DNA of 64,000 nucleotides from the NCBI RefSeq assembly GCF_000196875.2, contig NC_014532.2, positions 2,418,001 through 2,482,000 of the forward strand, given 5' to 3'. Below, in pieces: positions 1 to 64,000 of the stretch (its first letter is position 1; each line of letters begins with the position of its first letter). Origin of the DNA: Halomonas elongata DSM 2581 (GTDB taxonomy: Bacteria; Pseudomonadota; Gammaproteobacteria; Pseudomonadales; Halomonadaceae). The notes beneath the pieces were generated by a model. That model made no database searches and was not told where the DNA came from. It was given only the letters and a program-made list of their open reading frames with translations. The translations under genes and the position numbers were made by a program.

Positions 1-1440
1 GGGAGCCGCCGGCTTAGACGGGGCCGGCTCCCGGGGCGTCTCGACCGGACGCGACGCCGTATCATCGTGTGCGGACTCACGCTCGGGAGACGAGGCATCC
101 GGGGCGCGCCGCAGGGAGGACGGAATCTGATCGTCATCCGGCAATATCGGCTCGGGAACGGTTTCCGGTTCCCGACGCGGCGTTTGCGATTCGCGCGGCG
201 ATGGAGCCTCGCTTGCCGGTGCGTCGGCTGTCCTGGCCGGTGCATCGGCTGACTCGGAAGCGCTCGAATCGTCTTCTCGGGCCGAGATCGACAACTCGGC
301 AGAGGACGGCGCACTGGGCGACGATTCAGCAGGAGGCTGCTCGGCAGAAGACGGCGCGACGAAGGCCGAGGCTCGAGGAGCCGGGCTCTCGCTCGGCGCA
401 CGCTCGGCCTGTGTCGGCGTGGAGGCTTCCCTCGGCGACAACGAGATGGTCGGCTCCTTCGGCCCCTGGGAAGCCTGGGCGGTATAAGCTGCCTCAGGAC
501 GCTTGGCCGAAGGCGTGCGATCGGGAACCTCCCAGGGAATCTCGGTCTTGCCGTCGTCCCCGAAGCCGGGATCGCGACGGCCCGCACCCTCCAGCACCGG
601 CGACTCGCCACTGTCGAATCCCGGCACCAGGCGTCGCCACCAGGCCCCGCGCAGCGGCCCGCTTTCGGTCTCGGTTTCGGCTTCCTTGGCCGTCACCTCA
701 TCGTTGTCGGATGACGACGCTCGACGGCTGCGCGACCGGCTCGGCTCGGACGAGGCCTCCTCGGCATCGGACTCTCCTTGATTCAGGGCAAAACGGCTCG
801 CTGCCCAACGCCACACCAGCACGGCACGCTGCCCCAGCTCATCCATGATGGTCAGCCAGGACAGCCCCGTGAACAGCGGAACCCCGCACAGCATGGAGGC
901 CAATGCCAGAAGCGACGTGCCGCCACTACCCAGCATGGGCAGCAAGGCCCCGACCAGCCCTTCGCCGAGGATTCCCCCTGCTGCATAGGGCAAGGGGCTG
1001 TCGGGACGATAGAAATGCAGGGCGCCCAGCGTCGTGGTGCCCAGCAGCAGCAGCACCAGCCCGCCACAGCGAACCGCCAGCAGGGTGGCATCCCACTCGA
1101 AGTCCACCTGCCGGGAGCGTATCAACCACCAGGCGGCAAATCCGAGCATGGCCGGCCACCACAGGGCACTGGCACCAAACAGTGAATACAGCACATCGGC
1201 GAGCCAGGCCCCGATGGCGCCCATCCAGTTGGCCACCTCGGTTTCCGGTCCGCTGCGCGACCACCCGGGATCACCGGCATTGAAACTGAACAGGGCCAGC
1301 AACAGAAACACGCAGGCCGCCAGCAACAGGATCACCACGCCCTCGCGCGCCGATCCCTGCAACCGCAGGCCGAAGCGCCTGGCCCTCTCCTTGGCATTCG
1401 CCGCACGACCGTGCGACGCGGACTTCTTATTGGCAGTCAA
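1..1440 (-). CDS. ftsK: DNA translocase FtsK, amino-terminal part (runs off the window)
   Basis: FtsK pumps chromosomal DNA through the closing septum and activates XerCD at dif. Only the first 480 codons are here. They encode a basic cytoplasmic start, a first membrane segment at about residues 35-53, further hydrophobic segments to about residue 195, and then a long linker rich in Ser, Pro, Glu and Ala. This is the FtsK layout before the motor domain, which lies outside the window. The start is a TTG at 1440: it has an AAGGGG ribosome site 8 bases upstream, and the nearby ATG in another frame stops at once. The gene is divergent from aat, with 150 bases between them. The call is firm from topology, linker and its place beside aat; the ATPase motifs cannot be checked. 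Confidence 0.88.
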   Translation of the reverse strand, partial: MTANKKSASHGRAANAKERARRFGLRLQGSAREGVVILLLAACVFLLLALFSFNAGDPGWSRSGPETEVANWMGAIGAWLADVLYSLFGASALWWPAMLGFAAWWLIRSRQVDFEWDATLLAVRCGGLVLLLLGTTTLGALHFYRPDSPLPYAAGGILGEGLVGALLPMLGSGGTSLLALASMLCGVPLFTGLSWLTIMDELGQRAVLVWRWAASRFALNQGESDAEEASSEPSRSRSRRASSSDNDEVTAKEAETETESGPLRGAWWRRLVPGFDSGESPVLEGAGRRDPGFGDDGKTEIPWEVPDRTPSAKRPEAAYTAQASQGPKEPTISLSPREASTPTQAERAPSESPAPRASAFVAPSSAEQPPAESSPSAPSSAELSISAREDDSSASESADAPARTADAPASEAPSPRESQTPRREPETVPEPILPDDDQIPSSLRRAPDASSPERESAHDDTASRPVETPREPAPSKPAAP

Positions 1441-1590
1441 GCGGCCATCCCCTTGCGCCACATGGCGTCTTCCAGATTCCACAAAGGTCAATCATACCGA
1501 GCCTGGCCGCGCCGTCACAGGGGCTTCGATGCTTGAGTGGCGCCCTGGCGCCCGTCACACTGGCGCTCCCGACGCAAGGAAAGGTCTCTC

Positions 1591-2328
1591 ATGCTTCCCT
1601 GGCTGCCCGAGCATCCCATCCACTTCCCCCCGGTCGACACCGCCCTGGACGATCCCGGCGGCCTGCTGGCGGCGGGCGGAAATCTGAGCCCTGCCTGGCT
1701 TCTCACCGCCTATCGACACGGCATCTTCCCCTGGTACAGCGAGGGGCAGCCGGTCCTCTGGTGGAGCCCGGATCCCCGCATGGTACTCTTGCCCGACGAG
1801 ATCCGGGTCCGTCGCAGTCTCGCCAAGCGTCTGCGCAACGGTGGCTTCCAGGTCACCGCCGACACCGCCTTCGATGCCGTGGTCAGCGCCTGCGCGGCAC
1901 CGCGTCGCGACCAGCCGGGAACCTGGATCACCGACGAAATGCGCGCCGCCTATGGTCGCCTTCACGAACTTGGTCCAGCGCATTCGGTGGAAGTCTGGCA
2001 TGACGGCAGCCTCGTGGGAGGCCTCTACGGCATCGCGCTGGGACCGGTCTTCTTCGGCGAGTCGATGTTCTCGCGCGAGGCCGATGCCTCCAAGATCGCC
2101 CTGGTGGCGCTGGCCAGGGCCATGGCCCGCGAGGGCGGACGACTCATCGACTGCCAGATGCATACCGCCCACCTGGCAAGCCTGGGCGCCCGAGACATCG
2201 CCCGAGCCGAATTCATCGGCTATCTTGAACAGTGGCTGGGCGATATGCCGGAAGGCGAGCACATTCTAAAAGCGAATGCCATCGCCCCACCAACCTGGTC
2301 GTTCACACGGCTCGGCGAGGTAACATGA
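1591..2328 (+). CDS. aat: Leucyl/phenylalanyl-tRNA--protein transferase
   Basis: Aat transfers Leu or Phe from aminoacyl-tRNA to proteins with an amino-terminal Lys or Arg, making them substrates for ClpS-ClpAP. The 245-residue product has the family hallmarks: an early FPPVDTAL segment, GLLAAGG, the [20 protein letters not shown] stretch, [17 protein letters not shown] and [14 protein letters not shown]. Length is close to the roughly 235 residues of E. coli Aat. ATG 1591 is chosen over an upstream in-frame start because AAGGAAAGG precedes it and the homology begins there. bpt follows 30 bases later, so the two N-degron transferases are probably co-transcribed. Confidence 0.97.
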
Positions 2329-2358
2329 CAGGGCCACGAACGAGAGGAGACGGCAGCC

Positions 2359-3096
2359 TTGAGCAGTAACACTCCCCGGCAGCCGATACGCGATCTGCGT
2401 TTTTTCCTGACGGTGCCGCACTCATGCAGCTATCTGGAGGGACGCGAGGCAACCACGCTGTTCCTCGACCCCCAGCAATCTCCGGGCGTCGGCGTCTATG
2501 ACGCCCTGACACTGCTGGGATTCCGGCGTAGTGGCCACCATCTCTACCGCCCTCATTGCGAGGGATGCAGCGCCTGCGTCTCGGTACGCATTCCGGTGGA
2601 CGACTTCACGCCGAGTCGCACCCAGCGCAAACTCATGCGTCGCAATGCCGACGTGAGCGAGCACGTGCGCCCCGCCGTCTTCGATGCCGAACACTACGCG
2701 CTCTATGCCCACTACATCCGCACGCGGCACAGCGACGGCGACATGTATCCGCCGAGTGAGGACCAGTACCGCACCTTCCTGACCCTGGACCAGGATTACG
2801 CCAAGTTGCTCGAGCTGCGACTCGGCGACCGCCTGCTCGCTGTCTCCGCCTTCGATCAGCTTGAACATGGCCTGTCGGCGATCTATACCTTCTTCGACCC
2901 GGCCAGCCAGTTCGAGCGCCGCTCACTCGGCACCTACGCGGTCCTCAGCCTGGTCGAGCGCGCCCGCTACCTGGGATTGCCCCACGTCTACTTGGGTTAC
3001 TGGATCCAGCAATGCCGCAAGATGGCCTACAAGCAGAGTTTCCGCCCTCTGGAACGGCTCGACGGTCGACACTGGCGACGCCTGATCCTCGACTGA
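2359..3096 (+). CDS. bpt: Aspartate/glutamate leucyltransferase Bpt (arginyltransferase family)
   Basis: Bpt adds Leu to proteins with amino-terminal Asp or Glu, feeding them into the ClpS-ClpAP pathway. Visible family signatures are [18 protein letters not shown] near the start, [14 protein letters not shown] with [13 protein letters not shown] (the Cys-rich ATE-N part), and a GNAT-like carboxyl half with the [15 protein letters not shown] motif. At 245 residues it is a normal bacterial Bpt and much shorter than eukaryotic Ate1. The start is TTG at 2359, preceded by GAGGAGA about 9 bases upstream; no ATG fits the conserved beginning. The name ate is also used for this family. Confidence 0.95.
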
Positions 3097-3220
3097 AACG
3101 CCCCATCTTTTGCCTTGGCGGGCGGCATGCGGCACAATATCGCGCTATCCTTATCGGCACAGCCGGCTTTCCGCCGTGTGCCGCTTTGTTGTTCGACATC
3201 ACCAGCGAGGAATCGCCTAT

Positions 3221-3439
3221 ATGGCACGCGAAGACCATATCGAAATGGAAGGCGTCGTCGTCGATACCCTTCCCAACACCATGTTCCGGGTCGAACTCGA
3301 GAACGGCCACGTGGTGACCGCCCATATCTCGGGCAAGATGCGCAAGAACTACATCCGTATCCTGACCGGCGACAAGGTCAAGGTCGAGCTGACCCCCTAT
3401 GACCTGTCCAAGGGGCGTATCGTCTACCGCTCCCGCTGA
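3221..3439 (+). CDS. infA: Translation initiation factor IF-1
   Basis: IF-1 occupies the A site of the 30S subunit during initiation. The 72-residue product is a single S1/OB-fold domain and matches the family almost end to end: [11 protein letters not shown], the [12 protein letters not shown] segment, [14 protein letters not shown] and the closing [16 protein letters not shown] 3221 gives exactly the usual length; an in-frame upstream start at 3110 would add a non-homologous tail. Placement between bpt and clpA is the order known in Pseudomonas and relatives. Confidence 0.98.
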
Positions 3440-3486
3440 GCCCTCGAGGCGCCAAGAGGCGCCCTGCCACGAGCCCGGAACGAACG

Positions 3487-3510
3487 ACGCCCCGTCCGGA
3501 GACAGGGCGT
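3487..3510. terminator. Hairpin between convergent infA and clpA
   Basis: ACGCCC (3487-3492) pairs with GGGCGT (3505-3510) in the gap between the infA stop and the clpA stop. There is no clear U-tract on either strand, so it may be a weak bidirectional terminator or only a stabilising hairpin. Confidence 0.4.
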
Positions 3511-3528
3511 GGGTTCACGGGAACGGTT

Positions 3529-3551
3529 GACGCGCCGCCTCAGGGCGCGTC
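3529..3551 (-). terminator. Hairpin spanning the clpA stop codon
   Basis: GACGCGC (3529-3535) and GCGCGTC (3545-3551) form a perfect 7-bp stem whose loop contains the clpA stop codon (3540-3542). It could act in clpA transcript end formation or stability. No U-run follows on the minus strand. Confidence 0.35.
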
Positions 3552-5819
3552 GGCCAACTCTGATTCCGAGGCCAGGTGCAGTTCGTCGTCCTCGACGCTG
3601 ACATGCACCACACCGCCGTGCTCGGCCAGTTCCCCGAACAGGATCTGCTCAGCCAGCGGCTTCTTGAGCTTATCCTGGATCAGGCGAGCCATCGGACGCG
3701 CCCCCATATCCGGGTCGTAGCCGCGCACCGCCAGCCAGTCGCGAGCCGCCTCGTCCACTTCGAGCTGCACGCGCTTCTCGTCCAGCTGGGCCTGAAGCTC
3801 GACCAGGAACTTGTCCACCACGTTGCGCACCACCTCGGTGGGCAGCGAATGGAACTGGATGATCCCGTCCAGGCGGTTGCGGAATTCCGGCGTGAAGGTC
3901 TTGCGGATCTCTTCCATGGCATCGGTGGAATGGTCCTGCACCTGGAAACCGATGGAACGACGCGTGGTCAGTTCGACGCCGGCGTTGGAGGTCATGATCA
4001 GGATCACGTGACGGAAATCCGCCTCGCGCCCGTTGTTGTCGGTCAGCTTGCCGTGATCCATGACCTGCAGCAGCAGGTTGAAGACCTCAGGATGCGCCTT
4101 CTCGATCTCGTCGAGCAGCAGCACGCAATGCGGCTGCTTGGTGATCGCCTCGGTCAACAGACCGCCCTGGTCATAGCCGACATATCCCGGCGGCGCACCG
4201 ATCAGTCGCGACACCGTGTGGCGCTCCATGTACTCGGACATGTCGAAGCGCACCAGATCGATGCCCATGATGTGCGCCAGCTGGCGCGCCACTTCGGTCT
4301 TGCCGACACCGGTCGGCCCGGCGAACAGGAAGCTGCCCACCGGCTTGTCCGGCGACTTGAGCCCGGCACGGGACAGCTTGATCGCCGCGGACAGGCTGTC
4401 GATGGCCTCGTCCTGGCCGAACACCAGCATCTTGAGATCGCGATCGAGGTTCTCGAGCAGCTTGCGATCCGAGCTGGACACGCTCTTCGGCGGAATCCGG
4501 GCAATGGAAGCCACCACCGCCTCGACCTGATCCACGTCGATGCAATCGACCCGCACTTCCGGCGGCAACAGGCGCTGATGCGCCCCCGCCTCGTCGATGA
4601 CATCGATGGCCTTGTCCGGCAGGAAGCGATCATTGATGTAACGATCCGCCAGCCGTGCGGCCGTCTCGAGGGCCTCGTCGGTGTACTTGAGCTGGTGATG
4701 CTCCTCGAAACGCGAACGCAGCCCCTTGAGGATACGCACGGTATCGTCCACCGAGGGCGCCATGACATCGACCTTCTGGAAACGACGCGCCAGCGCCCGA
4801 TCCTTCTCGAAGATGCCCCGGAACTCCTGGAAGGTGGTGGAACCGATGCAGCGCAGCTCGCCCGAGGAGAGCAGCGGCTTGAGCAGGTTGGAGGCATCCA
4901 TCACGCCTCCGGAAGCCGCACCGGCACCGATCACCGTATGGATCTCGTCGATGAACAGGATGGAGTTGGGTTGCTTGCGCAGCTCGGCCAGCAGCCCCTT
5001 GAGACGCTTCTCGAAGTCGCCCCGATACTTGGTGCCGGCGAGCAGCGCACCCATGTCCAGGGCATAGACCACGGCATCGGCGATCACGTCGGGCACGTCC
5101 TCCTCGACGATGCGCTTGGCCAGGCCCTCGGCGATGGCGGTCTTGCCGACACCGGCCTCGCCCACCAGCAGGGGATTGTTCTTGCGCCGGCGCGCCAGGA
5201 TCTGCACGACCCGCTCGAGCTCGTGATCGCGACCGATCAGAGGATCGATCTTGCCGATGCGCGCCTGCTCGTTGAGGTTAGTGGCATAGCCGGTCAACGG
5301 GTTGCCGCTCGTCTCGCTGCCCGCCTCCTCGGCTTCCTCGGCATCCGGCGACGGCGAGGAAGAAGCGTTCTCGTCGTGACCGGAGACCTTGGAAATGCCA
5401 TGGGCGATGTAGTTGACGGCATCCACCCGGGCCACATTCTGCTGCTTGAGGAAATAGACCGCCTGGCTTTCCTGCTCGGAGAAGATCGCTACCAGCACAT
5501 TGGCGCCGGTGACCTCGCTCTTGCCGGAGGACTGCACATGGAAGACGGCACGCTGCAGCACGCGCTGGAAACCAAGCGTCGGCTGCGTCTCGCGATCCCC
5601 CTGGTCCTCGGGAATCAGCGGCGTAGTGGAATTGATGAAATCCTGCAGGTCGGACCGCAACTTGTCGATATTGGCCCCGCAGGCCTTGAGCACATCCGCC
5701 GCGGAGGCGTTATCCAGCAGAGCCAGCAGCAGGTGCTCCACGGTCATGAACTCGTGACGCTTGGAGCGCGCTACGGTAAAGGCCGTGTTGAGGGTCAGTT
5801 CAAGTTCTTTGCTCAGCAT
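3540..5819 (-). CDS. clpA: ATP-dependent Clp protease ATP-binding subunit ClpA
   Basis: ClpA is the AAA+ unfoldase that feeds substrates, including N-degron proteins delivered by ClpS, to ClpP. The 759-residue product has the amino-terminal ClpN double repeat that binds ClpS, a first AAA+ module with Walker [10 protein letters not shown] and Walker B ILFIDEIH, and a second with GPTGVGKTE and [12 protein letters not shown]. The ClpP-docking loop appears as SIGFQ, slightly different from the IGL form of E. coli. Length matches the family (758 in E. coli). It lies downstream of clpS on the same strand with a 139-base gap; convergent infA is on the other side. Confidence 0.98.
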
Positions 5820-5958
5820 GGCAGTCCCCTTCTCGCCGCTTAGGGCTTGCGTCGGATCTTTCTCGGTCCGGCATCATCAACATCGGGTACAAACGGCAAC
5901 GTTGCAAGTGACATCTCCAACGTTGTTTCGCCACCTTCCCCTTGGACCATGCCGATGC

Positions 5959-6324
5959 TCAATCGTCCGTCGCTTCGATATCGCACAGCAACGGATGCTG
6001 GCACTCTCGTGCATATTGATTGACTTGGTGGCTTTTGGTTTCCGCGATATCCCGGGTAAAGATGCCACAAGTGGCCTTGCCCTGGGTATGGACCGCCAGC
6101 ATTATCTGCACGGCCGTTTCGCTATCCATGTGGAAAAAGGTCTGCAGCACCTCTACAACGAACTCCATTGGGGTGAAGTCGTCATTATGCAAGACCACCT
6201 TGTACATCGGTGGATGCGCCAGCTCCGGCTCGGACGACTGCACGGCCACATCACCGTCGCCCTCCTCGTCGGGCTCCGGGGGGCGTGTCATCCCGGCCCG
6301 GTACGGAGCGAGGCGGTCCGCCAT
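5959..6324 (-). CDS. clpS: ATP-dependent Clp protease adaptor ClpS
   Basis: ClpS recognises amino-terminal Leu, Phe, Tyr and Trp and hands such proteins to ClpA. The 121-residue product shows the conserved core: [20 protein letters not shown], the Met after Pro that shapes the N-degron pocket, [20 protein letters not shown] and [18 protein letters not shown]. The start is placed at ATG 6324 (MADRLAP) because AGAGGAG lies 6-7 bases upstream; two earlier in-frame starts have no comparable site. With aat, bpt and clpA this completes the N-degron set within 5 kb. Confidence 0.95.
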
Positions 6325-6474
6325 CACTTTCTCCTCTTTTCTGAACATAAGCACCACTTCGCTTCTCGACAAGCCACCGTCGACGCCTTTCGACGAATAT
6401 TGGACGTCGACGATGCACGCAGGTTCACCATGGTTTCATCCTGCTACCGCCTCGTGCGCCCCTCAATGCAACGA

Positions 6475-6498
6475 CCCCGTCCTTGAACCAAGACGGGG
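6475..6498. terminator. Hairpin upstream of clpS, possible end of icd transcription
   Basis: CCCCGTC (6475-6481) pairs with GACGGGG (6492-6498) in the 357-base gap between clpS and icd. A U-tract is lacking on both strands, so terminator function is only suggested by position: the first strong stem after icd and its repeat element. Confidence 0.35.
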
Positions 6499-6528
6499 CC
6501 GGAACACGTCAGTTCACGCTGATCAGGG

Positions 6529-9114
<2,586 letters not shown>

Positions 9115-9195
9115 TCAGCCCGCCGTCGCCAACGCATGAACCCGGATCGGAGACGATCCCTGCCATCCCGACACAGTGATCGGTAAGATAGCCTC

Positions 9196-9783
9196 ATGAG
9201 CCGCTTATATCTCTTCCACAAGCCCTACCGCACGCTTTCGCAATTCACTGACAGCGAAGGGCGCGCGACGCTGGCCGAGCACATCGACGTGCCCGGCATC
9301 TATCCGGCCGGCCGGCTCGATCACGACTCCGAGGGCCTGTTACTGTTATCCGACGATGGCGAGCTGATTCACCGCATCAGCCACCCGAAACACAAGCAGC
9401 CCAAGACCTACTGGGTCCAGGTCGAAGGGCAGCCGAACGACGATGCCCTGGCAGCACTGCGCGACGGCGTCGAACTGAAGGACGGACGCACCCGCCCTGC
9501 CCGGGTTCGCCGGCTGGAAAGCGTCTCACTGCCCGACCGCCAGCCACCGGTGGACCCGCGTCGCCACCCCGTCACCCAATGGCTGGAGCTCATCATCACC
9601 GAAGGACGCAATCGCCAGGTACGCCGCATGACCGCCCATGTCGGACATCCAACACTGCGGCTGGTGCGCACGGCCATCGGCCCCTGGACGCTCGACGGCC
9701 TGGCACCGGGACAGTGGCGCTGCGAGACGCTCAACGCGCCACGTCGCAAGCCTCGCCGCTCATCCACGAGGAGACGCCCATGA
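9196..9783 (+). CDS. rluE: 23S rRNA pseudouridine synthase, RluE type
   Basis: This is an RsuA/RluE-family pseudouridine synthase, expected to modify U2457 of 23S rRNA. The 195-residue product starts directly with the catalytic fold (YLFHKPYRTLSQF) and lacks the S4 domain of RsuA or RluB. The active-site Asp42 is in PAGRLDHDSEGLLLL. Other conserved parts are KTYWVQVEG and ITEGRNRQVRRM. A basic Arg-rich tail ends the protein. Its TGA overlaps the ATG of the NUDIX gene by ATGA, implying translational coupling. RluE rather than RsuA is inferred from the missing S4 domain. Confidence 0.9.
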   Translation: MSRLYLFHKPYRTLSQFTDSEGRATLAEHIDVPGIYPAGRLDHDSEGLLLLSDDGELIHRISHPKHKQPKTYWVQVEGQPNDDALAALRDGVELKDGRTRPARVRRLESVSLPDRQPPVDPRRHPVTQWLELIITEGRNRQVRRMTAHVGHPTLRLVRTAIGPWTLDGLAPGQWRCETLNAPRRKPRRSSTRRRP

Positions 9784-10229
9784 GCCGTTGGCATCCCATC
9801 GTCAGCGTAGCCACCGTGGTGGAGCGCGCCGGCTGCTACCTGATGGTCGAAGAAGACCGCGGCGGCCCGCATACCCTCTTCAACCAGCCCGCCGGCCACC
9901 TCGAGCCCGGCGAGCGCATCCGCGATGGCGCCCTGCGCGAACTGCGCGAGGAAACCGCCTGGCAGGTAGGCATCACCGACTACCTGGGGCTTTACATCTA
10001 CCAGGCGCCCGACGGCAAGACCTTCCACAGCCACGGTTTCCACGGCATGGCCCTCGCCCATCTCGGCAACGAGCTCGACCCGGCGATCCGCGCGGTACAC
10101 TGGCTGTCGCTGGACGAACTGGAAACCCTGGAACGCGAGGACCGCATGCGCAGCCCACTGGTCATGCGGCGCATCCGCGATGCCATCGCTGAACGCTTCT
10201 ACCCCATGGACACGATTCACGAGCGTTGA
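9780..10229 (+). CDS. nudJ: NUDIX hydrolase, NudJ-like phosphatase
   Basis: NudJ-type enzymes hydrolyse nucleoside di- and triphosphates and, in E. coli, the thiamine precursor HMP-PP. The 149-residue product has the NUDIX box [20 protein letters not shown] (positions about 39-61, including the REExxEE-type helix as RELREETAW). It begins [13 protein letters not shown], typical for the NudJ subgroup, and lies between rluE and mnmA, a neighbourhood also found in E. coli (rluE-nudJ-mnmA-hflD-purB). ATG 9780 overlaps the rluE stop. Substrate is inferred from family only. Confidence 0.9.
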
Positions 10230-10287
10230 AGAGGGAAGACAGGCTAGCCCGAGATTTAAGGCGTCAACGGTTTTCTTCCCTCTTAAA

Positions 10288-10389
10288 GGCGCCAAGGCGC
10301 CGTTCTTATCTCTTCCAGCGGCGTCAGCCGCGATCTTCCCCTGGCGTCAAGCGCCGGTCTTCGAGCTTCGAGCTCGAATCAGGTATAAT
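10288..10389 (+). promoter_or_regulatory. Palindrome cluster and -10 box upstream of mnmA
   Basis: A perfect TATAAT at 10384-10389 lies 37 bases before the mnmA ATG. Directly upstream is a perfect 12-bp palindrome, TTCGAGCTCGAA (10367-10378), preceded by a second TTCGAGC at 10360. Further upstream are three short palindromes at 25-30 base spacing: GGCGCCAAGGCGCC (10288), GCGGCGTCAGCCGC (10318) and GGCGTCAAGCGCC (10343). No good -35 box is visible. The -10 call is plain; a regulator binding the 12-mer is inference. Confidence 0.5.
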
Positions 10390-10426
10390 TCCTCCCCATT
10401 TGAGACCCATTCAATCCGAGAGCGCC

Positions 10427-11539
10427 ATGTCAGCCAGCAACGGCAAGGTCATCGTCGGCATGTCCGGCGGTGTCGACTCCTCCGTATCCGCCCAGTTACT
10501 GCTCGAACAGGGCTTCGATGTCGAGGGTCTGTTCATGAAGAACTGGGACGAGGACGACGGCACCGAATACTGCACCGCCAAGGAAGACCTGGCGGATGCC
10601 GAGGCCGTGTGCGCCAAGCTCGGCATCCATCTGCATACCGCCAACTTCGCCGCCGAGTACTGGGACAACGTCTTCGAGCATTTCCTCGCCGAGTACCAGG
10701 CCGGGCGCACTCCGAACCCGGACATCCTCTGCAACCGCGAAATCAAGTTCAAGGTCTTCCTCGAGTACGCCGAAATGCTCGGCGCCGATTGGATCGCCAC
10801 CGGTCATTATGTGCGCCGTGCCGAGCGCGACGGCCATGCACGCCTGCTCAAGGGGCTCGACGCCAACAAGGACCAGAGCTATTTCCTGCATGCCGTGCCC
10901 GAAGCCGCCATCGCCCGCAGCCTTTTCCCGGTGGGCGAGCTGGAAAAGAGCGAGGTCCGCGACATCGCCGAGCGCCACGGCCTGGCAACGGCGCGCAAGA
11001 AGGATTCCACCGGCATCTGCTTCATCGGCGAGCGCCGTTTCCGCGATTTCCTGCGCCAGTACCTGCCCGCCCAGCCGGGCACCATCGCCACGCCGGACGG
11101 CGACGTCATCGGCGAGCACATGGGGTTGATGTACTACACCCTCGGGCAACGTCAGGGCCTGGGCATCGGCGGGCTGGCCAACTACTCCGACGCGCCCTGG
11201 TACGTGGCCGGCAAGGATCTCGAGCGCAATGTGCTCACCGTGGTGCAGGGCAAGCATCATCCCCTGCTCTACACCGACAGCCTGGCTACCGAGGCCATGG
11301 ACTGGGTGGCCGGCACGCCTCCCGCGCGTGAAGGGCGCTATCATGCCAAGACCCGCTATCGCCAGGACGACGTGCCCTGCACCATGCGAGTCGCCGAGGA
11401 TGATGGCGTCGAGGTGCATTTCGACGATCCGCAGCGCGCCGTGACCCCCGGCCAGTCGCTGGTGCTCTATGACGGGGACATCTGCCTCGGCGGCGGTGTG
11501 ATCCGTGCTACCTGGAATGCCACGGAGGCAGCCGCATGA
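10427..11539 (+). CDS. mnmA: tRNA-specific 2-thiouridylase MnmA
   Basis: MnmA adds sulfur at C2 of U34 in tRNA-Lys, -Glu and -Gln. The 370-residue product has the PP-loop [12 protein letters not shown] (about residues 11-22) and two catalytic cysteines, Cys102 in [12 protein letters not shown] and the one in [23 protein letters not shown] and [13 protein letters not shown] are also diagnostic. ATG 10427 fits both length and homology; an earlier in-frame start at 10226 would read through the palindrome-rich leader. hflD begins inside its stop codon (ATGA). Confidence 0.97.
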
Positions 11540-12174
11540 GCGCATCCACGCCCATCCACCCGGCTCCCGACACACCGGTCGGGCGCCAGGCCCTGGCCTT
11601 GGCCGGCGTCTTCCAGGCCGCCAGCCTGGTCGATGAACTGGCCCGCACCGGGCAGGTCGACCAGCGCGCCTGGGACACCCTGATCCACGCCACCCTGGAC
11701 ACCAACCCCGAAAACTTCGAGGCCATCTACGGCGGGCATCCCAACAACCTGCGCCTGGGGCTCGACACTCTCGAGGGCATGCTCGGACGCCGCCAGGCCA
11801 ATCCGGTGGTCATGCGTTACGGCTTCTCGCTGCTGATGCTGATGAGCAAGCTGCGTGGCAACAACGCCATGATGGACGACCTCGGGCAGCGCCTGACGCG
11901 CGCCCAGGGGCAGGCCGAACATTTCGGCGAGACCCACGAGAACATCATCGCCAGCCTCGGCGAGGCCTATCAGCAGACCCTTTCCACCCTCAAGACACGC
12001 ATTGTCGTCCAGGGCGATCCTTCCCTGCTGCAAAGCCGCATGATGCCGGAACGCGTGCGCGCCTGCCTGCTGGCAGGCGTCCGCTTCGCCCTGCTCTGGC
12101 ATCAGCAAGGCGGACGCCGCTGGAAGCTACTCTTCCAGCGCAGCGCCCTGAAGAAAGCTCTCGACACCCTGTAA
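11536..12174 (+). CDS. hflD: High-frequency lysogenization protein HflD homologue
   Basis: HflD is a membrane-associated helical protein, first known for binding phage lambda CII. Its general cellular role is not settled. The 212-residue product (E. coli 213) carries [21 protein letters not shown] at the start, a long helical middle ([21 protein letters not shown]) and the conserved [24 protein letters not shown] near the end. It overlaps mnmA by 4 bases and purB follows by 18 bases; this mnmA-hflD-purB order is widely conserved and supports the call. Confidence 0.93.
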
Positions 12175-13563
<1,389 letters not shown>

Positions 13564-13590
13564 GCCGCAAGCCGTAAACGAAGAATATAG

Positions 13591-13613
13591 CCCCCGCTTA
13601 TCAGCGGGGGTTT
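13591..13613 (+). terminator. Rho-independent terminator after purB
   Basis: CCCCCGC (13591-13597) pairs with GCGGGGG (13604-13610) around a 6-base loop, followed by TTTATCTTAT. The stem is flanked by AGCCGCAAGCCGTAA on the left and GGCTTACAGCTT repeats on the right. Confidence 0.9.
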
Positions 13614-13676
13614 ATCTTATGGCTTACAGCTTCTAGCTTACAGCTAGCCTTCAACCTCTCGACGACCCGGTAGCCT

Positions 13677-14852
13677 ATGTCACCCGATTCCCCCCTCACG
13701 ATGCTGGGCGGCCTGTCCGCCGCCGACTTCCTGCGCGACTACTGGCAGCAACAGCCCTTGCTGATCCGCGGCGCCTTTCCCGATATCGAGAGCCCGCTCT
13801 CCCCCGACGAGCTGGCCGGGCTGGCCTGCGAGGACAACATCGAGGCGCGCCTGGTCGAGGAACACGGCCCCGAAGGCCCCTGGCAGGTCAGTCACGGCCC
13901 CTTCGACGAAGCCACCTTCGCCCGGCTGCCCGAGCGGGACTGGACGCTGCTGGTCCAGGCGGTGGACCACTACGTTCCCGAGGTGGCCGAACTGCTCGAA
14001 CGCTTCGACTTCCTGCCCCGCTGGCGCCTCGACGACATCATGATCAGCTATGCGCCTCCCGGCGGCAGCGTCGGCCCCCACGTGGATCAGTACGATGTCT
14101 TCCTGCTGCAGGCCAGCGGTCAACGCCATTGGCAGCTCGGCGGACGCGTGCCGGAAGACGCCCCGATCATCGCCGGAGTCGACCTGCGCATCCTCGAGCG
14201 CTTCGAGGTGCAGCCCGGTCAGGACTGGGTTCTGGAACCCGGCGACATGCTGTATCTCCCGCCGGGCTGGGCGCACCACGGCGTCAGCCAGTCCGATGAC
14301 TGCTTGACGTTCTCGGTCGGCTTCCGCGCCCCATCGGCGGACGAAGCCATCACCTCCTTTGCCGACTACATCGGCGAACAGCTCCCCGCCTCGCATCGCT
14401 ACGCCGATGCCGGCATGGACGTCCCCGAGGATCCCGCGCAACTCGACGACGCCGCGCTGTCCCGCATGCGCGCCCTGATCCTCGAGACGCTCGACGATCC
14501 CACCCAACTGGCCCAATGGTTCGGCCGGGTCATGACCCAGCCCAAGTATGTCGACCAACTGGTGCCCAACGAGACACCCACCGAAGAAACCGAGCTTGTC
14601 GCCGCACTACAAGCCGGCGAGACGCTGGAGCGCAGCCTCGGTTCACGCTTTGCCTGGCGCGCCCTGGACGACCAGCGCGCGACCCTGTTCGTCGATGGCG
14701 ATGGCCTCGACTGCCCCACCGGGCTGGCCCGGGAACTGGCCGGGACTGCGACGCTCGACGCCCACCTGCTGGAGCATGCCGAGGCCCCACGGGTCCTGGT
14801 CCATCTACTGGATGCCGGTAGCCTCGACTGGACCGATCCCGACGAGGAATGA
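13677..14852 (+). CDS. roxA: Ribosomal protein arginine hydroxylase RoxA (YcfD family)
   Basis: RoxA is a 2-oxoglutarate/Fe(II) oxygenase of the JmjC-cupin type that hydroxylates an Arg of ribosomal protein L16 (uL16). The 391-residue product has the iron ligands His135-x-Asp137 in GPHVDQYDVFLLQ and a distal His at about 200 in PPGWAHHG. The downstream SVGFRAPSADE segment and helical carboxyl domain fit YcfD (373 residues). It lies behind the purB terminator and only 4 bases before a GNAT gene, so those two are likely one unit. Substrate identity is inferred from the family. Confidence 0.92.
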   Translation: MSPDSPLTMLGGLSAADFLRDYWQQQPLLIRGAFPDIESPLSPDELAGLACEDNIEARLVEEHGPEGPWQVSHGPFDEATFARLPERDWTLLVQAVDHYVPEVAELLERFDFLPRWRLDDIMISYAPPGGSVGPHVDQYDVFLLQASGQRHWQLGGRVPEDAPIIAGVDLRILERFEVQPGQDWVLEPGDMLYLPPGWAHHGVSQSDDCLTFSVGFRAPSADEAITSFADYIGEQLPASHRYADAGMDVPEDPAQLDDAALSRMRALILETLDDPTQLAQWFGRVMTQPKYVDQLVPNETPTEETELVAALQAGETLERSLGSRFAWRALDDQRATLFVDGDGLDCPTGLARELAGTATLDAHLLEHAEAPRVLVHLLDAGSLDWTDPDEE

Positions 14853-14856
14853 ACGC

Positions 14857-15291
14857 ATGACGCACACACTGGAAATCCGCGAAGGCGACTGGAGCGAGCT
14901 CGGTGACATTGCCGGCGAGATTCGCCGAGTGGTGTTCATCGAAGAACAGCAGGTTCCCGAGGACGAGGAATGGGACGGCCGCGATGACGAGTGCCGGCAC
15001 TTCCTGGCACTCGACGCCGCCGGCAAGGCACTGGGCACCGCACGCCTGTTGCCCGACGGTCATATCGGCCGGGTCGCCGTGCTCGAAGAAGCTCGCGGCC
15101 GGGGTGTCGGCCTCGCCCTGATGGAAGCCGCCATCGCTTCGGCACGCCGTCGTGGCGATGCCACGGTGGCGCTGTCCGCCCAGACCCATGCCCTCGCCTT
15201 CTACGAACGGCTCGGCTTCCACGCCCATGGAGAAACCTTCCTGGACGCCGGAATTCCGCATCGCAACATGACGTTATCTCTGCACGACTGA
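14857..15291 (+). CDS. GNAT-family N-acetyltransferase, ElaA/YjcF-like
   Basis: The 144-residue product is a single GNAT domain. The early VFIEEQQVPEDEEWDG segment is typical of the ElaA/YjcF subgroup, and the acetyl-CoA loop reads GRVAVLEEARGRGVGLALM (about residues 69-87). QTHALAFYERLGF and GIPHRNM complete the fold. The acceptor substrate is unknown. It starts 4 bases after roxA stops and is followed by a hairpin at 15327. Close coupling to roxA is seen in several gammaproteobacteria but does not reveal its substrate. Confidence 0.88.
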   Translation: MTHTLEIREGDWSELGDIAGEIRRVVFIEEQQVPEDEEWDGRDDECRHFLALDAAGKALGTARLLPDGHIGRVAVLEEARGRGVGLALMEAAIASARRRGDATVALSAQTHALAFYERLGFHAHGETFLDAGIPHRNMTLSLHD

Positions 15292-15326
15292 CCCTTCTTT
15301 CTCACCTTCCTCCGCGAAAAAAGACT

Positions 15327-15357
15327 ACAGGAACCCCTCGTTCAAACGGGTTCCTGT
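15327..15357. terminator. Hairpin after the GNAT gene, in the aceA leader
   Basis: ACAGGAACCC (15327-15336) pairs perfectly with GGGTTCCTGT (15348-15357) around an 11-base loop. The T-tract lies on the minus strand (AAAAAA at 15316-15321 on the plus strand), yet no minus-strand gene ends here. It may end roxA-GNAT transcripts or be a leader structure; its right arm is part of a block shared with the 17.3-kb leader. Confidence 0.5.
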
Positions 15358-15623
15358 CGTCGAGCTACAACCCTCTCTGCTCCCAAATACCAATGGTGAA
15401 AGCCCGTCATACGGGGCCATAGTGATCCACAAGACGAATGCACCAACACTCGCTGAGCGCTGTTTTCCTCGTCCAGCGACGTGACATGAGCACTCGTCAG
15501 GGGAAGAGCAAGGCACGCAAGACCGCCATGCCACCCCCCACGAAAGAGAACTCCATTTCGCAGTTGCAGCACAGACGTGACGCAAAGCAGCAGTTCCTTG
15601 AACTCGAACGAGAGGATCACCCC
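15355..15623 (+). promoter_or_regulatory. aceA leader with two conserved blocks
   Basis: This gap has no convincing gene. Two blocks recur downstream of aceA. Block 1 at about 15350-15400 contains GTCGAGCTACAACC and CCCAA. Block 2 at 15553-15572 is CCATTTCGCAGTTGCAGCAC, 52 bases before the aceA ATG. In the gap after aceA the counterparts are at about 17345-17395 and at 17543-17562. Shared regulation is an inference. Confidence 0.45.
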
Positions 15624-17222
15624 ATGGCAGCTTTCAACGACGAACGCCAGGCACTGGCCCAGCACCGCGAGGCCCAGCGCGGCAAATGGGACAACATCAA
15701 CCCCGATCACGCCGCACGCCTGCGCCTGCAGAACCGCTTTCGCACCGGCCTGGACATCGCACGCTACACCGCCGCCATCATGCGCGACGACATGGCCGCC
15801 TATGACGCCGACACCAGCCGTTACACCCAGTCGCTGGGCTGCTGGCACGGTTTCATCGGCCAGCAGAAGATGATCTCCATCAAGAAGCACTTCGGCGAGA
15901 CCAAGGGGCGCTACCTCTACCTCTCCGGCTGGATGGTCGCCGCCATGCGCTCCGAGTTCGGCCCGCTGCCCGACCAGTCGATGCATGAAAAGACCAGCGT
16001 GCCGGCCTTGATCGAGGAGCTCTACACCTTCCTGCGCCAGGCCGACAGCTGGGAGCTCAACCACCTGTTCCGCGAACTCGACGCCGCCCGACAGGCCGGT
16101 GACGAGCTGAAAACCAAGGAGCTGCTCGGCAGGATCGACAACTTCGAAACCCATGTGGTGCCGATCATCGCCGATATCGATGCCGGCTTCGGTAACGCCG
16201 AGGCCACCTATCTGCTGGCCAAGAAGATGATCGAGGCCGGCGCCTGCTGCATCCAGATCGAGAATCAGGTCTCCGACGAGAAGCAATGCGGCCACCAGGA
16301 CGGCAAGGTCACCGTGCCCCACGAGGACTTCATCGCCAAGCTCAATGCCGTGCGCTATGCCTTCCTGGAACTCGGCGTGGAGGATGGCGTGATCGTCGCC
16401 CGCACCGATTCCCTGGGCGCCGGCCTGACCCAGAAGATCGCCGTCAGCCATGAACCCGGCGACCTGGGCGATCAGTACAATGCCTTCCTCGACGGTGACG
16501 AGATCGCCTCCGCAGACGATATCACCAACGGCGATGTGGTCATCAAGCAGGGCGGCAAGCTGGTCAAGGTCAAGCGCCTGGCGTCCGGCCTCTACCAGTT
16601 CAAGCCCGGCACCGGCGAGGATCGGGTGGTGTTGGACTGCATCACCAGCCTGCAGAATGGCGCCGACCTGCTGTGGATCGAGACCGAGAAACCCCACGTC
16701 GGCCAGATCAAGGGCATGGTGGATCGCATCCGCGAGGTCTGCCCGGACGCCAAGCTGGTCTACAACAACTCGCCGTCCTTCAACTGGACACTGAATTTCC
16801 GCCAGCAGGTGTTCGACGCCTGGGAAGCCGAGGGCAAGGACGTCTCCGCCTACGACCGCGCCAACCTGATGAGCGCCGAGTACGATGAGACCGAGCTGGG
16901 GCGCCTGGCCGACGAGTGGACACAGAACTTTCAGCGTGACGGCGCCCGCGAGGCCGGCATCTTCCACCATCTCATCACCTTGCCGACCTACCACACCGCC
17001 GCCCTGTCGACCGACAACCTGGCGCGCGGCTACTTCGGCGACGAGGGCATGCTGGCCTATGTGGCAGGCGTGCAGCGCCGCGAGATTCGCGAGGGCATCG
17101 CCACGGTCAAGCACCAGGACATGGCCGGCTCCAATATCGGCGACGACCACAAGGAATTCTTCCACGGCGAGGCCGCTCTCAAGGCCGGTGGCCAGGACAA
17201 CACCATGAACCAGTTCGGTTGA
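15624..17222 (+). CDS. aceA: Isocitrate lyase
   Basis: AceA splits isocitrate into glyoxylate and succinate, allowing growth on acetate and fatty acids through the glyoxylate shunt. At 532 residues it is the longer subfamily found in Pseudomonas and fungi-like enzymes, not the 434-residue E. coli form. The catalytic segment reads EKQCGHQDGK with Cys222 and His224; the usual Lys-Lys-Cys-Gly-His here has Gln in second position. SWELNHLFREL and the insertion between residues 270 and 340 fit the long form. ATG 15624 has AGAGG upstream and begins the homology. It is monocistronic: a strong terminator follows. No malate synthase is nearby. Confidence 0.96.
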   Translation: MAAFNDERQALAQHREAQRGKWDNINPDHAARLRLQNRFRTGLDIARYTAAIMRDDMAAYDADTSRYTQSLGCWHGFIGQQKMISIKKHFGETKGRYLYLSGWMVAAMRSEFGPLPDQSMHEKTSVPALIEELYTFLRQADSWELNHLFRELDAARQAGDELKTKELLGRIDNFETHVVPIIADIDAGFGNAEATYLLAKKMIEAGACCIQIENQVSDEKQCGHQDGKVTVPHEDFIAKLNAVRYAFLELGVEDGVIVARTDSLGAGLTQKIAVSHEPGDLGDQYNAFLDGDEIASADDITNGDVVIKQGGKLVKVKRLASGLYQFKPGTGEDRVVLDCITSLQNGADLLWIETEKPHVGQIKGMVDRIREVCPDAKLVYNNSPSFNWTLNFRQQVFDAWEAEGKDVSAYDRANLMSAEYDETELGRLADEWTQNFQRDGAREAGIFHHLITLPTYHTAALSTDNLARGYFGDEGMLAYVAGVQRREIREGIATVKHQDMAGSNIGDDHKEFFHGEAALKAGGQDNTMNQFG

Positions 17223-17245
17223 TCAAGATATCACCGAGATTTTCC

Positions 17246-17270
17246 GGGGAGGCCTTCGCCTCCCCTTTTT
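17246..17270 (+). terminator. Rho-independent terminator after aceA
   Basis: GGGGAGGC (17246-17253) and GCCTCCCC (17258-17265) form a perfect 8-bp stem with a CTTC loop, followed by TTTTT. Confidence 0.93.
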
Positions 17271-17344
17271 CATGCCTTCCTGTTCATGCGTTCACGCGTT
17301 TTTTCGGTCCTGCCATGAAACTCACCGACAATAACGCTCGGTTC

Positions 17345-17678
17345 TTGTACGACATGTAGTCGAGTTACAACCGCAAGTGCGCCCAAGGAGGCATTGTGGC
17401 ATTTGCTGTCCTGCACCATATTGAAATCACAGCGCAGGCAAGAGTTTCGTTATCCCGATTCGCGATCCTGCTCTGGGCTACAAACCGCGGCGCTTTCCTG
17501 ATGATCCGGGCGCCAAAGGCGATGGTCTTTCCAAGCTTGTGACCATTTCGCAACTGCAGCACCGGGCGCTTACCCGGCCCGGCATGAGTAGCAAGATTAT
17601 GACAATGCCATCGCCGGTGGCGGACTCACACGAGACGTTACCCTGGCAACAAATGGCCCTTATCAAGAGGTGTTACAC
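17345..17678 (+). promoter_or_regulatory. Leader of the 66-residue gene, resembling the aceA leader
   Basis: After the aceA terminator, about 400 bases hold no convincing gene. Block 1 (GGTTCTTGT, then GTCGAGTTACAACC and CCCAA, about 17345-17395) and block 2 (CCATTTCGCAACTGCAGCAC, 17543-17562) match the aceA leader in order, with 182 bases between the GAG(C/T)TACAACC and block 2 anchors against 192 in the aceA leader. The sequence between the blocks does not align by eye. Confidence 0.45.
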
Positions 17679-17879
17679 ATGAACTGCAACGAACTGAGCC
17701 AACAAGCCGACCTCATTGCCAGCACGTTCAGCAAGCAGGATCTGGCCAAACTGGTACTGGCCCTGAAGGGAAATCGCGAATCTCTGCAACACGCCGTCAA
17801 GGTCATCGATACCATCGACAATCGCGCGGGCTACTCGCTCGACGATGCCTGGGACGAAGTGTTGACCGGCGATTCCTGA
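17679..17879 (+). CDS. Small protein of unknown function, 66 residues
   Basis: I do not recognise a family. The product is soluble-looking and helical, with the sequence pattern LSQQADLIASTF, KQDLAKLVLALKGN and an acidic end (DDAWDEVLTGDS). It has no signal peptide, membrane segment or metal-binding cysteines beyond one Cys at position 3. ATG 17679 has AAGAGG about 9 bases upstream; an in-frame GTG lies 9 bases earlier. It is probably real: it has its own leader and is followed by a strong terminator at 17953. The leader shares two blocks with that of aceA, which hints at a link to acetate or glyoxylate metabolism, but this is inference. Confidence 0.7.
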   Translation: MNCNELSQQADLIASTFSKQDLAKLVLALKGNRESLQHAVKVIDTIDNRAGYSLDDAWDEVLTGDS

Positions 17880-17952
17880 ACACGGAACAAGACGGGGATC
17901 GGCACCCCATCGTCTGGAGTGACGACTTGCGCAGCCTTGCTGCAGACTTCAC

Positions 17953-17983
17953 CACACCCCCGCCATCCGGCGGGGGTGTTTTT
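17953..17983 (+). terminator. Rho-independent terminator after the 66-residue gene
   Basis: ACACCCCCGCC (17953-17963) pairs with GGCGGGGGTGT (17969-17979) around a 5-base loop, then TTTT. Confidence 0.93.
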
Positions 17984-18171
17984 ATGAGGTACGGGCCGGG
18001 ATGCCGACCATGAGCTCGGCGCCGACGCCAAAACGCACGACTCCGCCGATCACTGGTCAAACCCATACCTCCGAGATAGACTCGGAAACGCATCCATTCA
18101 TCGTTTGCCGCGTTCAGACAGCAGGTTATCGGTCCACTGTCACGCATACCATTTTGGCAAGGAGGTCACAC

Positions 18172-18639
18172 ATGAAGCGTCTTCTCCCCGTACTGGTCCT
18201 GAGCACCCTGACACTCGCCGGCTGTGCCAACACCTCGCCCTACTCGGGCAACGTCTATTCCGGCAACCAGGCCAAGTCTGCCCAGACCGTCACCATCGGC
18301 ACCATCACCGCCATGCGCCCGGTGCAGATCCAGGCCGACAGCCGAGCCGGCGGTCTGCTGGGTAGTGGCGGCGGTGCCATCATCGGCGGCCTGCTCGGCA
18401 ACCAGATCGGCGGCGGTTCCGGACGTCAGCTCGCCACCGCAGCCGGCGCCATCGGCGGTGCCGTGGCCGGCACCAAGATCGAGGAATCTTCCAACCTGAT
18501 CAATGCCACGGAACTCGAGATCCGCAAGAACAACGGCGAGCAGGTCGTCGTGGTGCAGAAAGCGGACCAGAACTTCCAGGTGGGCCAGAAAGTGCGTCTG
18601 ATCGGCTCCGGCCGTAACGTCAGCGTCGCGCCCTACTGA
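18172..18639 (+). CDS. Glycine-zipper outer-membrane lipoprotein, SlyB-like
   Basis: The 155-residue precursor has a lipoprotein signal peptide (KRLLPVLVLSTLTLAGC) with the lipobox Cys at 18. A Gly-rich hydrophobic zipper follows at about residues 62-104 (GGLLGSGGGAIIGGLLGN and the next GGAVAG hairpin), the Gly-zipper/SlyB pattern, and a soluble beta-type tail that contains GQKVRLIGSG. SlyB-type proteins sit in the outer membrane and respond to envelope stress in enterobacteria; the exact role here is unknown. AAGGAGGT lies just upstream of ATG 18172. The gene stands alone between terminators at 17953 and 18677. Confidence 0.88.
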   Translation: MKRLLPVLVLSTLTLAGCANTSPYSGNVYSGNQAKSAQTVTIGTITAMRPVQIQADSRAGGLLGSGGGAIIGGLLGNQIGGGSGRQLATAAGAIGGAVAGTKIEESSNLINATELEIRKNNGEQVVVVQKADQNFQVGQKVRLIGSGRNVSVAPY

Positions 18640-18676
18640 TTCGCGACACCTGTCAGTTCACTGCATCGATATACGC

Positions 18677-18710
18677 AAAAGGGCCCGCGGATCACTCCGC
18701 GGGCCCTTTT
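18677..18710. terminator. Bidirectional rho-independent terminator
   Basis: AAAAGGGCCCGCGG (18677-18690) and CCGCGGGCCCTTTT (18697-18710) are perfect inverse copies around a 6-base loop. With A- and T-tracts on both sides it can serve the lipoprotein gene on the plus strand and the membrane gene ending at 18740 on the minus strand. Confidence 0.93.
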
Positions 18711-18739
18711 CGTCTTCGGTCAGCGTCGAGACGCGAACG

Positions 18740-19021
18740 TCAGTGGAAGTCGATCCGCTTCATCGCCCAGCACACCAGCTTGCCGCCGACCAACGCCAGC
18801 AGAGCGATGATCAGCAGCGTCATCAGCATGTCCACGGGACGCACGATGGTGGTAGCACCCAGCACCGCGATGGCTGGACTCCAGACCCAGCGATCATCCT
18901 CGCTGCGCAGGGCATCGGGCAGCAGCTTGTCGAGCACGCCGCTGACGGACGCCTCCCAGCGTTTCAGGCACAGCCACAGGATCACGGCGAAAGCGATCAC
19001 CCAGATCAAGGTCACGATCAT
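18740..19021 (-). CDS. Small inner-membrane protein of unknown function
   Basis: The 93-residue product has two predicted membrane segments: the start (IVTLIWVIAFAVILWLCL, about 2-20) and the second half (MLMTLLIIALLALVGGKLVCWAM). A short polar region with EDDRWVWSP lies between them. I do not recognise a family. ATG 19021 is chosen because GGAGA is 7 bases upstream; an in-frame GTG lies 12 bases earlier. It is a single gene that shares a bidirectional terminator with the SlyB-like gene. Confidence 0.7.
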   Translation of the reverse strand: MIVTLIWVIAFAVILWLCLKRWEASVSGVLDKLLPDALRSEDDRWVWSPAIAVLGATTIVRPVDMLMTLLIIALLALVGGKLVCWAMKRIDFH

Positions 19022-19230
19022 GAGGTTCTCCACAAAAAGATCGGGAAGACGTCGGGAAAATTTGGTTCACAAAGGGTATCCCCGCCCGCCACGGCACGCA
19101 ACCGAGGACTCATGACGTGAATCCACTTCAGGCACGCACGCGATAACCTGAAAAATCCCCAGAGCCGCTGACAGAGCCGGATATCCCACGTTACCATGCC
19201 ATCTTACATGCACTCACCAAAGGTTCATCA

Positions 19231-19713
19231 ATGCAGATTGCGCAAAATTCGGTTGTCGCGTTTCACTACACCCTGACCAACGATGCAGGTGAGGTGCTGG
19301 ACAGCTCAGAAGGTCGCGAGCCGCTGACCTACCTCCATGGCGCCGGTAACATCATTCCGGGCCTCGAGAAGGAAATGGAAGGTCGCGCGGCTGGCGACAA
19401 GCTTCAAGCCCAGGTCACGCCGGAAGAAGGCTACGGCGAAGTTCAGCCGCAGCTGGTGCAGGAAGTCCCGCGGGATGCCTTCCAGGGTGTCGAGAGCGTG
19501 GAGCCCGGCATGCAGTTCCAGGCGCAGACCCAGGGTGGACCGCTGATGGTCACCGTGACCAAGGTCGAAGGCGACACCGTCACCGTCGACGGAAACCATC
19601 CGCTGGCCGGCCAGCAGCTGAACTTCGACGTCGAGATCGCCGAAGTCCGCGAAGCCAGCCAGGAAGAGATCGAACATGGCCATGTGCATGGCGAGGGCGG
19701 CCACGAGCACTGA
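19231..19713 (+). CDS. slyD: FKBP-type peptidyl-prolyl isomerase, SlyD family
   Basis: SlyD is a cytoplasmic prolyl isomerase and chaperone; in enterobacteria its His-rich tail binds nickel. The 160-residue product shows VAFHYTLTNDAGEVLDSS, the FKBP core LTYLHGAGNIIPGLEKEMEG, the inserted IF chaperone domain (about residues 68-128), the NHPLAGQQLNFDVEI hallmark and a short His-rich end (HGHVHGEGGHEH). The tail is much shorter than in E. coli SlyD. A good terminator follows. SlyD rather than FkpB is chosen for the His tail. Confidence 0.93.
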   Translation: MQIAQNSVVAFHYTLTNDAGEVLDSSEGREPLTYLHGAGNIIPGLEKEMEGRAAGDKLQAQVTPEEGYGEVQPQLVQEVPRDAFQGVESVEPGMQFQAQTQGGPLMVTVTKVEGDTVTVDGNHPLAGQQLNFDVEIAEVREASQEEIEHGHVHGEGGHEH

Positions 19714-19744
19714 GTGCTCATGCCCGAGCCGATGGTTCGATATC

Positions 19745-19774
19745 GGGAGCGGCCGACGGGTCGCTCCCTTTTTT
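19745..19774 (+). terminator. Rho-independent terminator after slyD
   Basis: GGGAGCG (19745-19751) pairs with CGCTCCC (19762-19768), followed by TTTTTT. Confidence 0.9.
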
Positions 19775-19807
19775 GTGCCTGCCTTTCCGCCTCCCCCGGC
19801 ACTGTTT

Positions 19808-20446
19808 TCAAAGCGCATCGCCCTTCGCGGCCGGTAACGTAGCCAGCGTACGATACCCGCCCCACAGACGCGTTGCGGTCGTGACCAGGCAGGCCACCGC
19901 GAACAGTGTCGCCAGGATCGGAAACTGCCCCGGCCACAGGCAGAATGCCACCAGTGCCAAGACCGTCTCGGTGCCCTCGGTCAGGCCATGCAGGTAATAG
20001 AAGGCCTTGCGCTGGAAGCTCGGCCTCTCCAGCCCATGGCGGGCCGCCATGATGGCGAAGGCCAGAAAGGACGTCCCGGTGCCGATGAACGAGAACAGCA
20101 GGAATGCCCCAGCCAGGGCGTTGACGGCCGGATCGGCCAGGACGAACCCCAGCACCACGGCGGCATAGAAGACGAAGTCCAGGCCGATGTCGAGAAACCC
20201 GCCGGCATCGCTGTCACGACCGGTATATCTGGCCAGGGCACCGTCCAGCCCATCGCCCAGCCTATTGAGCAGGATCATGACCAACGCCGCCGTGTAGGCC
20301 TGCCATATCAGCAACGGCAAGGCCAGCATGCCGACCAGAAAGGCTACCAGGGTCACCTGATCGGGCCGCACACCCAAGCGCGCCAACCCCTTCGCCATCC
20401 ACTTCAAGGGTGCCTGGGTCAGCGGCATGGTCCAGCGGTCGAGCAT
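19808..20446 (-). CDS. CDP-alcohol phosphatidyltransferase family membrane protein
   Basis: The family joins a CDP-linked lipid or alcohol to another alcohol in phospholipid synthesis. The 212-residue product has the complete catalytic motif, read as DG-AL-AR, eight residues, G, three residues, D, three residues, D (DGALARYTGRDSDAGGFLDI then GLDF), so it should be active. Five to six membrane segments can be seen (for example VTLVAFLVGMLALPLLIW and FVFYAAVVLGFVLADPAVNAL). It is not clearly PgsA or PssA, and the substrates are unknown. ATG 20446 has AAGGAG upstream. It is divergent from msrA, with 128 bases between them. Confidence 0.88.
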   Translation of the reverse strand: MLDRWTMPLTQAPLKWMAKGLARLGVRPDQVTLVAFLVGMLALPLLIWQAYTAALVMILLNRLGDGLDGALARYTGRDSDAGGFLDIGLDFVFYAAVVLGFVLADPAVNALAGAFLLFSFIGTGTSFLAFAIMAARHGLERPSFQRKAFYYLHGLTEGTETVLALVAFCLWPGQFPILATLFAVACLVTTATRLWGGYRTLATLPAAKGDAL

Positions 20447-20574
20447 AGCGAATCTCCTTGTGGTGCCTTTACGAGGTTTGCGGAACCCTGACAGCCTATA
20501 CTCATCGAATCGATAGGGTGCTCGCCAGCTCTTGACGGGTATCGTCCGACAGACGCCGTCCGGAGGACCACCAT

Positions 20575-21198
20575 ATGCCAATCTCGCCACTTTCCGCACG
20601 CTGCTGCTCGCTGCTGCTGATCGCCGGTTTCGCGTCGCCTGCCATGGCCGACAACACCGATACCGCCAGTGCCGTCTTCGCGGCCGGCTGTTTCTGGTGC
20701 GTCGAGGAAGCCTACGACAAGGTCGAGGGCGTGGTATCCACCATCTCGGGCTTCAGCGGCGGCGACGTGGCCGATCCCAGTTACGATCAGGTCGTCGCCG
20801 GCGGCACCGGCCACGCCGAGGCGGTCAAGGTCGAGTACGACCCCAGCCGGGTAGACTATGACACCCTGCTCTACGTGTTCTGGCGCAATGTCGATCCTTT
20901 CGCCGAAAATCGGCAATTCTGCGACGAAGGCCCCTCCTATCGCAGTGCCCTCTTTCCGATGGACGCCGAACAACGGCGACTGGCCGAGGCCAGCCGCGAG
21001 GCGGTGGCCGAGCGCTTCGATCGCCAAGTGGCCACCGAGATCAGCGACTTCGAGGCTTTCTATCCGGCCGAGACCTACCACCAGAACTTCTACGACAAGA
21101 ACCCGCTGCGCTACCGTTTCTACAAGTCTGCCTGCGGACGCTCGGATCGACTCGAGGAGATCTGGGGCGACGAAGCCGAAGCCAGCGCACGCTCCTGA
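20575..21198 (+). CDS. msrA: Peptide-methionine (S)-S-oxide reductase, exported
   Basis: MsrA repairs oxidised methionine. The 207-residue precursor begins with a Sec signal peptide ([20 protein letters not shown], cut after about residue 25), so it should act in the periplasm. The catalytic Cys39 is in [48 protein letters not shown] and AETYHQNFY complete the fold. A late Cys in [11 protein letters not shown] could be the resolving residue. Its last 79 bases overlap the convergent MFS gene. Periplasmic MsrA enzymes outside the MsrPQ system are less common than cytoplasmic ones. Confidence 0.94.
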
Positions 21199-22415
21199 TG
21201 CCGCCGTCCGCCCCCGGCCGGCTCGTTCGCCATGGGATGGCGACGCTCGCCGCGGCGTAACCACCAGGCGAGTGCGAAGGTGATGGCCAGAATCAGCCAG
21301 GAAGCGACCACCACGCCCATCCAGTTCCCCAGCAACCAGAAAGGCTCCAGCCAGAAACCGCCCAGGCTCGCCCCCGTGTAATAGAACACCAGATACAAGG
21401 CCGAGGCGCTGCCCCGATCACGCTGCGCATGGCGCCCTACCCAGCTCGAAGCCATCGAATGGGCGAGAAAGAAACCGAAGGCATTGACGGTCAGCCCCGC
21501 CAGGATCAGGAACACTCGATCGGAAAGCGTCAGGGCCGTGCCCGCCATCAGCAGCAGAATACCGAACGCCATGCACGTCGGTTGGGAAATCGCACGCGAG
21601 AGGCGACCGGACAGCGTCGAGCCCAGGGTACCGCTGAGATAGGTCAGAAACAGCAGCCCGAGCCACCGCTCTCCCAGCTCGAAGGGTGGCGCCGCCAGGC
21701 GGAAGGTGATGTAGCTGTACTGGTTGATGAAGATCAGAAAATTCAGCCCGCCCAACAGATAGGCCCCCAGCAGCACGGGATTGCGCAGATGCCCGGCGAG
21801 GCCGGCCCGCGCCTCGCGCAGACGAAAGCGGCGCGGCTCGAAGCGCCGTGCCGGCGGCAGCAAGCGCCAGAACACCGCGCCCCCGACCAGGGTCAGCGCC
21901 CCGACCGCCAGGAAACTGGCCGACACCCCACCGACCTCGGCCATCGAGCCACCGATCACGCGCCCGCCGATGCCCCCCAGGGTATTGGCACCGATATAGA
22001 GCCCGACCGCCGACAACAGGGCCGGCCTGTCGAACTCATCGCCCATCCAGGCGATCGCCACCGCCGGCAGACCACCCAGCACGAAGCCTTGCACGGCACG
22101 CAGGATCAGCAGGGTTTCGAAACCCGGCGCAAAGGCCAGGGCGATCGACAACAATCCGGCAAGCATCAGCGTCAGGCGCATGATGCCGGCACGTCCGATG
22201 GCATCCGACAAGGGGCCAAAGACCAGCAGCGACGCGGCCAGGGCCAGCGTCGAGACCGACATCGCCAGACTGGCCGCCAGCGTCGAAATCCCGTAAGCCT
22301 CGCGCAACAACGGCAGCAGCGGCTGCGGGACATAGAGATTGAGAAAGACCAGCAAGGATCCCAGGCACAAGGCCAAGGTGGCGCGCCACCAGGCGCGACT
22401 GCGAACGACGATCAT
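21120..22415 (-). CDS. MFS transporter, YnfM-like
   Basis: The 431-residue product is a 12-segment major facilitator. Visible features are the first segment LALCLGSLLVFLNLYVPQPLLP, the loop motif GPLSDAIGRAGIM between segments 2 and 3, and GFFLAHSMASSWVGRHAQ in the second half. This last motif and the PQPLLP start fit the YnfM/arabinose-efflux-like subgroup. It is divergent from a LysR gene 87 bases away, the same pairing as ynfM-ynfL in E. coli, suggesting that the regulator controls it. The carboxyl tail (about 40 polar residues) overlaps msrA on the other strand. Substrate unknown. Confidence 0.88.
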   Translation of the reverse strand: MIVVRSRAWWRATLALCLGSLLVFLNLYVPQPLLPLLREAYGISTLAASLAMSVSTLALAASLLVFGPLSDAIGRAGIMRLTLMLAGLLSIALAFAPGFETLLILRAVQGFVLGGLPAVAIAWMGDEFDRPALLSAVGLYIGANTLGGIGGRVIGGSMAEVGGVSASFLAVGALTLVGGAVFWRLLPPARRFEPRRFRLREARAGLAGHLRNPVLLGAYLLGGLNFLIFINQYSYITFRLAAPPFELGERWLGLLFLTYLSGTLGSTLSGRLSRAISQPTCMAFGILLLMAGTALTLSDRVFLILAGLTVNAFGFFLAHSMASSWVGRHAQRDRGSASALYLVFYYTGASLGGFWLEPFWLLGNWMGVVVASWLILAITFALAWWLRRGERRHPMANEPAGGGRRHQERALASASSPQISSSRSERPQADL

Positions 22416-22477
22416 GAATACCTCCGACTTGGAGGGCCATGATCGTCCGGTTAAGATGATAAGCCAAACAGAATATT

Positions 22478-22494
22478 ATGATGACTTCCATCAT
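22478..22494. promoter_or_regulatory. Inverted repeat in the LysR/MFS divergent gap
   Basis: ATGATG (22478-22483) and CATCAT (22489-22494) are exact inverse copies with a 5-base spacer, and lie 9 bases before the LysR start codon. LysR regulators often bind such dyads in the gap they share with a target gene, so this is a candidate autoregulatory operator. Confidence 0.45.
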
Positions 22495-22502
22495 CAAGGC
22501 TT

Positions 22503-23381
22503 ATGACTCTACCCTTCGACCTTCGCGCCCTGCAGGTCTTCCTGGCGGTCGTCGACCAGGGCGGTTTCGGGGCCGCCGCCAGGGAGCTGCACATCGCGCA
22601 ATCCGCGGTGAGCCAATCCATCGCCAACCTGGAGCGCCGTCTCGAGCTGACCCTGTTTCATCGCCACGAACGTCGTATCGCGCTCACCACGGAGGGCGAG
22701 GCGCTGGTCGCGCATGCCCGTCAGCTGCTCGAGCGCGCCGAAACCGCTCACCTGGCCATGCGCGAACTCCACGACCTGGTCAAGGGCGAGGTCCGCATCG
22801 GCATCCCCTCGATGCTCGGGTCCTATTATTTCCCGCCGCTGCTGATGGGCTTCAAGGCACAGCATCCCGGCATCCGGCTGACCGTGGTGGAAGCCGGCGC
22901 GCGACGCTTGCAGCACATGATCGCCAGTGGCGAGCTGGATCTGGGCGTGGTCATCGATGACGGTGCCAGTCGACACCTGGCAAGGCGTCACCTGACGCGG
23001 GAGGAAATGGTCGTCTGCGTACCGCGGGAGCACCCCTTCGCCGAATACTACAGTGTGACGCCGGAAGCCTTCTTCGCCGAACCCCTGGTGCTGTTCCAGG
23101 ACGGCTACTTTCATCGCGAGTTCATCGACACCTTGTCGCAGCGCTGCGGCACCGAGGCGAATATTGCCTTCGAATCCAACCTGATACCGCTGACCAAGGC
23201 CATCGTGCGGCGCGGCTTCGGCATCACCACCTTCCTGCGACGCGTCGTGGAGGAGCCCGATCTGGCAGCCGTCTCCTTCGATACGCCGAGCTGGATGGAT
23301 CTCTCACTGGCCTGGGCCGAGGGGGCCTACCTATCCCGGGCGGAACAGGCCTTCGTCGACTTCGTGCTCGCCAATCGCTAG
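22503..23381 (+). CDS. LysR-family transcriptional regulator
   Basis: The 292-residue product has the amino-terminal helix-turn-helix (FLAVVDQGGFGAAARELHIAQSAVSQSIANLERRLELTLFHR, about residues 13-55) and a substrate-binding domain starting at GEVRIGIPSMLGSYYFPPLL. It is divergent from the MFS gene with a dyad between them and most likely controls that transporter. The effector is unknown. The stop codon is only 7 bases from the convergent end of the NlpC/P60 gene. Confidence 0.92.
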   Translation: MTLPFDLRALQVFLAVVDQGGFGAAARELHIAQSAVSQSIANLERRLELTLFHRHERRIALTTEGEALVAHARQLLERAETAHLAMRELHDLVKGEVRIGIPSMLGSYYFPPLLMGFKAQHPGIRLTVVEAGARRLQHMIASGELDLGVVIDDGASRHLARRHLTREEMVVCVPREHPFAEYYSVTPEAFFAEPLVLFQDGYFHREFIDTLSQRCGTEANIAFESNLIPLTKAIVRRGFGITTFLRRVVEEPDLAAVSFDTPSWMDLSLAWAEGAYLSRAEQAFVDFVLANR

Positions 23382-23388
23382 GCGCCCA

Positions 23389-24024
23389 TCACCCCTCGCC
23401 GGAAGCGATCACACTGCTGTCGAGACGCTGCGCCAGGTGCCGGGTATCCAGCGCACGCCGACTCTGCCAGTAATAGCGCTGCCAGTACTGGTTATCCAGG
23501 GAGGAGAGCTTGACGCCGCGCGAGGACGACGCATGCAGGAAACGGCCTTCGCCGACGTAGATCCCCACATGCCGATAGGCACCGGGAGGACGGAAGAACA
23601 CCAGATCGCCGGGACGCAATTCATCCCGCGATATCCGTCGACCTTCATGAACCTGGCGGGCCGTGGTGCGCGGCATTTCGAGACGGAAGGTATCGGCGAA
23701 GACATTCTGCACCAGCGCCGAACAATCGATGCCGCGACGCGTGGTGCCGCCCAGTCGGTAGGGAGTGCCCAACCAGCGCTCATGCTGGGCCAGCAAGGCC
23801 CGGCGAATCAGGGTGGGTGGCGGATTGCCCAGTTGGCGCGCCTGCAGGATGGGATTATCTGCTGGCGACATCATCGGGCCTCCGGGCAGGCCCGGCAGGT
23901 CACGGGCAAAATAATTGCCCGTTGATTCTTCCGGTGACGGGGAACCGCCCGAGGCGGCACAACCCGCCAGCATGAGACACGATAACGCCACGGGAACGAG
24001 GCGACGCGACCCTGGATTGATCAT
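23389..24024 (-). CDS. NlpC/P60 family lipoprotein, MepS-like endopeptidase
   Basis: NlpC/P60 enzymes cut peptidoglycan stem peptides. The 211-residue precursor has a lipoprotein signal (VALSCLMLAGC, Cys22) and a catalytic domain with Cys101 in RGIDCSALVQNVF, His152 in YRHVGIYVG and His164 in GRFLHAS, the full Cys-His-His triad. FGDGxxxPRTTAxQ is represented by LEMPRTTARQV. The domain and lipid anchor fit MepS (Spr) or NlpC; the sequence between lipobox and domain (about 60 residues, Pro/Gly rich) is longer than in MepS. It probably acts at the outer membrane. Confidence 0.92.
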   Translation of the reverse strand: MINPGSRRLVPVALSCLMLAGCAASGGSPSPEESTGNYFARDLPGLPGGPMMSPADNPILQARQLGNPPPTLIRRALLAQHERWLGTPYRLGGTTRRGIDCSALVQNVFADTFRLEMPRTTARQVHEGRRISRDELRPGDLVFFRPPGAYRHVGIYVGEGRFLHASSSRGVKLSSLDNQYWQRYYWQSRRALDTRHLAQRLDSSVIASGEG

Positions 24025-24341
24025 CCCTGCTCCCTCACCCTGTCATACTCCTTGATTGCTATCCTGGCTTGGCTTTCTAGGCATCATTCAGGACGAGCCA
24101 CATCCGGCCATCTCAGGCAAAAACCGGCCCAGCGACATCGTTTGCTACTCGTGACTGTCCACTCTCACGGCATCTTGCCCCGCCTGGCATTGGCGATGAC
24201 CCGGCCGGCCAGACCCGCTCATGCGCGGATGGACTTATCGCGCCTCAGCATAGACATTTTTTGCATAATAGCCAAGAACAACGACTTATACGTTCCGCTA
24301 TTTAACAATATTTCTTGGATGCGCGTTCCCTGAACGCACGA
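24025..24341. other. Intergenic stretch without a gene
   Basis: These 317 bases separate the NlpC/P60 gene from the end of the DUF1266-like gene, both on the minus strand. The part from about 24245 to 24320 is clearly AT-rich for this genome and may contain the NlpC/P60 promoter. I see no repeat, stable hairpin with a U-tract or credible reading frame. Confidence 0.5.
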
Positions 24342-26801
24342 TCAATGCAGTAACCGCTCATCCCCCGGTAGCGTATCCACATGCATCGGCGCCCAGTGAC
24401 GCGGGCGCGCACCGGGAAAGTCCAGGGTCGCCCAGGGGCCTGCCAGTGGCGGCGCGGCGGCCAGCCAGCTCGCCAGAGCCTGGCGAAAGCCGCCCAGGAA
24501 TGCCTCGCGCTCGGGCGTTTCCCCCATGAAGAAGGAAAAGCCCGCATAGAGGCCTCGTGCGTACTCCTCCCATCCTCCGTAATGGCTGGCGGCCAGGGCA
24601 TGAGCACGCCGCAGCCTGGCAAAGAACGCCTCCTCGCTCAGCCAGTCCAGTTGACGACCGGCAATGGCAAGATCCACGGCCTGGGCCAGATCCCAGGCGG
24701 TGAGATCCAGGTCGTTGCAGCCATCCTCATTGGCGCGTACACGCTTGAGACGCAATAGATGATTGCGCTCCTCCTCGCCGCACTCGTCGCTCTCAAGCGT
24801 CGCGATCTCCGAGGCCAGGCGAGCCGGGTTCAGGGTATAAGGCGCATAGTTGATCTGGTATTCCTGACGGTCGCCGACCTCCAGCAGGTAATCGATGAAC
24901 TCCGCCAGCCCTTCCGGACCCTGCACGGCATAATGGCCATCCACCCACTCGCGGATCGAGGCGCACTCGCGTTCGCTCTCCGGCTGCGGCAGGCTCCAGA
25001 TCGCGCTGTTGAGCGGCCCGACCAGAGCCATGGCGGTGAACTGGCTGAGCCCCGGACGCGGCCCCGGCTCCCGCCACTCGCCACTGCGCCAGTCGAGCCA
25101 GTGGAAGAGACTGCCCGGATCATCGCGATGCCAGAGGATCTCCGCCACCAAGGAGGGTTGCTCGGGCTCGGGCAACAAGGCCTCCCATTGTGCCCAGGCC
25201 GACAGCAGGCGGCGGGCATCGGGATAGAAACGGCACAATGAGCCCTGCAACGCCGCCGCCAGCTCCGCCAGGCGCGGTGCCTCGAACCACTCGCTGTCCA
25301 TGGCCATCTGGAGGTGGAAGGCGAACTTCTCCGCCATGTGGATGGTGGCGGCATGACGGCTGGCACGTCCCAGCGCATCGCGACCGGTCAGGTCGTCACC
25401 CGCAACCTCGCCGAAGGGCGTCCGGGATGGCGGCAAGGCGCCATGGGCCGCATCCGCCGCGAGCTGGTTGAGATGATGGGCCTGGGCCGGCAACCAGTAG
25501 CGCGCCAGCGCCTCGACACCTTCATCGGCATGCAGGTCGAGGGTCTCGGTCAGATGGCCGCGCGCATCCTCGCAACGCGCCAGCGGCAGACTCGGCGCCA
25601 CCCCCTGGCGCAATGCCAGCTCGGGCTCGCGCACCGCCGCCAGGGCCAGCACCCAATGACGCGGCTCACGACGCCATTCGCGTATGCGTTTCCGAGAGGC
25701 TTCGATCTGTTCGGCATCGATCAATTCCTGCAGAGCGGGCTTCCAGGGGCTCACCGGTGCATGCAGGAGCAATCGCCAATCGGCCTCGAAGTCGCCCAGC
25801 AGGTCCTGCCCTTCGAACAGGCTGCGCCCTCGCTGATAGGCCCTGGCGAGCGCCGGCCAGTCGCTGTAGCGGCGCAGTATCAGATCCGCACCATGCAGCG
25901 CCACGTCCCGGGCCTCGTCGTCGGCAAGCCAGCCGAGGCAAGCACCGGCCCAGGCCAGATCGATCAGTCGCAGCCAGTCCCAGGCGGCCCATTCCAGCGG
26001 CTCGCCCCTTTCCACGAAGCCCAGCAGGACACGACCAAAATCGCGGTCCCGGGGAGCCAGTCCGGCATGCCAGCGGCGGCGCGCCTCGGCATCGGCCTCG
26101 AGTAATCGGTTGGCATCGAGATCCCAGCCCTGCCGGTCGCCCTGGGCTCCCAGCCACAGGAGCAGACGAATCAGCTCATCGCGCCCCGTCACCTGCCAAG
26201 ACTCGGCCAGCCAGGTCTCGAGCCCCTGCCAGTCAAGCGCGCCAGCCGACGTTTCCAGCACCGGGCTGAAGGCGGCTCTCAGCCGCCATACCCGAGCCTC
26301 GGCCTCCTCGGGCCACAGCGCCGGCGTCCGTCGATTGGCCAGCAGCCAGTCGCGCAGCATTTCCCAGGTCACGCCTTCGCCATCATGCTCCAGGGTGGCC
26401 AGGGCTTCGCAGGCCTCGGCAAAGCCGTCATCGCCGCGCACCCAGCCTTCATCGTTGCGCGCGCGACGCAACGCCGCCAGCCAGTCGTCAAGGCTGGCAT
26501 GGTGAGCATGAATCTCCTCGGCCAGGCGCTGTCCCCATTGCCGGGCCCGCGATTCACTCAGCCATCCGACCGCCCCAGCCAGGGCCACCACATCCAATGC
26601 AGCCAACAGGCGGGCCGGATCGGGGTGGGCGCTATCCAGTGCCTCCAGCAGGCGCCAACCCAGTTCCCCGCGATCGACGACGTCGAGATTCGCCAGGCGG
26701 GTGCGCGCCTCCTCCGGCTCGAGTGCCAGGGGGTCGGGCGCAAAGGCCCAACCGCACAACACCAGTTGCTGGGCCCACCAGGCATTCAAGGGATCGACCA
26801 A
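24342..26801 (-). CDS. Large protein with three DUF1266-like segments, function unknown
   Basis: The 819-residue product is Trp- and Leu-rich and mostly helical, with no signal peptide or membrane segment. Three related segments can be seen. The second (about residues 273-340) reads AWDWLRLIDLAWAGACLGWL then ADDEA, and the third (about 699-780) AWDLAQAVDLAIAGRQLDWL then SEEAF. The first (about 68-118) is more diverged: LAALDVVALAGAVGWLSE. This AWD pattern is the core of DUF1266 (YbeU/YbeR of E. coli), whose function is unknown. Most DUF1266 proteins have one copy. The TTG at 26801 has GAGG seven bases upstream; a GTG at 26816 is the alternative but lacks a ribosome site. It stands alone. Confidence 0.7.
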   Translation of the reverse strand: MVDPLNAWWAQQLVLCGWAFAPDPLALEPEEARTRLANLDVVDRGELGWRLLEALDSAHPDPARLLAALDVVALAGAVGWLSESRARQWGQRLAEEIHAHHASLDDWLAALRRARNDEGWVRGDDGFAEACEALATLEHDGEGVTWEMLRDWLLANRRTPALWPEEAEARVWRLRAAFSPVLETSAGALDWQGLETWLAESWQVTGRDELIRLLLWLGAQGDRQGWDLDANRLLEADAEARRRWHAGLAPRDRDFGRVLLGFVERGEPLEWAAWDWLRLIDLAWAGACLGWLADDEARDVALHGADLILRRYSDWPALARAYQRGRSLFEGQDLLGDFEADWRLLLHAPVSPWKPALQELIDAEQIEASRKRIREWRREPRHWVLALAAVREPELALRQGVAPSLPLARCEDARGHLTETLDLHADEGVEALARYWLPAQAHHLNQLAADAAHGALPPSRTPFGEVAGDDLTGRDALGRASRHAATIHMAEKFAFHLQMAMDSEWFEAPRLAELAAALQGSLCRFYPDARRLLSAWAQWEALLPEPEQPSLVAEILWHRDDPGSLFHWLDWRSGEWREPGPRPGLSQFTAMALVGPLNSAIWSLPQPESERECASIREWVDGHYAVQGPEGLAEFIDYLLEVGDRQEYQINYAPYTLNPARLASEIATLESDECGEEERNHLLRLKRVRANEDGCNDLDLTAWDLAQAVDLAIAGRQLDWLSEEAFFARLRRAHALAASHYGGWEEYARGLYAGFSFFMGETPEREAFLGGFRQALASWLAAAPPLAGPWATLDFPGARPRHWAPMHVDTLPGDERLLH

Positions 26802-26998
26802 GGCACACCTCGCCACACATCAGGATCGGGGAACGCAAGACGCGTCCTTTGTGAATTCGGCGACATAGTGTAACGGAAAGCAGGCGTCGCGCCGATGCTC
26901 GAAAGCCGTTCGAGGAAAGATATCGCGGGGACTTGGCGGCATGTTGTAAATAATGCACACTCGTCAAACAAGATAGTCATTCACGTGAGTCCGCTGCC

Positions 26999-28444
26999 AT
27001 GAACACCGATACTTCCCTGCTCATCGACAAGGCCTATATAGCCGGCCAATGGCGTGACGCCGAGCGTCGCTTCGCCGTCACCGATCCCGCTACCGGCGAG
27101 ACGCTGGCCAATGTCCCCGACCTCGATGCCGAAGACGCTCGCCAGGCCGTGGCCGCCGCCGAGACGGCCTGGCACGACTGGCGCCGCAAGACCGCCAAGG
27201 AGCGGGCCGCGTTGCTGCGCGCCTGGTTCGAACGCATCATGGCCAATCAGGAAGCCCTGGCCCGCTTGATGACCCGCGAGCAGGGCAAGCCGCTGACCGA
27301 ATCCCGCGGCGAAGTCGCCTATGGCGCCAGCTTCGTCGAGTTCTACGCCGAACAGGCCAAGCGCGTGGCCGGCGAGACGCTGCCCGGCAATGGCGCCGAC
27401 AAGCGCATCCTGGTGCTGCGCGAATCCATCGGCGTAGTGGCAGCCATCACGCCCTGGAACTTCCCCCTGGCGATGATCACCCGCAAGTGCGCCCCGGCAC
27501 TGGCGGCCGGTTGCACGGTAGTGGTCAAGCCCGCCGAGGCGACGCCCTTGACCGCCCTGGCCATGGCCAAGCTGGCCGAGGACGCTGGTATTCCCGCAGG
27601 CGTCATCAATGTGGTGACCGCCAGCCGTCCCGCCGAAATCGGCGAGGTACTCACCACCGACCCGCGGGTACGCAAGGTGTCCTTCACCGGCTCCACCGCC
27701 GTGGGCAAGCGGCTGCTGGCCCAGTGCGCCGGCACGGTCAAGAAGACGTCCATGGAACTCGGCGGCAACGCGCCGTTCATCGTTTTCGACGATGCCGACC
27801 TCGACGCTGCCGTGGAAGGTGCGGTGGCCTCCAAGTTCCGCAACTCGGGCCAGACCTGCGTGTGCACCAACCGCATGCTGGTGCAGGCCGGCGTCTACGA
27901 GACCTTCCTCGACAAGCTGGCCACTCGCGTCGCCGAACTCCAGGTAGGCAATGGACTGGAAGACGGCGTGGTCCAGGGTCCGCTGATCAACGATGCCGCC
28001 GTGGACAAGGTTCGCGAGCATATCGCCGATGCCCTCGACAAGGGCGGCCGACTGATCTGCGGCGGCCAGCCCCACGAGCTGGGAGGCACCTTCTTCCAGC
28101 CCACGGTGATCGGTGACGTCGACGACAGCATGCGCGTGGCCACCGAAGAGACCTTCGGTCCGCTGGCACCGGTGTTCCGCTTCGACACCGAAGAAGAGGC
28201 CATCGCCATGGCCAACGCCACCGAATTCGGCCTGGCCGCCTACTTCTACGCCAATGACTATCGCCGTATCTGGCATGTCATGGAAGCGCTGGAATATGGC
28301 ATGGTGGCGGTCAATGAAGGCCTCCTCTCCACCGAGCTTGCGCCCTTCGGCGGCGTCAAGGAATCCGGGCTGGGACGCGAAGGGTCGCACCACGGTCTGG
28401 ATGAATACACTGAACTAAAATACGTCTGTGTCGGCGGCTTGTAA
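26999..28444 (+). CDS. gabD: Succinate-semialdehyde dehydrogenase
   Basis: GabD oxidises succinate semialdehyde to succinate with NADP, the last step of GABA breakdown; some homologues act on glutarate semialdehyde. The 481-residue product has the aldehyde dehydrogenase signature MELGGNAPFIVFDDAD (catalytic Glu) and the nucleophile Cys in KFRNSGQTCVCTNRML, where Cys-Val-Cys carries the paired cysteines of GabD. ITPWNFPLAMITRKC and VKPAEATPLTALA form the cofactor site. Length equals E. coli GabD (482). gabT follows 33 bases later, so both form one operon ending at the terminator at 29804. Confidence 0.95.
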   Translation: MNTDTSLLIDKAYIAGQWRDAERRFAVTDPATGETLANVPDLDAEDARQAVAAAETAWHDWRRKTAKERAALLRAWFERIMANQEALARLMTREQGKPLTESRGEVAYGASFVEFYAEQAKRVAGETLPGNGADKRILVLRESIGVVAAITPWNFPLAMITRKCAPALAAGCTVVVKPAEATPLTALAMAKLAEDAGIPAGVINVVTASRPAEIGEVLTTDPRVRKVSFTGSTAVGKRLLAQCAGTVKKTSMELGGNAPFIVFDDADLDAAVEGAVASKFRNSGQTCVCTNRMLVQAGVYETFLDKLATRVAELQVGNGLEDGVVQGPLINDAAVDKVREHIADALDKGGRLICGGQPHELGGTFFQPTVIGDVDDSMRVATEETFGPLAPVFRFDTEEEAIAMANATEFGLAAYFYANDYRRIWHVMEALEYGMVAVNEGLLSTELAPFGGVKESGLGREGSHHGLDEYTELKYVCVGGL

Positions 28445-28477
28445 TCGCCCCCATATTTTCGATCCCAGGAGACAGCC

Positions 28478-29776
28478 ATGAACAACGCCCAACTCAACGA
28501 ACTCAAGCAGCGCTATGTCGCCAGCGGCGCCGCCAGTCCCGCCACCGCGTTCGCCGATCGCGCCGAGAACGCCGAGATCTGGGATGCCGACGGCAACCGC
28601 TTCATCGATTTCGCCGGTGGCATCGGCGTGCTCAACATCGGTCACCGTCATCCCAAGGTGGTCGAGGCGGTCAAGGCACAGCTGGACCGCGTGATGCACA
28701 CCTGCCAGACGGTGATGCCCTATGAAGGCTACGTGAAAGTGGCCGAGAAGCTCAGCCAGGTCACGCCGGTACGCGGCCATGCCAAGGTCATGCTGGCCAA
28801 CTCGGGCGCCGAGGCCCTGGAGAACGCCGTCAAGGTCGCGCGTGCCGCCACCGGCAAGAACAACGTGATCTGCTTCGACGGCGGCTATCACGGCCGTACC
28901 TTCATGACCATGGCCATGAACGGCAAGGTCGCCCCTTATGCCACCGACTTCGGCAGCATGCCGGGCAATGTCTTCCGCGCGCCCTTCCCGGTGCCCTACC
29001 ACGGCGTCAGCGAAGACGAAGCCCTGCGCGGCTTGAAGATGGCCCTCAAGACCGACGCCAACCCCAAGGACACCGCAGCCATCGTGCTCGAGCCGGTACT
29101 CGGCGAAGGCGGTTTCTATCCGGCGCCGCCCAGCTTCCTCAAGGCGATCCGCGAGATCTGCGACGAGCACGGCATCCTGATGATCATCGACGAAGTACAG
29201 TCCGGCTTCGGCCGTACCGGCAAGCTGTTCGCCATCGAGCACAGCGGCGTCGAGCCCGACATCATGACCATGGCCAAGAGCATGGCGGACGGCATGCCGA
29301 TCTCCGCCGTGGTCGGTACCGACAAGGTGATGGACGCCTCCGGCGGCAACTCCCTGGGCGGCACCTACACGGGCAGCCCGGTATCCTGCGCGGCGACCCT
29401 GGCGGTGCTCGAGGTCTTCGAGCAGGAGAACATCCTCGAGAAGAGCCAGGCGCTGGGCGACAAGCTGGCCGCCCGCTTCGCCACCTGGCAGAACGACTTC
29501 GCCTGCATCGACAACGCCCGCAACATGGGCGCCATGGCCGCCTTCGACGTGGTCGCCGACAAGAACGCGCATTCCCCGGACGCCGAACTGACCGGAGCCC
29601 TGTGCAAGAAAGCTCGCGAAAAGGGCCTGATCCTGCTGTCCTGCGGCATGTACGGCAACACCATCCGGTTCTTGATGCCGGTGACCATCGAGGACGCGGT
29701 CCTCGAGGAAGGCCTGGACATCATCGAGACCTGCCTGAAGGAGCTGGTCGGCCAGCAGAGCGCCGCCACCGCCTGA
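28478..29776 (+). CDS. gabT: 4-aminobutyrate aminotransferase
   Basis: GabT moves the amino group of GABA to 2-oxoglutarate, giving succinate semialdehyde for GabD. The 432-residue product is a class III PLP aminotransferase: FAGGIGVLNIGHRHPKVVEA, SGAEALENAVKVARAAT, FDGGYHGRTFMTMAM, the Asp in IIDEVQSGFGRTGKLFA and the PLP Lys in MTMAKSMADGMPISAV. GGTYTGSPVSCAATLAV follows. It could also serve 5-aminovalerate. GAGACAG precedes ATG 28478. No GabR-type regulator or GABA permease is adjacent. Confidence 0.95.
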   Translation: MNNAQLNELKQRYVASGAASPATAFADRAENAEIWDADGNRFIDFAGGIGVLNIGHRHPKVVEAVKAQLDRVMHTCQTVMPYEGYVKVAEKLSQVTPVRGHAKVMLANSGAEALENAVKVARAATGKNNVICFDGGYHGRTFMTMAMNGKVAPYATDFGSMPGNVFRAPFPVPYHGVSEDEALRGLKMALKTDANPKDTAAIVLEPVLGEGGFYPAPPSFLKAIREICDEHGILMIIDEVQSGFGRTGKLFAIEHSGVEPDIMTMAKSMADGMPISAVVGTDKVMDASGGNSLGGTYTGSPVSCAATLAVLEVFEQENILEKSQALGDKLAARFATWQNDFACIDNARNMGAMAAFDVVADKNAHSPDAELTGALCKKAREKGLILLSCGMYGNTIRFLMPVTIEDAVLEEGLDIIETCLKELVGQQSAATA

Positions 29777-29803
29777 GCCAGGATCTGATCTTGCTGCCAC
29801 AGC

Positions 29804-29833
29804 AAAGCGCCGCCCCGAAGGGCGGCGCTTTTT
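29804..29833 (+). terminator. Rho-independent terminator after gabT
   Basis: AAAGCGCCGCCC (29804-29815) pairs with GGGCGGCGCTTT through 29831 around a GAA loop, followed by T residues. The symmetry could also serve the convergent GlsB/YeaQ gene. Confidence 0.92.
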
Positions 29834-29871
29834 CATGCCAAACGTGCTTCATGACGGACAAGGCGTCCGCG

Positions 29872-30114
29872 TCAGGCCTTCTTGACCTTGGCGATGACCC
29901 ACAGCAGCACCACGGCTCCCACCACGGCGGTCACCAGTGAACCGATGAACCCGCCGGATGACAGCCCGAGCAGGCTGAACAGGAAACCGCCGACCACTGC
30001 GCCGACGACTCCCACGCCGATATTGCCCAGCAGCCCGAAACCGCCGCCACGCATGATGTTGCCGGCAATCCAGCCCGCCAGTCCTCCAATGATCAACCAT
30101 GCAATGATACTCAT
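29872..30114 (-). CDS. GlsB/YeaQ/YmgE family small membrane protein
   Basis: This 80-residue transglycosylase-associated-like protein has three Gly-rich membrane segments: IIAWLIIGGLAGWIAGNIM, a second with the diagnostic GNIGVGVVGAVVGGFLFSLLG, and a last one ending VVLLWVIAKVKKA. Family members are stress-induced in Gram-positive and Gram-negative bacteria but have no firmly known activity. ATG 30114 has AAAGGAG upstream. It converges on gabT. Confidence 0.92.
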   Translation of the reverse strand: MSIIAWLIIGGLAGWIAGNIMRGGGFGLLGNIGVGVVGAVVGGFLFSLLGLSSGGFIGSLVTAVVGAVVLLWVIAKVKKA

Positions 30115-30165
30115 GCCGTTCTCCTTTCCGGTTGGTGGCTCCAATGATGGTGCCTTGCCAGGATG

Positions 30166-30717
30166 TCAGAAGGAAGACCCTGGCTGCTCGAGAAATGCCA
30201 GTTCCTCGACCGTCGAATGCCGGCCCAGGATGACGTTGCGATGGGGATAGCGCCCGAAGCGCTCGAGGATCGCGCGATGCCGATGTTCGAACTCCAGGTT
30301 GCGCTCCAGGCCGGGCTGATCGAAAAGGCGCAGCGCTTCGTCATGAACGACCCGCGACTCGCTGTGCATGTAAGGCATATAGAGGAAAGCGCGCTCCCCG
30401 GGTTCGAGCGCCCGATCATCGCCCCGAGCCACGGCTTCCTGGGCCAGGACCAGGGCAACGGGATCGGCGGCGAAGGCCCGAGGCGTGTCACGATGGATAT
30501 TGCGCGAGAACTGATCGAGCACGATCACTTCCGCCAGCCTGCCCCGGGGTGTCTCGCGCCAGCGCCAGAGCTCGCCGCGTAGTGCCGCTTCCAGCGTATC
30601 GGCGAAACGCTCGGCGATCTCGGCATCCAGGGCCGGATCCTTGCGAAACCACTGGGCCGGCTCCAGGGTCTCGAACCAGAACGCCAGTACCTGCCTCGGC
30701 TCTTCGTGCATCGTCAT
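30166..30717 (-). CDS. DUF924 family protein
   Basis: The 183-residue product begins VLAFWFETLEPAQWFRKDPALDAEI and contains VIVLDQFSRNIHRDTPRAFA and FLYMPYMHSES, all hallmarks of DUF924 (TPR-like helical fold). The function is unknown. ATG 30717 and ATG 30711 are both possible, with no clear ribosome site to decide. The neighbouring YeaQ-type gene lies 51 bases downstream on the same strand. Confidence 0.9.
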   Translation of the reverse strand: MTMHEEPRQVLAFWFETLEPAQWFRKDPALDAEIAERFADTLEAALRGELWRWRETPRGRLAEVIVLDQFSRNIHRDTPRAFAADPVALVLAQEAVARGDDRALEPGERAFLYMPYMHSESRVVHDEALRLFDQPGLERNLEFEHRHRAILERFGRYPHRNVILGRHSTVEELAFLEQPGSSF

Positions 30718-30802
30718 CTCGTCATTCCCTGCCCGTTCGGCTCATCATCCAGCTTAGCAGCTCGCCATGATGGGTAAGCGGTGCAATACCCCGATCAGTA
30801 GC

Positions 30803-30960
30803 AGACGAAAGGTACTAGCCAAAAGGCACTAGACGAAAGGCGTATGGCATCTGCTTGCACGGCTCCTAAACTCCCCGCGTCGCTGTAAATTTACGAAATT
30901 TAATTTTTAAAAGTGCGAGCGACACGGCAATAAACCCCGACATTTACGGAACCTTCTGAC
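30803..30960 (+). promoter_or_regulatory. Short tandem repeats and AT-rich promoter-like patch before the symporter gene
   Basis: Three related units, GACGAAAGGTACTAG (30803), CCAAAAGGCACTAG (30818) and ACGAAAGGCGTATGG (30832), follow one another. Then an AT-rich patch contains the perfect palindrome GTAAATTTAC (30885-30894) next to AAATTTAATTTTTAAAA. The first ATG of the symporter is at 30961. Either could carry the promoter or a regulator site; no clear -35/-10 pair is seen. Confidence 0.35.
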
Positions 30961-32556
30961 ATGCATGCCCTGACACTCGCTTCTTTCCTGTTCTTCACGG
31001 GTCTGGTGGCCCTCATCACCTGGCGGATCACCCGCCGCGACGACCACAAGAGTACCAACGGGCTCTTCCTGGCCGGTCGCAGCCTGACCTTCCCGCTGAT
31101 CGCTGGCTCACTGCTGATGACCAACCTCTCCACCGAGCAGATGGTCGGGCTCAACGGCTCCGCCTTCAGCGACGGCCTGAGCGTGATGGCCTGGGAAGTG
31201 GTGGCCGTCATCGCCCTGGTGCTGCTGGCACTGTTCTTCCTGCCGCGCTTTTTGCGCAGCGGCATCGCCACCGTGCCGCAGCTGCTGGAGATACGCTTCG
31301 ACAAGGCCACACAGCGCATCACCAACGTGATCTTCCTGCTTGCCTATGCGGTGATTCTGCTGCCGATCATCCTCTACTCGGGGGCCATGGGCTTGCAGGG
31401 CATGCTTGACCTGCATGGGCTGACAGGCATCGAGTCGCCGACACTGCTGCTGTGGCTGACCGTCTGGCTGGTGGGGCTGATCGGCTCGGTCTATGCCCTG
31501 TTCGGCGGCCTGCGTACCGTCGCCGTTTCCGATACGCTCAATGGCATCGGCCTGCTGGTCGGTGGCTTCGTCATCGTCTACTTCGGCCTGCAGGCGATCA
31601 GTGATGGCAGCGGCATCATGGCCGGCTGGGATACCCTCAAGCAGACCCATCCGGACAAGCTCGATTCCATCGGCGGGTCCGACCAGCAGGTGCCCTTCTT
31701 CACCCTGTTCACCGGCGTTTTCCTGATCAACGTCTTCTACTGGACCACCAACCAGCAGATCATCCAGCGCACCTTCGCCGCCAAGAACCTGGCCGAAGGC
31801 CAGAAGGGCGTGCTGCTGACCGGCTTCTTCAAGCTGCTCGGCCCCATCTACCTGGTACTGCCCGGCATCATCGCCTACCACCTCTATGCCGATCAGGGCA
31901 TCAAGGCCGACGAAGCCTACGGTCACCTGGTGTTCAACGTGCTGCCGCCCTACCTCACCGGCTTCTTCGCCGCCGTGATGGTCGGCGCCATTCTGTCGTC
32001 CTTCAACTCGGCACTGAACAGTACCACCACCCTGTTCAGTCTCGGCTTCTACAAGGGCGTGCTCAACAAGGATGCCAGCGAGGCACAGGTGGTGCGCGCC
32101 AGCAAGATCTTCGGCTGGCTCATGGCCGTGATCGCCATGACCATCGCCCCGCTGCTGGCCGGTCAGGAAAGCCTGTTCGGCTACCTGCAGAAGATGAATG
32201 CCATCTACTTCATCCCCATCCTGGCGGTGGTTCTGGTCGGCCTGCTGACCAAGCGTGTGCCGGCCATGGCCGCCAAGATCGCCCTGGTCGGCGGCTGTCT
32301 GCTGATCTTCGCCGGTTATTTCATTCCGCCGTTCGACAAGCTGCCCCAGGTCATGCATGAGTTCCACTTCGTCGGCGCCGTCTTCGTGCTGCTGGTCGTG
32401 GGCATGCTGATCATCGGCAAGCTGCGCCCCCGGCCCGAGGCCTGGATTCACGAGGACAGCGGCGCGGTCGATCTCACGCCCTGGAAGGGAGCGGTACCCG
32501 TCGGCATCATCCTGGTGGTCCTGGTCGTCATCATGTATGCCGCCTTCGCCGGCTGA
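30961..32556 (+). CDS. Sodium:solute symporter, YidK/SglT-like
   Basis: The 531-residue product is an SSS-family carrier with about 14 membrane segments. [27 protein letters not shown] (about residues 36-62) and GLNGSAF match the YidK/sodium-glucose subgroup, and [31 protein letters not shown] is the conserved segment 8 region with Na-site Ser and Thr. [25 protein letters not shown] is also typical of sugar-transporting members. A sugar is therefore the likely substrate, but which one cannot be read from the sequence. A hairpin follows at 32581. Confidence 0.85.
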
Positions 32557-32580
32557 CGACGCCAACCTTTTGCGCGACCT

Positions 32581-32608
32581 CGATGCCCCGCTTCCACGCG
32601 GGGCATCG
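32581..32608 (+). terminator. Hairpin after the symporter gene
   Basis: CGATGCCCCGC (32581-32591) and GCGGGGCATCG (32598-32608) form a perfect 11-bp stem with a 6-base loop. Only a short T-run follows (GTCGTTTC), so termination may be moderate. Confidence 0.7.
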
Positions 32609-32725
32609 TCGTTTCGCCACCGCATGCACCTGACCACCATGTCCCTATCGGTGGGATATCGGTCATTGTGGACACTCCTGCCTTCCGCCAGACTCAAGCC
32701 ACTGCGTTGAGTTCCGGAGCCACCC

Positions 32726-33745
32726 ATGACCTCCCCATCGCCCCATGCACGTCGCGTGGTACTGCTCGCCTATCCCGATTGCCAGGTTCTCGACGTTTGC
32801 GGCCCCTGGCAGGTCTTCGCCAGCGCCAACACACTCGCCGACCAGCCGCTCTATGAACTGAGCCTGGTCGCCCACTCTCCCGGCACCCTGGTCACCAACG
32901 GTGGCCTGGCGATGATGGCCGATCTCGACTGGCAGGGCCTGGAGGCACTCGGCGCCCCGGATACCCTGCTGATCGCCGGGGGCAGTGGCGTCTTTCAGCA
33001 GTGCCGACAACGCCACCACATCGACGGGCTGCGCGAGCTCGCTCCCGACATCCGGCGGCTGGGGGCCATCTGCAGCGGTGCCTTCCTGCTGGCGGAAGCG
33101 GGGCTACTGGACGACCGCCAGGCCACCACTCACTGGCGCCACTGCGACGCCCTGGCCCGAACCTATCCACGACTCCGCGTCATCCCCGATGCCCTCTACG
33201 TGGAAGACAAGGGCCGCTACACCAGCGCCGGCGTCACTGCCGGCATCGATCTCGCCCTTTCGATGGTCGAGGACGACCACGGCTCCGCCCTTGCGGGTCG
33301 CGTTGCCCGCGAGCTGGTGATGTTCCTGCATCGCCCCGGTGGCCAGGCCCAGTTCAGCGAGGCGCTTCTGGGCCAGCAACGCGCCACTGGCCCCTTGCGT
33401 GAACTGCTCGACCAGTTGCATGCCGATCCTGCCGCCGATCACGACCTGGAGAACATGGCGGCGCGCATGTCGGTCACGCCGCGCCATCTGTCGAGGTTGT
33501 TTCGGCGTCACCTGGACACCACGCCCGGCGCCTACCTGACTCGCCTGCGACTGGAGGGCGCACGCATGCACCTGCTCGACGCCCGCCCCGCTCCATCGCT
33601 CGAACGGCTGGCCGCGCAGTGGCGGCTGGGGCGCGCCGAACAATTGCGGCGCCTCTTCCATCGCCAGTACGGCGTCTCGCCCTCGGTCTACCGCCAACGC
33701 TTCGGCCCCGCCACGACACCCGCCAAGGAGGTTCCATGCCCCTGA
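32726..33745 (+). CDS. GlxA-type regulator: DJ-1/PfpI domain plus AraC helix-turn-helix
   Basis: The 339-residue product joins an amino-terminal DJ-1/PfpI-like domain (about residues 8-185; VVLLAYPDCQVLDVCGPWQVF, and the elbow GAICSGAFLLAEAGLLD with Cys) to a carboxyl AraC DNA-binding domain (about 235-325; MAARMSVTPRHLSRLFRRHL and YGVSPSVYRQRF). Such regulators control amine, betaine or nitrogen-compound catabolism in many proteobacteria. Its stop lies within the start of the next MFS gene (10-base overlap), so it probably regulates, and is translated with, that transporter. Confidence 0.9.
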   Translation: MTSPSPHARRVVLLAYPDCQVLDVCGPWQVFASANTLADQPLYELSLVAHSPGTLVTNGGLAMMADLDWQGLEALGAPDTLLIAGGSGVFQQCRQRHHIDGLRELAPDIRRLGAICSGAFLLAEAGLLDDRQATTHWRHCDALARTYPRLRVIPDALYVEDKGRYTSAGVTAGIDLALSMVEDDHGSALAGRVARELVMFLHRPGGQAQFSEALLGQQRATGPLRELLDQLHADPAADHDLENMAARMSVTPRHLSRLFRRHLDTTPGAYLTRLRLEGARMHLLDARPAPSLERLAAQWRLGRAEQLRRLFHRQYGVSPSVYRQRFGPATTPAKEVPCP

Positions 33746-34905
33746 CCGTCTCCCTGCTCTCGCTATGCCAGGCCTTGCTGGTGAGCGGCAACATCCTGCT
33801 GATCGCCGTCTCACCGCTGATCGGCGCCCAGCTCGCCCCGGCCCCCGCCTGGTCCACCGCCCCGGTGGCCACGCAATGGCTCGGCCTGATGTGCGCCACC
33901 ATTCCGGCTTCCCTGATCATGGCCAGGCTGGGCCGTCGTCGGGGCTTCGTGCTCGGCAACCTGATGGGCATCGCCGGCGCGGCTCTCGCCGTATTGGCCC
34001 TGCACGCGCAACGCTTCGACCTGTTCCTGGTCGCCACCTGGCTGATCGGCATCGGTATCGGCTTTGGCCAGCTCTATCGCTTCGCCGCCGTCGAGGCCGC
34101 GCCCGAGGGCGGTCGCGATCGTGCCATCGGCCTGGTGATGGGCGGCGGCGTATTGGCGGCCTTCTTCGGCCCCTGGCTGGCACGGCACAGTCACAGCCTG
34201 GCCGACACGCCCTACCTGGGCAGCTTCATCGGCCTCGGTGTGCTCTATCTCTGTGCCCTGGTCTTGCTGGCCTTCGTGCGCATGCCTGCCGGCACCCACG
34301 ACACCAGCACCGGCGAGCAGCGCCCGCTGGGCGAGATCGTTCGCCAACCGGTCTTCATGCTGGCGGTCATCAGCGCCATGGTCGGCTACGGGGTGATGAA
34401 CCTGGCGATGACCGCCACCCCGCTGGCCATGGCCGAGGCCGGCCACGATTTCAATCACGTCTCGACCACCATTCAGTGGCACGTGGTGGCCATGTTCCTG
34501 CCGTCCTTCGTGACCGGCCGCCTGACGGCCCGCTTCGGCGCCTCGCGCATGATCGTCTGCGGCTGCCTGCTGCTGATCGCCAGCGCCCTGACCGCCCAGC
34601 TCGATGCCGGATTGGCCGGCTTCTATGCAGGCCTGGTGCTGCTCGGCGTGGGCTGGAACTTCACCTTCCTGCCGGCCACCGGCCTGCTCACCGAAGCGCA
34701 TGGTCCCGCCGAGAAGGCCCGCACCCAGGCCGCCAACGAATTCCTGGTGTTCTCCACCGTGGCCATCACCGCGCTGCTGGCCGGACCTGCGGTCTCCAGC
34801 CTGGGCTGGCCGCTGCTCAATGTCGTGCTGATCCCCTTGTGCGCCGTGCCGCTGGTGCTGCTCGGTCTTGCCTTCCGCGTCCATCGCCCACAAATTAGAG
34901 GCTGA
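33736..34905 (+). CDS. MFS transporter
   Basis: The 389-residue product has twelve likely membrane segments and the MFS loop as ARLGRRRGFVLGNLMGIAGA. AAGGAGGT sits 5-6 bases before ATG 33736, inside the preceding regulator gene. The segment VMGGGVLAAFFGPWLARHSH and FTFLPATGLLTEAHGPAEKAR resemble exporters of the RhmT/YcaD-like type, but I cannot name a substrate. The overlap with the GlxA-type regulator suggests that the two form a self-contained efflux or uptake unit. Confidence 0.87.
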   Translation: MPLTVSLLSLCQALLVSGNILLIAVSPLIGAQLAPAPAWSTAPVATQWLGLMCATIPASLIMARLGRRRGFVLGNLMGIAGAALAVLALHAQRFDLFLVATWLIGIGIGFGQLYRFAAVEAAPEGGRDRAIGLVMGGGVLAAFFGPWLARHSHSLADTPYLGSFIGLGVLYLCALVLLAFVRMPAGTHDTSTGEQRPLGEIVRQPVFMLAVISAMVGYGVMNLAMTATPLAMAEAGHDFNHVSTTIQWHVVAMFLPSFVTGRLTARFGASRMIVCGCLLLIASALTAQLDAGLAGFYAGLVLLGVGWNFTFLPATGLLTEAHGPAEKARTQAANEFLVFSTVAITALLAGPAVSSLGWPLLNVVLIPLCAVPLVLLGLAFRVHRPQIRG

Positions 34906-34932
34906 CGACATGGACGCCAGGCGGAACCTTGA

Positions 34933-36324
34933 ATGCCCCAGGATTTGACACGCGACCTGCAGGACCTGATTGAACGCGGCCGTGACCGCCAGCTACGCCT
35001 GGCGGTCACCGGTCTGTCACGCGCCGGCAAGACCGCCTTTCTCACCTCGCTGGTCGACCAGCTTCGACACGCCGGCCTCGAGGCTCGGCTCGACCTGCTC
35101 GGCGCCGCCCGCGAGCAGCGCCTGCTCGGTGCCCAGCGCGTGGCCCAGCAGGATCTCGGCGTACCGCGCTTCCCCTACGACCAGGCCATGCAGGCCCTCG
35201 GCGCGGACCCGCCGAGCTGGCCGACGCCGACCCGCGGCATCAGCGAATTGCGCCTGAAGATCCGCTACCGCCGCGCCCATGCCAACTGGTGGCGCGGCAA
35301 CACCGCCGAACTGACGCTCGATCTTTTCGATTATCCCGGCGAATGGCTGCTCGACCTGCCGCTGCTCGATCATGACTTCGCCAGTTGGAGTCGCACGCAA
35401 TGCGAGGGCAACGGCCCCGCCCGACGCGCCCTGTTCGCCGACTGGCATGCCGCCATCGCGGAGCTCGACCCGGCCAGCGAGGTCGATGAAGCACGTCTCG
35501 CCGAACTGGCCGAACACTACGCCGAGGGGCTGCGTGCCGCCCGCGAGGCCGGCTTCTCCGATCTGCAGCCCGGCCGCTTCCTGCTGCCCGGCGACCTGGC
35601 CGGGGCGCCGGTGCTGCAGTTCTTCCCCCTGCCCGGCCTCGACGACTGGTCGGCCGAGGCCCTGGCAGCATTGCCCGACACCAGCCTCTACGCCACCCTG
35701 GCGCGGCGCTTCGCCTACTACCAGCAACGCATCGTGCGGCCCTTCTATCGGGATCATTTCCGACGCTTCGACCGCCAGATCGTGCTCGTCGATGTCCTCG
35801 GGGCGCTCAATGCCGGCCCGGAACGCTTCGAGGACCTGTCGCGCGCCCTGTCCCGCCTGATGCAGAGCTTCGACTACGGCCAGCGCAGTCTGCTGTCACG
35901 ATTGTTCACCCCGCGCATCGACCGTCTGGCCATTGCCGCCACCAAGGCCGACCACGTCACTCCCGAGCAGCATGTGCGCCTGGTGGCATTGCTCGAGGCC
36001 CTGCTGGTCGAGCCACTCAAGGATCTGCGCTTCGCCAACGTGCCCGTCAAGGCGCTCTCCCTGGCCTCGGTACGCGCCACCGAGGTACGCGAGGTTACCC
36101 AGCACGGACGGACGACACCGGCCCTGCGCGGCACCGACCTGAACGGCGAGAGCGTGCTGACCTTCCCCGGCGAGGTGCCGACGCGACTGCCCGATGCCGA
36201 TTTCTGGGCGCGCCAGGGTTTCGACTTCACAGCCTTTCGCCCCCTGCCACGCGAGCCCGGCCCCCTGCCCCACATTCGCATGGATGCCGCCCTCGACTGG
36301 CTGATCGGAGACAAGTTGACATGA
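34933..36324 (+). CDS. ycjX: YcjX-family P-loop GTPase-like protein
   Basis: YcjX is a DUF463 P-loop protein linked to the phage-shock response in E. coli. The 463-residue product has Walker A GLSRAGKT at residues 27-34, LDLFDYPGEWLLDLPLL as the switch/Walker B region, FPLPG and RPFYRDHFRRFDRQIVLVDVLGALNAG, and a KADHV motif that would read the guanine base. It overlaps ycjF by ATGA at 36321. The E. coli partners pspABC are absent here, so the pair must be regulated otherwise. Confidence 0.92.
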   Translation: MPQDLTRDLQDLIERGRDRQLRLAVTGLSRAGKTAFLTSLVDQLRHAGLEARLDLLGAAREQRLLGAQRVAQQDLGVPRFPYDQAMQALGADPPSWPTPTRGISELRLKIRYRRAHANWWRGNTAELTLDLFDYPGEWLLDLPLLDHDFASWSRTQCEGNGPARRALFADWHAAIAELDPASEVDEARLAELAEHYAEGLRAAREAGFSDLQPGRFLLPGDLAGAPVLQFFPLPGLDDWSAEALAALPDTSLYATLARRFAYYQQRIVRPFYRDHFRRFDRQIVLVDVLGALNAGPERFEDLSRALSRLMQSFDYGQRSLLSRLFTPRIDRLAIAATKADHVTPEQHVRLVALLEALLVEPLKDLRFANVPVKALSLASVRATEVREVTQHGRTTPALRGTDLNGESVLTFPGEVPTRLPDADFWARQGFDFTAFRPLPREPGPLPHIRMDAALDWLIGDKLT

Positions 36325-37376
36325 ACGACGCCCCACGCCAGGACACGCCGGATCCCCGGCCGGGCCAGCGATTCGATTCCCGGGCGCCCTCTCGCGAGCC
36401 GGACCCCGCCCCGGCCCATCGCTTCGAAAGCGACCTGTCGAGCCGCGCCCTGGCCCCGAGCGACGAGTCGGATGCCCCTGGACAGCCGGACCCGGCGGTA
36501 CACCTCGGCCGCCCTCGCAAACGACGCTGGGGACTGCTCGGCGTGCTCACCGGCGCACTGGGCCTGGGAACCGCCGAATTCATCACCGGCCTGCCCGCCA
36601 GCCTGGCCGGCGGCGACTGGCTGACCGCCGGCTGGCAATTGCTCGGCCTCGCCGCCGTGGGGCTCGGCAGCCTGGCGATTCTGCGCGAGCTCTGGCGACT
36701 GCGCCGACTCGGCCGGCACGATCGCCTGCGCGAGGCGCTGGCACGGCTGCCCGAGTGCTCACCCGAACAGGCCATGACCTTGGCTCGTCACCTCAAGACC
36801 CAGCTCGACCTGCATGACGACCACCCTCACTGGCAGGCCTTTCTCGCCGCGCGCGAGCCGCATCACGACGGTCAGGATCTCGCCCCGCTGCTGGCCCATC
36901 ATCTGCTTGCCCCGCGCGACCGCGAGGCACGGCGGCTGATATCGCGCATGAGCGGCGAGACCGCCGTGATGGTGGCGGTCAGTCCGCTGACCCTGGTCGA
37001 CATGGGCCTGGTCGCCTGGCGCCACCTGGCCATGATCGACCGCTTGTGCCGACTCTACGGGCTGGAGCTCGGCTACGCCGCCCGCATTAGCCTGCTGCGC
37101 GACGTCTTTCGCCAGATGGCCTTCGCCGGCGCCACGGAACTGGCCAGCGACGCCAGCATGCAGATGCTCTCGCTGGATCTCGCCGGCCGACTTTCCACCC
37201 GGGCCGCCCAGGGCCTGGGCGTCGGCCTGCTGGGCGCGCGACTCGGGCTGCGCACCCAGCGCCTGACCCGGCCGCTGGCCTTCGACGAGGCCGAACGGCC
37301 CCGCCTCAACGACCTGCGCCGCGATCTCTGGCAGCAACTGCGCCGCCTCGAGAACAAGGACAAGCGTCCGTCCTGA
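36321..37376 (+). CDS. ycjF: YcjF-family inner-membrane protein (DUF697)
   Basis: The 351-residue product (E. coli YcjF 353) has a charged, Pro-rich amino end of about 70 residues, two membrane segments (WGLLGVLTGALGLGTAEFI and LLGLAAVGLGSLAIL, about residues 71-120), and a DUF697-type helical region with GETAVMVAVSPLTLVDMGLV and MAFAGATELASDAS. It is translationally coupled to ycjX, the invariant partner in gammaproteobacteria. Molecular function is not established. Confidence 0.92.
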   Translation: MNDAPRQDTPDPRPGQRFDSRAPSREPDPAPAHRFESDLSSRALAPSDESDAPGQPDPAVHLGRPRKRRWGLLGVLTGALGLGTAEFITGLPASLAGGDWLTAGWQLLGLAAVGLGSLAILRELWRLRRLGRHDRLREALARLPECSPEQAMTLARHLKTQLDLHDDHPHWQAFLAAREPHHDGQDLAPLLAHHLLAPRDREARRLISRMSGETAVMVAVSPLTLVDMGLVAWRHLAMIDRLCRLYGLELGYAARISLLRDVFRQMAFAGATELASDASMQMLSLDLAGRLSTRAAQGLGVGLLGARLGLRTQRLTRPLAFDEAERPRLNDLRRDLWQQLRRLENKDKRPS

Positions 37377-37397
37377 GGCACCCTGGCCACAGGCGCT

Positions 37398-38636
37398 TCA
37401 CCCGCCCATCTGCTGGCGGCCCAGGGCATCGAGATCCGCGGGCCGGGCACGACCGGTGAAGTCGACCTCGAAGTCGTCCGGCGCGAAATCGGGCGGCGTG
37501 CGTCCTTCGACGAAGGCCTGCCATTGTCCCGGCAGGTAGGCCGCATTCTTGTCGCACCAGGGCGCGGCCCCGATGTACATGACGTTGCTGTCGTACTCGC
37601 CGTCATGCTCGGGATCAACGGCGTGCACCACATCGCAGTGCCACCAGATGGTGTCGCCGGGCTCGAGATCGGGAATCGGCGTCAGCGCTTCCAGCAACGG
37701 CGCGTGCCAGTGGGGATCGATCGACAGCGCGCGACCGGGTCGGGCACCGCACAGGTCATCCTCCGGCACATCATCCTGCAATGCCCGCAACAGCAGATAG
37801 CTCATCACATTGGCGATGGGAATCAGGTTCAGGGTTCCGGCGCCCGAGCGTTGCGGTGTCAGCGCCGTCCAGCCCTGGAAGGTGCGGAACATCGAACATA
37901 CCGCCGGCGAGGCGATCTCGCGCACCTGGGTACGCCCCAGGGCGGCGAAGGGATCGAAGCGCTCGGGCACCCCGCGAAAGACATGGCGATAGACGTAGCG
38001 GAAGCCGTCGTCGAGCCAGCGCTCCACGGAGCCACCATCGACATGAGGCGACAGCCCCAGGCTTCCCGAACCCGGCGGTCGGCGACGCAGCCGGTCGGCA
38101 TAGCTGGCTAGATGGCCGGGATCGAACTCTTCGCCGGCATCCCACAGGCGATTGAGAAACACCTGGACGTCACACAGCCGCGCGTCCTGGCGCGCCTGTA
38201 CCTGGGGCGATGACCAGTAGACGCCGTAGATCTGCGGCTTGCCCTGTTCGAGCTCGCCGAAATAGGGATCATCGGCGGCATTCGCCAGGCGCTGCATGAA
38301 GCGATTGCGCTCGAGGTAGTCACCGATCTCGGCATTCCAGTGTCGCGCGCGCTCGGCCGGGAAGACACCGGCGACGGCACAGGCACCGCGCTGGCGAATG
38401 CGCTGTCGATCGGCCTCGGAGAGTCGGCCGGCGATGATGTCATCGGCCGCGAAGCGGGGAATCGGATGCTCGCCGGCGGCGCGTTCCGCCCTGATGCGTT
38501 CGACCTGCGTCAGGATGTCGTCCCGGGCGCGCTCGAAGGCGCCACGGTAATCCGGCAGGTCGCGTTTCAGGCGCTGTTTGGTGTCACGAATCGTCGCGCG
38601 GAGCGTATCGGCAGAATCGGGGCATTCTCGTGTCAT
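37398..38636 (-). CDS. DUF1479 protein, YbiU-like, putative Fe(II)/2-oxoglutarate oxygenase fold
   Basis: The 412-residue product matches the YbiU/DUF1479 family in length and in [57 protein letters not shown] and [24 protein letters not shown] and WHCDVVHAV look like iron ligands of a cupin-type oxygenase (His-x-Asp, distal His); that is inference, because the family reaction is unknown. ATG 38636 has GAGAGGGA upstream and the ABC ATPase stops only 13 bases before it, so it belongs to the sugar importer operon. Its carboxyl end converges on ycjF. Confidence 0.87.
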
Positions 38637-38649
38637 GGCGGCTTCCCTC

Positions 38650-39771
38650 TCAGGCAAGGCGAGCTTCGGTGTCGGCATCGAACAGCACGGCGCGTCGCAT
38701 GTCGACACGCAGGCCGAGCCGTTCACCCGATGCGACCCGGCAGTCCGGGCCCACCCGGGCGGTGATCTCCGTATCGCCGAGCGGCAAGCGCAGCAGGATA
38801 TCGGCACCGGTGGGCTCGACCACACTGACCCTGGCCGAAAGCGGCGTGCCCTCGGCCCGATCGCCCAGTCGGGTGTCTTCCTCGGCGAAGTGTTCGGGGC
38901 GCAGGCCGAGCGTCACTGTCTGCCCGACACGTTCGGCCAGCACCGGCGTCTCACGGGAATCCGGCCACGGCAGCGTCAACGCCGCCTCGCCTTGAGTGGC
39001 GACATACAGTCGATAGGCGCCGGGCCCGCCCGCCAGTTCCGCCTCGATGAAATTCATCGACGGCGAGCCCATGAAACCCGCCACATACTTGTCGACCGGA
39101 TCGTTGTAGACCTCGTCCGGCGTGCCCAACTGCAGGATTCGGCCATCGCGCATCACGGCGATGCTGTCGGCCAGGGTCATGGCCTCGATCTGGTCGTGGG
39201 TCACGTAGACGATGGTGGTGCCCAGCCGCTGGTGGAGCTTCTTGATCTCGGTGCGCATCTCGACGCGCAGCTTGGCGTCCAGGTTGGAGAGCGGCTCGTC
39301 GAACAGGTAGATCTGCGGCTCCCGGGCCAGGGCACGCCCCATGGCCACGCGCTGACGCTGTCCGCCGGAGAGCTGCGACGGCTTGCGATTAAGCAGATGC
39401 GAGATCTGCAGCAGGTCGGCGACGCGCTCCACCGCCGCATCCCGCTCGGCCTTCGGCACCTTGCGCATCTCCAGACCGAAGGCGATATTGCCGTGCACCG
39501 TCATGCTCGGATAGAGCGCATAGGACTGGAAGACCATGGCGATGTCGCGCTCGGCGGGGGTTCGCCAGGTGATGTCGTCGCCGCCCACCTTGATGCGGCC
39601 CGAAGTGACCGGCTCCAGGCCGGCGATGGCATTCATCAGGGTCGACTTGCCGCACCCCGAGGGGCCCACCAGGATCAGGAACTCCCCGGAGTCGATGGCC
39701 AGGCTGACCTCCTCGAGCACCCGGGTCGTACCGAAATCCTTGCAGACATTGTCGATTTCCAAAGCTGACAT
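38650..39771 (-). CDS. Sugar ABC transporter ATPase, MalK/UgpC/GtsD type
   Basis: The 373-residue product has Walker [13 protein letters not shown] (about residues 37-48), the Q-loop [12 protein letters not shown], signature [16 protein letters not shown], Walker [13 protein letters not shown] and the switch His in [16 protein letters not shown] carboxyl TOBE/MalK-like regulatory domain runs from about 240, as in all CUT1 sugar importers. It is the fourth gene of the cassette after the binding protein and two permeases, and would power uptake of a sugar, most likely glucose by resemblance to the Pseudomonas gts system. Confidence 0.93.
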
Positions 39772-39790
39772 GGCGAATTACCTCGCGTTG

Positions 39791-40669
39791 TTATCCTTTT
39801 ACCGAACCGGCGGTGAGCCCCCTCACGAAATACTTTCCTGCCAGCACATAGACCACCAGGGTCGGCAGCGCGGCGATCATGGCGGCGGCCATGTCGACGT
39901 TGTATTCCTTCACGCCGGTGGAGGTGTTGACCAGGTTGTTGAGCGCCACCGTCACCGGCTGGGTGTCGTGCCCGGAAAACGCCACGCCGAACAGGAAGTC
40001 GTTCCAGATCTGGGTGAACTGCCAGATCACCGAGACCACGATGATCGGCTTGGAGACCGGCAGCAGGATTCGCCAGAAGATACGGAAGAAGCCCGCGCCG
40101 TCGAGCTTGGCCGCCGAAACCAGCTCGTCGGGGATCGAGACGTAGAAGTTGCGGAAGAACAGCGTGGTGAAGGCGATACCGAATACCACATGCACGAATA
40201 TCAGGCCGGCCCGCGAACTCGACAGCCCCAGCCAGCCCAGCGTCTGGGCCATGGGCAGCAGGATGACCTGAAACGGTATGAAGCAGCCGAACAGCATCAT
40301 CGCGAACACCAGCTCGGCCCCCTTGAAACGCCACTTGGTCAGGGCGTAGCCGTTCAGGGCACCGATCAGGGTGGCGATGATCACAGCGGGAATCACGATG
40401 GCGAAGGAGTTCCAGAAGTAACCGCTCACCCCATCGCAGCGCATGCCGGTGCAGGCCGATCCCCAGGCCTTCAGCCAGGGGGCCAGCGTCGGGTTGTCGG
40501 GCAGGGCCAGCAGGCTGCCGGCGCCGATCTCGTCGAGGGGCTTGATGGAGGTCAGCACCATTACCGCCAGCGGCAGCAGGTACCAGAGCGCCGCCACGAG
40601 CAGCGTCAGGTGGAGCATCAGGCGCCAGACACGCGCCGCCGGGGTCCGGGATCGAATCACGTTATCCAT
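39791..40669 (-). CDS. Sugar ABC transporter permease, MalG/GtsC type
   Basis: The 292-residue product has six membrane segments and the EAA loop SAAKLDGAGFFRIFWRILLPVSKP that contacts the ATPase. The end FVRGLTAGSVKG is the classical MalG-type closing motif. A periplasmic stretch with the CTGMRCDGVSGYFWNSF segment carries two cysteines. ATG 40669 overlaps the stop of the preceding permease by 8 bases (ATGGATAA), so the two are translated together. Confidence 0.93.
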   Translation of the reverse strand: MDNVIRSRTPAARVWRLMLHLTLLVAALWYLLPLAVMVLTSIKPLDEIGAGSLLALPDNPTLAPWLKAWGSACTGMRCDGVSGYFWNSFAIVIPAVIIATLIGALNGYALTKWRFKGAELVFAMMLFGCFIPFQVILLPMAQTLGWLGLSSSRAGLIFVHVVFGIAFTTLFFRNFYVSIPDELVSAAKLDGAGFFRIFWRILLPVSKPIIVVSVIWQFTQIWNDFLFGVAFSGHDTQPVTVALNNLVNTSTGVKEYNVDMAAAMIAALPTLVVYVLAGKYFVRGLTAGSVKG

Positions 40670-41603
40670 GTCGACGGCTCCGCAATTCCGCATAGAGATA
40701 AGGCACCAGGATCGCCAGCACGCCACCCAGCATCAGGATGGCACTGGCCGAGCCCATGCCGATCTGGGCGCGGGTGAAGGCATGGGCGTACATGAAGGTC
40801 GCCGGCAGATCCGAGGAATAGCCCGGACCACCGCCGGTCAGCGCCACCACCAGGTCGAAGCTCTTGATGGCGATGTGCGAGAGGATCATCACCGCGCTGA
40901 ACACCACGGGACGCAGGCAGGGCATCACCACCCGCCAGTAGATGCGAGGCAGGCTGGCCCCATCGAGCTGGGCGGCCTTGAGGATGCTGTCGTCGATGCC
41001 GCGCAGCCCGGCCAGAAACAGCGCCATGACGAAGCCCGAGGCCTGCCACACCGCCGCGATGACCAGGGTATAGACGGCCATGTCCGGGTCCACCAGCCAG
41101 TCGAAGGTGAAGGACTCGAATCCCCAGCCACGCACCATGGCCTGGATGCCGAGACCGGGATTGAGCAGCCATTTCCACACCACCCCGGTGACGATGAACG
41201 ACAGTGCCATGGGGTACAGATAGAGAGTACGCAGCATGCCCTCGCGACGGATGCGCTGATCGAGCAGGATCGCCAGCCCCGCCCCCAGTACCAGGCACAG
41301 AGCGACGAAGAGCACACCGAACACGCCGAGGTTGGTGGCCGCCACCCACCAGCGTTCATTGTTCATCAGTCGCGCATACTGGGCGAAGCCGACGAAGTCG
41401 TAGCTCGGCAACATGCGCGAATCGGTCAGGGAGAGGACGAAGGTCCACAGCATGAAGCCATAGACGAAGCACAGCGAGATCACCACGGACGGCGCCAGCA
41501 CCAGTTTGGGCAACCAGGCCTGGAGATGACCGGCCACGCTGGGGCGCGAGATCGTCGCGCCGCCGGGCCGCGCCGCCTCCCCGGGAGTCGAAACGGATTT
41601 CAT
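40662..41603 (-). CDS. Sugar ABC transporter permease, MalF/GtsB type
   Basis: The 313-residue product has six membrane segments (for example PSVVISLCFVYGFMLWTFVLSL) and the EAA loop KAAQLDGASLPRIYWRVVMPCLRPV. Opening is basic and cytoplasmic (VSTPGEAARPGGATISR). Its place between the binding-protein gene and the second permease, and the LTGGGPGYSSDLPATFMY segment, fit CUT1 permeases of the GtsB type. The gap from the binding-protein gene is 59 bases. Confidence 0.93.
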   Translation of the reverse strand: MKSVSTPGEAARPGGATISRPSVAGHLQAWLPKLVLAPSVVISLCFVYGFMLWTFVLSLTDSRMLPSYDFVGFAQYARLMNNERWWVAATNLGVFGVLFVALCLVLGAGLAILLDQRIRREGMLRTLYLYPMALSFIVTGVVWKWLLNPGLGIQAMVRGWGFESFTFDWLVDPDMAVYTLVIAAVWQASGFVMALFLAGLRGIDDSILKAAQLDGASLPRIYWRVVMPCLRPVVFSAVMILSHIAIKSFDLVVALTGGGPGYSSDLPATFMYAHAFTRAQIGMGSASAILMLGGVLAILVPYLYAELRSRRHG

Positions 41604-41662
41604 AGGACTACCTCAGGCTCGAGAAGAATACGACGCCCGCTCCCGCGGGCGCCGTAAGGACA

Positions 41663-42940
41663 TCACATGGCCAGCTTGGCGGCCTGCCCCAGCCGCTCGG
41701 CGGCTTGCTCGGCGGTCATGTCGCTCGAGTTGAAGTAGTTGGTGATGATGTCGAAGAAGGCACCCTGCACATCGCTGCGCATGGCCATCCGGTGCGCCAT
41801 GCTGGGCACCAGGGTGTCGGCGTCACGCGCCGCCTGGAAGTCTTCCATGGAGCGCTTGGCGCAACTGTCGAAGCCGCTCATGTCGAGATCGGGACGCGCC
41901 GGGATCGAGCCCTTGATCTGGTTGAAGGTCTTCTGGAAATCCGGCTCCAGGATCAGGCGAGCCAGGGTCTGCTGGGCCTGCTGTGCGGATTCGTCGCCGA
42001 GCTGGAACATGGCGAAACTGTCGATGTTGAAGGTGAAGGCATCCTCGGTGCCCGGCACCGGCGCACAGACATAATCCTCGCCGGCCTGCATCTCGGCGGC
42101 GGTGAATTCGCCCTTGGCCCAGTCGCCCATGATCTGCATGGCGGCTTCGCCATCGATCACCATGCCGGTGGCCTGGTTCCAGTCGCGCCCCGGCATGCCC
42201 TCGTCCATCAGCCCGCGCAGGCGCTTGAAGGTGGTCAACGCCTCGATCATGGTGTCGCTCTGCAGCGCCTGCTCATCGAGATCGACGAAGGCACGACGAT
42301 AGAAGTCGCTGCCGCCGAGACTCAGTACCACGCTCTCGAAGGTGGTGGCATCCTGCCAGGGCTGCCCGCCGTGGGCCAGCGGCACATATCCCGCCTCACG
42401 CAGGGTCTCGCCGGCGGCGAACAGCTCGTCCCAGGTGGTCGGCATCTCGACGCCAGCGTCATCGAGCACCTCGGGATTGGCCCACAGCCAGTTGACGCGG
42501 TGCACGTTCACCGGCACCGCCACGTAATGGCCGTCGTGCCGCATCATGTCGGACACTACCTCGGGCAACAGCTCGTCCCAGTTGCCTTCTTCGGCCACAT
42601 CGTCGAGGTTGCCGAGCAGGCCCAACTCGCCCCACTCCTGGATCTCCGGCCCGTTGATCTGCGCCGCCGCCGGCGGGTTGCCGGACATGGCGCGCGACTT
42701 GAGTACCGTCATGGCGCTGTCGCCGGCACCACCGGCCACGGCGAAGTCCTTCCATTCATGGCCCTCCGCCTCGAGCAGGTCGCGCAATTCGCCCACCGCC
42801 TTGGCCTCCCCGCCGGAGGTCCACCAGTGCAGGACTTCCACCTCACCGGCCTGGGACTGGCCGGCGGCGCCCAGGGTACCGGCCACGGCCAGTCCCAGCA
42901 GGGTGTGGCGGAGTGGTGAGAATCGCATCAATGCGCGCAT
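41663..42940 (-). CDS. Sugar ABC transporter substrate-binding protein, GtsA-like
   Basis: The 425-residue precursor has a Sec signal peptide (LMRFSPLRHTLLGLAVAGTL, cut after QSQA near residue 31). The mature protein starts GEVEVLHWWTSGGEAKAV, the typical beginning of glucose/mannose-binding proteins of the Pseudomonas GtsA and Thermus type. Others of this class bind glucose with several Trp side chains; QINGPEIQEWGELG and the NRVNW-like VNVHRVNWLWANPE fit. Two cysteines may be bridged. Start is ATG 42940 with AGGAGG upstream; MRFS at 42928 is an alternative. Periplasmic. Confidence 0.92.
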   Translation of the reverse strand: MRALMRFSPLRHTLLGLAVAGTLGAAGQSQAGEVEVLHWWTSGGEAKAVGELRDLLEAEGHEWKDFAVAGGAGDSAMTVLKSRAMSGNPPAAAQINGPEIQEWGELGLLGNLDDVAEEGNWDELLPEVVSDMMRHDGHYVAVPVNVHRVNWLWANPEVLDDAGVEMPTTWDELFAAGETLREAGYVPLAHGGQPWQDATTFESVVLSLGGSDFYRRAFVDLDEQALQSDTMIEALTTFKRLRGLMDEGMPGRDWNQATGMVIDGEAAMQIMGDWAKGEFTAAEMQAGEDYVCAPVPGTEDAFTFNIDSFAMFQLGDESAQQAQQTLARLILEPDFQKTFNQIKGSIPARPDLDMSGFDSCAKRSMEDFQAARDADTLVPSMAHRMAMRSDVQGAFFDIITNYFNSSDMTAEQAAERLGQAAKLAM

Positions 42941-43198
42941 AGAACGTGCCTCCTGAATTGTTGTTGTCTTGCGCCGCCGAAGCGGCTCTCATCACGCTAG
43001 CGCACTCCTCCGCCCCGGGGGATTACCAAGTACTGAATAGTGTTGCCGGACTATTGCAATGCCGAAACAATGTTAAACACCGGTAACATAATTCCTCGCC
43101 TGCAAGGCCCAAGGTCATTGCAGACAGGGGGATCGTCCGGGGCTGATCCGTCGACAAGCCTGCAAGGAGGCGTCCTCTTCGGCTTGTCCCCGGCGCCC

Positions 43199-44383
43199 CT
43201 AGCGGTATGGCCTCGCCTTCAATGCGGCCATGGCGTCCTGACAGGCCCCCATGGTGTGATAATCGACCTTGCCCGCCGGACTCTTGACGTCGGAATAGCG
43301 GTGATTGTCGGCATCGAGCAGGCGATACCAGGCGCCGTGACGATGATCGATCATGTGCTGCCAGCTGAAGTCCCAGATGCGTCGATACCAGCGCCAGTAG
43401 ATATCGCGGCCGGTCCGCTCGCCCAGCATGGCCGCCGCGGCGAAACTTTCGGCCTGCACCCAGAAGTACTTGTCGGCGTCGCTGATCCGCCCGTCCAGAT
43501 CGAGCCCGTAGACCAGGCCCCCCGTCTGCGGATGCCAGCCGGCCTCCACGCTGCTCGAGAACAGGCGCTCGGCGGTGGGCAACAGCCAGTCCTCGGGCCG
43601 GTATCGATCGAGCATGACCAGCAACTTGGCCCATTCGGTCTGGTGCCCCACCTGATAGCCCCAGGGGCGGAACAGGTGGCTCGGGTCATCACGGTTGTAA
43701 TCCAGGTCTCGACGCCATTGGGCATCGTAGTGCTCCCAGATCCAGCCATGTTCATGGTCGCGATTGGCGTCGATGATGGCCCGGGCGACGGTCATCGCCT
43801 GGGTCAGGAAATCCGCGTCTCCGGTGGCCTCGTAAGCCGAGATCAGCGCCTCGCAGGCATGCATGTTGGCGTTCTGGCCCCGATAGCCGGACACATGCCA
43901 CTGGCGGTCGGCCTCGTCGGCGAAACGCCCGTGCTGTGGTTCCCAGAACCGGCGCTGCAGCATGGCGTGAGTCGCGTAGAGGCCCTCCCGCGCCCCGGGC
44001 ACCTCGGTCTTGAGCGCTTCGGCATAGGCCAGCAGCACGAAGGCCAGCCCATAGCAGTGGTTGGTGTCGTCCTCCACCTCGCCATCCGACAGGGTCCAGG
44101 CGTAGCCTTGATAGGCCGTCTGGAAATGGGCCTGTTCCAGGTAGTCGAGCCCGTGCCGTGCCCAGTCGCGATACTCCGACTCACCGCTGTGCCGCGCGAA
44201 GCGGGCATAAATCACCACGAAGCGGGCGCTCGACACCAGATGGCGATGCTGTCGGTCGAGGATGGCGCCATCGTCACGCAGGTAATGAAAGAAGCCACCC
44301 TGCGGGTCGATGGCACGCGGATGATAGAACGCCATGGTCGTGCGGACATGGCCATCGAGAAAAGCGGGATCGAAGATGTTCAC
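43199..44383 (-). CDS. AGE-family sugar epimerase/isomerase
   Basis: The 394-residue product has the alpha6/alpha6-barrel pattern of N-acylglucosamine 2-epimerases and aldose-ketose isomerases: HPRAIDPQGGFFHYLRDDG, HLVSSARFVVIYARFA, GYRGQNANMHACEALISAYEAT, GYQVGHQTEWAKLLVMLDRY and YHTMGACQDAMAA. The conserved His residues that act as general acid/base appear present. The sequence fits mannose isomerase or YihS-type enzymes (mannose-fructose, or glucose-mannose exchange) better than GlcNAc epimerase, because its neighbours are a hexose importer and a GltR-like two-component system. The start is GTG 44383 with GGAGGG 7 bases upstream. Confidence 0.88.
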   Translation of the reverse strand: MNIFDPAFLDGHVRTTMAFYHPRAIDPQGGFFHYLRDDGAILDRQHRHLVSSARFVVIYARFARHSGESEYRDWARHGLDYLEQAHFQTAYQGYAWTLSDGEVEDDTNHCYGLAFVLLAYAEALKTEVPGAREGLYATHAMLQRRFWEPQHGRFADEADRQWHVSGYRGQNANMHACEALISAYEATGDADFLTQAMTVARAIIDANRDHEHGWIWEHYDAQWRRDLDYNRDDPSHLFRPWGYQVGHQTEWAKLLVMLDRYRPEDWLLPTAERLFSSSVEAGWHPQTGGLVYGLDLDGRISDADKYFWVQAESFAAAAMLGERTGRDIYWRWYRRIWDFSWQHMIDHRHGAWYRLLDADNHRYSDVKSPAGKVDYHTMGACQDAMAALKARPYR

Positions 44384-44518
44384 GATATTCCCTCCGAATG
44401 GTTTCGAGACTCTGGCTTGGCGGCGCGTCCTTCCCGCCACATGAATGTATGTTGCCGAATCCGCAATCGATCTGCCTGGCGCGGCTTCCCCAAGTGCCAG
44501 GCGCTGCCTGAAAAATGG

Positions 44519-46009
44519 CTAGAGCTCTGCACTCCCGGAATCCTGGCGGGGCAACATCAAGCTCACCACCAGCCCGCCTTCGGGATGGTTGTCCAGCGCC
44601 AGCCGGCCGCCGTGGGCCTGGATGATGTGCCGGGCGATGCCCAGCCCCAGGCCGCTGCCGCCGGTGTGACGGCTGCGCGACGGTTCGAGCCGCACGAAGG
44701 GCGAGAAGACCCGTTCGCGCTGTGCCGGCTCGATGCCGGGGCCATGATCGCGGATCGCCATCTGCAGGCTGTCCGGCGTATCCTCGAGCCGCACCTCGGC
44801 GCGCCGGCCATAGAAGACGGCATTCTCCAGCAGGTTGGTCAGGCAACGCTTGAAGGCCAGCGGCTTGACGGCCACAGGCGCGGCCTCTCCCATCACCCGC
44901 ACCTCGCCGCCCTGCAATGCCATCTCGCCGGCCAGCTCATCGCACAGTGCGCGCGGCTCGATGATCTCGACCTCTTCGTGCATGTCGAGGCCCTTGACCG
45001 AATCCAGCGCGCCCCGGACCAGTTGATCCAGTTCGTCCAGGGAAGCGCAGAAACGCTCGCGCAGCATCGGGTCGTCGAGCATTTCGGCACGCAGGCGCAG
45101 GCGAGTGATGGGCGTCTTCAGATCGTGGGAAATCGCCGAGAAGAGCCGCTCGCGCTCCTCCACCTGATGCTGGATGCGCCGCTGCATGCGATTGAAGGCG
45201 ATGGCGGTCGCCGCCACCTCGCGGGGCCCGCCTTCGCTGAGTGGCGGACTGTCGAGATCGTCGCCCAGCCGACGAGCGGCCCGCGACAGCCGTGCCAGGG
45301 TTCGAGTGGCGCTGCGGATACCGAGCCACGACAGGCCGATGACCGTCAGCAGCACCATCAAAGCCACGAACAACCGGTCCCCGGACAGCCAGCCGCCGTC
45401 ATGGAAGACATCCGACACCGGCAGCAGCGTAGCGACATACAGCCACTGGCCGCGCTCCAGCGGCAGCTGTACCACCAGAATCGGCTGCGACAGCGGCGCA
45501 CTCATCAGGCTGTGCTGCCCCCAGCGCGGCGGCATGTCGCGCAGCAACACCTCGTTGTTGAGCAAGCGCAGGGTATCGGGCCGGGTAAAGGTCACCTCGG
45601 CGTCCGTCACGCCGATTTCATCGCGCAGCACATCGTGAAAGTTGTCGATCACCAGCGCCTTCGCCGACCCTTCGCCGATATCGTCCACCTCGATGCGATG
45701 GTCGTTGACGCTGACGAAGAATCGCGTGCCGCCCATGTCGCGCAGTTGGTCGAGCACGATGTGGCGATAGTCATACGGCAGGGAGCGAAAGAAGCGCACC
45801 GTGGAGGCAACGCTGTAGGCAATATTACTCGACAGTTCGTCGAGCCGGGCGAGCTGGCCATCACGTGCCTGGGCCGTCCAGATGGAATAGCTGGCGAGCT
45901 GCGCGCCCAGCACCCCGACCACCATGATCAACAGGAAGCGGCCACGCAGGGAGCTCGGTAACCCTCGCGCCAACGAACGACGCCAGCGTCGCCAGGTGGC
46001 GCGCCTCAC
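44519..46009 (-). CDS. Sensor histidine kinase of a sugar-related two-component system, GtrS-like
   Basis: The 496-residue membrane kinase has two membrane segments (about residues 24-46 and 212-231) enclosing a periplasmic sensor domain of about 165 residues, then a HAMP-type linker, the phosphoacceptor His295 in FSAISHDLKTPITRLRL, N box LTNLLENAVFYG, and G boxes DHGPGIEP and GSGLGLGIARHI. The GTG start overlaps the regulator stop (GTGA). In Pseudomonas the GtrS kinase senses 2-ketogluconate or glucose-derived signals and controls gts genes; the same arrangement here supports sugar sensing. Confidence 0.9.
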   Translation of the reverse strand: MRRATWRRWRRSLARGLPSSLRGRFLLIMVVGVLGAQLASYSIWTAQARDGQLARLDELSSNIAYSVASTVRFFRSLPYDYRHIVLDQLRDMGGTRFFVSVNDHRIEVDDIGEGSAKALVIDNFHDVLRDEIGVTDAEVTFTRPDTLRLLNNEVLLRDMPPRWGQHSLMSAPLSQPILVVQLPLERGQWLYVATLLPVSDVFHDGGWLSGDRLFVALMVLLTVIGLSWLGIRSATRTLARLSRAARRLGDDLDSPPLSEGGPREVAATAIAFNRMQRRIQHQVEERERLFSAISHDLKTPITRLRLRAEMLDDPMLRERFCASLDELDQLVRGALDSVKGLDMHEEVEIIEPRALCDELAGEMALQGGEVRVMGEAAPVAVKPLAFKRCLTNLLENAVFYGRRAEVRLEDTPDSLQMAIRDHGPGIEPAQRERVFSPFVRLEPSRSRHTGGSGLGLGIARHIIQAHGGRLALDNHPEGGLVVSLMLPRQDSGSAEL

Positions 46010-46731
46010 GCGATCACATCCACCCGGGCCGCCAGCACATAGCCCGTGCCGCGCACCGTGCGAATCAGCTGCGAATGCTGGGCGTCTTCGCCCAGCCGTT
46101 GGCGCAACCGGCAGACGTGCACATCGATGGAACGATCCAGCGGCGGCGCCGGACGCCCACGGGTCAGGTCGAACAGGGCCTCCCGCGAGAGCACCTGTTC
46201 GGCATGCTCGAGGAAGACCTGCAGCAGCGAGAAATCAGCCCCCGACAGGGCACTGCGCATACCGCGCTCGTCGATCAGCTCACGCGTCACGCGGTCCAGG
46301 CGCCAGTCGCCGAAGGCCACGATCCGGGCCATCCCCGAACCGGCCGAGTCGCCGCGGGGCCGGCAGCGGCGCAATACCGCCTTGACCCGCGCCAGCAACT
46401 CGCGGGGATTGAAAGGCTTGCCCAGATAGTCGTCGGCACCGAGCTCCAGCCCGAGGATCCGATCGGTCTCGTCGGGGCTGGCGGTCAACATGATGATCGG
46501 CACCTCGCTGTCCCGGCGTACCTCGCGGCAGATGGCAAACCCATCGTCGCCGGGCAGCATCAGATCGACGACCAACAGGTCGGGGCGCTCGGTGGCCAGC
46601 AAGGCACGCAACGCCTCCGCGTCCTCGGCCATCAGGGCACGGTAACCGTGGCGCGTCAGGTAATCGGCGAGCAGGTCACGGATCTCCGGGTCATCGTCGA
46701 CCACGACCAGGGTGGCGGCAGGCGTCGTCAT
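46006..46731 (-). CDS. OmpR-family response regulator, GltR-like
   Basis: The 241-residue product has a receiver domain with acidic pocket DDD (residues 12-14), phospho-acceptor Asp56 in LLVVDLMLPGDDG and Lys in YLGKPFNPREL, followed by a winged-helix domain (about 135-238; LLQVFLEHAEQVLSREALFD, and SIDVHVCRLRQRLGED as recognition helix). ATG 46731 is chosen; an in-frame GTG lies 12 bases earlier. It is translationally coupled to the kinase gene and heads the epimerase and ABC importer run, which it probably controls. Confidence 0.92.
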   Translation of the reverse strand: MTTPAATLVVVDDDPEIRDLLADYLTRHGYRALMAEDAEALRALLATERPDLLVVDLMLPGDDGFAICREVRRDSEVPIIMLTASPDETDRILGLELGADDYLGKPFNPRELLARVKAVLRRCRPRGDSAGSGMARIVAFGDWRLDRVTRELIDERGMRSALSGADFSLLQVFLEHAEQVLSREALFDLTRGRPAPPLDRSIDVHVCRLRQRLGEDAQHSQLIRTVRGTGYVLAARVDVIA

Positions 46732-46867
46732 CGGCACTATCACCGGCAGCGGTGGCGCTCGATAAGCGCCGTGTCGAACATCGTCATGCCCGATACTCTA
46801 GGCCCCTACCCGCACGCTGGCGATACCACCAAGGTGGCAACAGTGGACAACGCCGGCCCCGGAGCTC

Positions 46868-47665
46868 CTAGAGCGCGAAGCGCTCGATCAGGCGTTGCGC
46901 CACGGCGGCCTGGTCGTGGGAACCGATGCGCAACGCGCCGGGCACAGCTTCCATCAGGGCCGGGTGGGCATTGCCCATCACATGGGCCTCGCCGGCCAGG
47001 TCGAGCATTTCGATGTCGTTGCGATTGTCGCCGAAGGCCAGGCAGCGCTCGGCCGGGATCTCCAGTTGCGCCAGCAAGGCGGTCAGCGCCGTGCCCTTGT
47101 TGACCCCGCCGGCCATGATCTCCAGCGAGTTGTCCATGGAGTAGGTGATGTGCAGTTCCCTCTCCGCGCGACGCCGTGCCTGTTGCTCCAGTTCGCCGAG
47201 CGCGGCGGGCTCACCGATGTAGAGCACCTTGCCCACGCCCTCGCCATCCAGGCCGTCGAGTTCGGCCACCCGATAGCCGAAACCGGTATGCGTATGCAAG
47301 GCCAGCAACTCAGGCGCCGGCGCATCGATCAGCCATTCATCGTCATGGTAGAGGTTGAGTCGCACCGCCTCGGGGCGCGGCAAGCGGATCAGCTCGCGCG
47401 CCAGCCCTGCCGGCAGGTAGCGCGCCTCGATCAGCCGGCCATCCGGTGAATGGGTATAAGCCCCGTTGGTGCTGATGATGTGGGCCTCGATGCCGAGATG
47501 ATCGCGAAACGCCAGGATGTCGCGATAATGTCGACCGGAGGCCAGCACGATGTGATGCCCCTGCCCCGCCAGGGCGCGCAGGGTATCGACCGTCACATCC
47601 GCCAGGGCGTGATCGGCGCCGAGCAGGGTTCCGTCGAGATCCGTGACGATCAGGTGAGCCGTCAT
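46868..47665 (-). CDS. Cof-type HAD-IIB sugar-phosphate phosphatase
   Basis: The 265-residue product has HAD motif I VTDLDGTLLGADHAL (nucleophile Asp and acid/base Asp), motif II as VLASGRHYRD, and motif IV GDNRNDIEMLDLAGEAHVMGNAHP, with the C2B cap between residues about 85 and 195. Such enzymes dephosphorylate sugar phosphates or FMN. It follows nagE after 120 bases on the same strand, so it may relieve accumulation of amino-sugar phosphates; that is inference. An equivalent of E. coli NagD-like function, though of a different HAD class. Confidence 0.9.
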   Translation of the reverse strand: MTAHLIVTDLDGTLLGADHALADVTVDTLRALAGQGHHIVLASGRHYRDILAFRDHLGIEAHIISTNGAYTHSPDGRLIEARYLPAGLARELIRLPRPEAVRLNLYHDDEWLIDAPAPELLALHTHTGFGYRVAELDGLDGEGVGKVLYIGEPAALGELEQQARRRAERELHITYSMDNSLEIMAGGVNKGTALTALLAQLEIPAERCLAFGDNRNDIEMLDLAGEAHVMGNAHPALMEAVPGALRIGSHDQAAVAQRLIERFAL

Positions 47666-47785
47666 GCGTTGTCCCTCACACGATGAATGAGACGCCAGTC
47701 TAACAGCCCGTCCGGGGCGATGCCCCGAACGGGATGACCAGCATTTGCCGTGCGGCCATCGTGCTAGCCGACCAACGATCGACGC

Positions 47786-49480
47786 TCAGCCGCGCGCCGC
47801 CAGGGAAGCGGCGATGTCAGAGGCCTGCGGGCCGACCACCAGATGCCAGGTGCGCTCGCCGACGGCCATGGAACCGAGACAGCCCAGCGTCTTCAGTGCT
47901 GCCGTATCGAGGGATGCCTCGTCATGCAGCTCGACGCGCAGGCGAGTCCCGGCCCGGGCGGCAAGGTCGCGAAGGTTGTCGCGTCCGCCGAGCGCGGCCA
48001 GCCAGGCGGCGACCTGATCGTCGGACAGCGATGCCTCGGCGGTTTCTTCCACCGGCTGATGTGGCGTGTCGTCCTCGGATACCGGCGGCTCGACACCGGC
48101 AGCGGCCACGGCGGCACGAATCTCGTCGGCCACGCCATCGGCGATGGGCCCCAGCACGACCTGCAGACCGCCACCGCCGAGGCGCATCACACCGCGCGAT
48201 CCCAGCGACTTGAGGGCAGGCTCGTCGATGGCATCGGCATCGGCCAGCACCAGACGCAGCCTCGTGGTGCAGGCACCGACGCTGCGCAGGTTGGCTGCCC
48301 CGCCGAGCGCGGCAACGAAGGCAGGTCCCCGCTCGCTGGCCTGCCCCTCCGCCGGGCGGGACATGGCGGTCTCCTCGTCACGGCCCGGCGTGGGCAGGTC
48401 GAAGCGCTGGATCGCCCAGCGAAAGACGCCGTAGTAGATCACGAACATGGCCAGGCCGACCGGCAACATCAGCCAGCCATTGGTGGAAAGGCCATAGGAA
48501 AGGGCGTAGTCGAAGGCGCCGGCCGAGAAGGTGAAGCCGAGCTTCACGTCGAGCAGCTGCATCAGTGCCATGGACAGGCCGGTCATCACCGCATGGAACA
48601 CATAGAGCAGCGGCGCCAGGAACATGAAGGTGAACTCGATGGGCTCAGTCACCCCGGTCAGGAAGGCGGTCAGCGCCAGCGACATCAGCAGGCCGCCCAC
48701 CTGGGCACGGCGTGCCTTGGGCGCGGCGTGATACATGGCCAGCGCCGCGGCCGGCAGGCCGAACATCATCACCGGGAAGAAGCCGGCCATGAAGCCTCCG
48801 GCACCGGGATCGCCGGCGAAGAAGCGATTCAGATCGCCGGTGGCGCCATCGAAGCTGCCGAACACGAACCACACGAAGCTGTTGAGCACATGGTGCAGCC
48901 CGGTGACGATCAGCAGGCGATTGAGCGCCCCGTAGACGAACTTGCCGAGCGCACCGGCCTCTATCAGCCAATGCCCCAGACCATCGATGCCCGCCTGGAT
49001 CGCCGGCCAGCCCCAGCCGAAGACGATGCCGAGCAGCACCGCCGCCAGGCCCGTGGCGATCGGCACGAAACGCCGCCCGCCGAAGAAGGCCAGGTATTCC
49101 GGCAACTGGATGGCCCGGTAGCGGTTGTATATCAACCCTGCCACGGAGCCGATGATCACCCCGGCCAGTACCCCCATGTTGATGTCGGGGTTGATGGTGT
49201 GCAGCACCGCGTCCAGCACCAGGTAGCCGACCACCCCGGCCAGCCCCGCCGCACCGTTGCTGTCATCGGCGAAACCGACCGCCAGGCCGATGGCGAAGAT
49301 CAGCGCCAGATGGTCGAAGATCGACTGGCCGGCGGCAGCCACGAAACCGATATCCAGCAGGTCGGGCTGGCCCAGTCGCAACAGCAGGCCGGCTACGGGC
49401 AGCACCGCGATGGGCAGCATCAAGGAACGTCCGAGCAATTGCAGCCCGGCCATGAGGCGGGAGCCTAGTTCGCGAGTCAT
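47786..49480 (-). CDS. nagE: N-acetylglucosamine PTS permease, IIC with two IIB domains
   Basis: NagE imports GlcNAc while phosphorylating it to GlcNAc-6-P. The 564-residue product starts with the glucose-family IIC domain (about residues 5-365, including HTINPDINMGVLAGVIIGSV and TGVTEPIEFTFMF). A IIB domain follows (about 386-465) with the phosphorylated Cys404 in GACTTRLRL. A second IIB-like copy (about 492-564) keeps ALGGRDNLRDL and TRLRV but has ARAGTRLRV where the Cys should be (Ala510), so it should be inactive. The IIA function is on NagF. The start overlaps the nagF stop by ATGA. Pseudomonas NagE (570 residues in P. aeruginosa, from memory) may have the same layout. Confidence 0.95.
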   Translation of the reverse strand: MTRELGSRLMAGLQLLGRSLMLPIAVLPVAGLLLRLGQPDLLDIGFVAAAGQSIFDHLALIFAIGLAVGFADDSNGAAGLAGVVGYLVLDAVLHTINPDINMGVLAGVIIGSVAGLIYNRYRAIQLPEYLAFFGGRRFVPIATGLAAVLLGIVFGWGWPAIQAGIDGLGHWLIEAGALGKFVYGALNRLLIVTGLHHVLNSFVWFVFGSFDGATGDLNRFFAGDPGAGGFMAGFFPVMMFGLPAAALAMYHAAPKARRAQVGGLLMSLALTAFLTGVTEPIEFTFMFLAPLLYVFHAVMTGLSMALMQLLDVKLGFTFSAGAFDYALSYGLSTNGWLMLPVGLAMFVIYYGVFRWAIQRFDLPTPGRDEETAMSRPAEGQASERGPAFVAALGGAANLRSVGACTTRLRLVLADADAIDEPALKSLGSRGVMRLGGGGLQVVLGPIADGVADEIRAAVAAAGVEPPVSEDDTPHQPVEETAEASLSDDQVAAWLAALGGRDNLRDLAARAGTRLRVELHDEASLDTAALKTLGCLGSMAVGERTWHLVVGPQASDIAASLAARG

Positions 49481-52017
49481 GATGGGATCCTCTCGGGAGT
49501 TGTTGTTGTGGCGTCGGACACGGATTCATGGATCTCGGCGAGACGCCGACGCACGCTTGCGGCATCGGGCATCGCCAGCAGATCCGGCAGTTCGCGGGCC
49601 AGCGAAGCGGCATCGAGTCGACGAATCGACGCCTTGATGGCAGCCACCCGGGCCGGCTCGACGGACAGCTCATCGACGCCCATCGCCACCAGCAGGGAGG
49701 CGGCCAGCGGATCACCGGCCGCCGCACCGCACACCCCCACCGGGCAGCGACCGGCGGCGCCCTCGACGGTGGCCTGGATCAGGCGCAGCACGCCGGGATG
49801 CAGGACATCGGCGCGGGCTGCCAGGTGCGGGTCCTCGCGATCCATGGCCAGGGCATACTGGGTCAGGTCGTTGGTGCCGATCGACAGGAAGTCGGCCTGT
49901 TCGGCCAGGTTTGCCGCGCACAGGGCGGCGCTGGGCACCTCGACCATGGCGCCGAGACGCGGCCGCTCCGTGAGGCCACGTTCCACGGCAACGGCCTCTA
50001 GCCGCTCGCGCACCCAGGCCAGTTCTCCGACCTCGCTGACCATCGGCACCATGATGCGCAGGGCATCCAGCGGCACGACGCCGAGCAAGGCGTGCAATTG
50101 GGTATCGAGCAGTGCCGGCTGGTCATGCCACAGCCTCACCCCGCGCACGCCGAGCGCCGGATTGGGCACCTCGGGCAGGCGCAGATAGGGAAGCTGCTTG
50201 TCGGCACCGATATCCAGGGTACGAATGATCACCGGCTTGCCGCCGAGCGCCGTCAGGCTGGTCTGGTACTCGTGGCACTGCTCCGCCTCGTCGGGCGCGG
50301 TATCGCGGCCCAGGAACAGGAACTCACTGCGCATCAGGCCGACGCCGTCGGCACCGGATTCGGCCGCCAGCCGCGCTTCGCTGCTGTCGCCGATGTTCGC
50401 CGCCACTTCGATCTCGCGACCGTCGCGCGTGACGGCCGGTTCGAAGGCCTCGGCACGCTCGACCTCCCGGCGCTCGGCATCGCGGCGCAGGGCCTCGCGC
50501 ACCGCTGCCAGGCGCGCCTCGTCGGGCGCGGGCTCGAGACGCCCGGCATGGGCGTCGAGCACTGCATGCTCTCCGCTCACGTCCTCGAGTGCCTCGCCCA
50601 TGGCCACCAGGCAGGGAATACCACGCGCCCGGGCCAGGATCGCCACGTGCGACGTCGTGCCGCCGGCCTTCAGGCACAACCCGGCAGGACCGCGCTCGGC
50701 GAGGTCGACGAACTGCGAGGGAGAGAGATCATCGGCCACCAGGATGGCCCCTTCGGGAACATCGGGCAGCGGGGCCGCACCGGCCTCGGCGAACTCGGCC
50801 ATGACATGACGCTGCAGGTCGCGCAGATCGGCCACGCGTCCCGCCAGCAAGGCATTGCCGGTGGCTCGCAGTTGTTCGGCCTCGTCATCCAGCGCCTCGC
50901 GCCAGGCCTGACCGGCACTGCGACCGGCCTCGATGCGAGCCGTGGCCGACTCGAGCAACCCCGGATCGTCCAGCCAGGCCAGGTGCGCCTCGAAGATATC
51001 CGCTTCGGCGCGCTGCCCCTGCCGTTCGGCCTGCTCGCGCGCGTTTTCCAGGGAACGCCCGACCCGCTCCAGGGCGGCCCGCAGATCCTCGCGTTCGACC
51101 GCCTCGCCACGTCCGTCGTAAGGCACCGCCGGCAGCGGCAGGCTCAGCGTCACCAGCGGGCCGATCGCCAGGCCCGGACTGGCGACGAGGCCGGCGAACT
51201 CACCTTCGGCCACGGAGGCCGGCATCGTCGCTTCCTGCTGCGGCTCGGCACCTTCCGGCGTGGTCAGCAGCTCGGCGATGGCCGCCAATACGGCCTGGGT
51301 ATCCTCGCCCCGGGCGTGCAGGACCACCTCGCTGCCTTCGGCCAGGCCGAGGTTCATCAGGGCACTCACGCTGTCGCCACGCGCCTCGGCGTCGCCATGT
51401 CCGAGTCGCACCTCGGCGTCGTGCCGCTTCACGATGGCGCGCACCCGGGCTGCCGGTCGGGCGTGCAAGCCGGCCTCGAGTGCCAGCGTCACGCGGCGTT
51501 CCTGCCAGGGCCCTGTGCGCTCGGTCGTTGCCGTGTCGGACGCCGTGGCGGGCGTCAGGCTCATCAGCGCGGCGCCACGTTCGACATACCCGCCCGTGGC
51601 GTTCGCCTCGAGACGCAGACGCCAGCCGGCGTCATCGGTTACCACCAGCGGCGTGATCAGTGACCTGGCCCGCTCGGCCAGCAGCTCGGGATCGAAACAG
51701 CACAGTGGCTCGCCGGTCTTCACCCGCTGCCCCACTGCGACGTTCAATTCGATGCCCTGGCCCTGAAGTTCGACGGTATCCAGTCCCAGGTGAATCAATA
51801 CCTCGACGCCCTGCTCGGTCTTCAGCGTCAGGGCGTGCCGGGTCTTGGCGCACTGCACCACCTCGCCGTCGCAAGGCGCGTGGAGCACGGGCTCCAGTGG
51901 ATCCAGGGCGATGCCCTCGCCCAGGGTTCCGCCGGCGAAGACCGGGTCGGGAACATCGGACAAGAGCGTCACGATGCCAGTGGCCGGGGCCACCAGGGTC
52001 AGTTTGGAGGAAGACAT
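49477..52017 (-). CDS. nagF: Fused PTS protein EIIA-HPr-EI for GlcNAc (NagF type)
   Basis: NagF relays phosphate from PEP to NagE. The 846-residue product joins a glucose-type IIA domain (about 5-150; phospho-His76 in EVLIHLGLDTV), an HPr domain (about 172-255; His185 in GLHARPAARV) and Enzyme I (about 274-830; phospho-His457 in GGTTSHVAILARARG, PEP-binding motif GADGVGLMRSEFLFLGRD, and GTNDLTQYALAMDRE). A full phosphorelay is therefore encoded in one chain and needs no other PTS gene. The architecture and gene order match nagF of Pseudomonas. Gap to nagB2 is 39 bases. Confidence 0.96.
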   Translation of the reverse strand: MSSSKLTLVAPATGIVTLLSDVPDPVFAGGTLGEGIALDPLEPVLHAPCDGEVVQCAKTRHALTLKTEQGVEVLIHLGLDTVELQGQGIELNVAVGQRVKTGEPLCCFDPELLAERARSLITPLVVTDDAGWRLRLEANATGGYVERGAALMSLTPATASDTATTERTGPWQERRVTLALEAGLHARPAARVRAIVKRHDAEVRLGHGDAEARGDSVSALMNLGLAEGSEVVLHARGEDTQAVLAAIAELLTTPEGAEPQQEATMPASVAEGEFAGLVASPGLAIGPLVTLSLPLPAVPYDGRGEAVEREDLRAALERVGRSLENAREQAERQGQRAEADIFEAHLAWLDDPGLLESATARIEAGRSAGQAWREALDDEAEQLRATGNALLAGRVADLRDLQRHVMAEFAEAGAAPLPDVPEGAILVADDLSPSQFVDLAERGPAGLCLKAGGTTSHVAILARARGIPCLVAMGEALEDVSGEHAVLDAHAGRLEPAPDEARLAAVREALRRDAERREVERAEAFEPAVTRDGREIEVAANIGDSSEARLAAESGADGVGLMRSEFLFLGRDTAPDEAEQCHEYQTSLTALGGKPVIIRTLDIGADKQLPYLRLPEVPNPALGVRGVRLWHDQPALLDTQLHALLGVVPLDALRIMVPMVSEVGELAWVRERLEAVAVERGLTERPRLGAMVEVPSAALCAANLAEQADFLSIGTNDLTQYALAMDREDPHLAARADVLHPGVLRLIQATVEGAAGRCPVGVCGAAAGDPLAASLLVAMGVDELSVEPARVAAIKASIRRLDAASLARELPDLLAMPDAASVRRRLAEIHESVSDATTTTPERIPS

Positions 52018-52056
52018 GATCGACTCCGATACATTGTTGTTGTCGCAGCCCGAGGC

Positions 52057-53076
52057 TTACAACGTGCAGGTAACCTTGCGCAGGTGACGCGGCTTGTCCG
52101 GGTCGCTGCCCCTGGCCTCGGCGAGTTCCGCCGCCATGCGATAGAAGCTCTGGATCACCGACAGCGGCTGCAGGTCCTCGTGGCCAGCATCGCTCAACGT
52201 CAGATGGCGTTGTGACACCGACTCGTCGGCAGCCAGCAGCACTCGGGCACCGACTCCGCCGAGCCAGTCGGCGAGCTCCAGCAGGCCGGCCTGCTCGACG
52301 CCGGGAGGCGCGAACACCAGCACCGGATAGCCGGCCTCGATCAGGGCCATCGGGCCGTGCCGCACCTCGGCGCCGCTGAAGGGTTCGGCCTGGATGGCGC
52401 AGGTTTCCTTGAACTTGAGGGCCGCTTCCTGGGCCACCGCCAGGCCGGCACCGCGTCCGATCACCATCAGGCGATCGGCGTCGACGAGTGCCTCGACCGC
52501 CTCGCTCCAGTCCTGATCGGCCGCCCGGCTCAGGCATTCCGGCAAGCTGTCCAGGGCGGCCAGCAGGTCGCTATCCCGAGTCCAGTGCGCCAGCAACTGG
52601 GCGGCCGCGGAGAGCGTTGCCAGGTAGCTCTTGGTGGCGGCCACGCTGCGCTCCTCGCCGGCGTACAACGGCACCTCGAGATCGCTGGCCTGGCCCAATG
52701 GCGACTGCGGCGTGTTGACCAGCGCCAGGGTGCGAGCCCCGCCCTGCGCCAAGGCTTTCTGGGTAGCCACCAGATCCGGGCTCTGTCCTGACTGCGAGAT
52801 CGCCACCGCCAGTTGCCCTTCTAGGCGCCAGGGCGCCTTGGCCAGAGTCGAAAGCGAGGGCGGCAGCGAAGCCACCGGAATGCCCAGGTGCTTCATGCAG
52901 AGATAGGCGAAATAGGCCGCGGCGTGATCGGAGCTGCCCCGGGCCACGGTCATGGCGCCGGACGGCGGCTGCTCGCGCAGTCGGGCGCCCAATGATTCCA
53001 GCACGTCGGCGTTGCGCTGCAACTGGCCGCGCACGCGCTCCGGGGCGTTGCGCGCTTCTTCAAGCATCAGTGACAT
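52057..53076 (-). CDS. nagB2: SIS-domain glucosamine-6-phosphate deaminase (NagB-II/GlmS-like)
   Basis: It should turn glucosamine-6-P into fructose-6-P and ammonia. The 339-residue product has two SIS (sugar isomerase) domains without the glutaminase half of GlmS: TVARGSSDHAAAYFAYLCMKHLG, QSGQSPDLVATQKALAQGG, VIGRGAGLAVAQEAALKFKETC and AEPFSGAEVRHGPMALI, ending in the GlmS-like LRKVTCTL. Such proteins replace the classical NagB in Shewanella, Pseudomonas and relatives. ATG 53076 has AAGGAGA upstream and overlaps nagA by 17 bases. An alternative role as GlmS-like synthase is less likely. Confidence 0.92.
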   Translation of the reverse strand: MSLMLEEARNAPERVRGQLQRNADVLESLGARLREQPPSGAMTVARGSSDHAAAYFAYLCMKHLGIPVASLPPSLSTLAKAPWRLEGQLAVAISQSGQSPDLVATQKALAQGGARTLALVNTPQSPLGQASDLEVPLYAGEERSVAATKSYLATLSAAAQLLAHWTRDSDLLAALDSLPECLSRAADQDWSEAVEALVDADRLMVIGRGAGLAVAQEAALKFKETCAIQAEPFSGAEVRHGPMALIEAGYPVLVFAPPGVEQAGLLELADWLGGVGARVLLAADESVSQRHLTLSDAGHEDLQPLSVIQSFYRMAAELAEARGSDPDKPRHLRKVTCTL

Positions 53077-54181
53077 GAGCGTCTCCTTCGACGACGAGTC
53101 GACCGCCGACATGGACGGCTTTCAGGTTCAATCGGGAATCCAGTTCCACCAGGTCGGCACGCGCGCCTTCGGCCAGGCGACCGAGGTCATGGCGACCCAG
53201 GAAATCGGCGGGATAGCGGGAAAGTCGGTCGGAAGCCTCGGCCAGCGTCTGGCCGAGATCGACCAGGTTGCGCAGTGCCTGATCCATGGTCAGGGTGCTG
53301 CCGGCCAGGGTGCCATCGGCCAGCCGCACGCCGCCCAGGCACTTGGTGACCGCCTGCTCGCCGAGGCGGTATTCACCATCGGGCATGCCCGCCGCGGCGG
53401 TGGAGTCGGTCACGGCATAGAGATGCGGAATGCAGCGCAGGGCGGCGCGAATGGCGCCGGGATGCACGTGCAACAGATCGGGAATCAGTTCGGCATACTC
53501 CGCATGCGCCATGGCAGCCCCCACCATGCCGGGCTTGCGGTGATGCAGCCCGGACATGGCATTGAACAGGTGAGTGAAGCCATGGGCGCCATGCTCCAGC
53601 GCCGCCACGCCCTCCTCGTAGCTGCCCAGGGTATGGCCGATCTGCACGCGCACGCCCCGCTCACTGAGCTGCTCGATCAGCGTCAGGTGACCGGCCAGTT
53701 CCGGCGCCAGGGTCAACAGCACGATCGGCGCCAGCCGGCGCAGTTCCTCGACTTCCTCGAGCACGCCGAGCCGGGCATGGGACGGCTGGGCACCGAGCTT
53801 GCCCGGATTGATGTAGGGGCCTTCCAGATGCACCCCCAGCACGCGACTGGCCGAGGGGTCCGGCGCTTCCATGTAGGCGCTGACATCCCCCAGCACACGC
53901 CGGGTATCGTCATCCGGTGCCGTCATGGTGGTCGCCAGCAGGCTGGTGGTGCCGAAGCGCACATGGGTCCGCGCCACCGTGGCCACCGCCGAGCCGCCTT
54001 CCATGACATCGGCGCCGCCGCCACCGTGCACGTGCAGGTCGATGAACCCCGGCAGCAGGCGCGGCAGGTCGTTCTGCTCGGGGTCGACCGGCTCGCCGTC
54101 GATGCGGCTGATGCGGCCGTCGTGCCAGTGCAACTCGCCGAGCCGCCAACCGTCGGGTGTCAGGATATTGCCGTAGCGCAT
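53060..54181 (-). CDS. nagA: N-acetylglucosamine-6-phosphate deacetylase
   Basis: NagA removes the acetyl group from GlcNAc-6-P, giving glucosamine-6-P for NagB2. The 373-residue product is an amidohydrolase with metal motif LLPGFIDLHVHGGGGADVME (His50 and His52), LGVHLEGPYINPGKLGAQPS (catalytic Glu), QIGHTLGSYEEG, GFTHLFNAMSGLHHRKPG and YAVTDSTAAAGMPDGEY with the catalytic Asp. Length fits (382 in E. coli). It starts 32 bases after nagR and overlaps nagB2 at its end. Confidence 0.96.
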   Translation of the reverse strand: MRYGNILTPDGWRLGELHWHDGRISRIDGEPVDPEQNDLPRLLPGFIDLHVHGGGGADVMEGGSAVATVARTHVRFGTTSLLATTMTAPDDDTRRVLGDVSAYMEAPDPSASRVLGVHLEGPYINPGKLGAQPSHARLGVLEEVEELRRLAPIVLLTLAPELAGHLTLIEQLSERGVRVQIGHTLGSYEEGVAALEHGAHGFTHLFNAMSGLHHRKPGMVGAAMAHAEYAELIPDLLHVHPGAIRAALRCIPHLYAVTDSTAAAGMPDGEYRLGEQAVTKCLGGVRLADGTLAGSTLTMDQALRNLVDLGQTLAEASDRLSRYPADFLGRHDLGRLAEGARADLVELDSRLNLKAVHVGGRLVVEGDAHVTDA

Positions 54182-54213
54182 GGTGTCTCCCGGTTCGCTC
54201 TAAACGTCAGAAC

Positions 54214-54948
54214 TCAGCGTGTCAGCTCGACGATGAAGTCGTAGTAATCGGTGCGGCAGTAGGTGACGGTCAGCTCCGCCGGCGTGCCGTCGATCAGATA
54301 GCCCTGGCGGGTCACCTTGAGCAGGGCCTGGCCTTCCGGCACTTCGGCCAGCCGCGCCAACTCGGCATCGGCATTGACTGCCGTGACGTGCTGCAGCGCG
54401 CGTGCCACCGGTCGCCCCGCCTCCTCCAGGAAGGCATACAGCGAATCCCCCACCCCCAGGGGATCGTCGAGTACCGACTGCGGCAGGCAGCTCTCCTCGA
54501 CCGCCATGACCACGCCATCCGCCAGGCGCAGGCGCTTGAGTCGTGCGACGCGGGCATCGCCGCTCAGGCCCAGGCGCAGGCTTTCGTCCGCCGAAGGGGC
54601 GGCCAGGCAGCGCGACAGCCAGCACGAGCGCGGCGTGAAGCCACGCTGGGTCAGCATTTCGGTGAAACTCGCCAGGCGCGTCAGGGGCTGATTGAGACGC
54701 GGCGTGATGAAGGTGCCGGAGCCGCGGGTACGCCGGATCAGACCGAGCTCGGCCAGCCGGTCCAGCGCCTTGCGGGCCGTGATCCGCGAGACATCCAGCG
54801 CCTCGGCCAGGGCCCGCTCCGAAGGCAGCGCCTCGCCGGCCTGCCAGGCCCCCTCCTCGATGGCTTCCTCCAGCCGGCTCGCCAACTGGTGGTACAGCGG
54901 CGTGGACAGCTCAGGGTCGAGTCGCAGTTGTTGAAGTCGGCGATCCAT
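54214..54948 (-). CDS. nagR: GntR/HutC-family regulator of the GlcNAc genes (NagR type)
   Basis: The 244-residue product has a GntR winged helix (about residues 10-75; LYHQLASRLEEAIEEGAWQAGE, LPSERALAEALDVSRITARKAL) and a UTRA effector domain of the HutC group (SWLSRCLAAPSADE to the end), which in NagR and DasR binds GlcN-6-P or GlcNAc-6-P. It is the first gene of the nag operon, so it is probably autoregulated. ATG 54948 begins the homology; the longer in-frame reading to 55059 would cross the operator array at 54977-55013. Confidence 0.93.
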   Translation of the reverse strand: MDRRLQQLRLDPELSTPLYHQLASRLEEAIEEGAWQAGEALPSERALAEALDVSRITARKALDRLAELGLIRRTRGSGTFITPRLNQPLTRLASFTEMLTQRGFTPRSCWLSRCLAAPSADESLRLGLSGDARVARLKRLRLADGVVMAVEESCLPQSVLDDPLGVGDSLYAFLEEAGRPVARALQHVTAVNADAELARLAEVPEGQALLKVTRQGYLIDGTPAELTVTYCRTDYYDFIVELTR

Positions 54949-54976
54949 GGTCGCTCTCGTGCAGCATCGATATAGG

Positions 54977-55013
54977 ACCAATATAGACCACCAGCAATAC
55001 CAATTAAATACCA
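54977..55013 (-). promoter_or_regulatory. Phased TGGT half-site array, candidate NagR operator
   Basis: Read on the minus strand, TGGT recurs with its left edge on the plus strand (ACCA) at 54977, 54987, 54999 and 55010, that is at 10, 12 and 11 bases, about one helical turn each. The full units are TGGTATTT, TTGGTATTGC, TGGTCTATA and TTGGTCCTATA. TGGT(A/C)TA half-sites are known for GntR/HutC regulators of GlcNAc genes (DasR/NagR). The array lies 29 bases before nagR. A fifth ACCA at 54990 is out of phase. Confidence 0.65.
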
Positions 55014-55173
55014 CTTGTCTTATACCTTGGTCCGAACCGCTACCCGCAACCCGTGCCAAACGAGTGCATGGCGGAGCCGAGGCGCCAGAAGCCCCGGGAG
55101 CGCCCTGCCACGATTGGCGTGGGCCGACGGAATCCGTATAGTGGCCCTCCTATCCCGCCATTCGATCGTTATC

Positions 55174-57114
55174 ATGCTGCAGAACAACTCGGCGCTTGCT
55201 CAGCTCAAGCAACAGATTCGCGACAACACGCCTCGAGTCGAAGGCGTGATCAAGGCCACCGAACGAGGCTTCGGTTTTCTCGAAACCGAGGACGGCACCT
55301 CTTACTTCGTGCCGCCCCCCGCCATGAAGCAGGTACTGCATGGCGACCGTGTCGGAGCCATCCTCCACGAGGAAGGCGAGAAGAAGTCGGTGGAGCCGGA
55401 CACCCTGATCGAACAGGGCCTGGAGCGCTTCATTGCCCGGGTGCGCAAGCGCGATGGTCGACTGGCGGTGATCCCCGACCACCCTTCGATCAGCAACGCC
55501 CTCAAGGCGCGCGTCAAGCGCAGCCTCGACGAGGCATCGCTCGACGATGGCGACTGGGTCGAGGCCCGTCTCGTGCGTCACCCGCTCAAGCCGGATGACC
55601 GCGCCTTCTTCGCCCAGATCGACGAGCTGGTCGCCAAGCACGACAACCCGGCCGTGCCCTGGCGCGTGACCCTGGCTCGCCATGCCCTGGAACAGGCCAG
55701 CCCCGACGGCGGCGATGACTGGCCGTTGCGCGACGAGGGTCTGCAGCGCGAGGACCTCACCGAGGCGCCCTTCTTCACCATCGACGACGCCAAGACCCGC
55801 GACATGGACGATGCCCTGCGCATCGAGCCCCGGGACAACGGCGGCTGGCGACTGACCGTGGCCATCGCCGATCCCACCGCCTATGTCGCCGAAGGCGATG
55901 GCGTCGATCTGGAAGCGCGCACTCGCGCCTTCACCGTCTATTTGCCCGGGCAGAACGTCACCATGCTGCCGGAGCACCTGGCCGACGATCTCTGCTCTCT
56001 GTGGGAAGGCCAGGACCGCCCCGCCCTGGCCTGCGCCCTGGATGTGGAAGCCGACGGCTCCCTTGGCGACTACCGCTTCTTCGCCGCCACGGTGCGTTCC
56101 CATGCGCGGCTGGCCTACGACGATGTCTCCGACTGGCTGGAAGGCCAGGGCGAGTGGGCTCCCGAGCCGGCCATCGGCGAGCAGCTCAAGGCATTGCGCG
56201 ACCTGACCGAGGCCCGCACCGCCTGGCGCGCCGAGCATGCCCTGGTCTTCAAGGACCGGCCGGATTACGTCTTCGACCTGGACGATGCCGGCAACGTGCT
56301 GAACATCCGCACCGAGCAGCGGCGCATCGCCAATCGCATGATCGAGGAATCGATGATCGCGGCCAATGCCTGCTGCGCCCACCTGCTGGCCGAGCACGTG
56401 GGCCACGGCATCTTCAACGTCCATCGCGCCTTCGAGCCGGAAAAGGCCGAAGCCGCCCGCGAATTCCTTGCCGATCAGGACATCGAGGTGGCGCTGGAAG
56501 CGCTCACCGAGCTGCCACGCTACAAGGAACTCAAGCGCGAGCTGGAAGGCCGCGACGACGCCTGGCTCGACGCCCGCCTGCGTCGCTTCCAGGGCTTCAC
56601 CAGCATGTCGGCCCGCCCGGGGCCGCACTTCGGTCTCGGCCTTGCCGCCTACGCCACCTGGACCTCGCCGATCCGCAAGTACGGCGACATGGTCAACCAC
56701 CGCTTGATCAAGCGCGTGCTCAAGGGCGAACAGGCCCCGGCGGAAGCCAGCCTCGAGCTCACCGAGCAGTTGACCGAGCGCCGCCGCCTGAACCGCATGG
56801 CCGAGCGCGACGTCAAGGACTGGCTCTATGTGCGCTACCTCGGCCCCCATGCCGAATCCGGCGAGGCCTTCAACGCCGAGATCATCGCCATCAACCGTGG
56901 CGGCATGCGGGTGCGCCTGACCGCCAACGGCGCCACCGCCTTCGTACCGGCCCCGCTGATGCACAGCGACCGCGACAAGGTGGTGATCGACGACAAGGAA
57001 GGCCGTATCCAGATCGAGGGTGAGGAACGCTTCAAGCTCGGCGACCATGTCCGGGTCGCGCTGACCGAAGCCCGCGAGGAAACGCGTTCGCTGGTGGGTC
57101 GCCCCGCCGACTGA
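55174..57114 (+). CDS. rnb: Exoribonuclease II (RNase II)
   Basis: RNase II degrades single-stranded RNA from the 3' end. The 646-residue product (E. coli 644) matches RNase II and not the longer RNase R: the start LQNNSALAQLKQQIRD, cold-shock segment GVIKATERGFGFLETEDG and YFVPPPAMKQVLHGDR, the RNB catalytic motif FFTIDDAKTRDMDDALRIEP, the SARPGPHFGLGLAAYATWTSPIRKYGDM core, and the S1 domain. No ribosome site is obvious before ATG 55174, which lies at the E. coli-like beginning; a reading frame continues upstream to 55015. It is divergent from the nag operon, and the two share a 225-base control region. Confidence 0.94.
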   Translation: MLQNNSALAQLKQQIRDNTPRVEGVIKATERGFGFLETEDGTSYFVPPPAMKQVLHGDRVGAILHEEGEKKSVEPDTLIEQGLERFIARVRKRDGRLAVIPDHPSISNALKARVKRSLDEASLDDGDWVEARLVRHPLKPDDRAFFAQIDELVAKHDNPAVPWRVTLARHALEQASPDGGDDWPLRDEGLQREDLTEAPFFTIDDAKTRDMDDALRIEPRDNGGWRLTVAIADPTAYVAEGDGVDLEARTRAFTVYLPGQNVTMLPEHLADDLCSLWEGQDRPALACALDVEADGSLGDYRFFAATVRSHARLAYDDVSDWLEGQGEWAPEPAIGEQLKALRDLTEARTAWRAEHALVFKDRPDYVFDLDDAGNVLNIRTEQRRIANRMIEESMIAANACCAHLLAEHVGHGIFNVHRAFEPEKAEAAREFLADQDIEVALEALTELPRYKELKRELEGRDDAWLDARLRRFQGFTSMSARPGPHFGLGLAAYATWTSPIRKYGDMVNHRLIKRVLKGEQAPAEASLELTEQLTERRRLNRMAERDVKDWLYVRYLGPHAESGEAFNAEIIAINRGGMRVRLTANGATAFVPAPLMHSDRDKVVIDDKEGRIQIEGEERFKLGDHVRVALTEAREETRSLVGRPAD

Positions 57115-57145
57115 GCGGACGCCCTCGCCCGACGCGACAAGTACG

Positions 57146-57171
57146 AACGGCGGCCCTCGGGCCGCCGTTTT
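57146..57171 (+). terminator. Rho-independent terminator after rnb
   Basis: AACGGCGGCC (57146-57155) pairs with GGCCGCCGTT (57160-57169) around a CTCG loop, then TTT. Confidence 0.92.
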
Positions 57172-57293
57172 GCATTAAGCCCCATCAGAAAAGTCGACGA
57201 GCACTGGCACTGTTCATCGAAGCCTAGTGTCGTCGAACTGTCGTAAAGTATGCATAGGCTGGAGACAGTCACCGGCACTACCGGGAGGGTCTC

Positions 57294-58412
57294 TTGCATA
57301 TCGTCGACGTCACAATGTTCCACGCCCCCGCCAGCGGCGGCGTGCGCACCTACCTGAGCGCCAAGCATCGCTGCCTTTCCGGCCACGACGGCATCCGCAC
57401 CAGCCTGCTGGTACCCGGCGCCGAGCGCGATGCCCTGGGCGATCTGCACACCTTGCCTGCGCTGCGCCTGCCGCTGGGCCAAGGCTATCGCTTCCCCCTG
57501 CGTCGCCGTCCCTGGCGGGCAGCACTGGAGGCCATGTCACCCGACCTGATCGAGGCCGGCGACCCCTACGTCACTGCCTGGGCGGCCCTGGAAGCCGGTC
57601 AGCGTCTGGGCGTGCCGGTGGTCGGGTTCTATCACTCCGACCTGCCACGCCTGATGGGAGATCGCTTCGGCGGTGCCGTAAGGCGCCGGCTGCAAGGCTA
57701 TGTGGCCGATCTCTACGGCCGTTTCGACAGCGTGATGGCACCCTGCCGGGCCATGGCCGAGCGTCTCGCGTCATGGGGTGTGGATAACGTGCGCGTCCAG
57801 CCTCTCGGTGTGGACCTGGACACCTTTCACCCGGACTGCGCCGACCCAAGCCTGCGTGCCACCCTGGGTCTGTCCGAGCAGACCCGTCTGCTGGCCTTCG
57901 CCGGGCGCAATTCCCGCGAGAAGAATGTCGATGTGCTGCTCGATGTGATGCAACGGCTCGGTTCGCCTTACCACTTGCTGCTGATGGGGCCCGGCATGCC
58001 GACCCGGGTTCCCGACAATGTCACCGTGGTGCCCCGCTGCTGCGACAGCCGCGAGGTGGCCCGCGCCCTGGCCAGCGCCGATGCGATGATCCATGCCGGC
58101 ACCCGGGAAACCTTCGGCCTGGTGGCCCTGGAGGCCATGGCCTGCGGCCTGCCGGTCGTCGCTGCCCGGGCCGGTGCCCTGATCGAGAATGTTCCCCTGG
58201 GTGGCGGCATTCTCTGCGAACCGCTGGAACCGATGGACATGGCCCGGGCGGTCGAGGAGCTGTTCATCAATGACGTCAAGGCGAGTGGCCGACACGCACG
58301 CCGCTACGTCGAGCGCCGCTTCCGCTGGGAGAACGTCATCGACGGCCTGCTCGACCACTATGCCACCCTGACGCCCCGGGCGCGTGACGCCGGTCTTTCA
58401 CGACATGGCTGA
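57294..58412 (+). CDS. GT4-family glycosyltransferase
   Basis: The 372-residue product is a GT-B glycosyltransferase: an amino half beginning HIVDVTMFHAPASGGVRTYL with the GG loop, and a carboxyl half with VQPLGVDLDTFHPD, LAFAGRNSREKNVDVLLDVM, LMGPGMP, and the donor-site ADAMIHAGTRETFGLVALEAMACGLPVVA (Glu-x7-Glu type). Closest features recall mannosyltransferases acting on lipid-linked or diacylglycerol substrates. The TTG start at 57294 is supported by GGGAGGG 6 bases upstream. The next gene, a UPF0104 membrane protein, overlaps it, so the two probably act together on a membrane glycolipid or polymer. Substrates unknown. Confidence 0.87.
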   Translation: MHIVDVTMFHAPASGGVRTYLSAKHRCLSGHDGIRTSLLVPGAERDALGDLHTLPALRLPLGQGYRFPLRRRPWRAALEAMSPDLIEAGDPYVTAWAALEAGQRLGVPVVGFYHSDLPRLMGDRFGGAVRRRLQGYVADLYGRFDSVMAPCRAMAERLASWGVDNVRVQPLGVDLDTFHPDCADPSLRATLGLSEQTRLLAFAGRNSREKNVDVLLDVMQRLGSPYHLLLMGPGMPTRVPDNVTVVPRCCDSREVARALASADAMIHAGTRETFGLVALEAMACGLPVVAARAGALIENVPLGGGILCEPLEPMDMARAVEELFINDVKASGRHARRYVERRFRWENVIDGLLDHYATLTPRARDAGLSRHG

Positions 58413-59526
58413 GCGACGGGACAGGGAACGCAGTGTGATGGCACGCTGGGGCTGGCTGGGCCTGGCCCTGTCCATGGCCCTGGCGGTGCCCTGGATGCTG
58501 GGCGGCCAGGACATCCTCGGCACCCTGGCCGAGTTTCCGCTCGACATCCTGGGGCTGATGCTGGTCATGGTGGTGGCCTGCTGGAACCTCAACGCCCTGC
58601 GCCTGCGCCTGTTGCTGGACGGACGCGCCGGCCGGCTCGGACAAGGCCAGGCTCTGGCCATCGAGATGGCAGCCAAGTTCGCCCTTTGTGCCACTCCCGG
58701 CGGTAGCGGCGGCGCCGTCACCCTGCTGGCCCTGCTGGCACGACGGGGCTTCTCCCCGTCACGAGGGTCGGCGGTGTTCTTGGTCGACCAGGGCTGCGAC
58801 ATGCTGTTCTTTCTGGCGATGCTCGGCGTGCTGATCGGCATATCGCTGAGCGGCAACGTGAACTGGCCGCATCAGGGCCTGCTCGCCATCGCCATGCTGA
58901 GCCTGGTCGGGCTGATGCTGCTGGTCGGCCTGTCGCTTTTACGCCTGCCCCAGTTGCTGCGCCAACGCCCGAGCTGGTGGCTGCGCCGCCTCTCCTCCCG
59001 GCGGCGCCGCTGGCTGGCCAGACGATTGCTCAGCTGCCGCCTGGCCCTGATCACCACGCTCTGCCTGCCTCCCGCCCGGCTGGCGACCATACTCGGCCTG
59101 TGCGCGGCGCACTGGCTGTTGCGCTACAGCCTGCTTTACCTGGCCGTGCTCGGCGTGGGCACCCATGTCGACTGGGCCTGGACCTTCCTGACCCAGATGC
59201 TGGCCATGGCGGCCAGCCAGATCAGCATCCTGCCCGGCGGCGCCGGGGCCGCCGAACTCGGCGTCGGCGCCCTGCTGATGCCGTTGATGCCCGCTGCCCA
59301 GGCCGCCGCCGCCGTGGTGGTATGGCGACTGGTCACCTACCACCTTTATTTGCTGGCCGGCGCGCCGGCCTTCGCCATCCTGGTGGGACACTGGTTGCGC
59401 CGCGCATCCGCTAGTGACGGCACGCGCGGTGCGTCGAGGATCACTCCGCCAGCTCACCGGCGTTCGCGACCTGCCCGGCCTCCCGAGGCGGGCGCGTCAC
59501 CCGATAGCCCACGGCCCCCGCGATGA
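58405..59526 (+). CDS. UPF0104/YbhN-family membrane protein (lysylphosphatidylglycerol synthetase-like flippase)
   Basis: The product of about 373 residues has seven or more membrane segments and the UPF0104 marks MAAKFALCATPGGSGGAVTLLALLARRGFS and ASQISILPGGAGAAELGVGALLMPL. These correspond to the flippase half of MprF-like proteins. ATG 58405 overlaps the glycosyltransferase stop (ATGGCTGA); ATG 58438 (ARWGWLGLALSMALAVPW) is an alternative with AGGGAA farther upstream. The polar tail (RRSRPARPPEAGASPDSPRP) overlaps the convergent symporter gene by 86 bases. It may move the glycosylated lipid made by its neighbour. Confidence 0.82.
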   Translation: MAERRDRERSVMARWGWLGLALSMALAVPWMLGGQDILGTLAEFPLDILGLMLVMVVACWNLNALRLRLLLDGRAGRLGQGQALAIEMAAKFALCATPGGSGGAVTLLALLARRGFSPSRGSAVFLVDQGCDMLFFLAMLGVLIGISLSGNVNWPHQGLLAIAMLSLVGLMLLVGLSLLRLPQLLRQRPSWWLRRLSSRRRRWLARRLLSCRLALITTLCLPPARLATILGLCAAHWLLRYSLLYLAVLGVGTHVDWAWTFLTQMLAMAASQISILPGGAGAAELGVGALLMPLMPAAQAAAAVVVWRLVTYHLYLLAGAPAFAILVGHWLRRASASDGTRGASRITPPAHRRSRPARPPEAGASPDSPRPPR

Positions 59527-61189
59527 GCAGCATGACCGCGCATCCCAGGGCCAGGCCATAGGCTCCCATTACCGCGCCCTGCGGTATTCCATGGCGTTCC
59601 GCCATGCCCGCCAGGGTGTCGGCATACTGGTGCCACAGGAAGACGCCGACGCCGATTCCGGAAAGCATGGTGAAGATCGCCACCCGACGAGATCCCTTCC
59701 TCCAGTTTGCCTCCAGGCGCTCATCGTGGCGGTGGAGAAAAGCCAGGTAGTCACGTTCCGCCGCGCTCACCCGCGTCAGGCGTGATGCCACCAGGATGAC
59801 CGCCAGCGCCAGCAGAGTGCTGATGACCACCGGATGCAGATAGACGGGCAACTGGACCCAGCCCGCCTGATCCATCAGTGACAGGACGAGATTGCCGACG
59901 AAGCCCACGGCCAGCCCCCATCCGGCACCGGCTGCGGTGATCCGGCGACTCCAGATGCTCATCAGGGCGACCGGCCCCCAGGACGAAGCGAACAGCGTCG
60001 CCGCGAACCACACCACGGCCATTACCGCCGGCGGCTGGAACAGGGCCAGTATCAAGGCGATCAACCCGGCTGCCAGGACCGCGATCCGGCTCGCGCGCAT
60101 GGCGGCCGCTTCGCTGCGAGACGCCGGCAGGATGTCATTGGAGAGGCTGAAGCCGATGATCGACAGGAAGGTCGAGCAGGATGACAGCCCGGCGGCGAAC
60201 ACGCCGGTCAGGATGATCACGCCGAGCCAGGGCGGCAGGATATTGAGCGCCGACCAGACCATCGCCCGCTCGGGGTCGAGCCCGGGGTCGTAAAGATTGA
60301 TGGCCGCCCCGGTCATCATCATCAAGGCATAGAAGATGGCCAGCGCCACGGCGGTGAGCATGGCCGAACGCATGACGACATGTTCGTTGCGTGCCATCAG
60401 ATAGCGACTCGCCTGCCAGGGGCTCGCCGCCAATACCGCCGCCCATACCAGGCCGAGCGTCAGGCCCCATGTCAGCGCTTCGCCGGGAGAGCCGAACGTC
60501 GCCCCGTCACCTTCGATCACGCCATGCCAGAGGGCAATTCCGGGTTTTTGCGACTGGCTCGACAATCCGTCGATGACCCCTTGCCAACCGCCCAGGTCGT
60601 TGATGATATACAGCGATCCCCCCAGGGCGGCCACCGAGAAGATCACGAACATGACGGTGTCGGTCAGCAGCACGCCGGGCGAACCCGAGTAGAGAATGAA
60701 TCCTGTATAGGTCAGCCATACCAGCACCAGACCGACCCAGTACGGCATGCCGGTCAGCTCGGCGAACATGATGCCGGCCCCCTGCATGACGCCCAGCAGG
60801 TAGGCCCCCAGCCCGACCACGGTAGTCAGCCCGGCGATGACCTGGACACGACGCGACGCAAAACGCTTGCCGAAGAATTCCGGCACCGTCAGCGCCCCGC
60901 TACGCCGCAGGTAACGACCGAACGCCAGCGCACCGAGCAGACATCCCGAAGTGCTGATGGCGGCGAAGATCAGCATCACGAAAGGATAGCCCTGATAGGC
61001 AAAGCCGGTTTCCCCGAGAAAGGCGCTGGTACTCAGGTAACTGGCCACCAGGGTGCCGAGGATGAGAAAGGTCGGAGCATTGCGACCGGCGACCAGATAG
61101 TCGTCCAGGTGCTTGACCCGGCGACCGGCCCAGTGACCGATGACGAAGTAGGCGATCAGGCTGAACAGGATCGCAAGTGTATAGATCAT
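59441..61189 (-). CDS. Sodium:solute symporter (SSS family)
   Basis: The 582-residue product has 13 or more membrane segments. SSS features are LDDYLVAGRNAPTFLILGTLVASYLSTSAFLGETGFAYQGYP (about residues 28-69), GALTVPEFFGKRF, and segment 8-like ILTGVFAAGLSSCSTFLSIIGFSLSNDI with the Na-binding Ser residues. It is not clearly PutP, PanF or ActP; substrate unknown. Its carboxyl end overlaps the UPF0104 gene. It is the second SSS carrier in this window after the one at 30.9 kb, and the two are not close relatives. Confidence 0.86.
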   Translation of the reverse strand: MIYTLAILFSLIAYFVIGHWAGRRVKHLDDYLVAGRNAPTFLILGTLVASYLSTSAFLGETGFAYQGYPFVMLIFAAISTSGCLLGALAFGRYLRRSGALTVPEFFGKRFASRRVQVIAGLTTVVGLGAYLLGVMQGAGIMFAELTGMPYWVGLVLVWLTYTGFILYSGSPGVLLTDTVMFVIFSVAALGGSLYIINDLGGWQGVIDGLSSQSQKPGIALWHGVIEGDGATFGSPGEALTWGLTLGLVWAAVLAASPWQASRYLMARNEHVVMRSAMLTAVALAIFYALMMMTGAAINLYDPGLDPERAMVWSALNILPPWLGVIILTGVFAAGLSSCSTFLSIIGFSLSNDILPASRSEAAAMRASRIAVLAAGLIALILALFQPPAVMAVVWFAATLFASSWGPVALMSIWSRRITAAGAGWGLAVGFVGNLVLSLMDQAGWVQLPVYLHPVVISTLLALAVILVASRLTRVSAAERDYLAFLHRHDERLEANWRKGSRRVAIFTMLSGIGVGVFLWHQYADTLAGMAERHGIPQGAVMGAYGLALGCAVMLLIAGAVGYRVTRPPREAGQVANAGELAE

Positions 61190-61362
61190 GGCGACGAAAA
61201 CCCTGAGGCTGTTGATTTTGTGCTCGCCATGATGCGGCCTGGCACGAACGGCGCCTTCCCATCAGCGTCATGACCAGCAGCATTCACGACACTTGTATTC
61301 ACGACACTCTGCGCCAGACAGCGATTCGCCGGGTGACGTCTCGACACGCCCCCTTCAACGAG

Positions 61363-61388
61363 AAAAGGGCACCCGAAGGTGCCCTTTT
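61363..61388 (-). terminator. Rho-independent terminator after sucD
   Basis: AAAAGGGCACC (61363-61373) and GGTGCCCTTTT (61378-61388) form a perfect 11-bp stem with a short loop. On the minus strand it lies 27 bases after the sucD stop and ends in a T-tract. Confidence 0.93.
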
Positions 61389-61414
61389 CCTGCATCGAAA
61401 GACGCTGCTTCGAC

Positions 61415-62287
61415 TTACCAGCCAGCGGCTTCCTTCAGCGCGTCACCGATCTCGGCCAGTGAACGCACGGTCTTCACGCCTGCAGCTTCAAGGGCGCCGA
61501 ACTTCTCGTCGGCCGTGCCCTTGCCGCCGGCGATGATGGCGCCGGCGTGGCCCATGCGCTTGCCGGGAGGCGCGGTGACACCGGCGATGTAGGCGACCAC
61601 CGGCTTGGAGACGTTCTCCTTGATGTAGGCCGCGGCCTCTTCCTCGGCGGTACCGCCGATCTCACCGATCATCACGATAGCCTCGGTGGCCGGGTCCTTT
61701 TCGAACTCGGCGAGGATGTCGATGAAGTTGGAACCCGGGATCGGGTCGCCGCCGATACCCACGCAGGACGACTGGCCGAAGCCATGGTCGGTGGTCTGCT
61801 TGACCGCCTCGTAGGTCAGGGTGCCGGAACGCGACACGATACCGACCTTGCCTGCCTTGTGGATGTGGCCGGGCATGATACCGATCTTGCACTCGTCCGG
61901 GGTGATCACGCCGGGGCAGTTCGGGCCGATCAGGCGCGCGCCGAGCTCATCGCACTTCACCTTGACGTCGAGCATGTCCAGGGTCGGAATGCCTTCGGTG
62001 ATGCAGACGATCAGCTTGATGCCGGCGTTGGCGGCCTCGAGGATGGAGTCCTTGCAGAACGGGGCCGGCACATAGATCACGCTGGCCTCGGCGCCGGTCG
62101 CCTCGACGGCCTCGGCAACGGTGTTGAACACCGGCAGGCCCAGGTGCTCCTGGCCGCCCTTGCCCGGCGTCACGCCACCGACCATCTGGGTGCCGTAGGC
62201 GATCGCCTGTTCGGAGTGGAAGGTCCCTTGGCCACCGGTGAAGCCCTGGCAGATGACCTTGGTGTTCTTGTCGATGAGGATGCTCAT
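61415..62287 (-). CDS. sucD: Succinate--CoA ligase, alpha subunit
   Basis: SucCD makes succinate and ATP or GTP from succinyl-CoA in the TCA cycle. The 290-residue alpha subunit has the CoA-binding start [77 protein letters not shown] and the phosphorylated His247 in [21 protein letters not shown] 62287 overlaps the sucC stop by one base (TAATG), keeping subunit synthesis coupled. Confidence 0.98.
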
Positions 62288-63453
62288 TACTTGCCCTCCG
62301 CTGCCTTGACGACCTGCTGAGCCGCATCGGTCAGGCTGGTAGCAGCGATGATGTTCAGACCACTGGACGCCAGTTTCTCGGCACCCAGCTCGGCGTTGTT
62401 ACCTTCCAGACGCACCACGACCGGGACATTGACGCCCACCTGCTCGACGGCGCCGATGATGCCCTCGGCGATCATGTCGCAGCGCACGATACCGCCGAAG
62501 ATGTTGACCAGTACGGCCTTCACGGAGGTGTCGGAGAGGATGATCTTGAAGGCTTCGGCGACGCGTTCCTTGGTGGCACCGCCACCCACGTCGAGGAAGT
62601 TGGCCGGCTGGCCGCCATGGAGCTTGATGATGTCCATGGTGCCCATGGCCAGGCCTGCGCCGTTGACCATGCAGCCGATGTTGCCTTCCAGGGCCACGTA
62701 GTTCAGGTCCCACTTGGCGGCGTCGGCTTCGCGCTCGTCCTCCTGGGAGGGGTCGCGCATGGCCTGCAGGTCCGGATGGCGATAGAGGGCGTTGCCATCC
62801 AGGTTGACCTTGGCGTCCAGGCAGTGGAGGTTGCCTTCCTCGGTGATCACCAGCGGGTTGATCTCGAGCAGCGCCAGGTCCTTGTCGTGGAACAGCTTGG
62901 ACAGGCCCAGGAAGATCTTGGTGAACTGCTTGACCTGATCACCGGACAGCCCCAGCTTGAAGGCCAGCTCGCGGGCCTGGTACGGCTGAGCGCCGACCAG
63001 CGGATCGATCTCGGCCTTGAGGATCTTCTCGGGCGTCTCCTCGGCGACCTTCTCGATCTCGACACCACCCTCGGTGGAAGCCATGAAGACCACGCGCTGC
63101 GTGCCGCGATCGACCACGGCGCCCAGATAGAGCTCGTCGGCGATGTCGGTGCAGTTCTCGACCAGGATCTTGGCGACCGGCTGGCCCTTCTCGTCGGTCT
63201 GGAAGGTCACCAGGTTCTTGCCCAGCCACTGCTCGGCGAAGGCACTGGCCTCTTCCGGGCTCTCGACCAGCTTGACGCCGCCGGCCTTGCCGCGGCCACC
63301 GGCATGCACCTGGGCCTTGACGACCCACTTGTCGCCACCGATCTTCTTGCAGGCTTCCGCCGCTTCCTCGGGGGTGTCGACGGCAAAGCCCTTGGATACC
63401 GGCAAGCCGTAGTCGGCAAACAGCTGTTTGCTCTGATACTCGTGAAGGTTCAT
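62287..63453 (-). CDS. sucC: Succinate--CoA ligase, beta subunit
   Basis: The 388-residue beta subunit carries the ATP-grasp domain: [76 protein letters not shown] and [27 protein letters not shown]. It binds nucleotide and succinate. ATG 63453 starts the homology, though the ribosome site is poor. It follows lpd after 138 bases, in the sucAB-lpd-sucCD order known from Pseudomonas. Confidence 0.98.
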
Positions 63454-63481
63454 CGATTCATGCCATTGGTTGCATGTGACT

Positions 63482-63539
63482 CGAACGATGGTCCAGCAGG
63501 CTCGCCGCAAGGGCTCGAGGCCGGACCACCACCGTTCGC
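63482..63539. other. Long inverted repeat between lpd and sucC
   Basis: CGAACGATGGTCC (from 63482) and GGACCACCACCGTTCG (to about 63539) pair over about 12 bases around a GC-rich 29-base interior. The structure lies in the sucC leader on the minus strand and may be a processing or attenuation hairpin. Confidence 0.4.
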
Positions 63540-63563
63540 TTCCGATTCATGGCCGGAAACGAC

Positions 63564-63583
63564 GCGCCACCCGAAGGTGGCGC
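63564..63583 (-). terminator. Hairpin just after lpd
   Basis: GCGCCACC (63564-63571) and GGTGGCGC (63576-63583) form an 8-bp stem directly after the lpd stop at 63592. The T-run on the minus strand is short, so it may only partly terminate and set the lpd to sucCD ratio. Confidence 0.55.
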
Positions 63584-63591
63584 TTGTTGTC

Positions 63592-64000
<409 letters not shown>

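Follow-up and report, generated by a model that had tools for sequence, protein, structure and literature searches.

A DUF1479 gene at the end of a glucose-type importer operon in Halomonas elongata, and its possible link to 1,5-anhydro sugars

The DUF1479 gene, its operon and its predicted fold

What does a protein of the DUF1479 family do at the end of a sugar importer operon? The question is raised by a minus-strand gene (37398..38636) in the window, by which we mean the whole 64,000-nucleotide stretch of the Halomonas elongata DSM 2581 genome that was analysed. Read directly, its frame runs from an ATG at 38636 to a stop codon at 37398-37400, encodes 412 amino acids and contains zero internal stops. 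By the Pfam gathering score the protein is a full member of PF07350 (441 bits vs a cut-off of 27; residues 11-411 matched to model positions 2-407 of 408), the DUF1479 entry, since renamed Gig2-like. A 13-nt spacer (38637..38649, minus strand) follows the stop codon of the preceding ABC ATPase gene, and within it a GAGG, read directly 9 nt before the ATG, is a possible ribosome-binding site. A longer, GTG-started frame from 38825 overlaps the ATPase gene and was set aside as an unneeded start. An earlier, sequence-only reading of this DNA had the coordinates of the gene and its distance of 13 bases from the ATPase gene right, and left its strand unstated.

The genes ahead of it, all on the minus strand, have the layout of a CUT1 glucose-type importer by their domain matches, with a solute-binding protein (SBP), two permeases and a MalK-like ATPase in one operon. 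The CUT1-type ATPase gene (38650..39771) matches ABC_tran, OB_MalK and TOBE_2, and the UgpC subfamily model at cut-off (432 bits). Both permeases match BPD_transp_1 (PF00528); the MalG/GlcU-like permease 2 (39791..40672, with the ATG start chosen at 40672) reaches 152 bits against GlcU and the MalF/GlcT-like permease 1 (40662..41603) 114 bits against GlcT, each below the cut-off. The SBP (41663..42940; SBP_bac_1, PF01547) has 5dvf as its nearest solved relative in a PDB sequence search (517 bits), the sugar-transporter binding protein of the Pseudomonas-type glucose ABC importer. Further upstream are an AGE-family gene (43199..44440; PF07221, 365 bits) that probably encodes a D-mannose isomerase, a sensor histidine kinase (44519..46009; HATPase_c, HisKA, HAMP) and a response regulator (46006..46743; Response_reg, Trans_reg_C). 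The AGE-family protein is nearest to 3gt5 (505 bits) and to 5x32 (445 bits), a D-mannose isomerase with a relative that lacks GlcNAc activity (PMC7762179). Because it matches 5x32 this well and reaches only 215.7 bits against the D-mannose isomerase model NF051846 (cut-off 600), we liken it to D-mannose isomerases and do not claim membership.

Two further gene groups flank the operon. On the plus strand, and convergent to it, lies a YcjX-YcjF pair (34933..37376; DUF463, DUF697; synteny). Directly upstream, on the minus strand, is a GlcNAc PTS operon (46868-55059) that encodes a HAD-IIB phosphatase, a NagE-type PTS EIICB (632 bits, above the cut-off of 553), an EIIA-HPr-EI fusion, a SIS-domain protein, a NagA-like amidohydrolase and a GntR/UTRA regulator.

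An AlphaFold2 model of the DUF1479 protein, built from 35 sequences, had a mean pLDDT of 87.6. Six of the 50 matches listed by VIA-align were DUF1479 entries (Z 39-58), and the other 44 (Z 16-18) were alpha-ketoglutarate oxygenases by title or by enzyme name. AsqJ, FtmOx1, PrhA and TlxI appeared among these listed matches at Z 16-18, over about 230-260 residues and at 11-16% identity. As modelled, the protein has the double-stranded beta-helix fold of Fe(II)/2-oxoglutarate oxygenases. The sequence-only reading had called this fold probable and had named the lack of a metal site in a predicted structure as the point against it; the model and its oxygenase matches bear the fold out. The motifs HVDGGS and WHCDVVHAV that it had picked out were both found in the window sequence. 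H198, D200, H333, D335 and H338 showed no variation in either of two alignments (20 and 35 sequences), and the His/Asp motifs are retained in fungal GIG2. The predicted HxD...H ligands are H198-x-D200 with either H333 or H338 as the distal histidine.

Several members of the family have been solved: Yersinia pestis YPO2976 (4rgk, 7twc, 7twe), E. coli YbiU (2dbi, 2dbn), a Salmonella protein (2csg) and Candida albicans GIG2 (6akz). The window protein is 61-62% identical to 4rgk and 7twe and about 42-45% identical to YbiU and 2csg, and 6akz matches its model at Z 39.4 with about 29% identity. In fold and sequence alike it is typical of this known family. The title of 7twe (about 62% identical) includes "Bound to 2...", which we presume to mean 2-oxoglutarate. 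We infer that the window protein uses a metal and 2-oxoglutarate, and it is quite likely an Fe/2-oxoglutarate oxygenase of a small sugar-like compound. The family had been described as having no known reaction, and we found none in print either, although several PDB entries exist, including that of fungal GIG2. No assigned function for DUF1479, YbiU, GIG2 or YPO2976 was found in the openly licensed literature; a subscription paper could exist. A BLASTp-based guess that ybiU makes dTMP (PMC3423039) rests on an E-value of 1.6 and was rejected. A search of viral contigs returned no DUF1479 relatives.

Occurrence in Halomonas and neighbourhoods across the family

We found DUF1479 carriers in 7 of 90 genus genomes, in 4 of 194 order genomes above the family cut-off (2 more gave weak matches below it) and in 15 of 397 phylum genomes. 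The window-type SBP is present in 43 of the 90 genus genomes. In every genus carrier (7/7; the window and L016-L021), DUF1479 is placed after a histidine kinase-AGE-SBP-permease-permease-ATPase series, which agrees with its earlier description as the last member of a sugar importer operon. We read 10 loci from the 36 SBP-bearing genus genomes that lack DUF1479. All 10 retain the histidine kinase, the SBP, both permeases, the ATPase and YcjF-YcjX, and 9 of them retain AGE; the YcjX-YcjF pair marks the operon end with and without DUF1479. In the closest locus without the gene (L150), about 35 bp lie between the ATPase and YcjF genes. A tblastn search of the gaps (E ≤ 10) for DUF1479 remnants gave only short matches with E 0.83 or worse. 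DUF1479 is hence an optional last cistron, and the same locus occurs without it in the genomes read. The sensor and AGE genes occur with or without DUF1479, so their presence alone is no clue to what it acts on.

In one Halomonas genome a 324-aa open reading frame (L152:5173-6147) occupies the DUF1479 slot behind the ATPase gene. We considered whether another known gene fills the slot, and neither this frame nor the other gap frames scanned had a Pfam match.

For the family-wide comparison, we compiled 108 non-redundant DUF1479 loci and scored neighbours within 8 kb, after dropping short copies (L001-L014) and duplicates (L037-L039, L079, L118, L121, L125, L126). A window-type SBP or permease was near DUF1479 at 21 of the 108 loci, and a complete importer at 9, in a set that leans to window-like members because it was drawn from the best 80 of 580 hits of a genome-contig scan plus plasmid, genus, order and phylum searches. 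The chance of an SBP within 8 kb is about 0.4% per locus (by arithmetic, for one SBP copy in a 4.06 Mb genome). On a 69-row tree the importer association changed state 6 times, and the link between DUF1479 and the importer thus arose several times independently. Its arrangement differs between groups. In Halomonas, DUF1479 follows the ATPase gene on the same strand; in Modicisalibacter (L072) it has an AraC gene of its own and lies on the opposite strand; at L023 it is divergent from the importer; at L024 it stands ahead of the SBP; and in Burkholderiaceae the order is DUF1479-SBP-aldo-keto reductase. The sequence-only reading had taken the importer, the AGE epimerase and the sensor system together as clues to the substrate, and had asked for repeated association with sugar genes. 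The CUT1 importer part of that argument stands, as a recurrent and independent link, and the epimerase and sensor parts are not borne out as specific evidence.

Within 8 kb of DUF1479 we found AGE at 8 of the 108 loci, YbiW at 9, YbiV at 14, YciT at 8, an aldo-keto reductase resembling L-galactose dehydrogenase at 9 (Burkholderiaceae), 1,5-anhydrofructose reductase at 2 and an aldose 1-epimerase resembling the L023 one at 1. Glucokinase was within 8 kb at 37 loci (Enterobacterales and one other locus). We set this proximity in Enterobacterales aside as evidence, since the ypdAB-glk gene order, present in E. coli, is probably ancestral. None of the scored sugar neighbours was present at 37 of the 108 loci.

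We also noted neighbours of other kinds. In Burkholderia and some Paraburkholderia, DUF1479 lies near a citrate synthase gene and an adjoining conserved block (L026, L093, L097, L099, L101, L102, L109, L111, L114, L115). On E. coli and Klebsiella plasmids (L030, L031), ybiU is adjoined by genes for a LacI regulator, an MFS transporter and a GH31 glycosidase. Two further members adjoin CUT2-type importer genes (L083, L098; Peripla_BP_4, BPD_transp_2), with a ROK protein and an aldo-keto reductase also at L083.

1,5-Anhydro sugar context, a proposed function and its rivals

In Enterobacteriaceae, including six genomes of the phylum sample, the family member is encoded in ybiY-ybiW-ybiV-ybiU, often with fsaA nearby. 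YbiW and PflD cleave 1,5-anhydroglucitol-6-phosphate (1,5-AG6P) and 1,5-anhydromannitol-6-phosphate, YbiW being a 1,5-AG6P lyase (PMC12441222), and YciT binds upstream of ybiUVWY and fsaA (PMC8464067). At Pantoea plasmid loci, DUF1479 lies between YbiV and YciT, without YbiW.

A second association comes from the importer loci. At L023 the gene order is LacI-DUF1479-Dabb-aldose 1-epimerase, with SBP-F-G-ATPase-reductase-AGE-glucokinase running divergently. The best PDB matches of this reductase are 1,5-anhydro-D-fructose reductases (305 and 297 bits; next 77), and a reductase near DUF1479 at L100 matches the same solved enzymes (399 and 395 bits; next 128). In a 72-row SBP tree, in which long branches were flagged, a 20-row clade (SH-aLRT 95) takes in the DUF1479-linked SBPs of two outgroup genomes (L023, L024). 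This clade holds 14 of the 15 reductase-linked SBPs of the tree and 4 SBPs with surroundings not read; L024 has no reductase near DUF1479 despite the position of its SBP. The Halomonas SBP, an ordinary glucose-type protein, falls outside the clade and groups with gammaproteobacterial copies that are unlinked. The Burkholderiaceae DUF1479-linked SBPs likewise adjoin unlinked copies of their own kind.

The reductase is not a general companion of DUF1479. We detected no anhydrofructose reductase in the 90 genus genomes (E ≤ 1e-40), and none of the 15 DUF1479 carriers in the 397 phylum genomes was among the 18 reductase carriers, so we rejected co-occurrence as a rule. At alphaproteobacterial reductase loci (L131-L148), the reductase gene is regularly followed by CoA transferase, enoyl-CoA hydratase and aldehyde dehydrogenase genes and then by a glucose-type importer; these three enzymes suggest that the reductase may serve a route other than that through mannose there, and its role may be wider. 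They were also the conserved neighbours scanned when we looked for an oxygenase as an alternative hydroxylase in those clusters, a candidate that was rejected. At a gammaproteobacterial locus (L149) an AGE gene (461 bits to that of the window) directly follows the reductase, and DUF1479 is absent from the fetched stretch.

By similarity, C1 of a free aldose is the site of action of several DUF1479 neighbours: the AGE isomerase (nearest 3gt5 and 5x32), a mutarotase and an aldo-keto reductase resembling aldose dehydrogenases. For the Burkholderiaceae aldo-keto reductase, the nearest enzymes are L-galactose dehydrogenases, and these oxidise C1 of a free aldose. A further hint comes from expression: the Yersinia pseudotuberculosis orthologue (YPO2976/YPTB2699) was 4.448-fold up in human plasma vs LB (P < 0.001), and the aminotransferase gene beside YPTB2699 was likewise up, 2.15-fold (PMC2631605). 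1,5-Anhydroglucitol ranks among the major polyols in humans, according to a 2025 review that calls the C1-hydroxylase of 1,5-anhydrohexitols, needed for aerobic anhydrofructose use, "still unidentified" (PMC12441222). The same review states that an oxidative 1,5-anhydroglucitol pathway "has not been described" and describes a rhizobial hydroxylase as cytochrome-P450-like (PMC12441222).

Because relatives of the window gene adjoin 1,5-anhydro sugar genes, DUF1479 may be the missing aerobic enzyme. We tentatively propose, as a serious possibility short of an even chance, that it is an Fe(II)/2-oxoglutarate C1-hydroxylase that turns an importer-supplied 1,5-anhydrohexitol into a free aldose. We infer which class of compound it takes, where it attacks and what it yields. 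1,5-Anhydroglucitol or 1,5-anhydromannitol would enter through the hexose importer encoded upstream. In the cytosol, DUF1479 would remove a hydrogen at the C1 methylene beside the ring oxygen and then place a hydroxyl group there. The resulting hemiacetal would be free glucose or mannose, and 2-oxoglutarate would give CO2 and succinate. Mannose could then be converted to fructose by the upstream AGE-family isomerase, and glucose could pass to glucokinase. In Halomonas, with no reductase detected in the 90 genomes, the importer would bring in the anhydrohexitol as such. DUF1479 would in this way do with oxygen what the glycyl-radical lyases YbiW and PflD do anaerobically. Of the earlier suggestion (oxidation of a sugar or sugar-derived compound, or action on the imported substrate), the importer link is upheld, and our proposal sharpens the suggestion to C1-hydroxylation of a 1,5-anhydrohexitol.

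A broader version would extend this role to the whole family, so that the E. coli operon pairs an anaerobic YbiW with an aerobic YbiU for one compound and Halomonas has added a single gene to a glucose importer. We regard it as plausible but less likely than not. Against the proposal in either form stand the missing reductase in the genus, its lack of overlap with DUF1479 in the phylum sample and the ordinary glucose type of the Halomonas SBP. The YbiU context may not transfer to Halomonas, given 44% identity and a long branch in the tree. The plasma induction of YPTB2699 could stem from glucose or iron. The fungal cousin GIG2 is tied to GlcNAc, a third of the loci (37/108) have no scored sugar neighbour, and the described rhizobial hydroxylase is P450-like.

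The proposed enzyme could instead be an Fe/2-oxoglutarate oxygenase for another importer-supplied sugar derivative, such as an O-alkylated sugar or a glycoside, in which hydroxylation beside an ether oxygen frees a hexose. This is somewhat unlikely. It draws on the same fold and importer evidence and on the same chemistry, attack on a C-H next to an ether oxygen, and it would accommodate the CUT2-type importer genes at L083 and L098 and the GH31 and MFS genes beside ybiU at L030 and L031. It leaves the YbiW and anhydrofructose reductase neighbours unexplained.

We think it unlikely that the gene has no functional tie to the operon it ends, being a passenger with a substrate unconnected to the importer. 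The scarcity of the gene in the genus, a gain or loss that leaves the rest of the locus unchanged, and the loci that lack scored sugar neighbours are what a passenger would produce; the recurrence of the importer association in differing orders and orientations, with its 6 changes on the tree, argues against one. Metabolite repair, in which DUF1479 and YbiV would clear 1,5-AG6P, a hexokinase-inhibiting side product, by dephosphorylation and then oxidation, is a shade more improbable. YbiV is the neighbour at 14 of the 108 loci, the Pantoea plasmid loci combine YbiV, DUF1479 and YciT without YbiW, and 1,5-AG6P is toxic in neutrophils (PMC12441222). However, the Halomonas and Burkholderiaceae genes are tied to importers rather than to phosphatases, which suggests uptake from outside and argues against repair.

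Action on N-acetylglucosamine or its product is very unlikely. The name of fungal GIG2 (GlcNAc inducible gene 2) suggests it, 6akz being GIG2, and the GlcNAc PTS operon with its NagE-type EIICB lies upstream in the window. Two Halomonas genomes that lack DUF1479 (L160, L162) have that operon at the same position, so we read the linkage as genus synteny and rejected it as a link to GlcNAc. In addition, the AGE gene resembles mannose isomerases, and nag genes were not seen among the labelled bacterial neighbours, where nag was not a scored label. Least probable of all, to the point of being far-fetched, is a sulfosugar dioxygenase acting like SqoD of the sulfo-ASDO pathway (Fe/2-oxoglutarate dioxygenase, importer and aldo-keto reductase, leading to glucose; PMC12890257): the Burkholderiaceae set of DUF1479, SBP and aldo-keto reductase is similar, but that reductase is nearest to L-galactose dehydrogenase with no sulfoquinovose-pathway reductase named among the matches listed, the listed PDB matches of the window SBP are glucose and other sugar binders with none named for sulfoquinovose, and the AGE protein scores 445 bits to 5x32 vs 158 to the sulfoquinovose isomerase 7ag4.

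Significance and closest known systems

The orphan family DUF1479, which has solved structures and occurs in E. coli, Yersinia and Candida, becomes testable through the context described here. What is new is that three kinds of context converge on one substrate class for such a family. If the proposal of 1,5-anhydrohexitol hydroxylation is true, DUF1479 supplies the C1-hydroxylase that the 2025 review calls unidentified (PMC12441222). It would also provide the aerobic 1,5-anhydroglucitol enzyme that, according to that review, is needed for gut removal of the compound in two neutropenias (PMC12441222).

The closest known proteins are the solved DUF1479 (Gig2-like) members, of which the window protein is a full-length homologue with the same fold and His/Asp motifs. 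The setting differs: the window gene closes an operon for a CUT1 glucose-type importer, that for E. coli YbiU belongs to ybiYWVU, and YPO2976-type genes lie by ypdAB and glk. The phytanoyl-CoA-dioxygenase-like Fe(II)/2-oxoglutarate oxygenases (AsqJ, FtmOx1, PrhA, TlxI) have the fold in common with DUF1479, which is more than 100 residues longer. The known enzymes of this type act on natural products.

Among systems that may be related by substrate, YbiW and PflD share the proposed substrate class with DUF1479 and are oxygen-sensitive radical enzymes that act on 6-phosphates (PMC12441222). The Sinorhizobium 1,5-anhydrofructose route shares the proposed class as well, and its hydroxylase is described as P450-like (PMC12441222). 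SqoD of the sulfo-ASDO pathway is alike in outline, an Fe/2-oxoglutarate oxygenase that takes in a hexose analogue and gives out glucose, but attacks another bond; we liken it by its described pathway (PMC12890257). The importer itself most resembles the Pseudomonas-type glucose ABC importer, both in its SBP (517 bits to 5dvf) and in its one-operon layout, and differs from it by the extra oxygenase gene at the operon end in 7 of the 43 SBP-bearing genus genomes.
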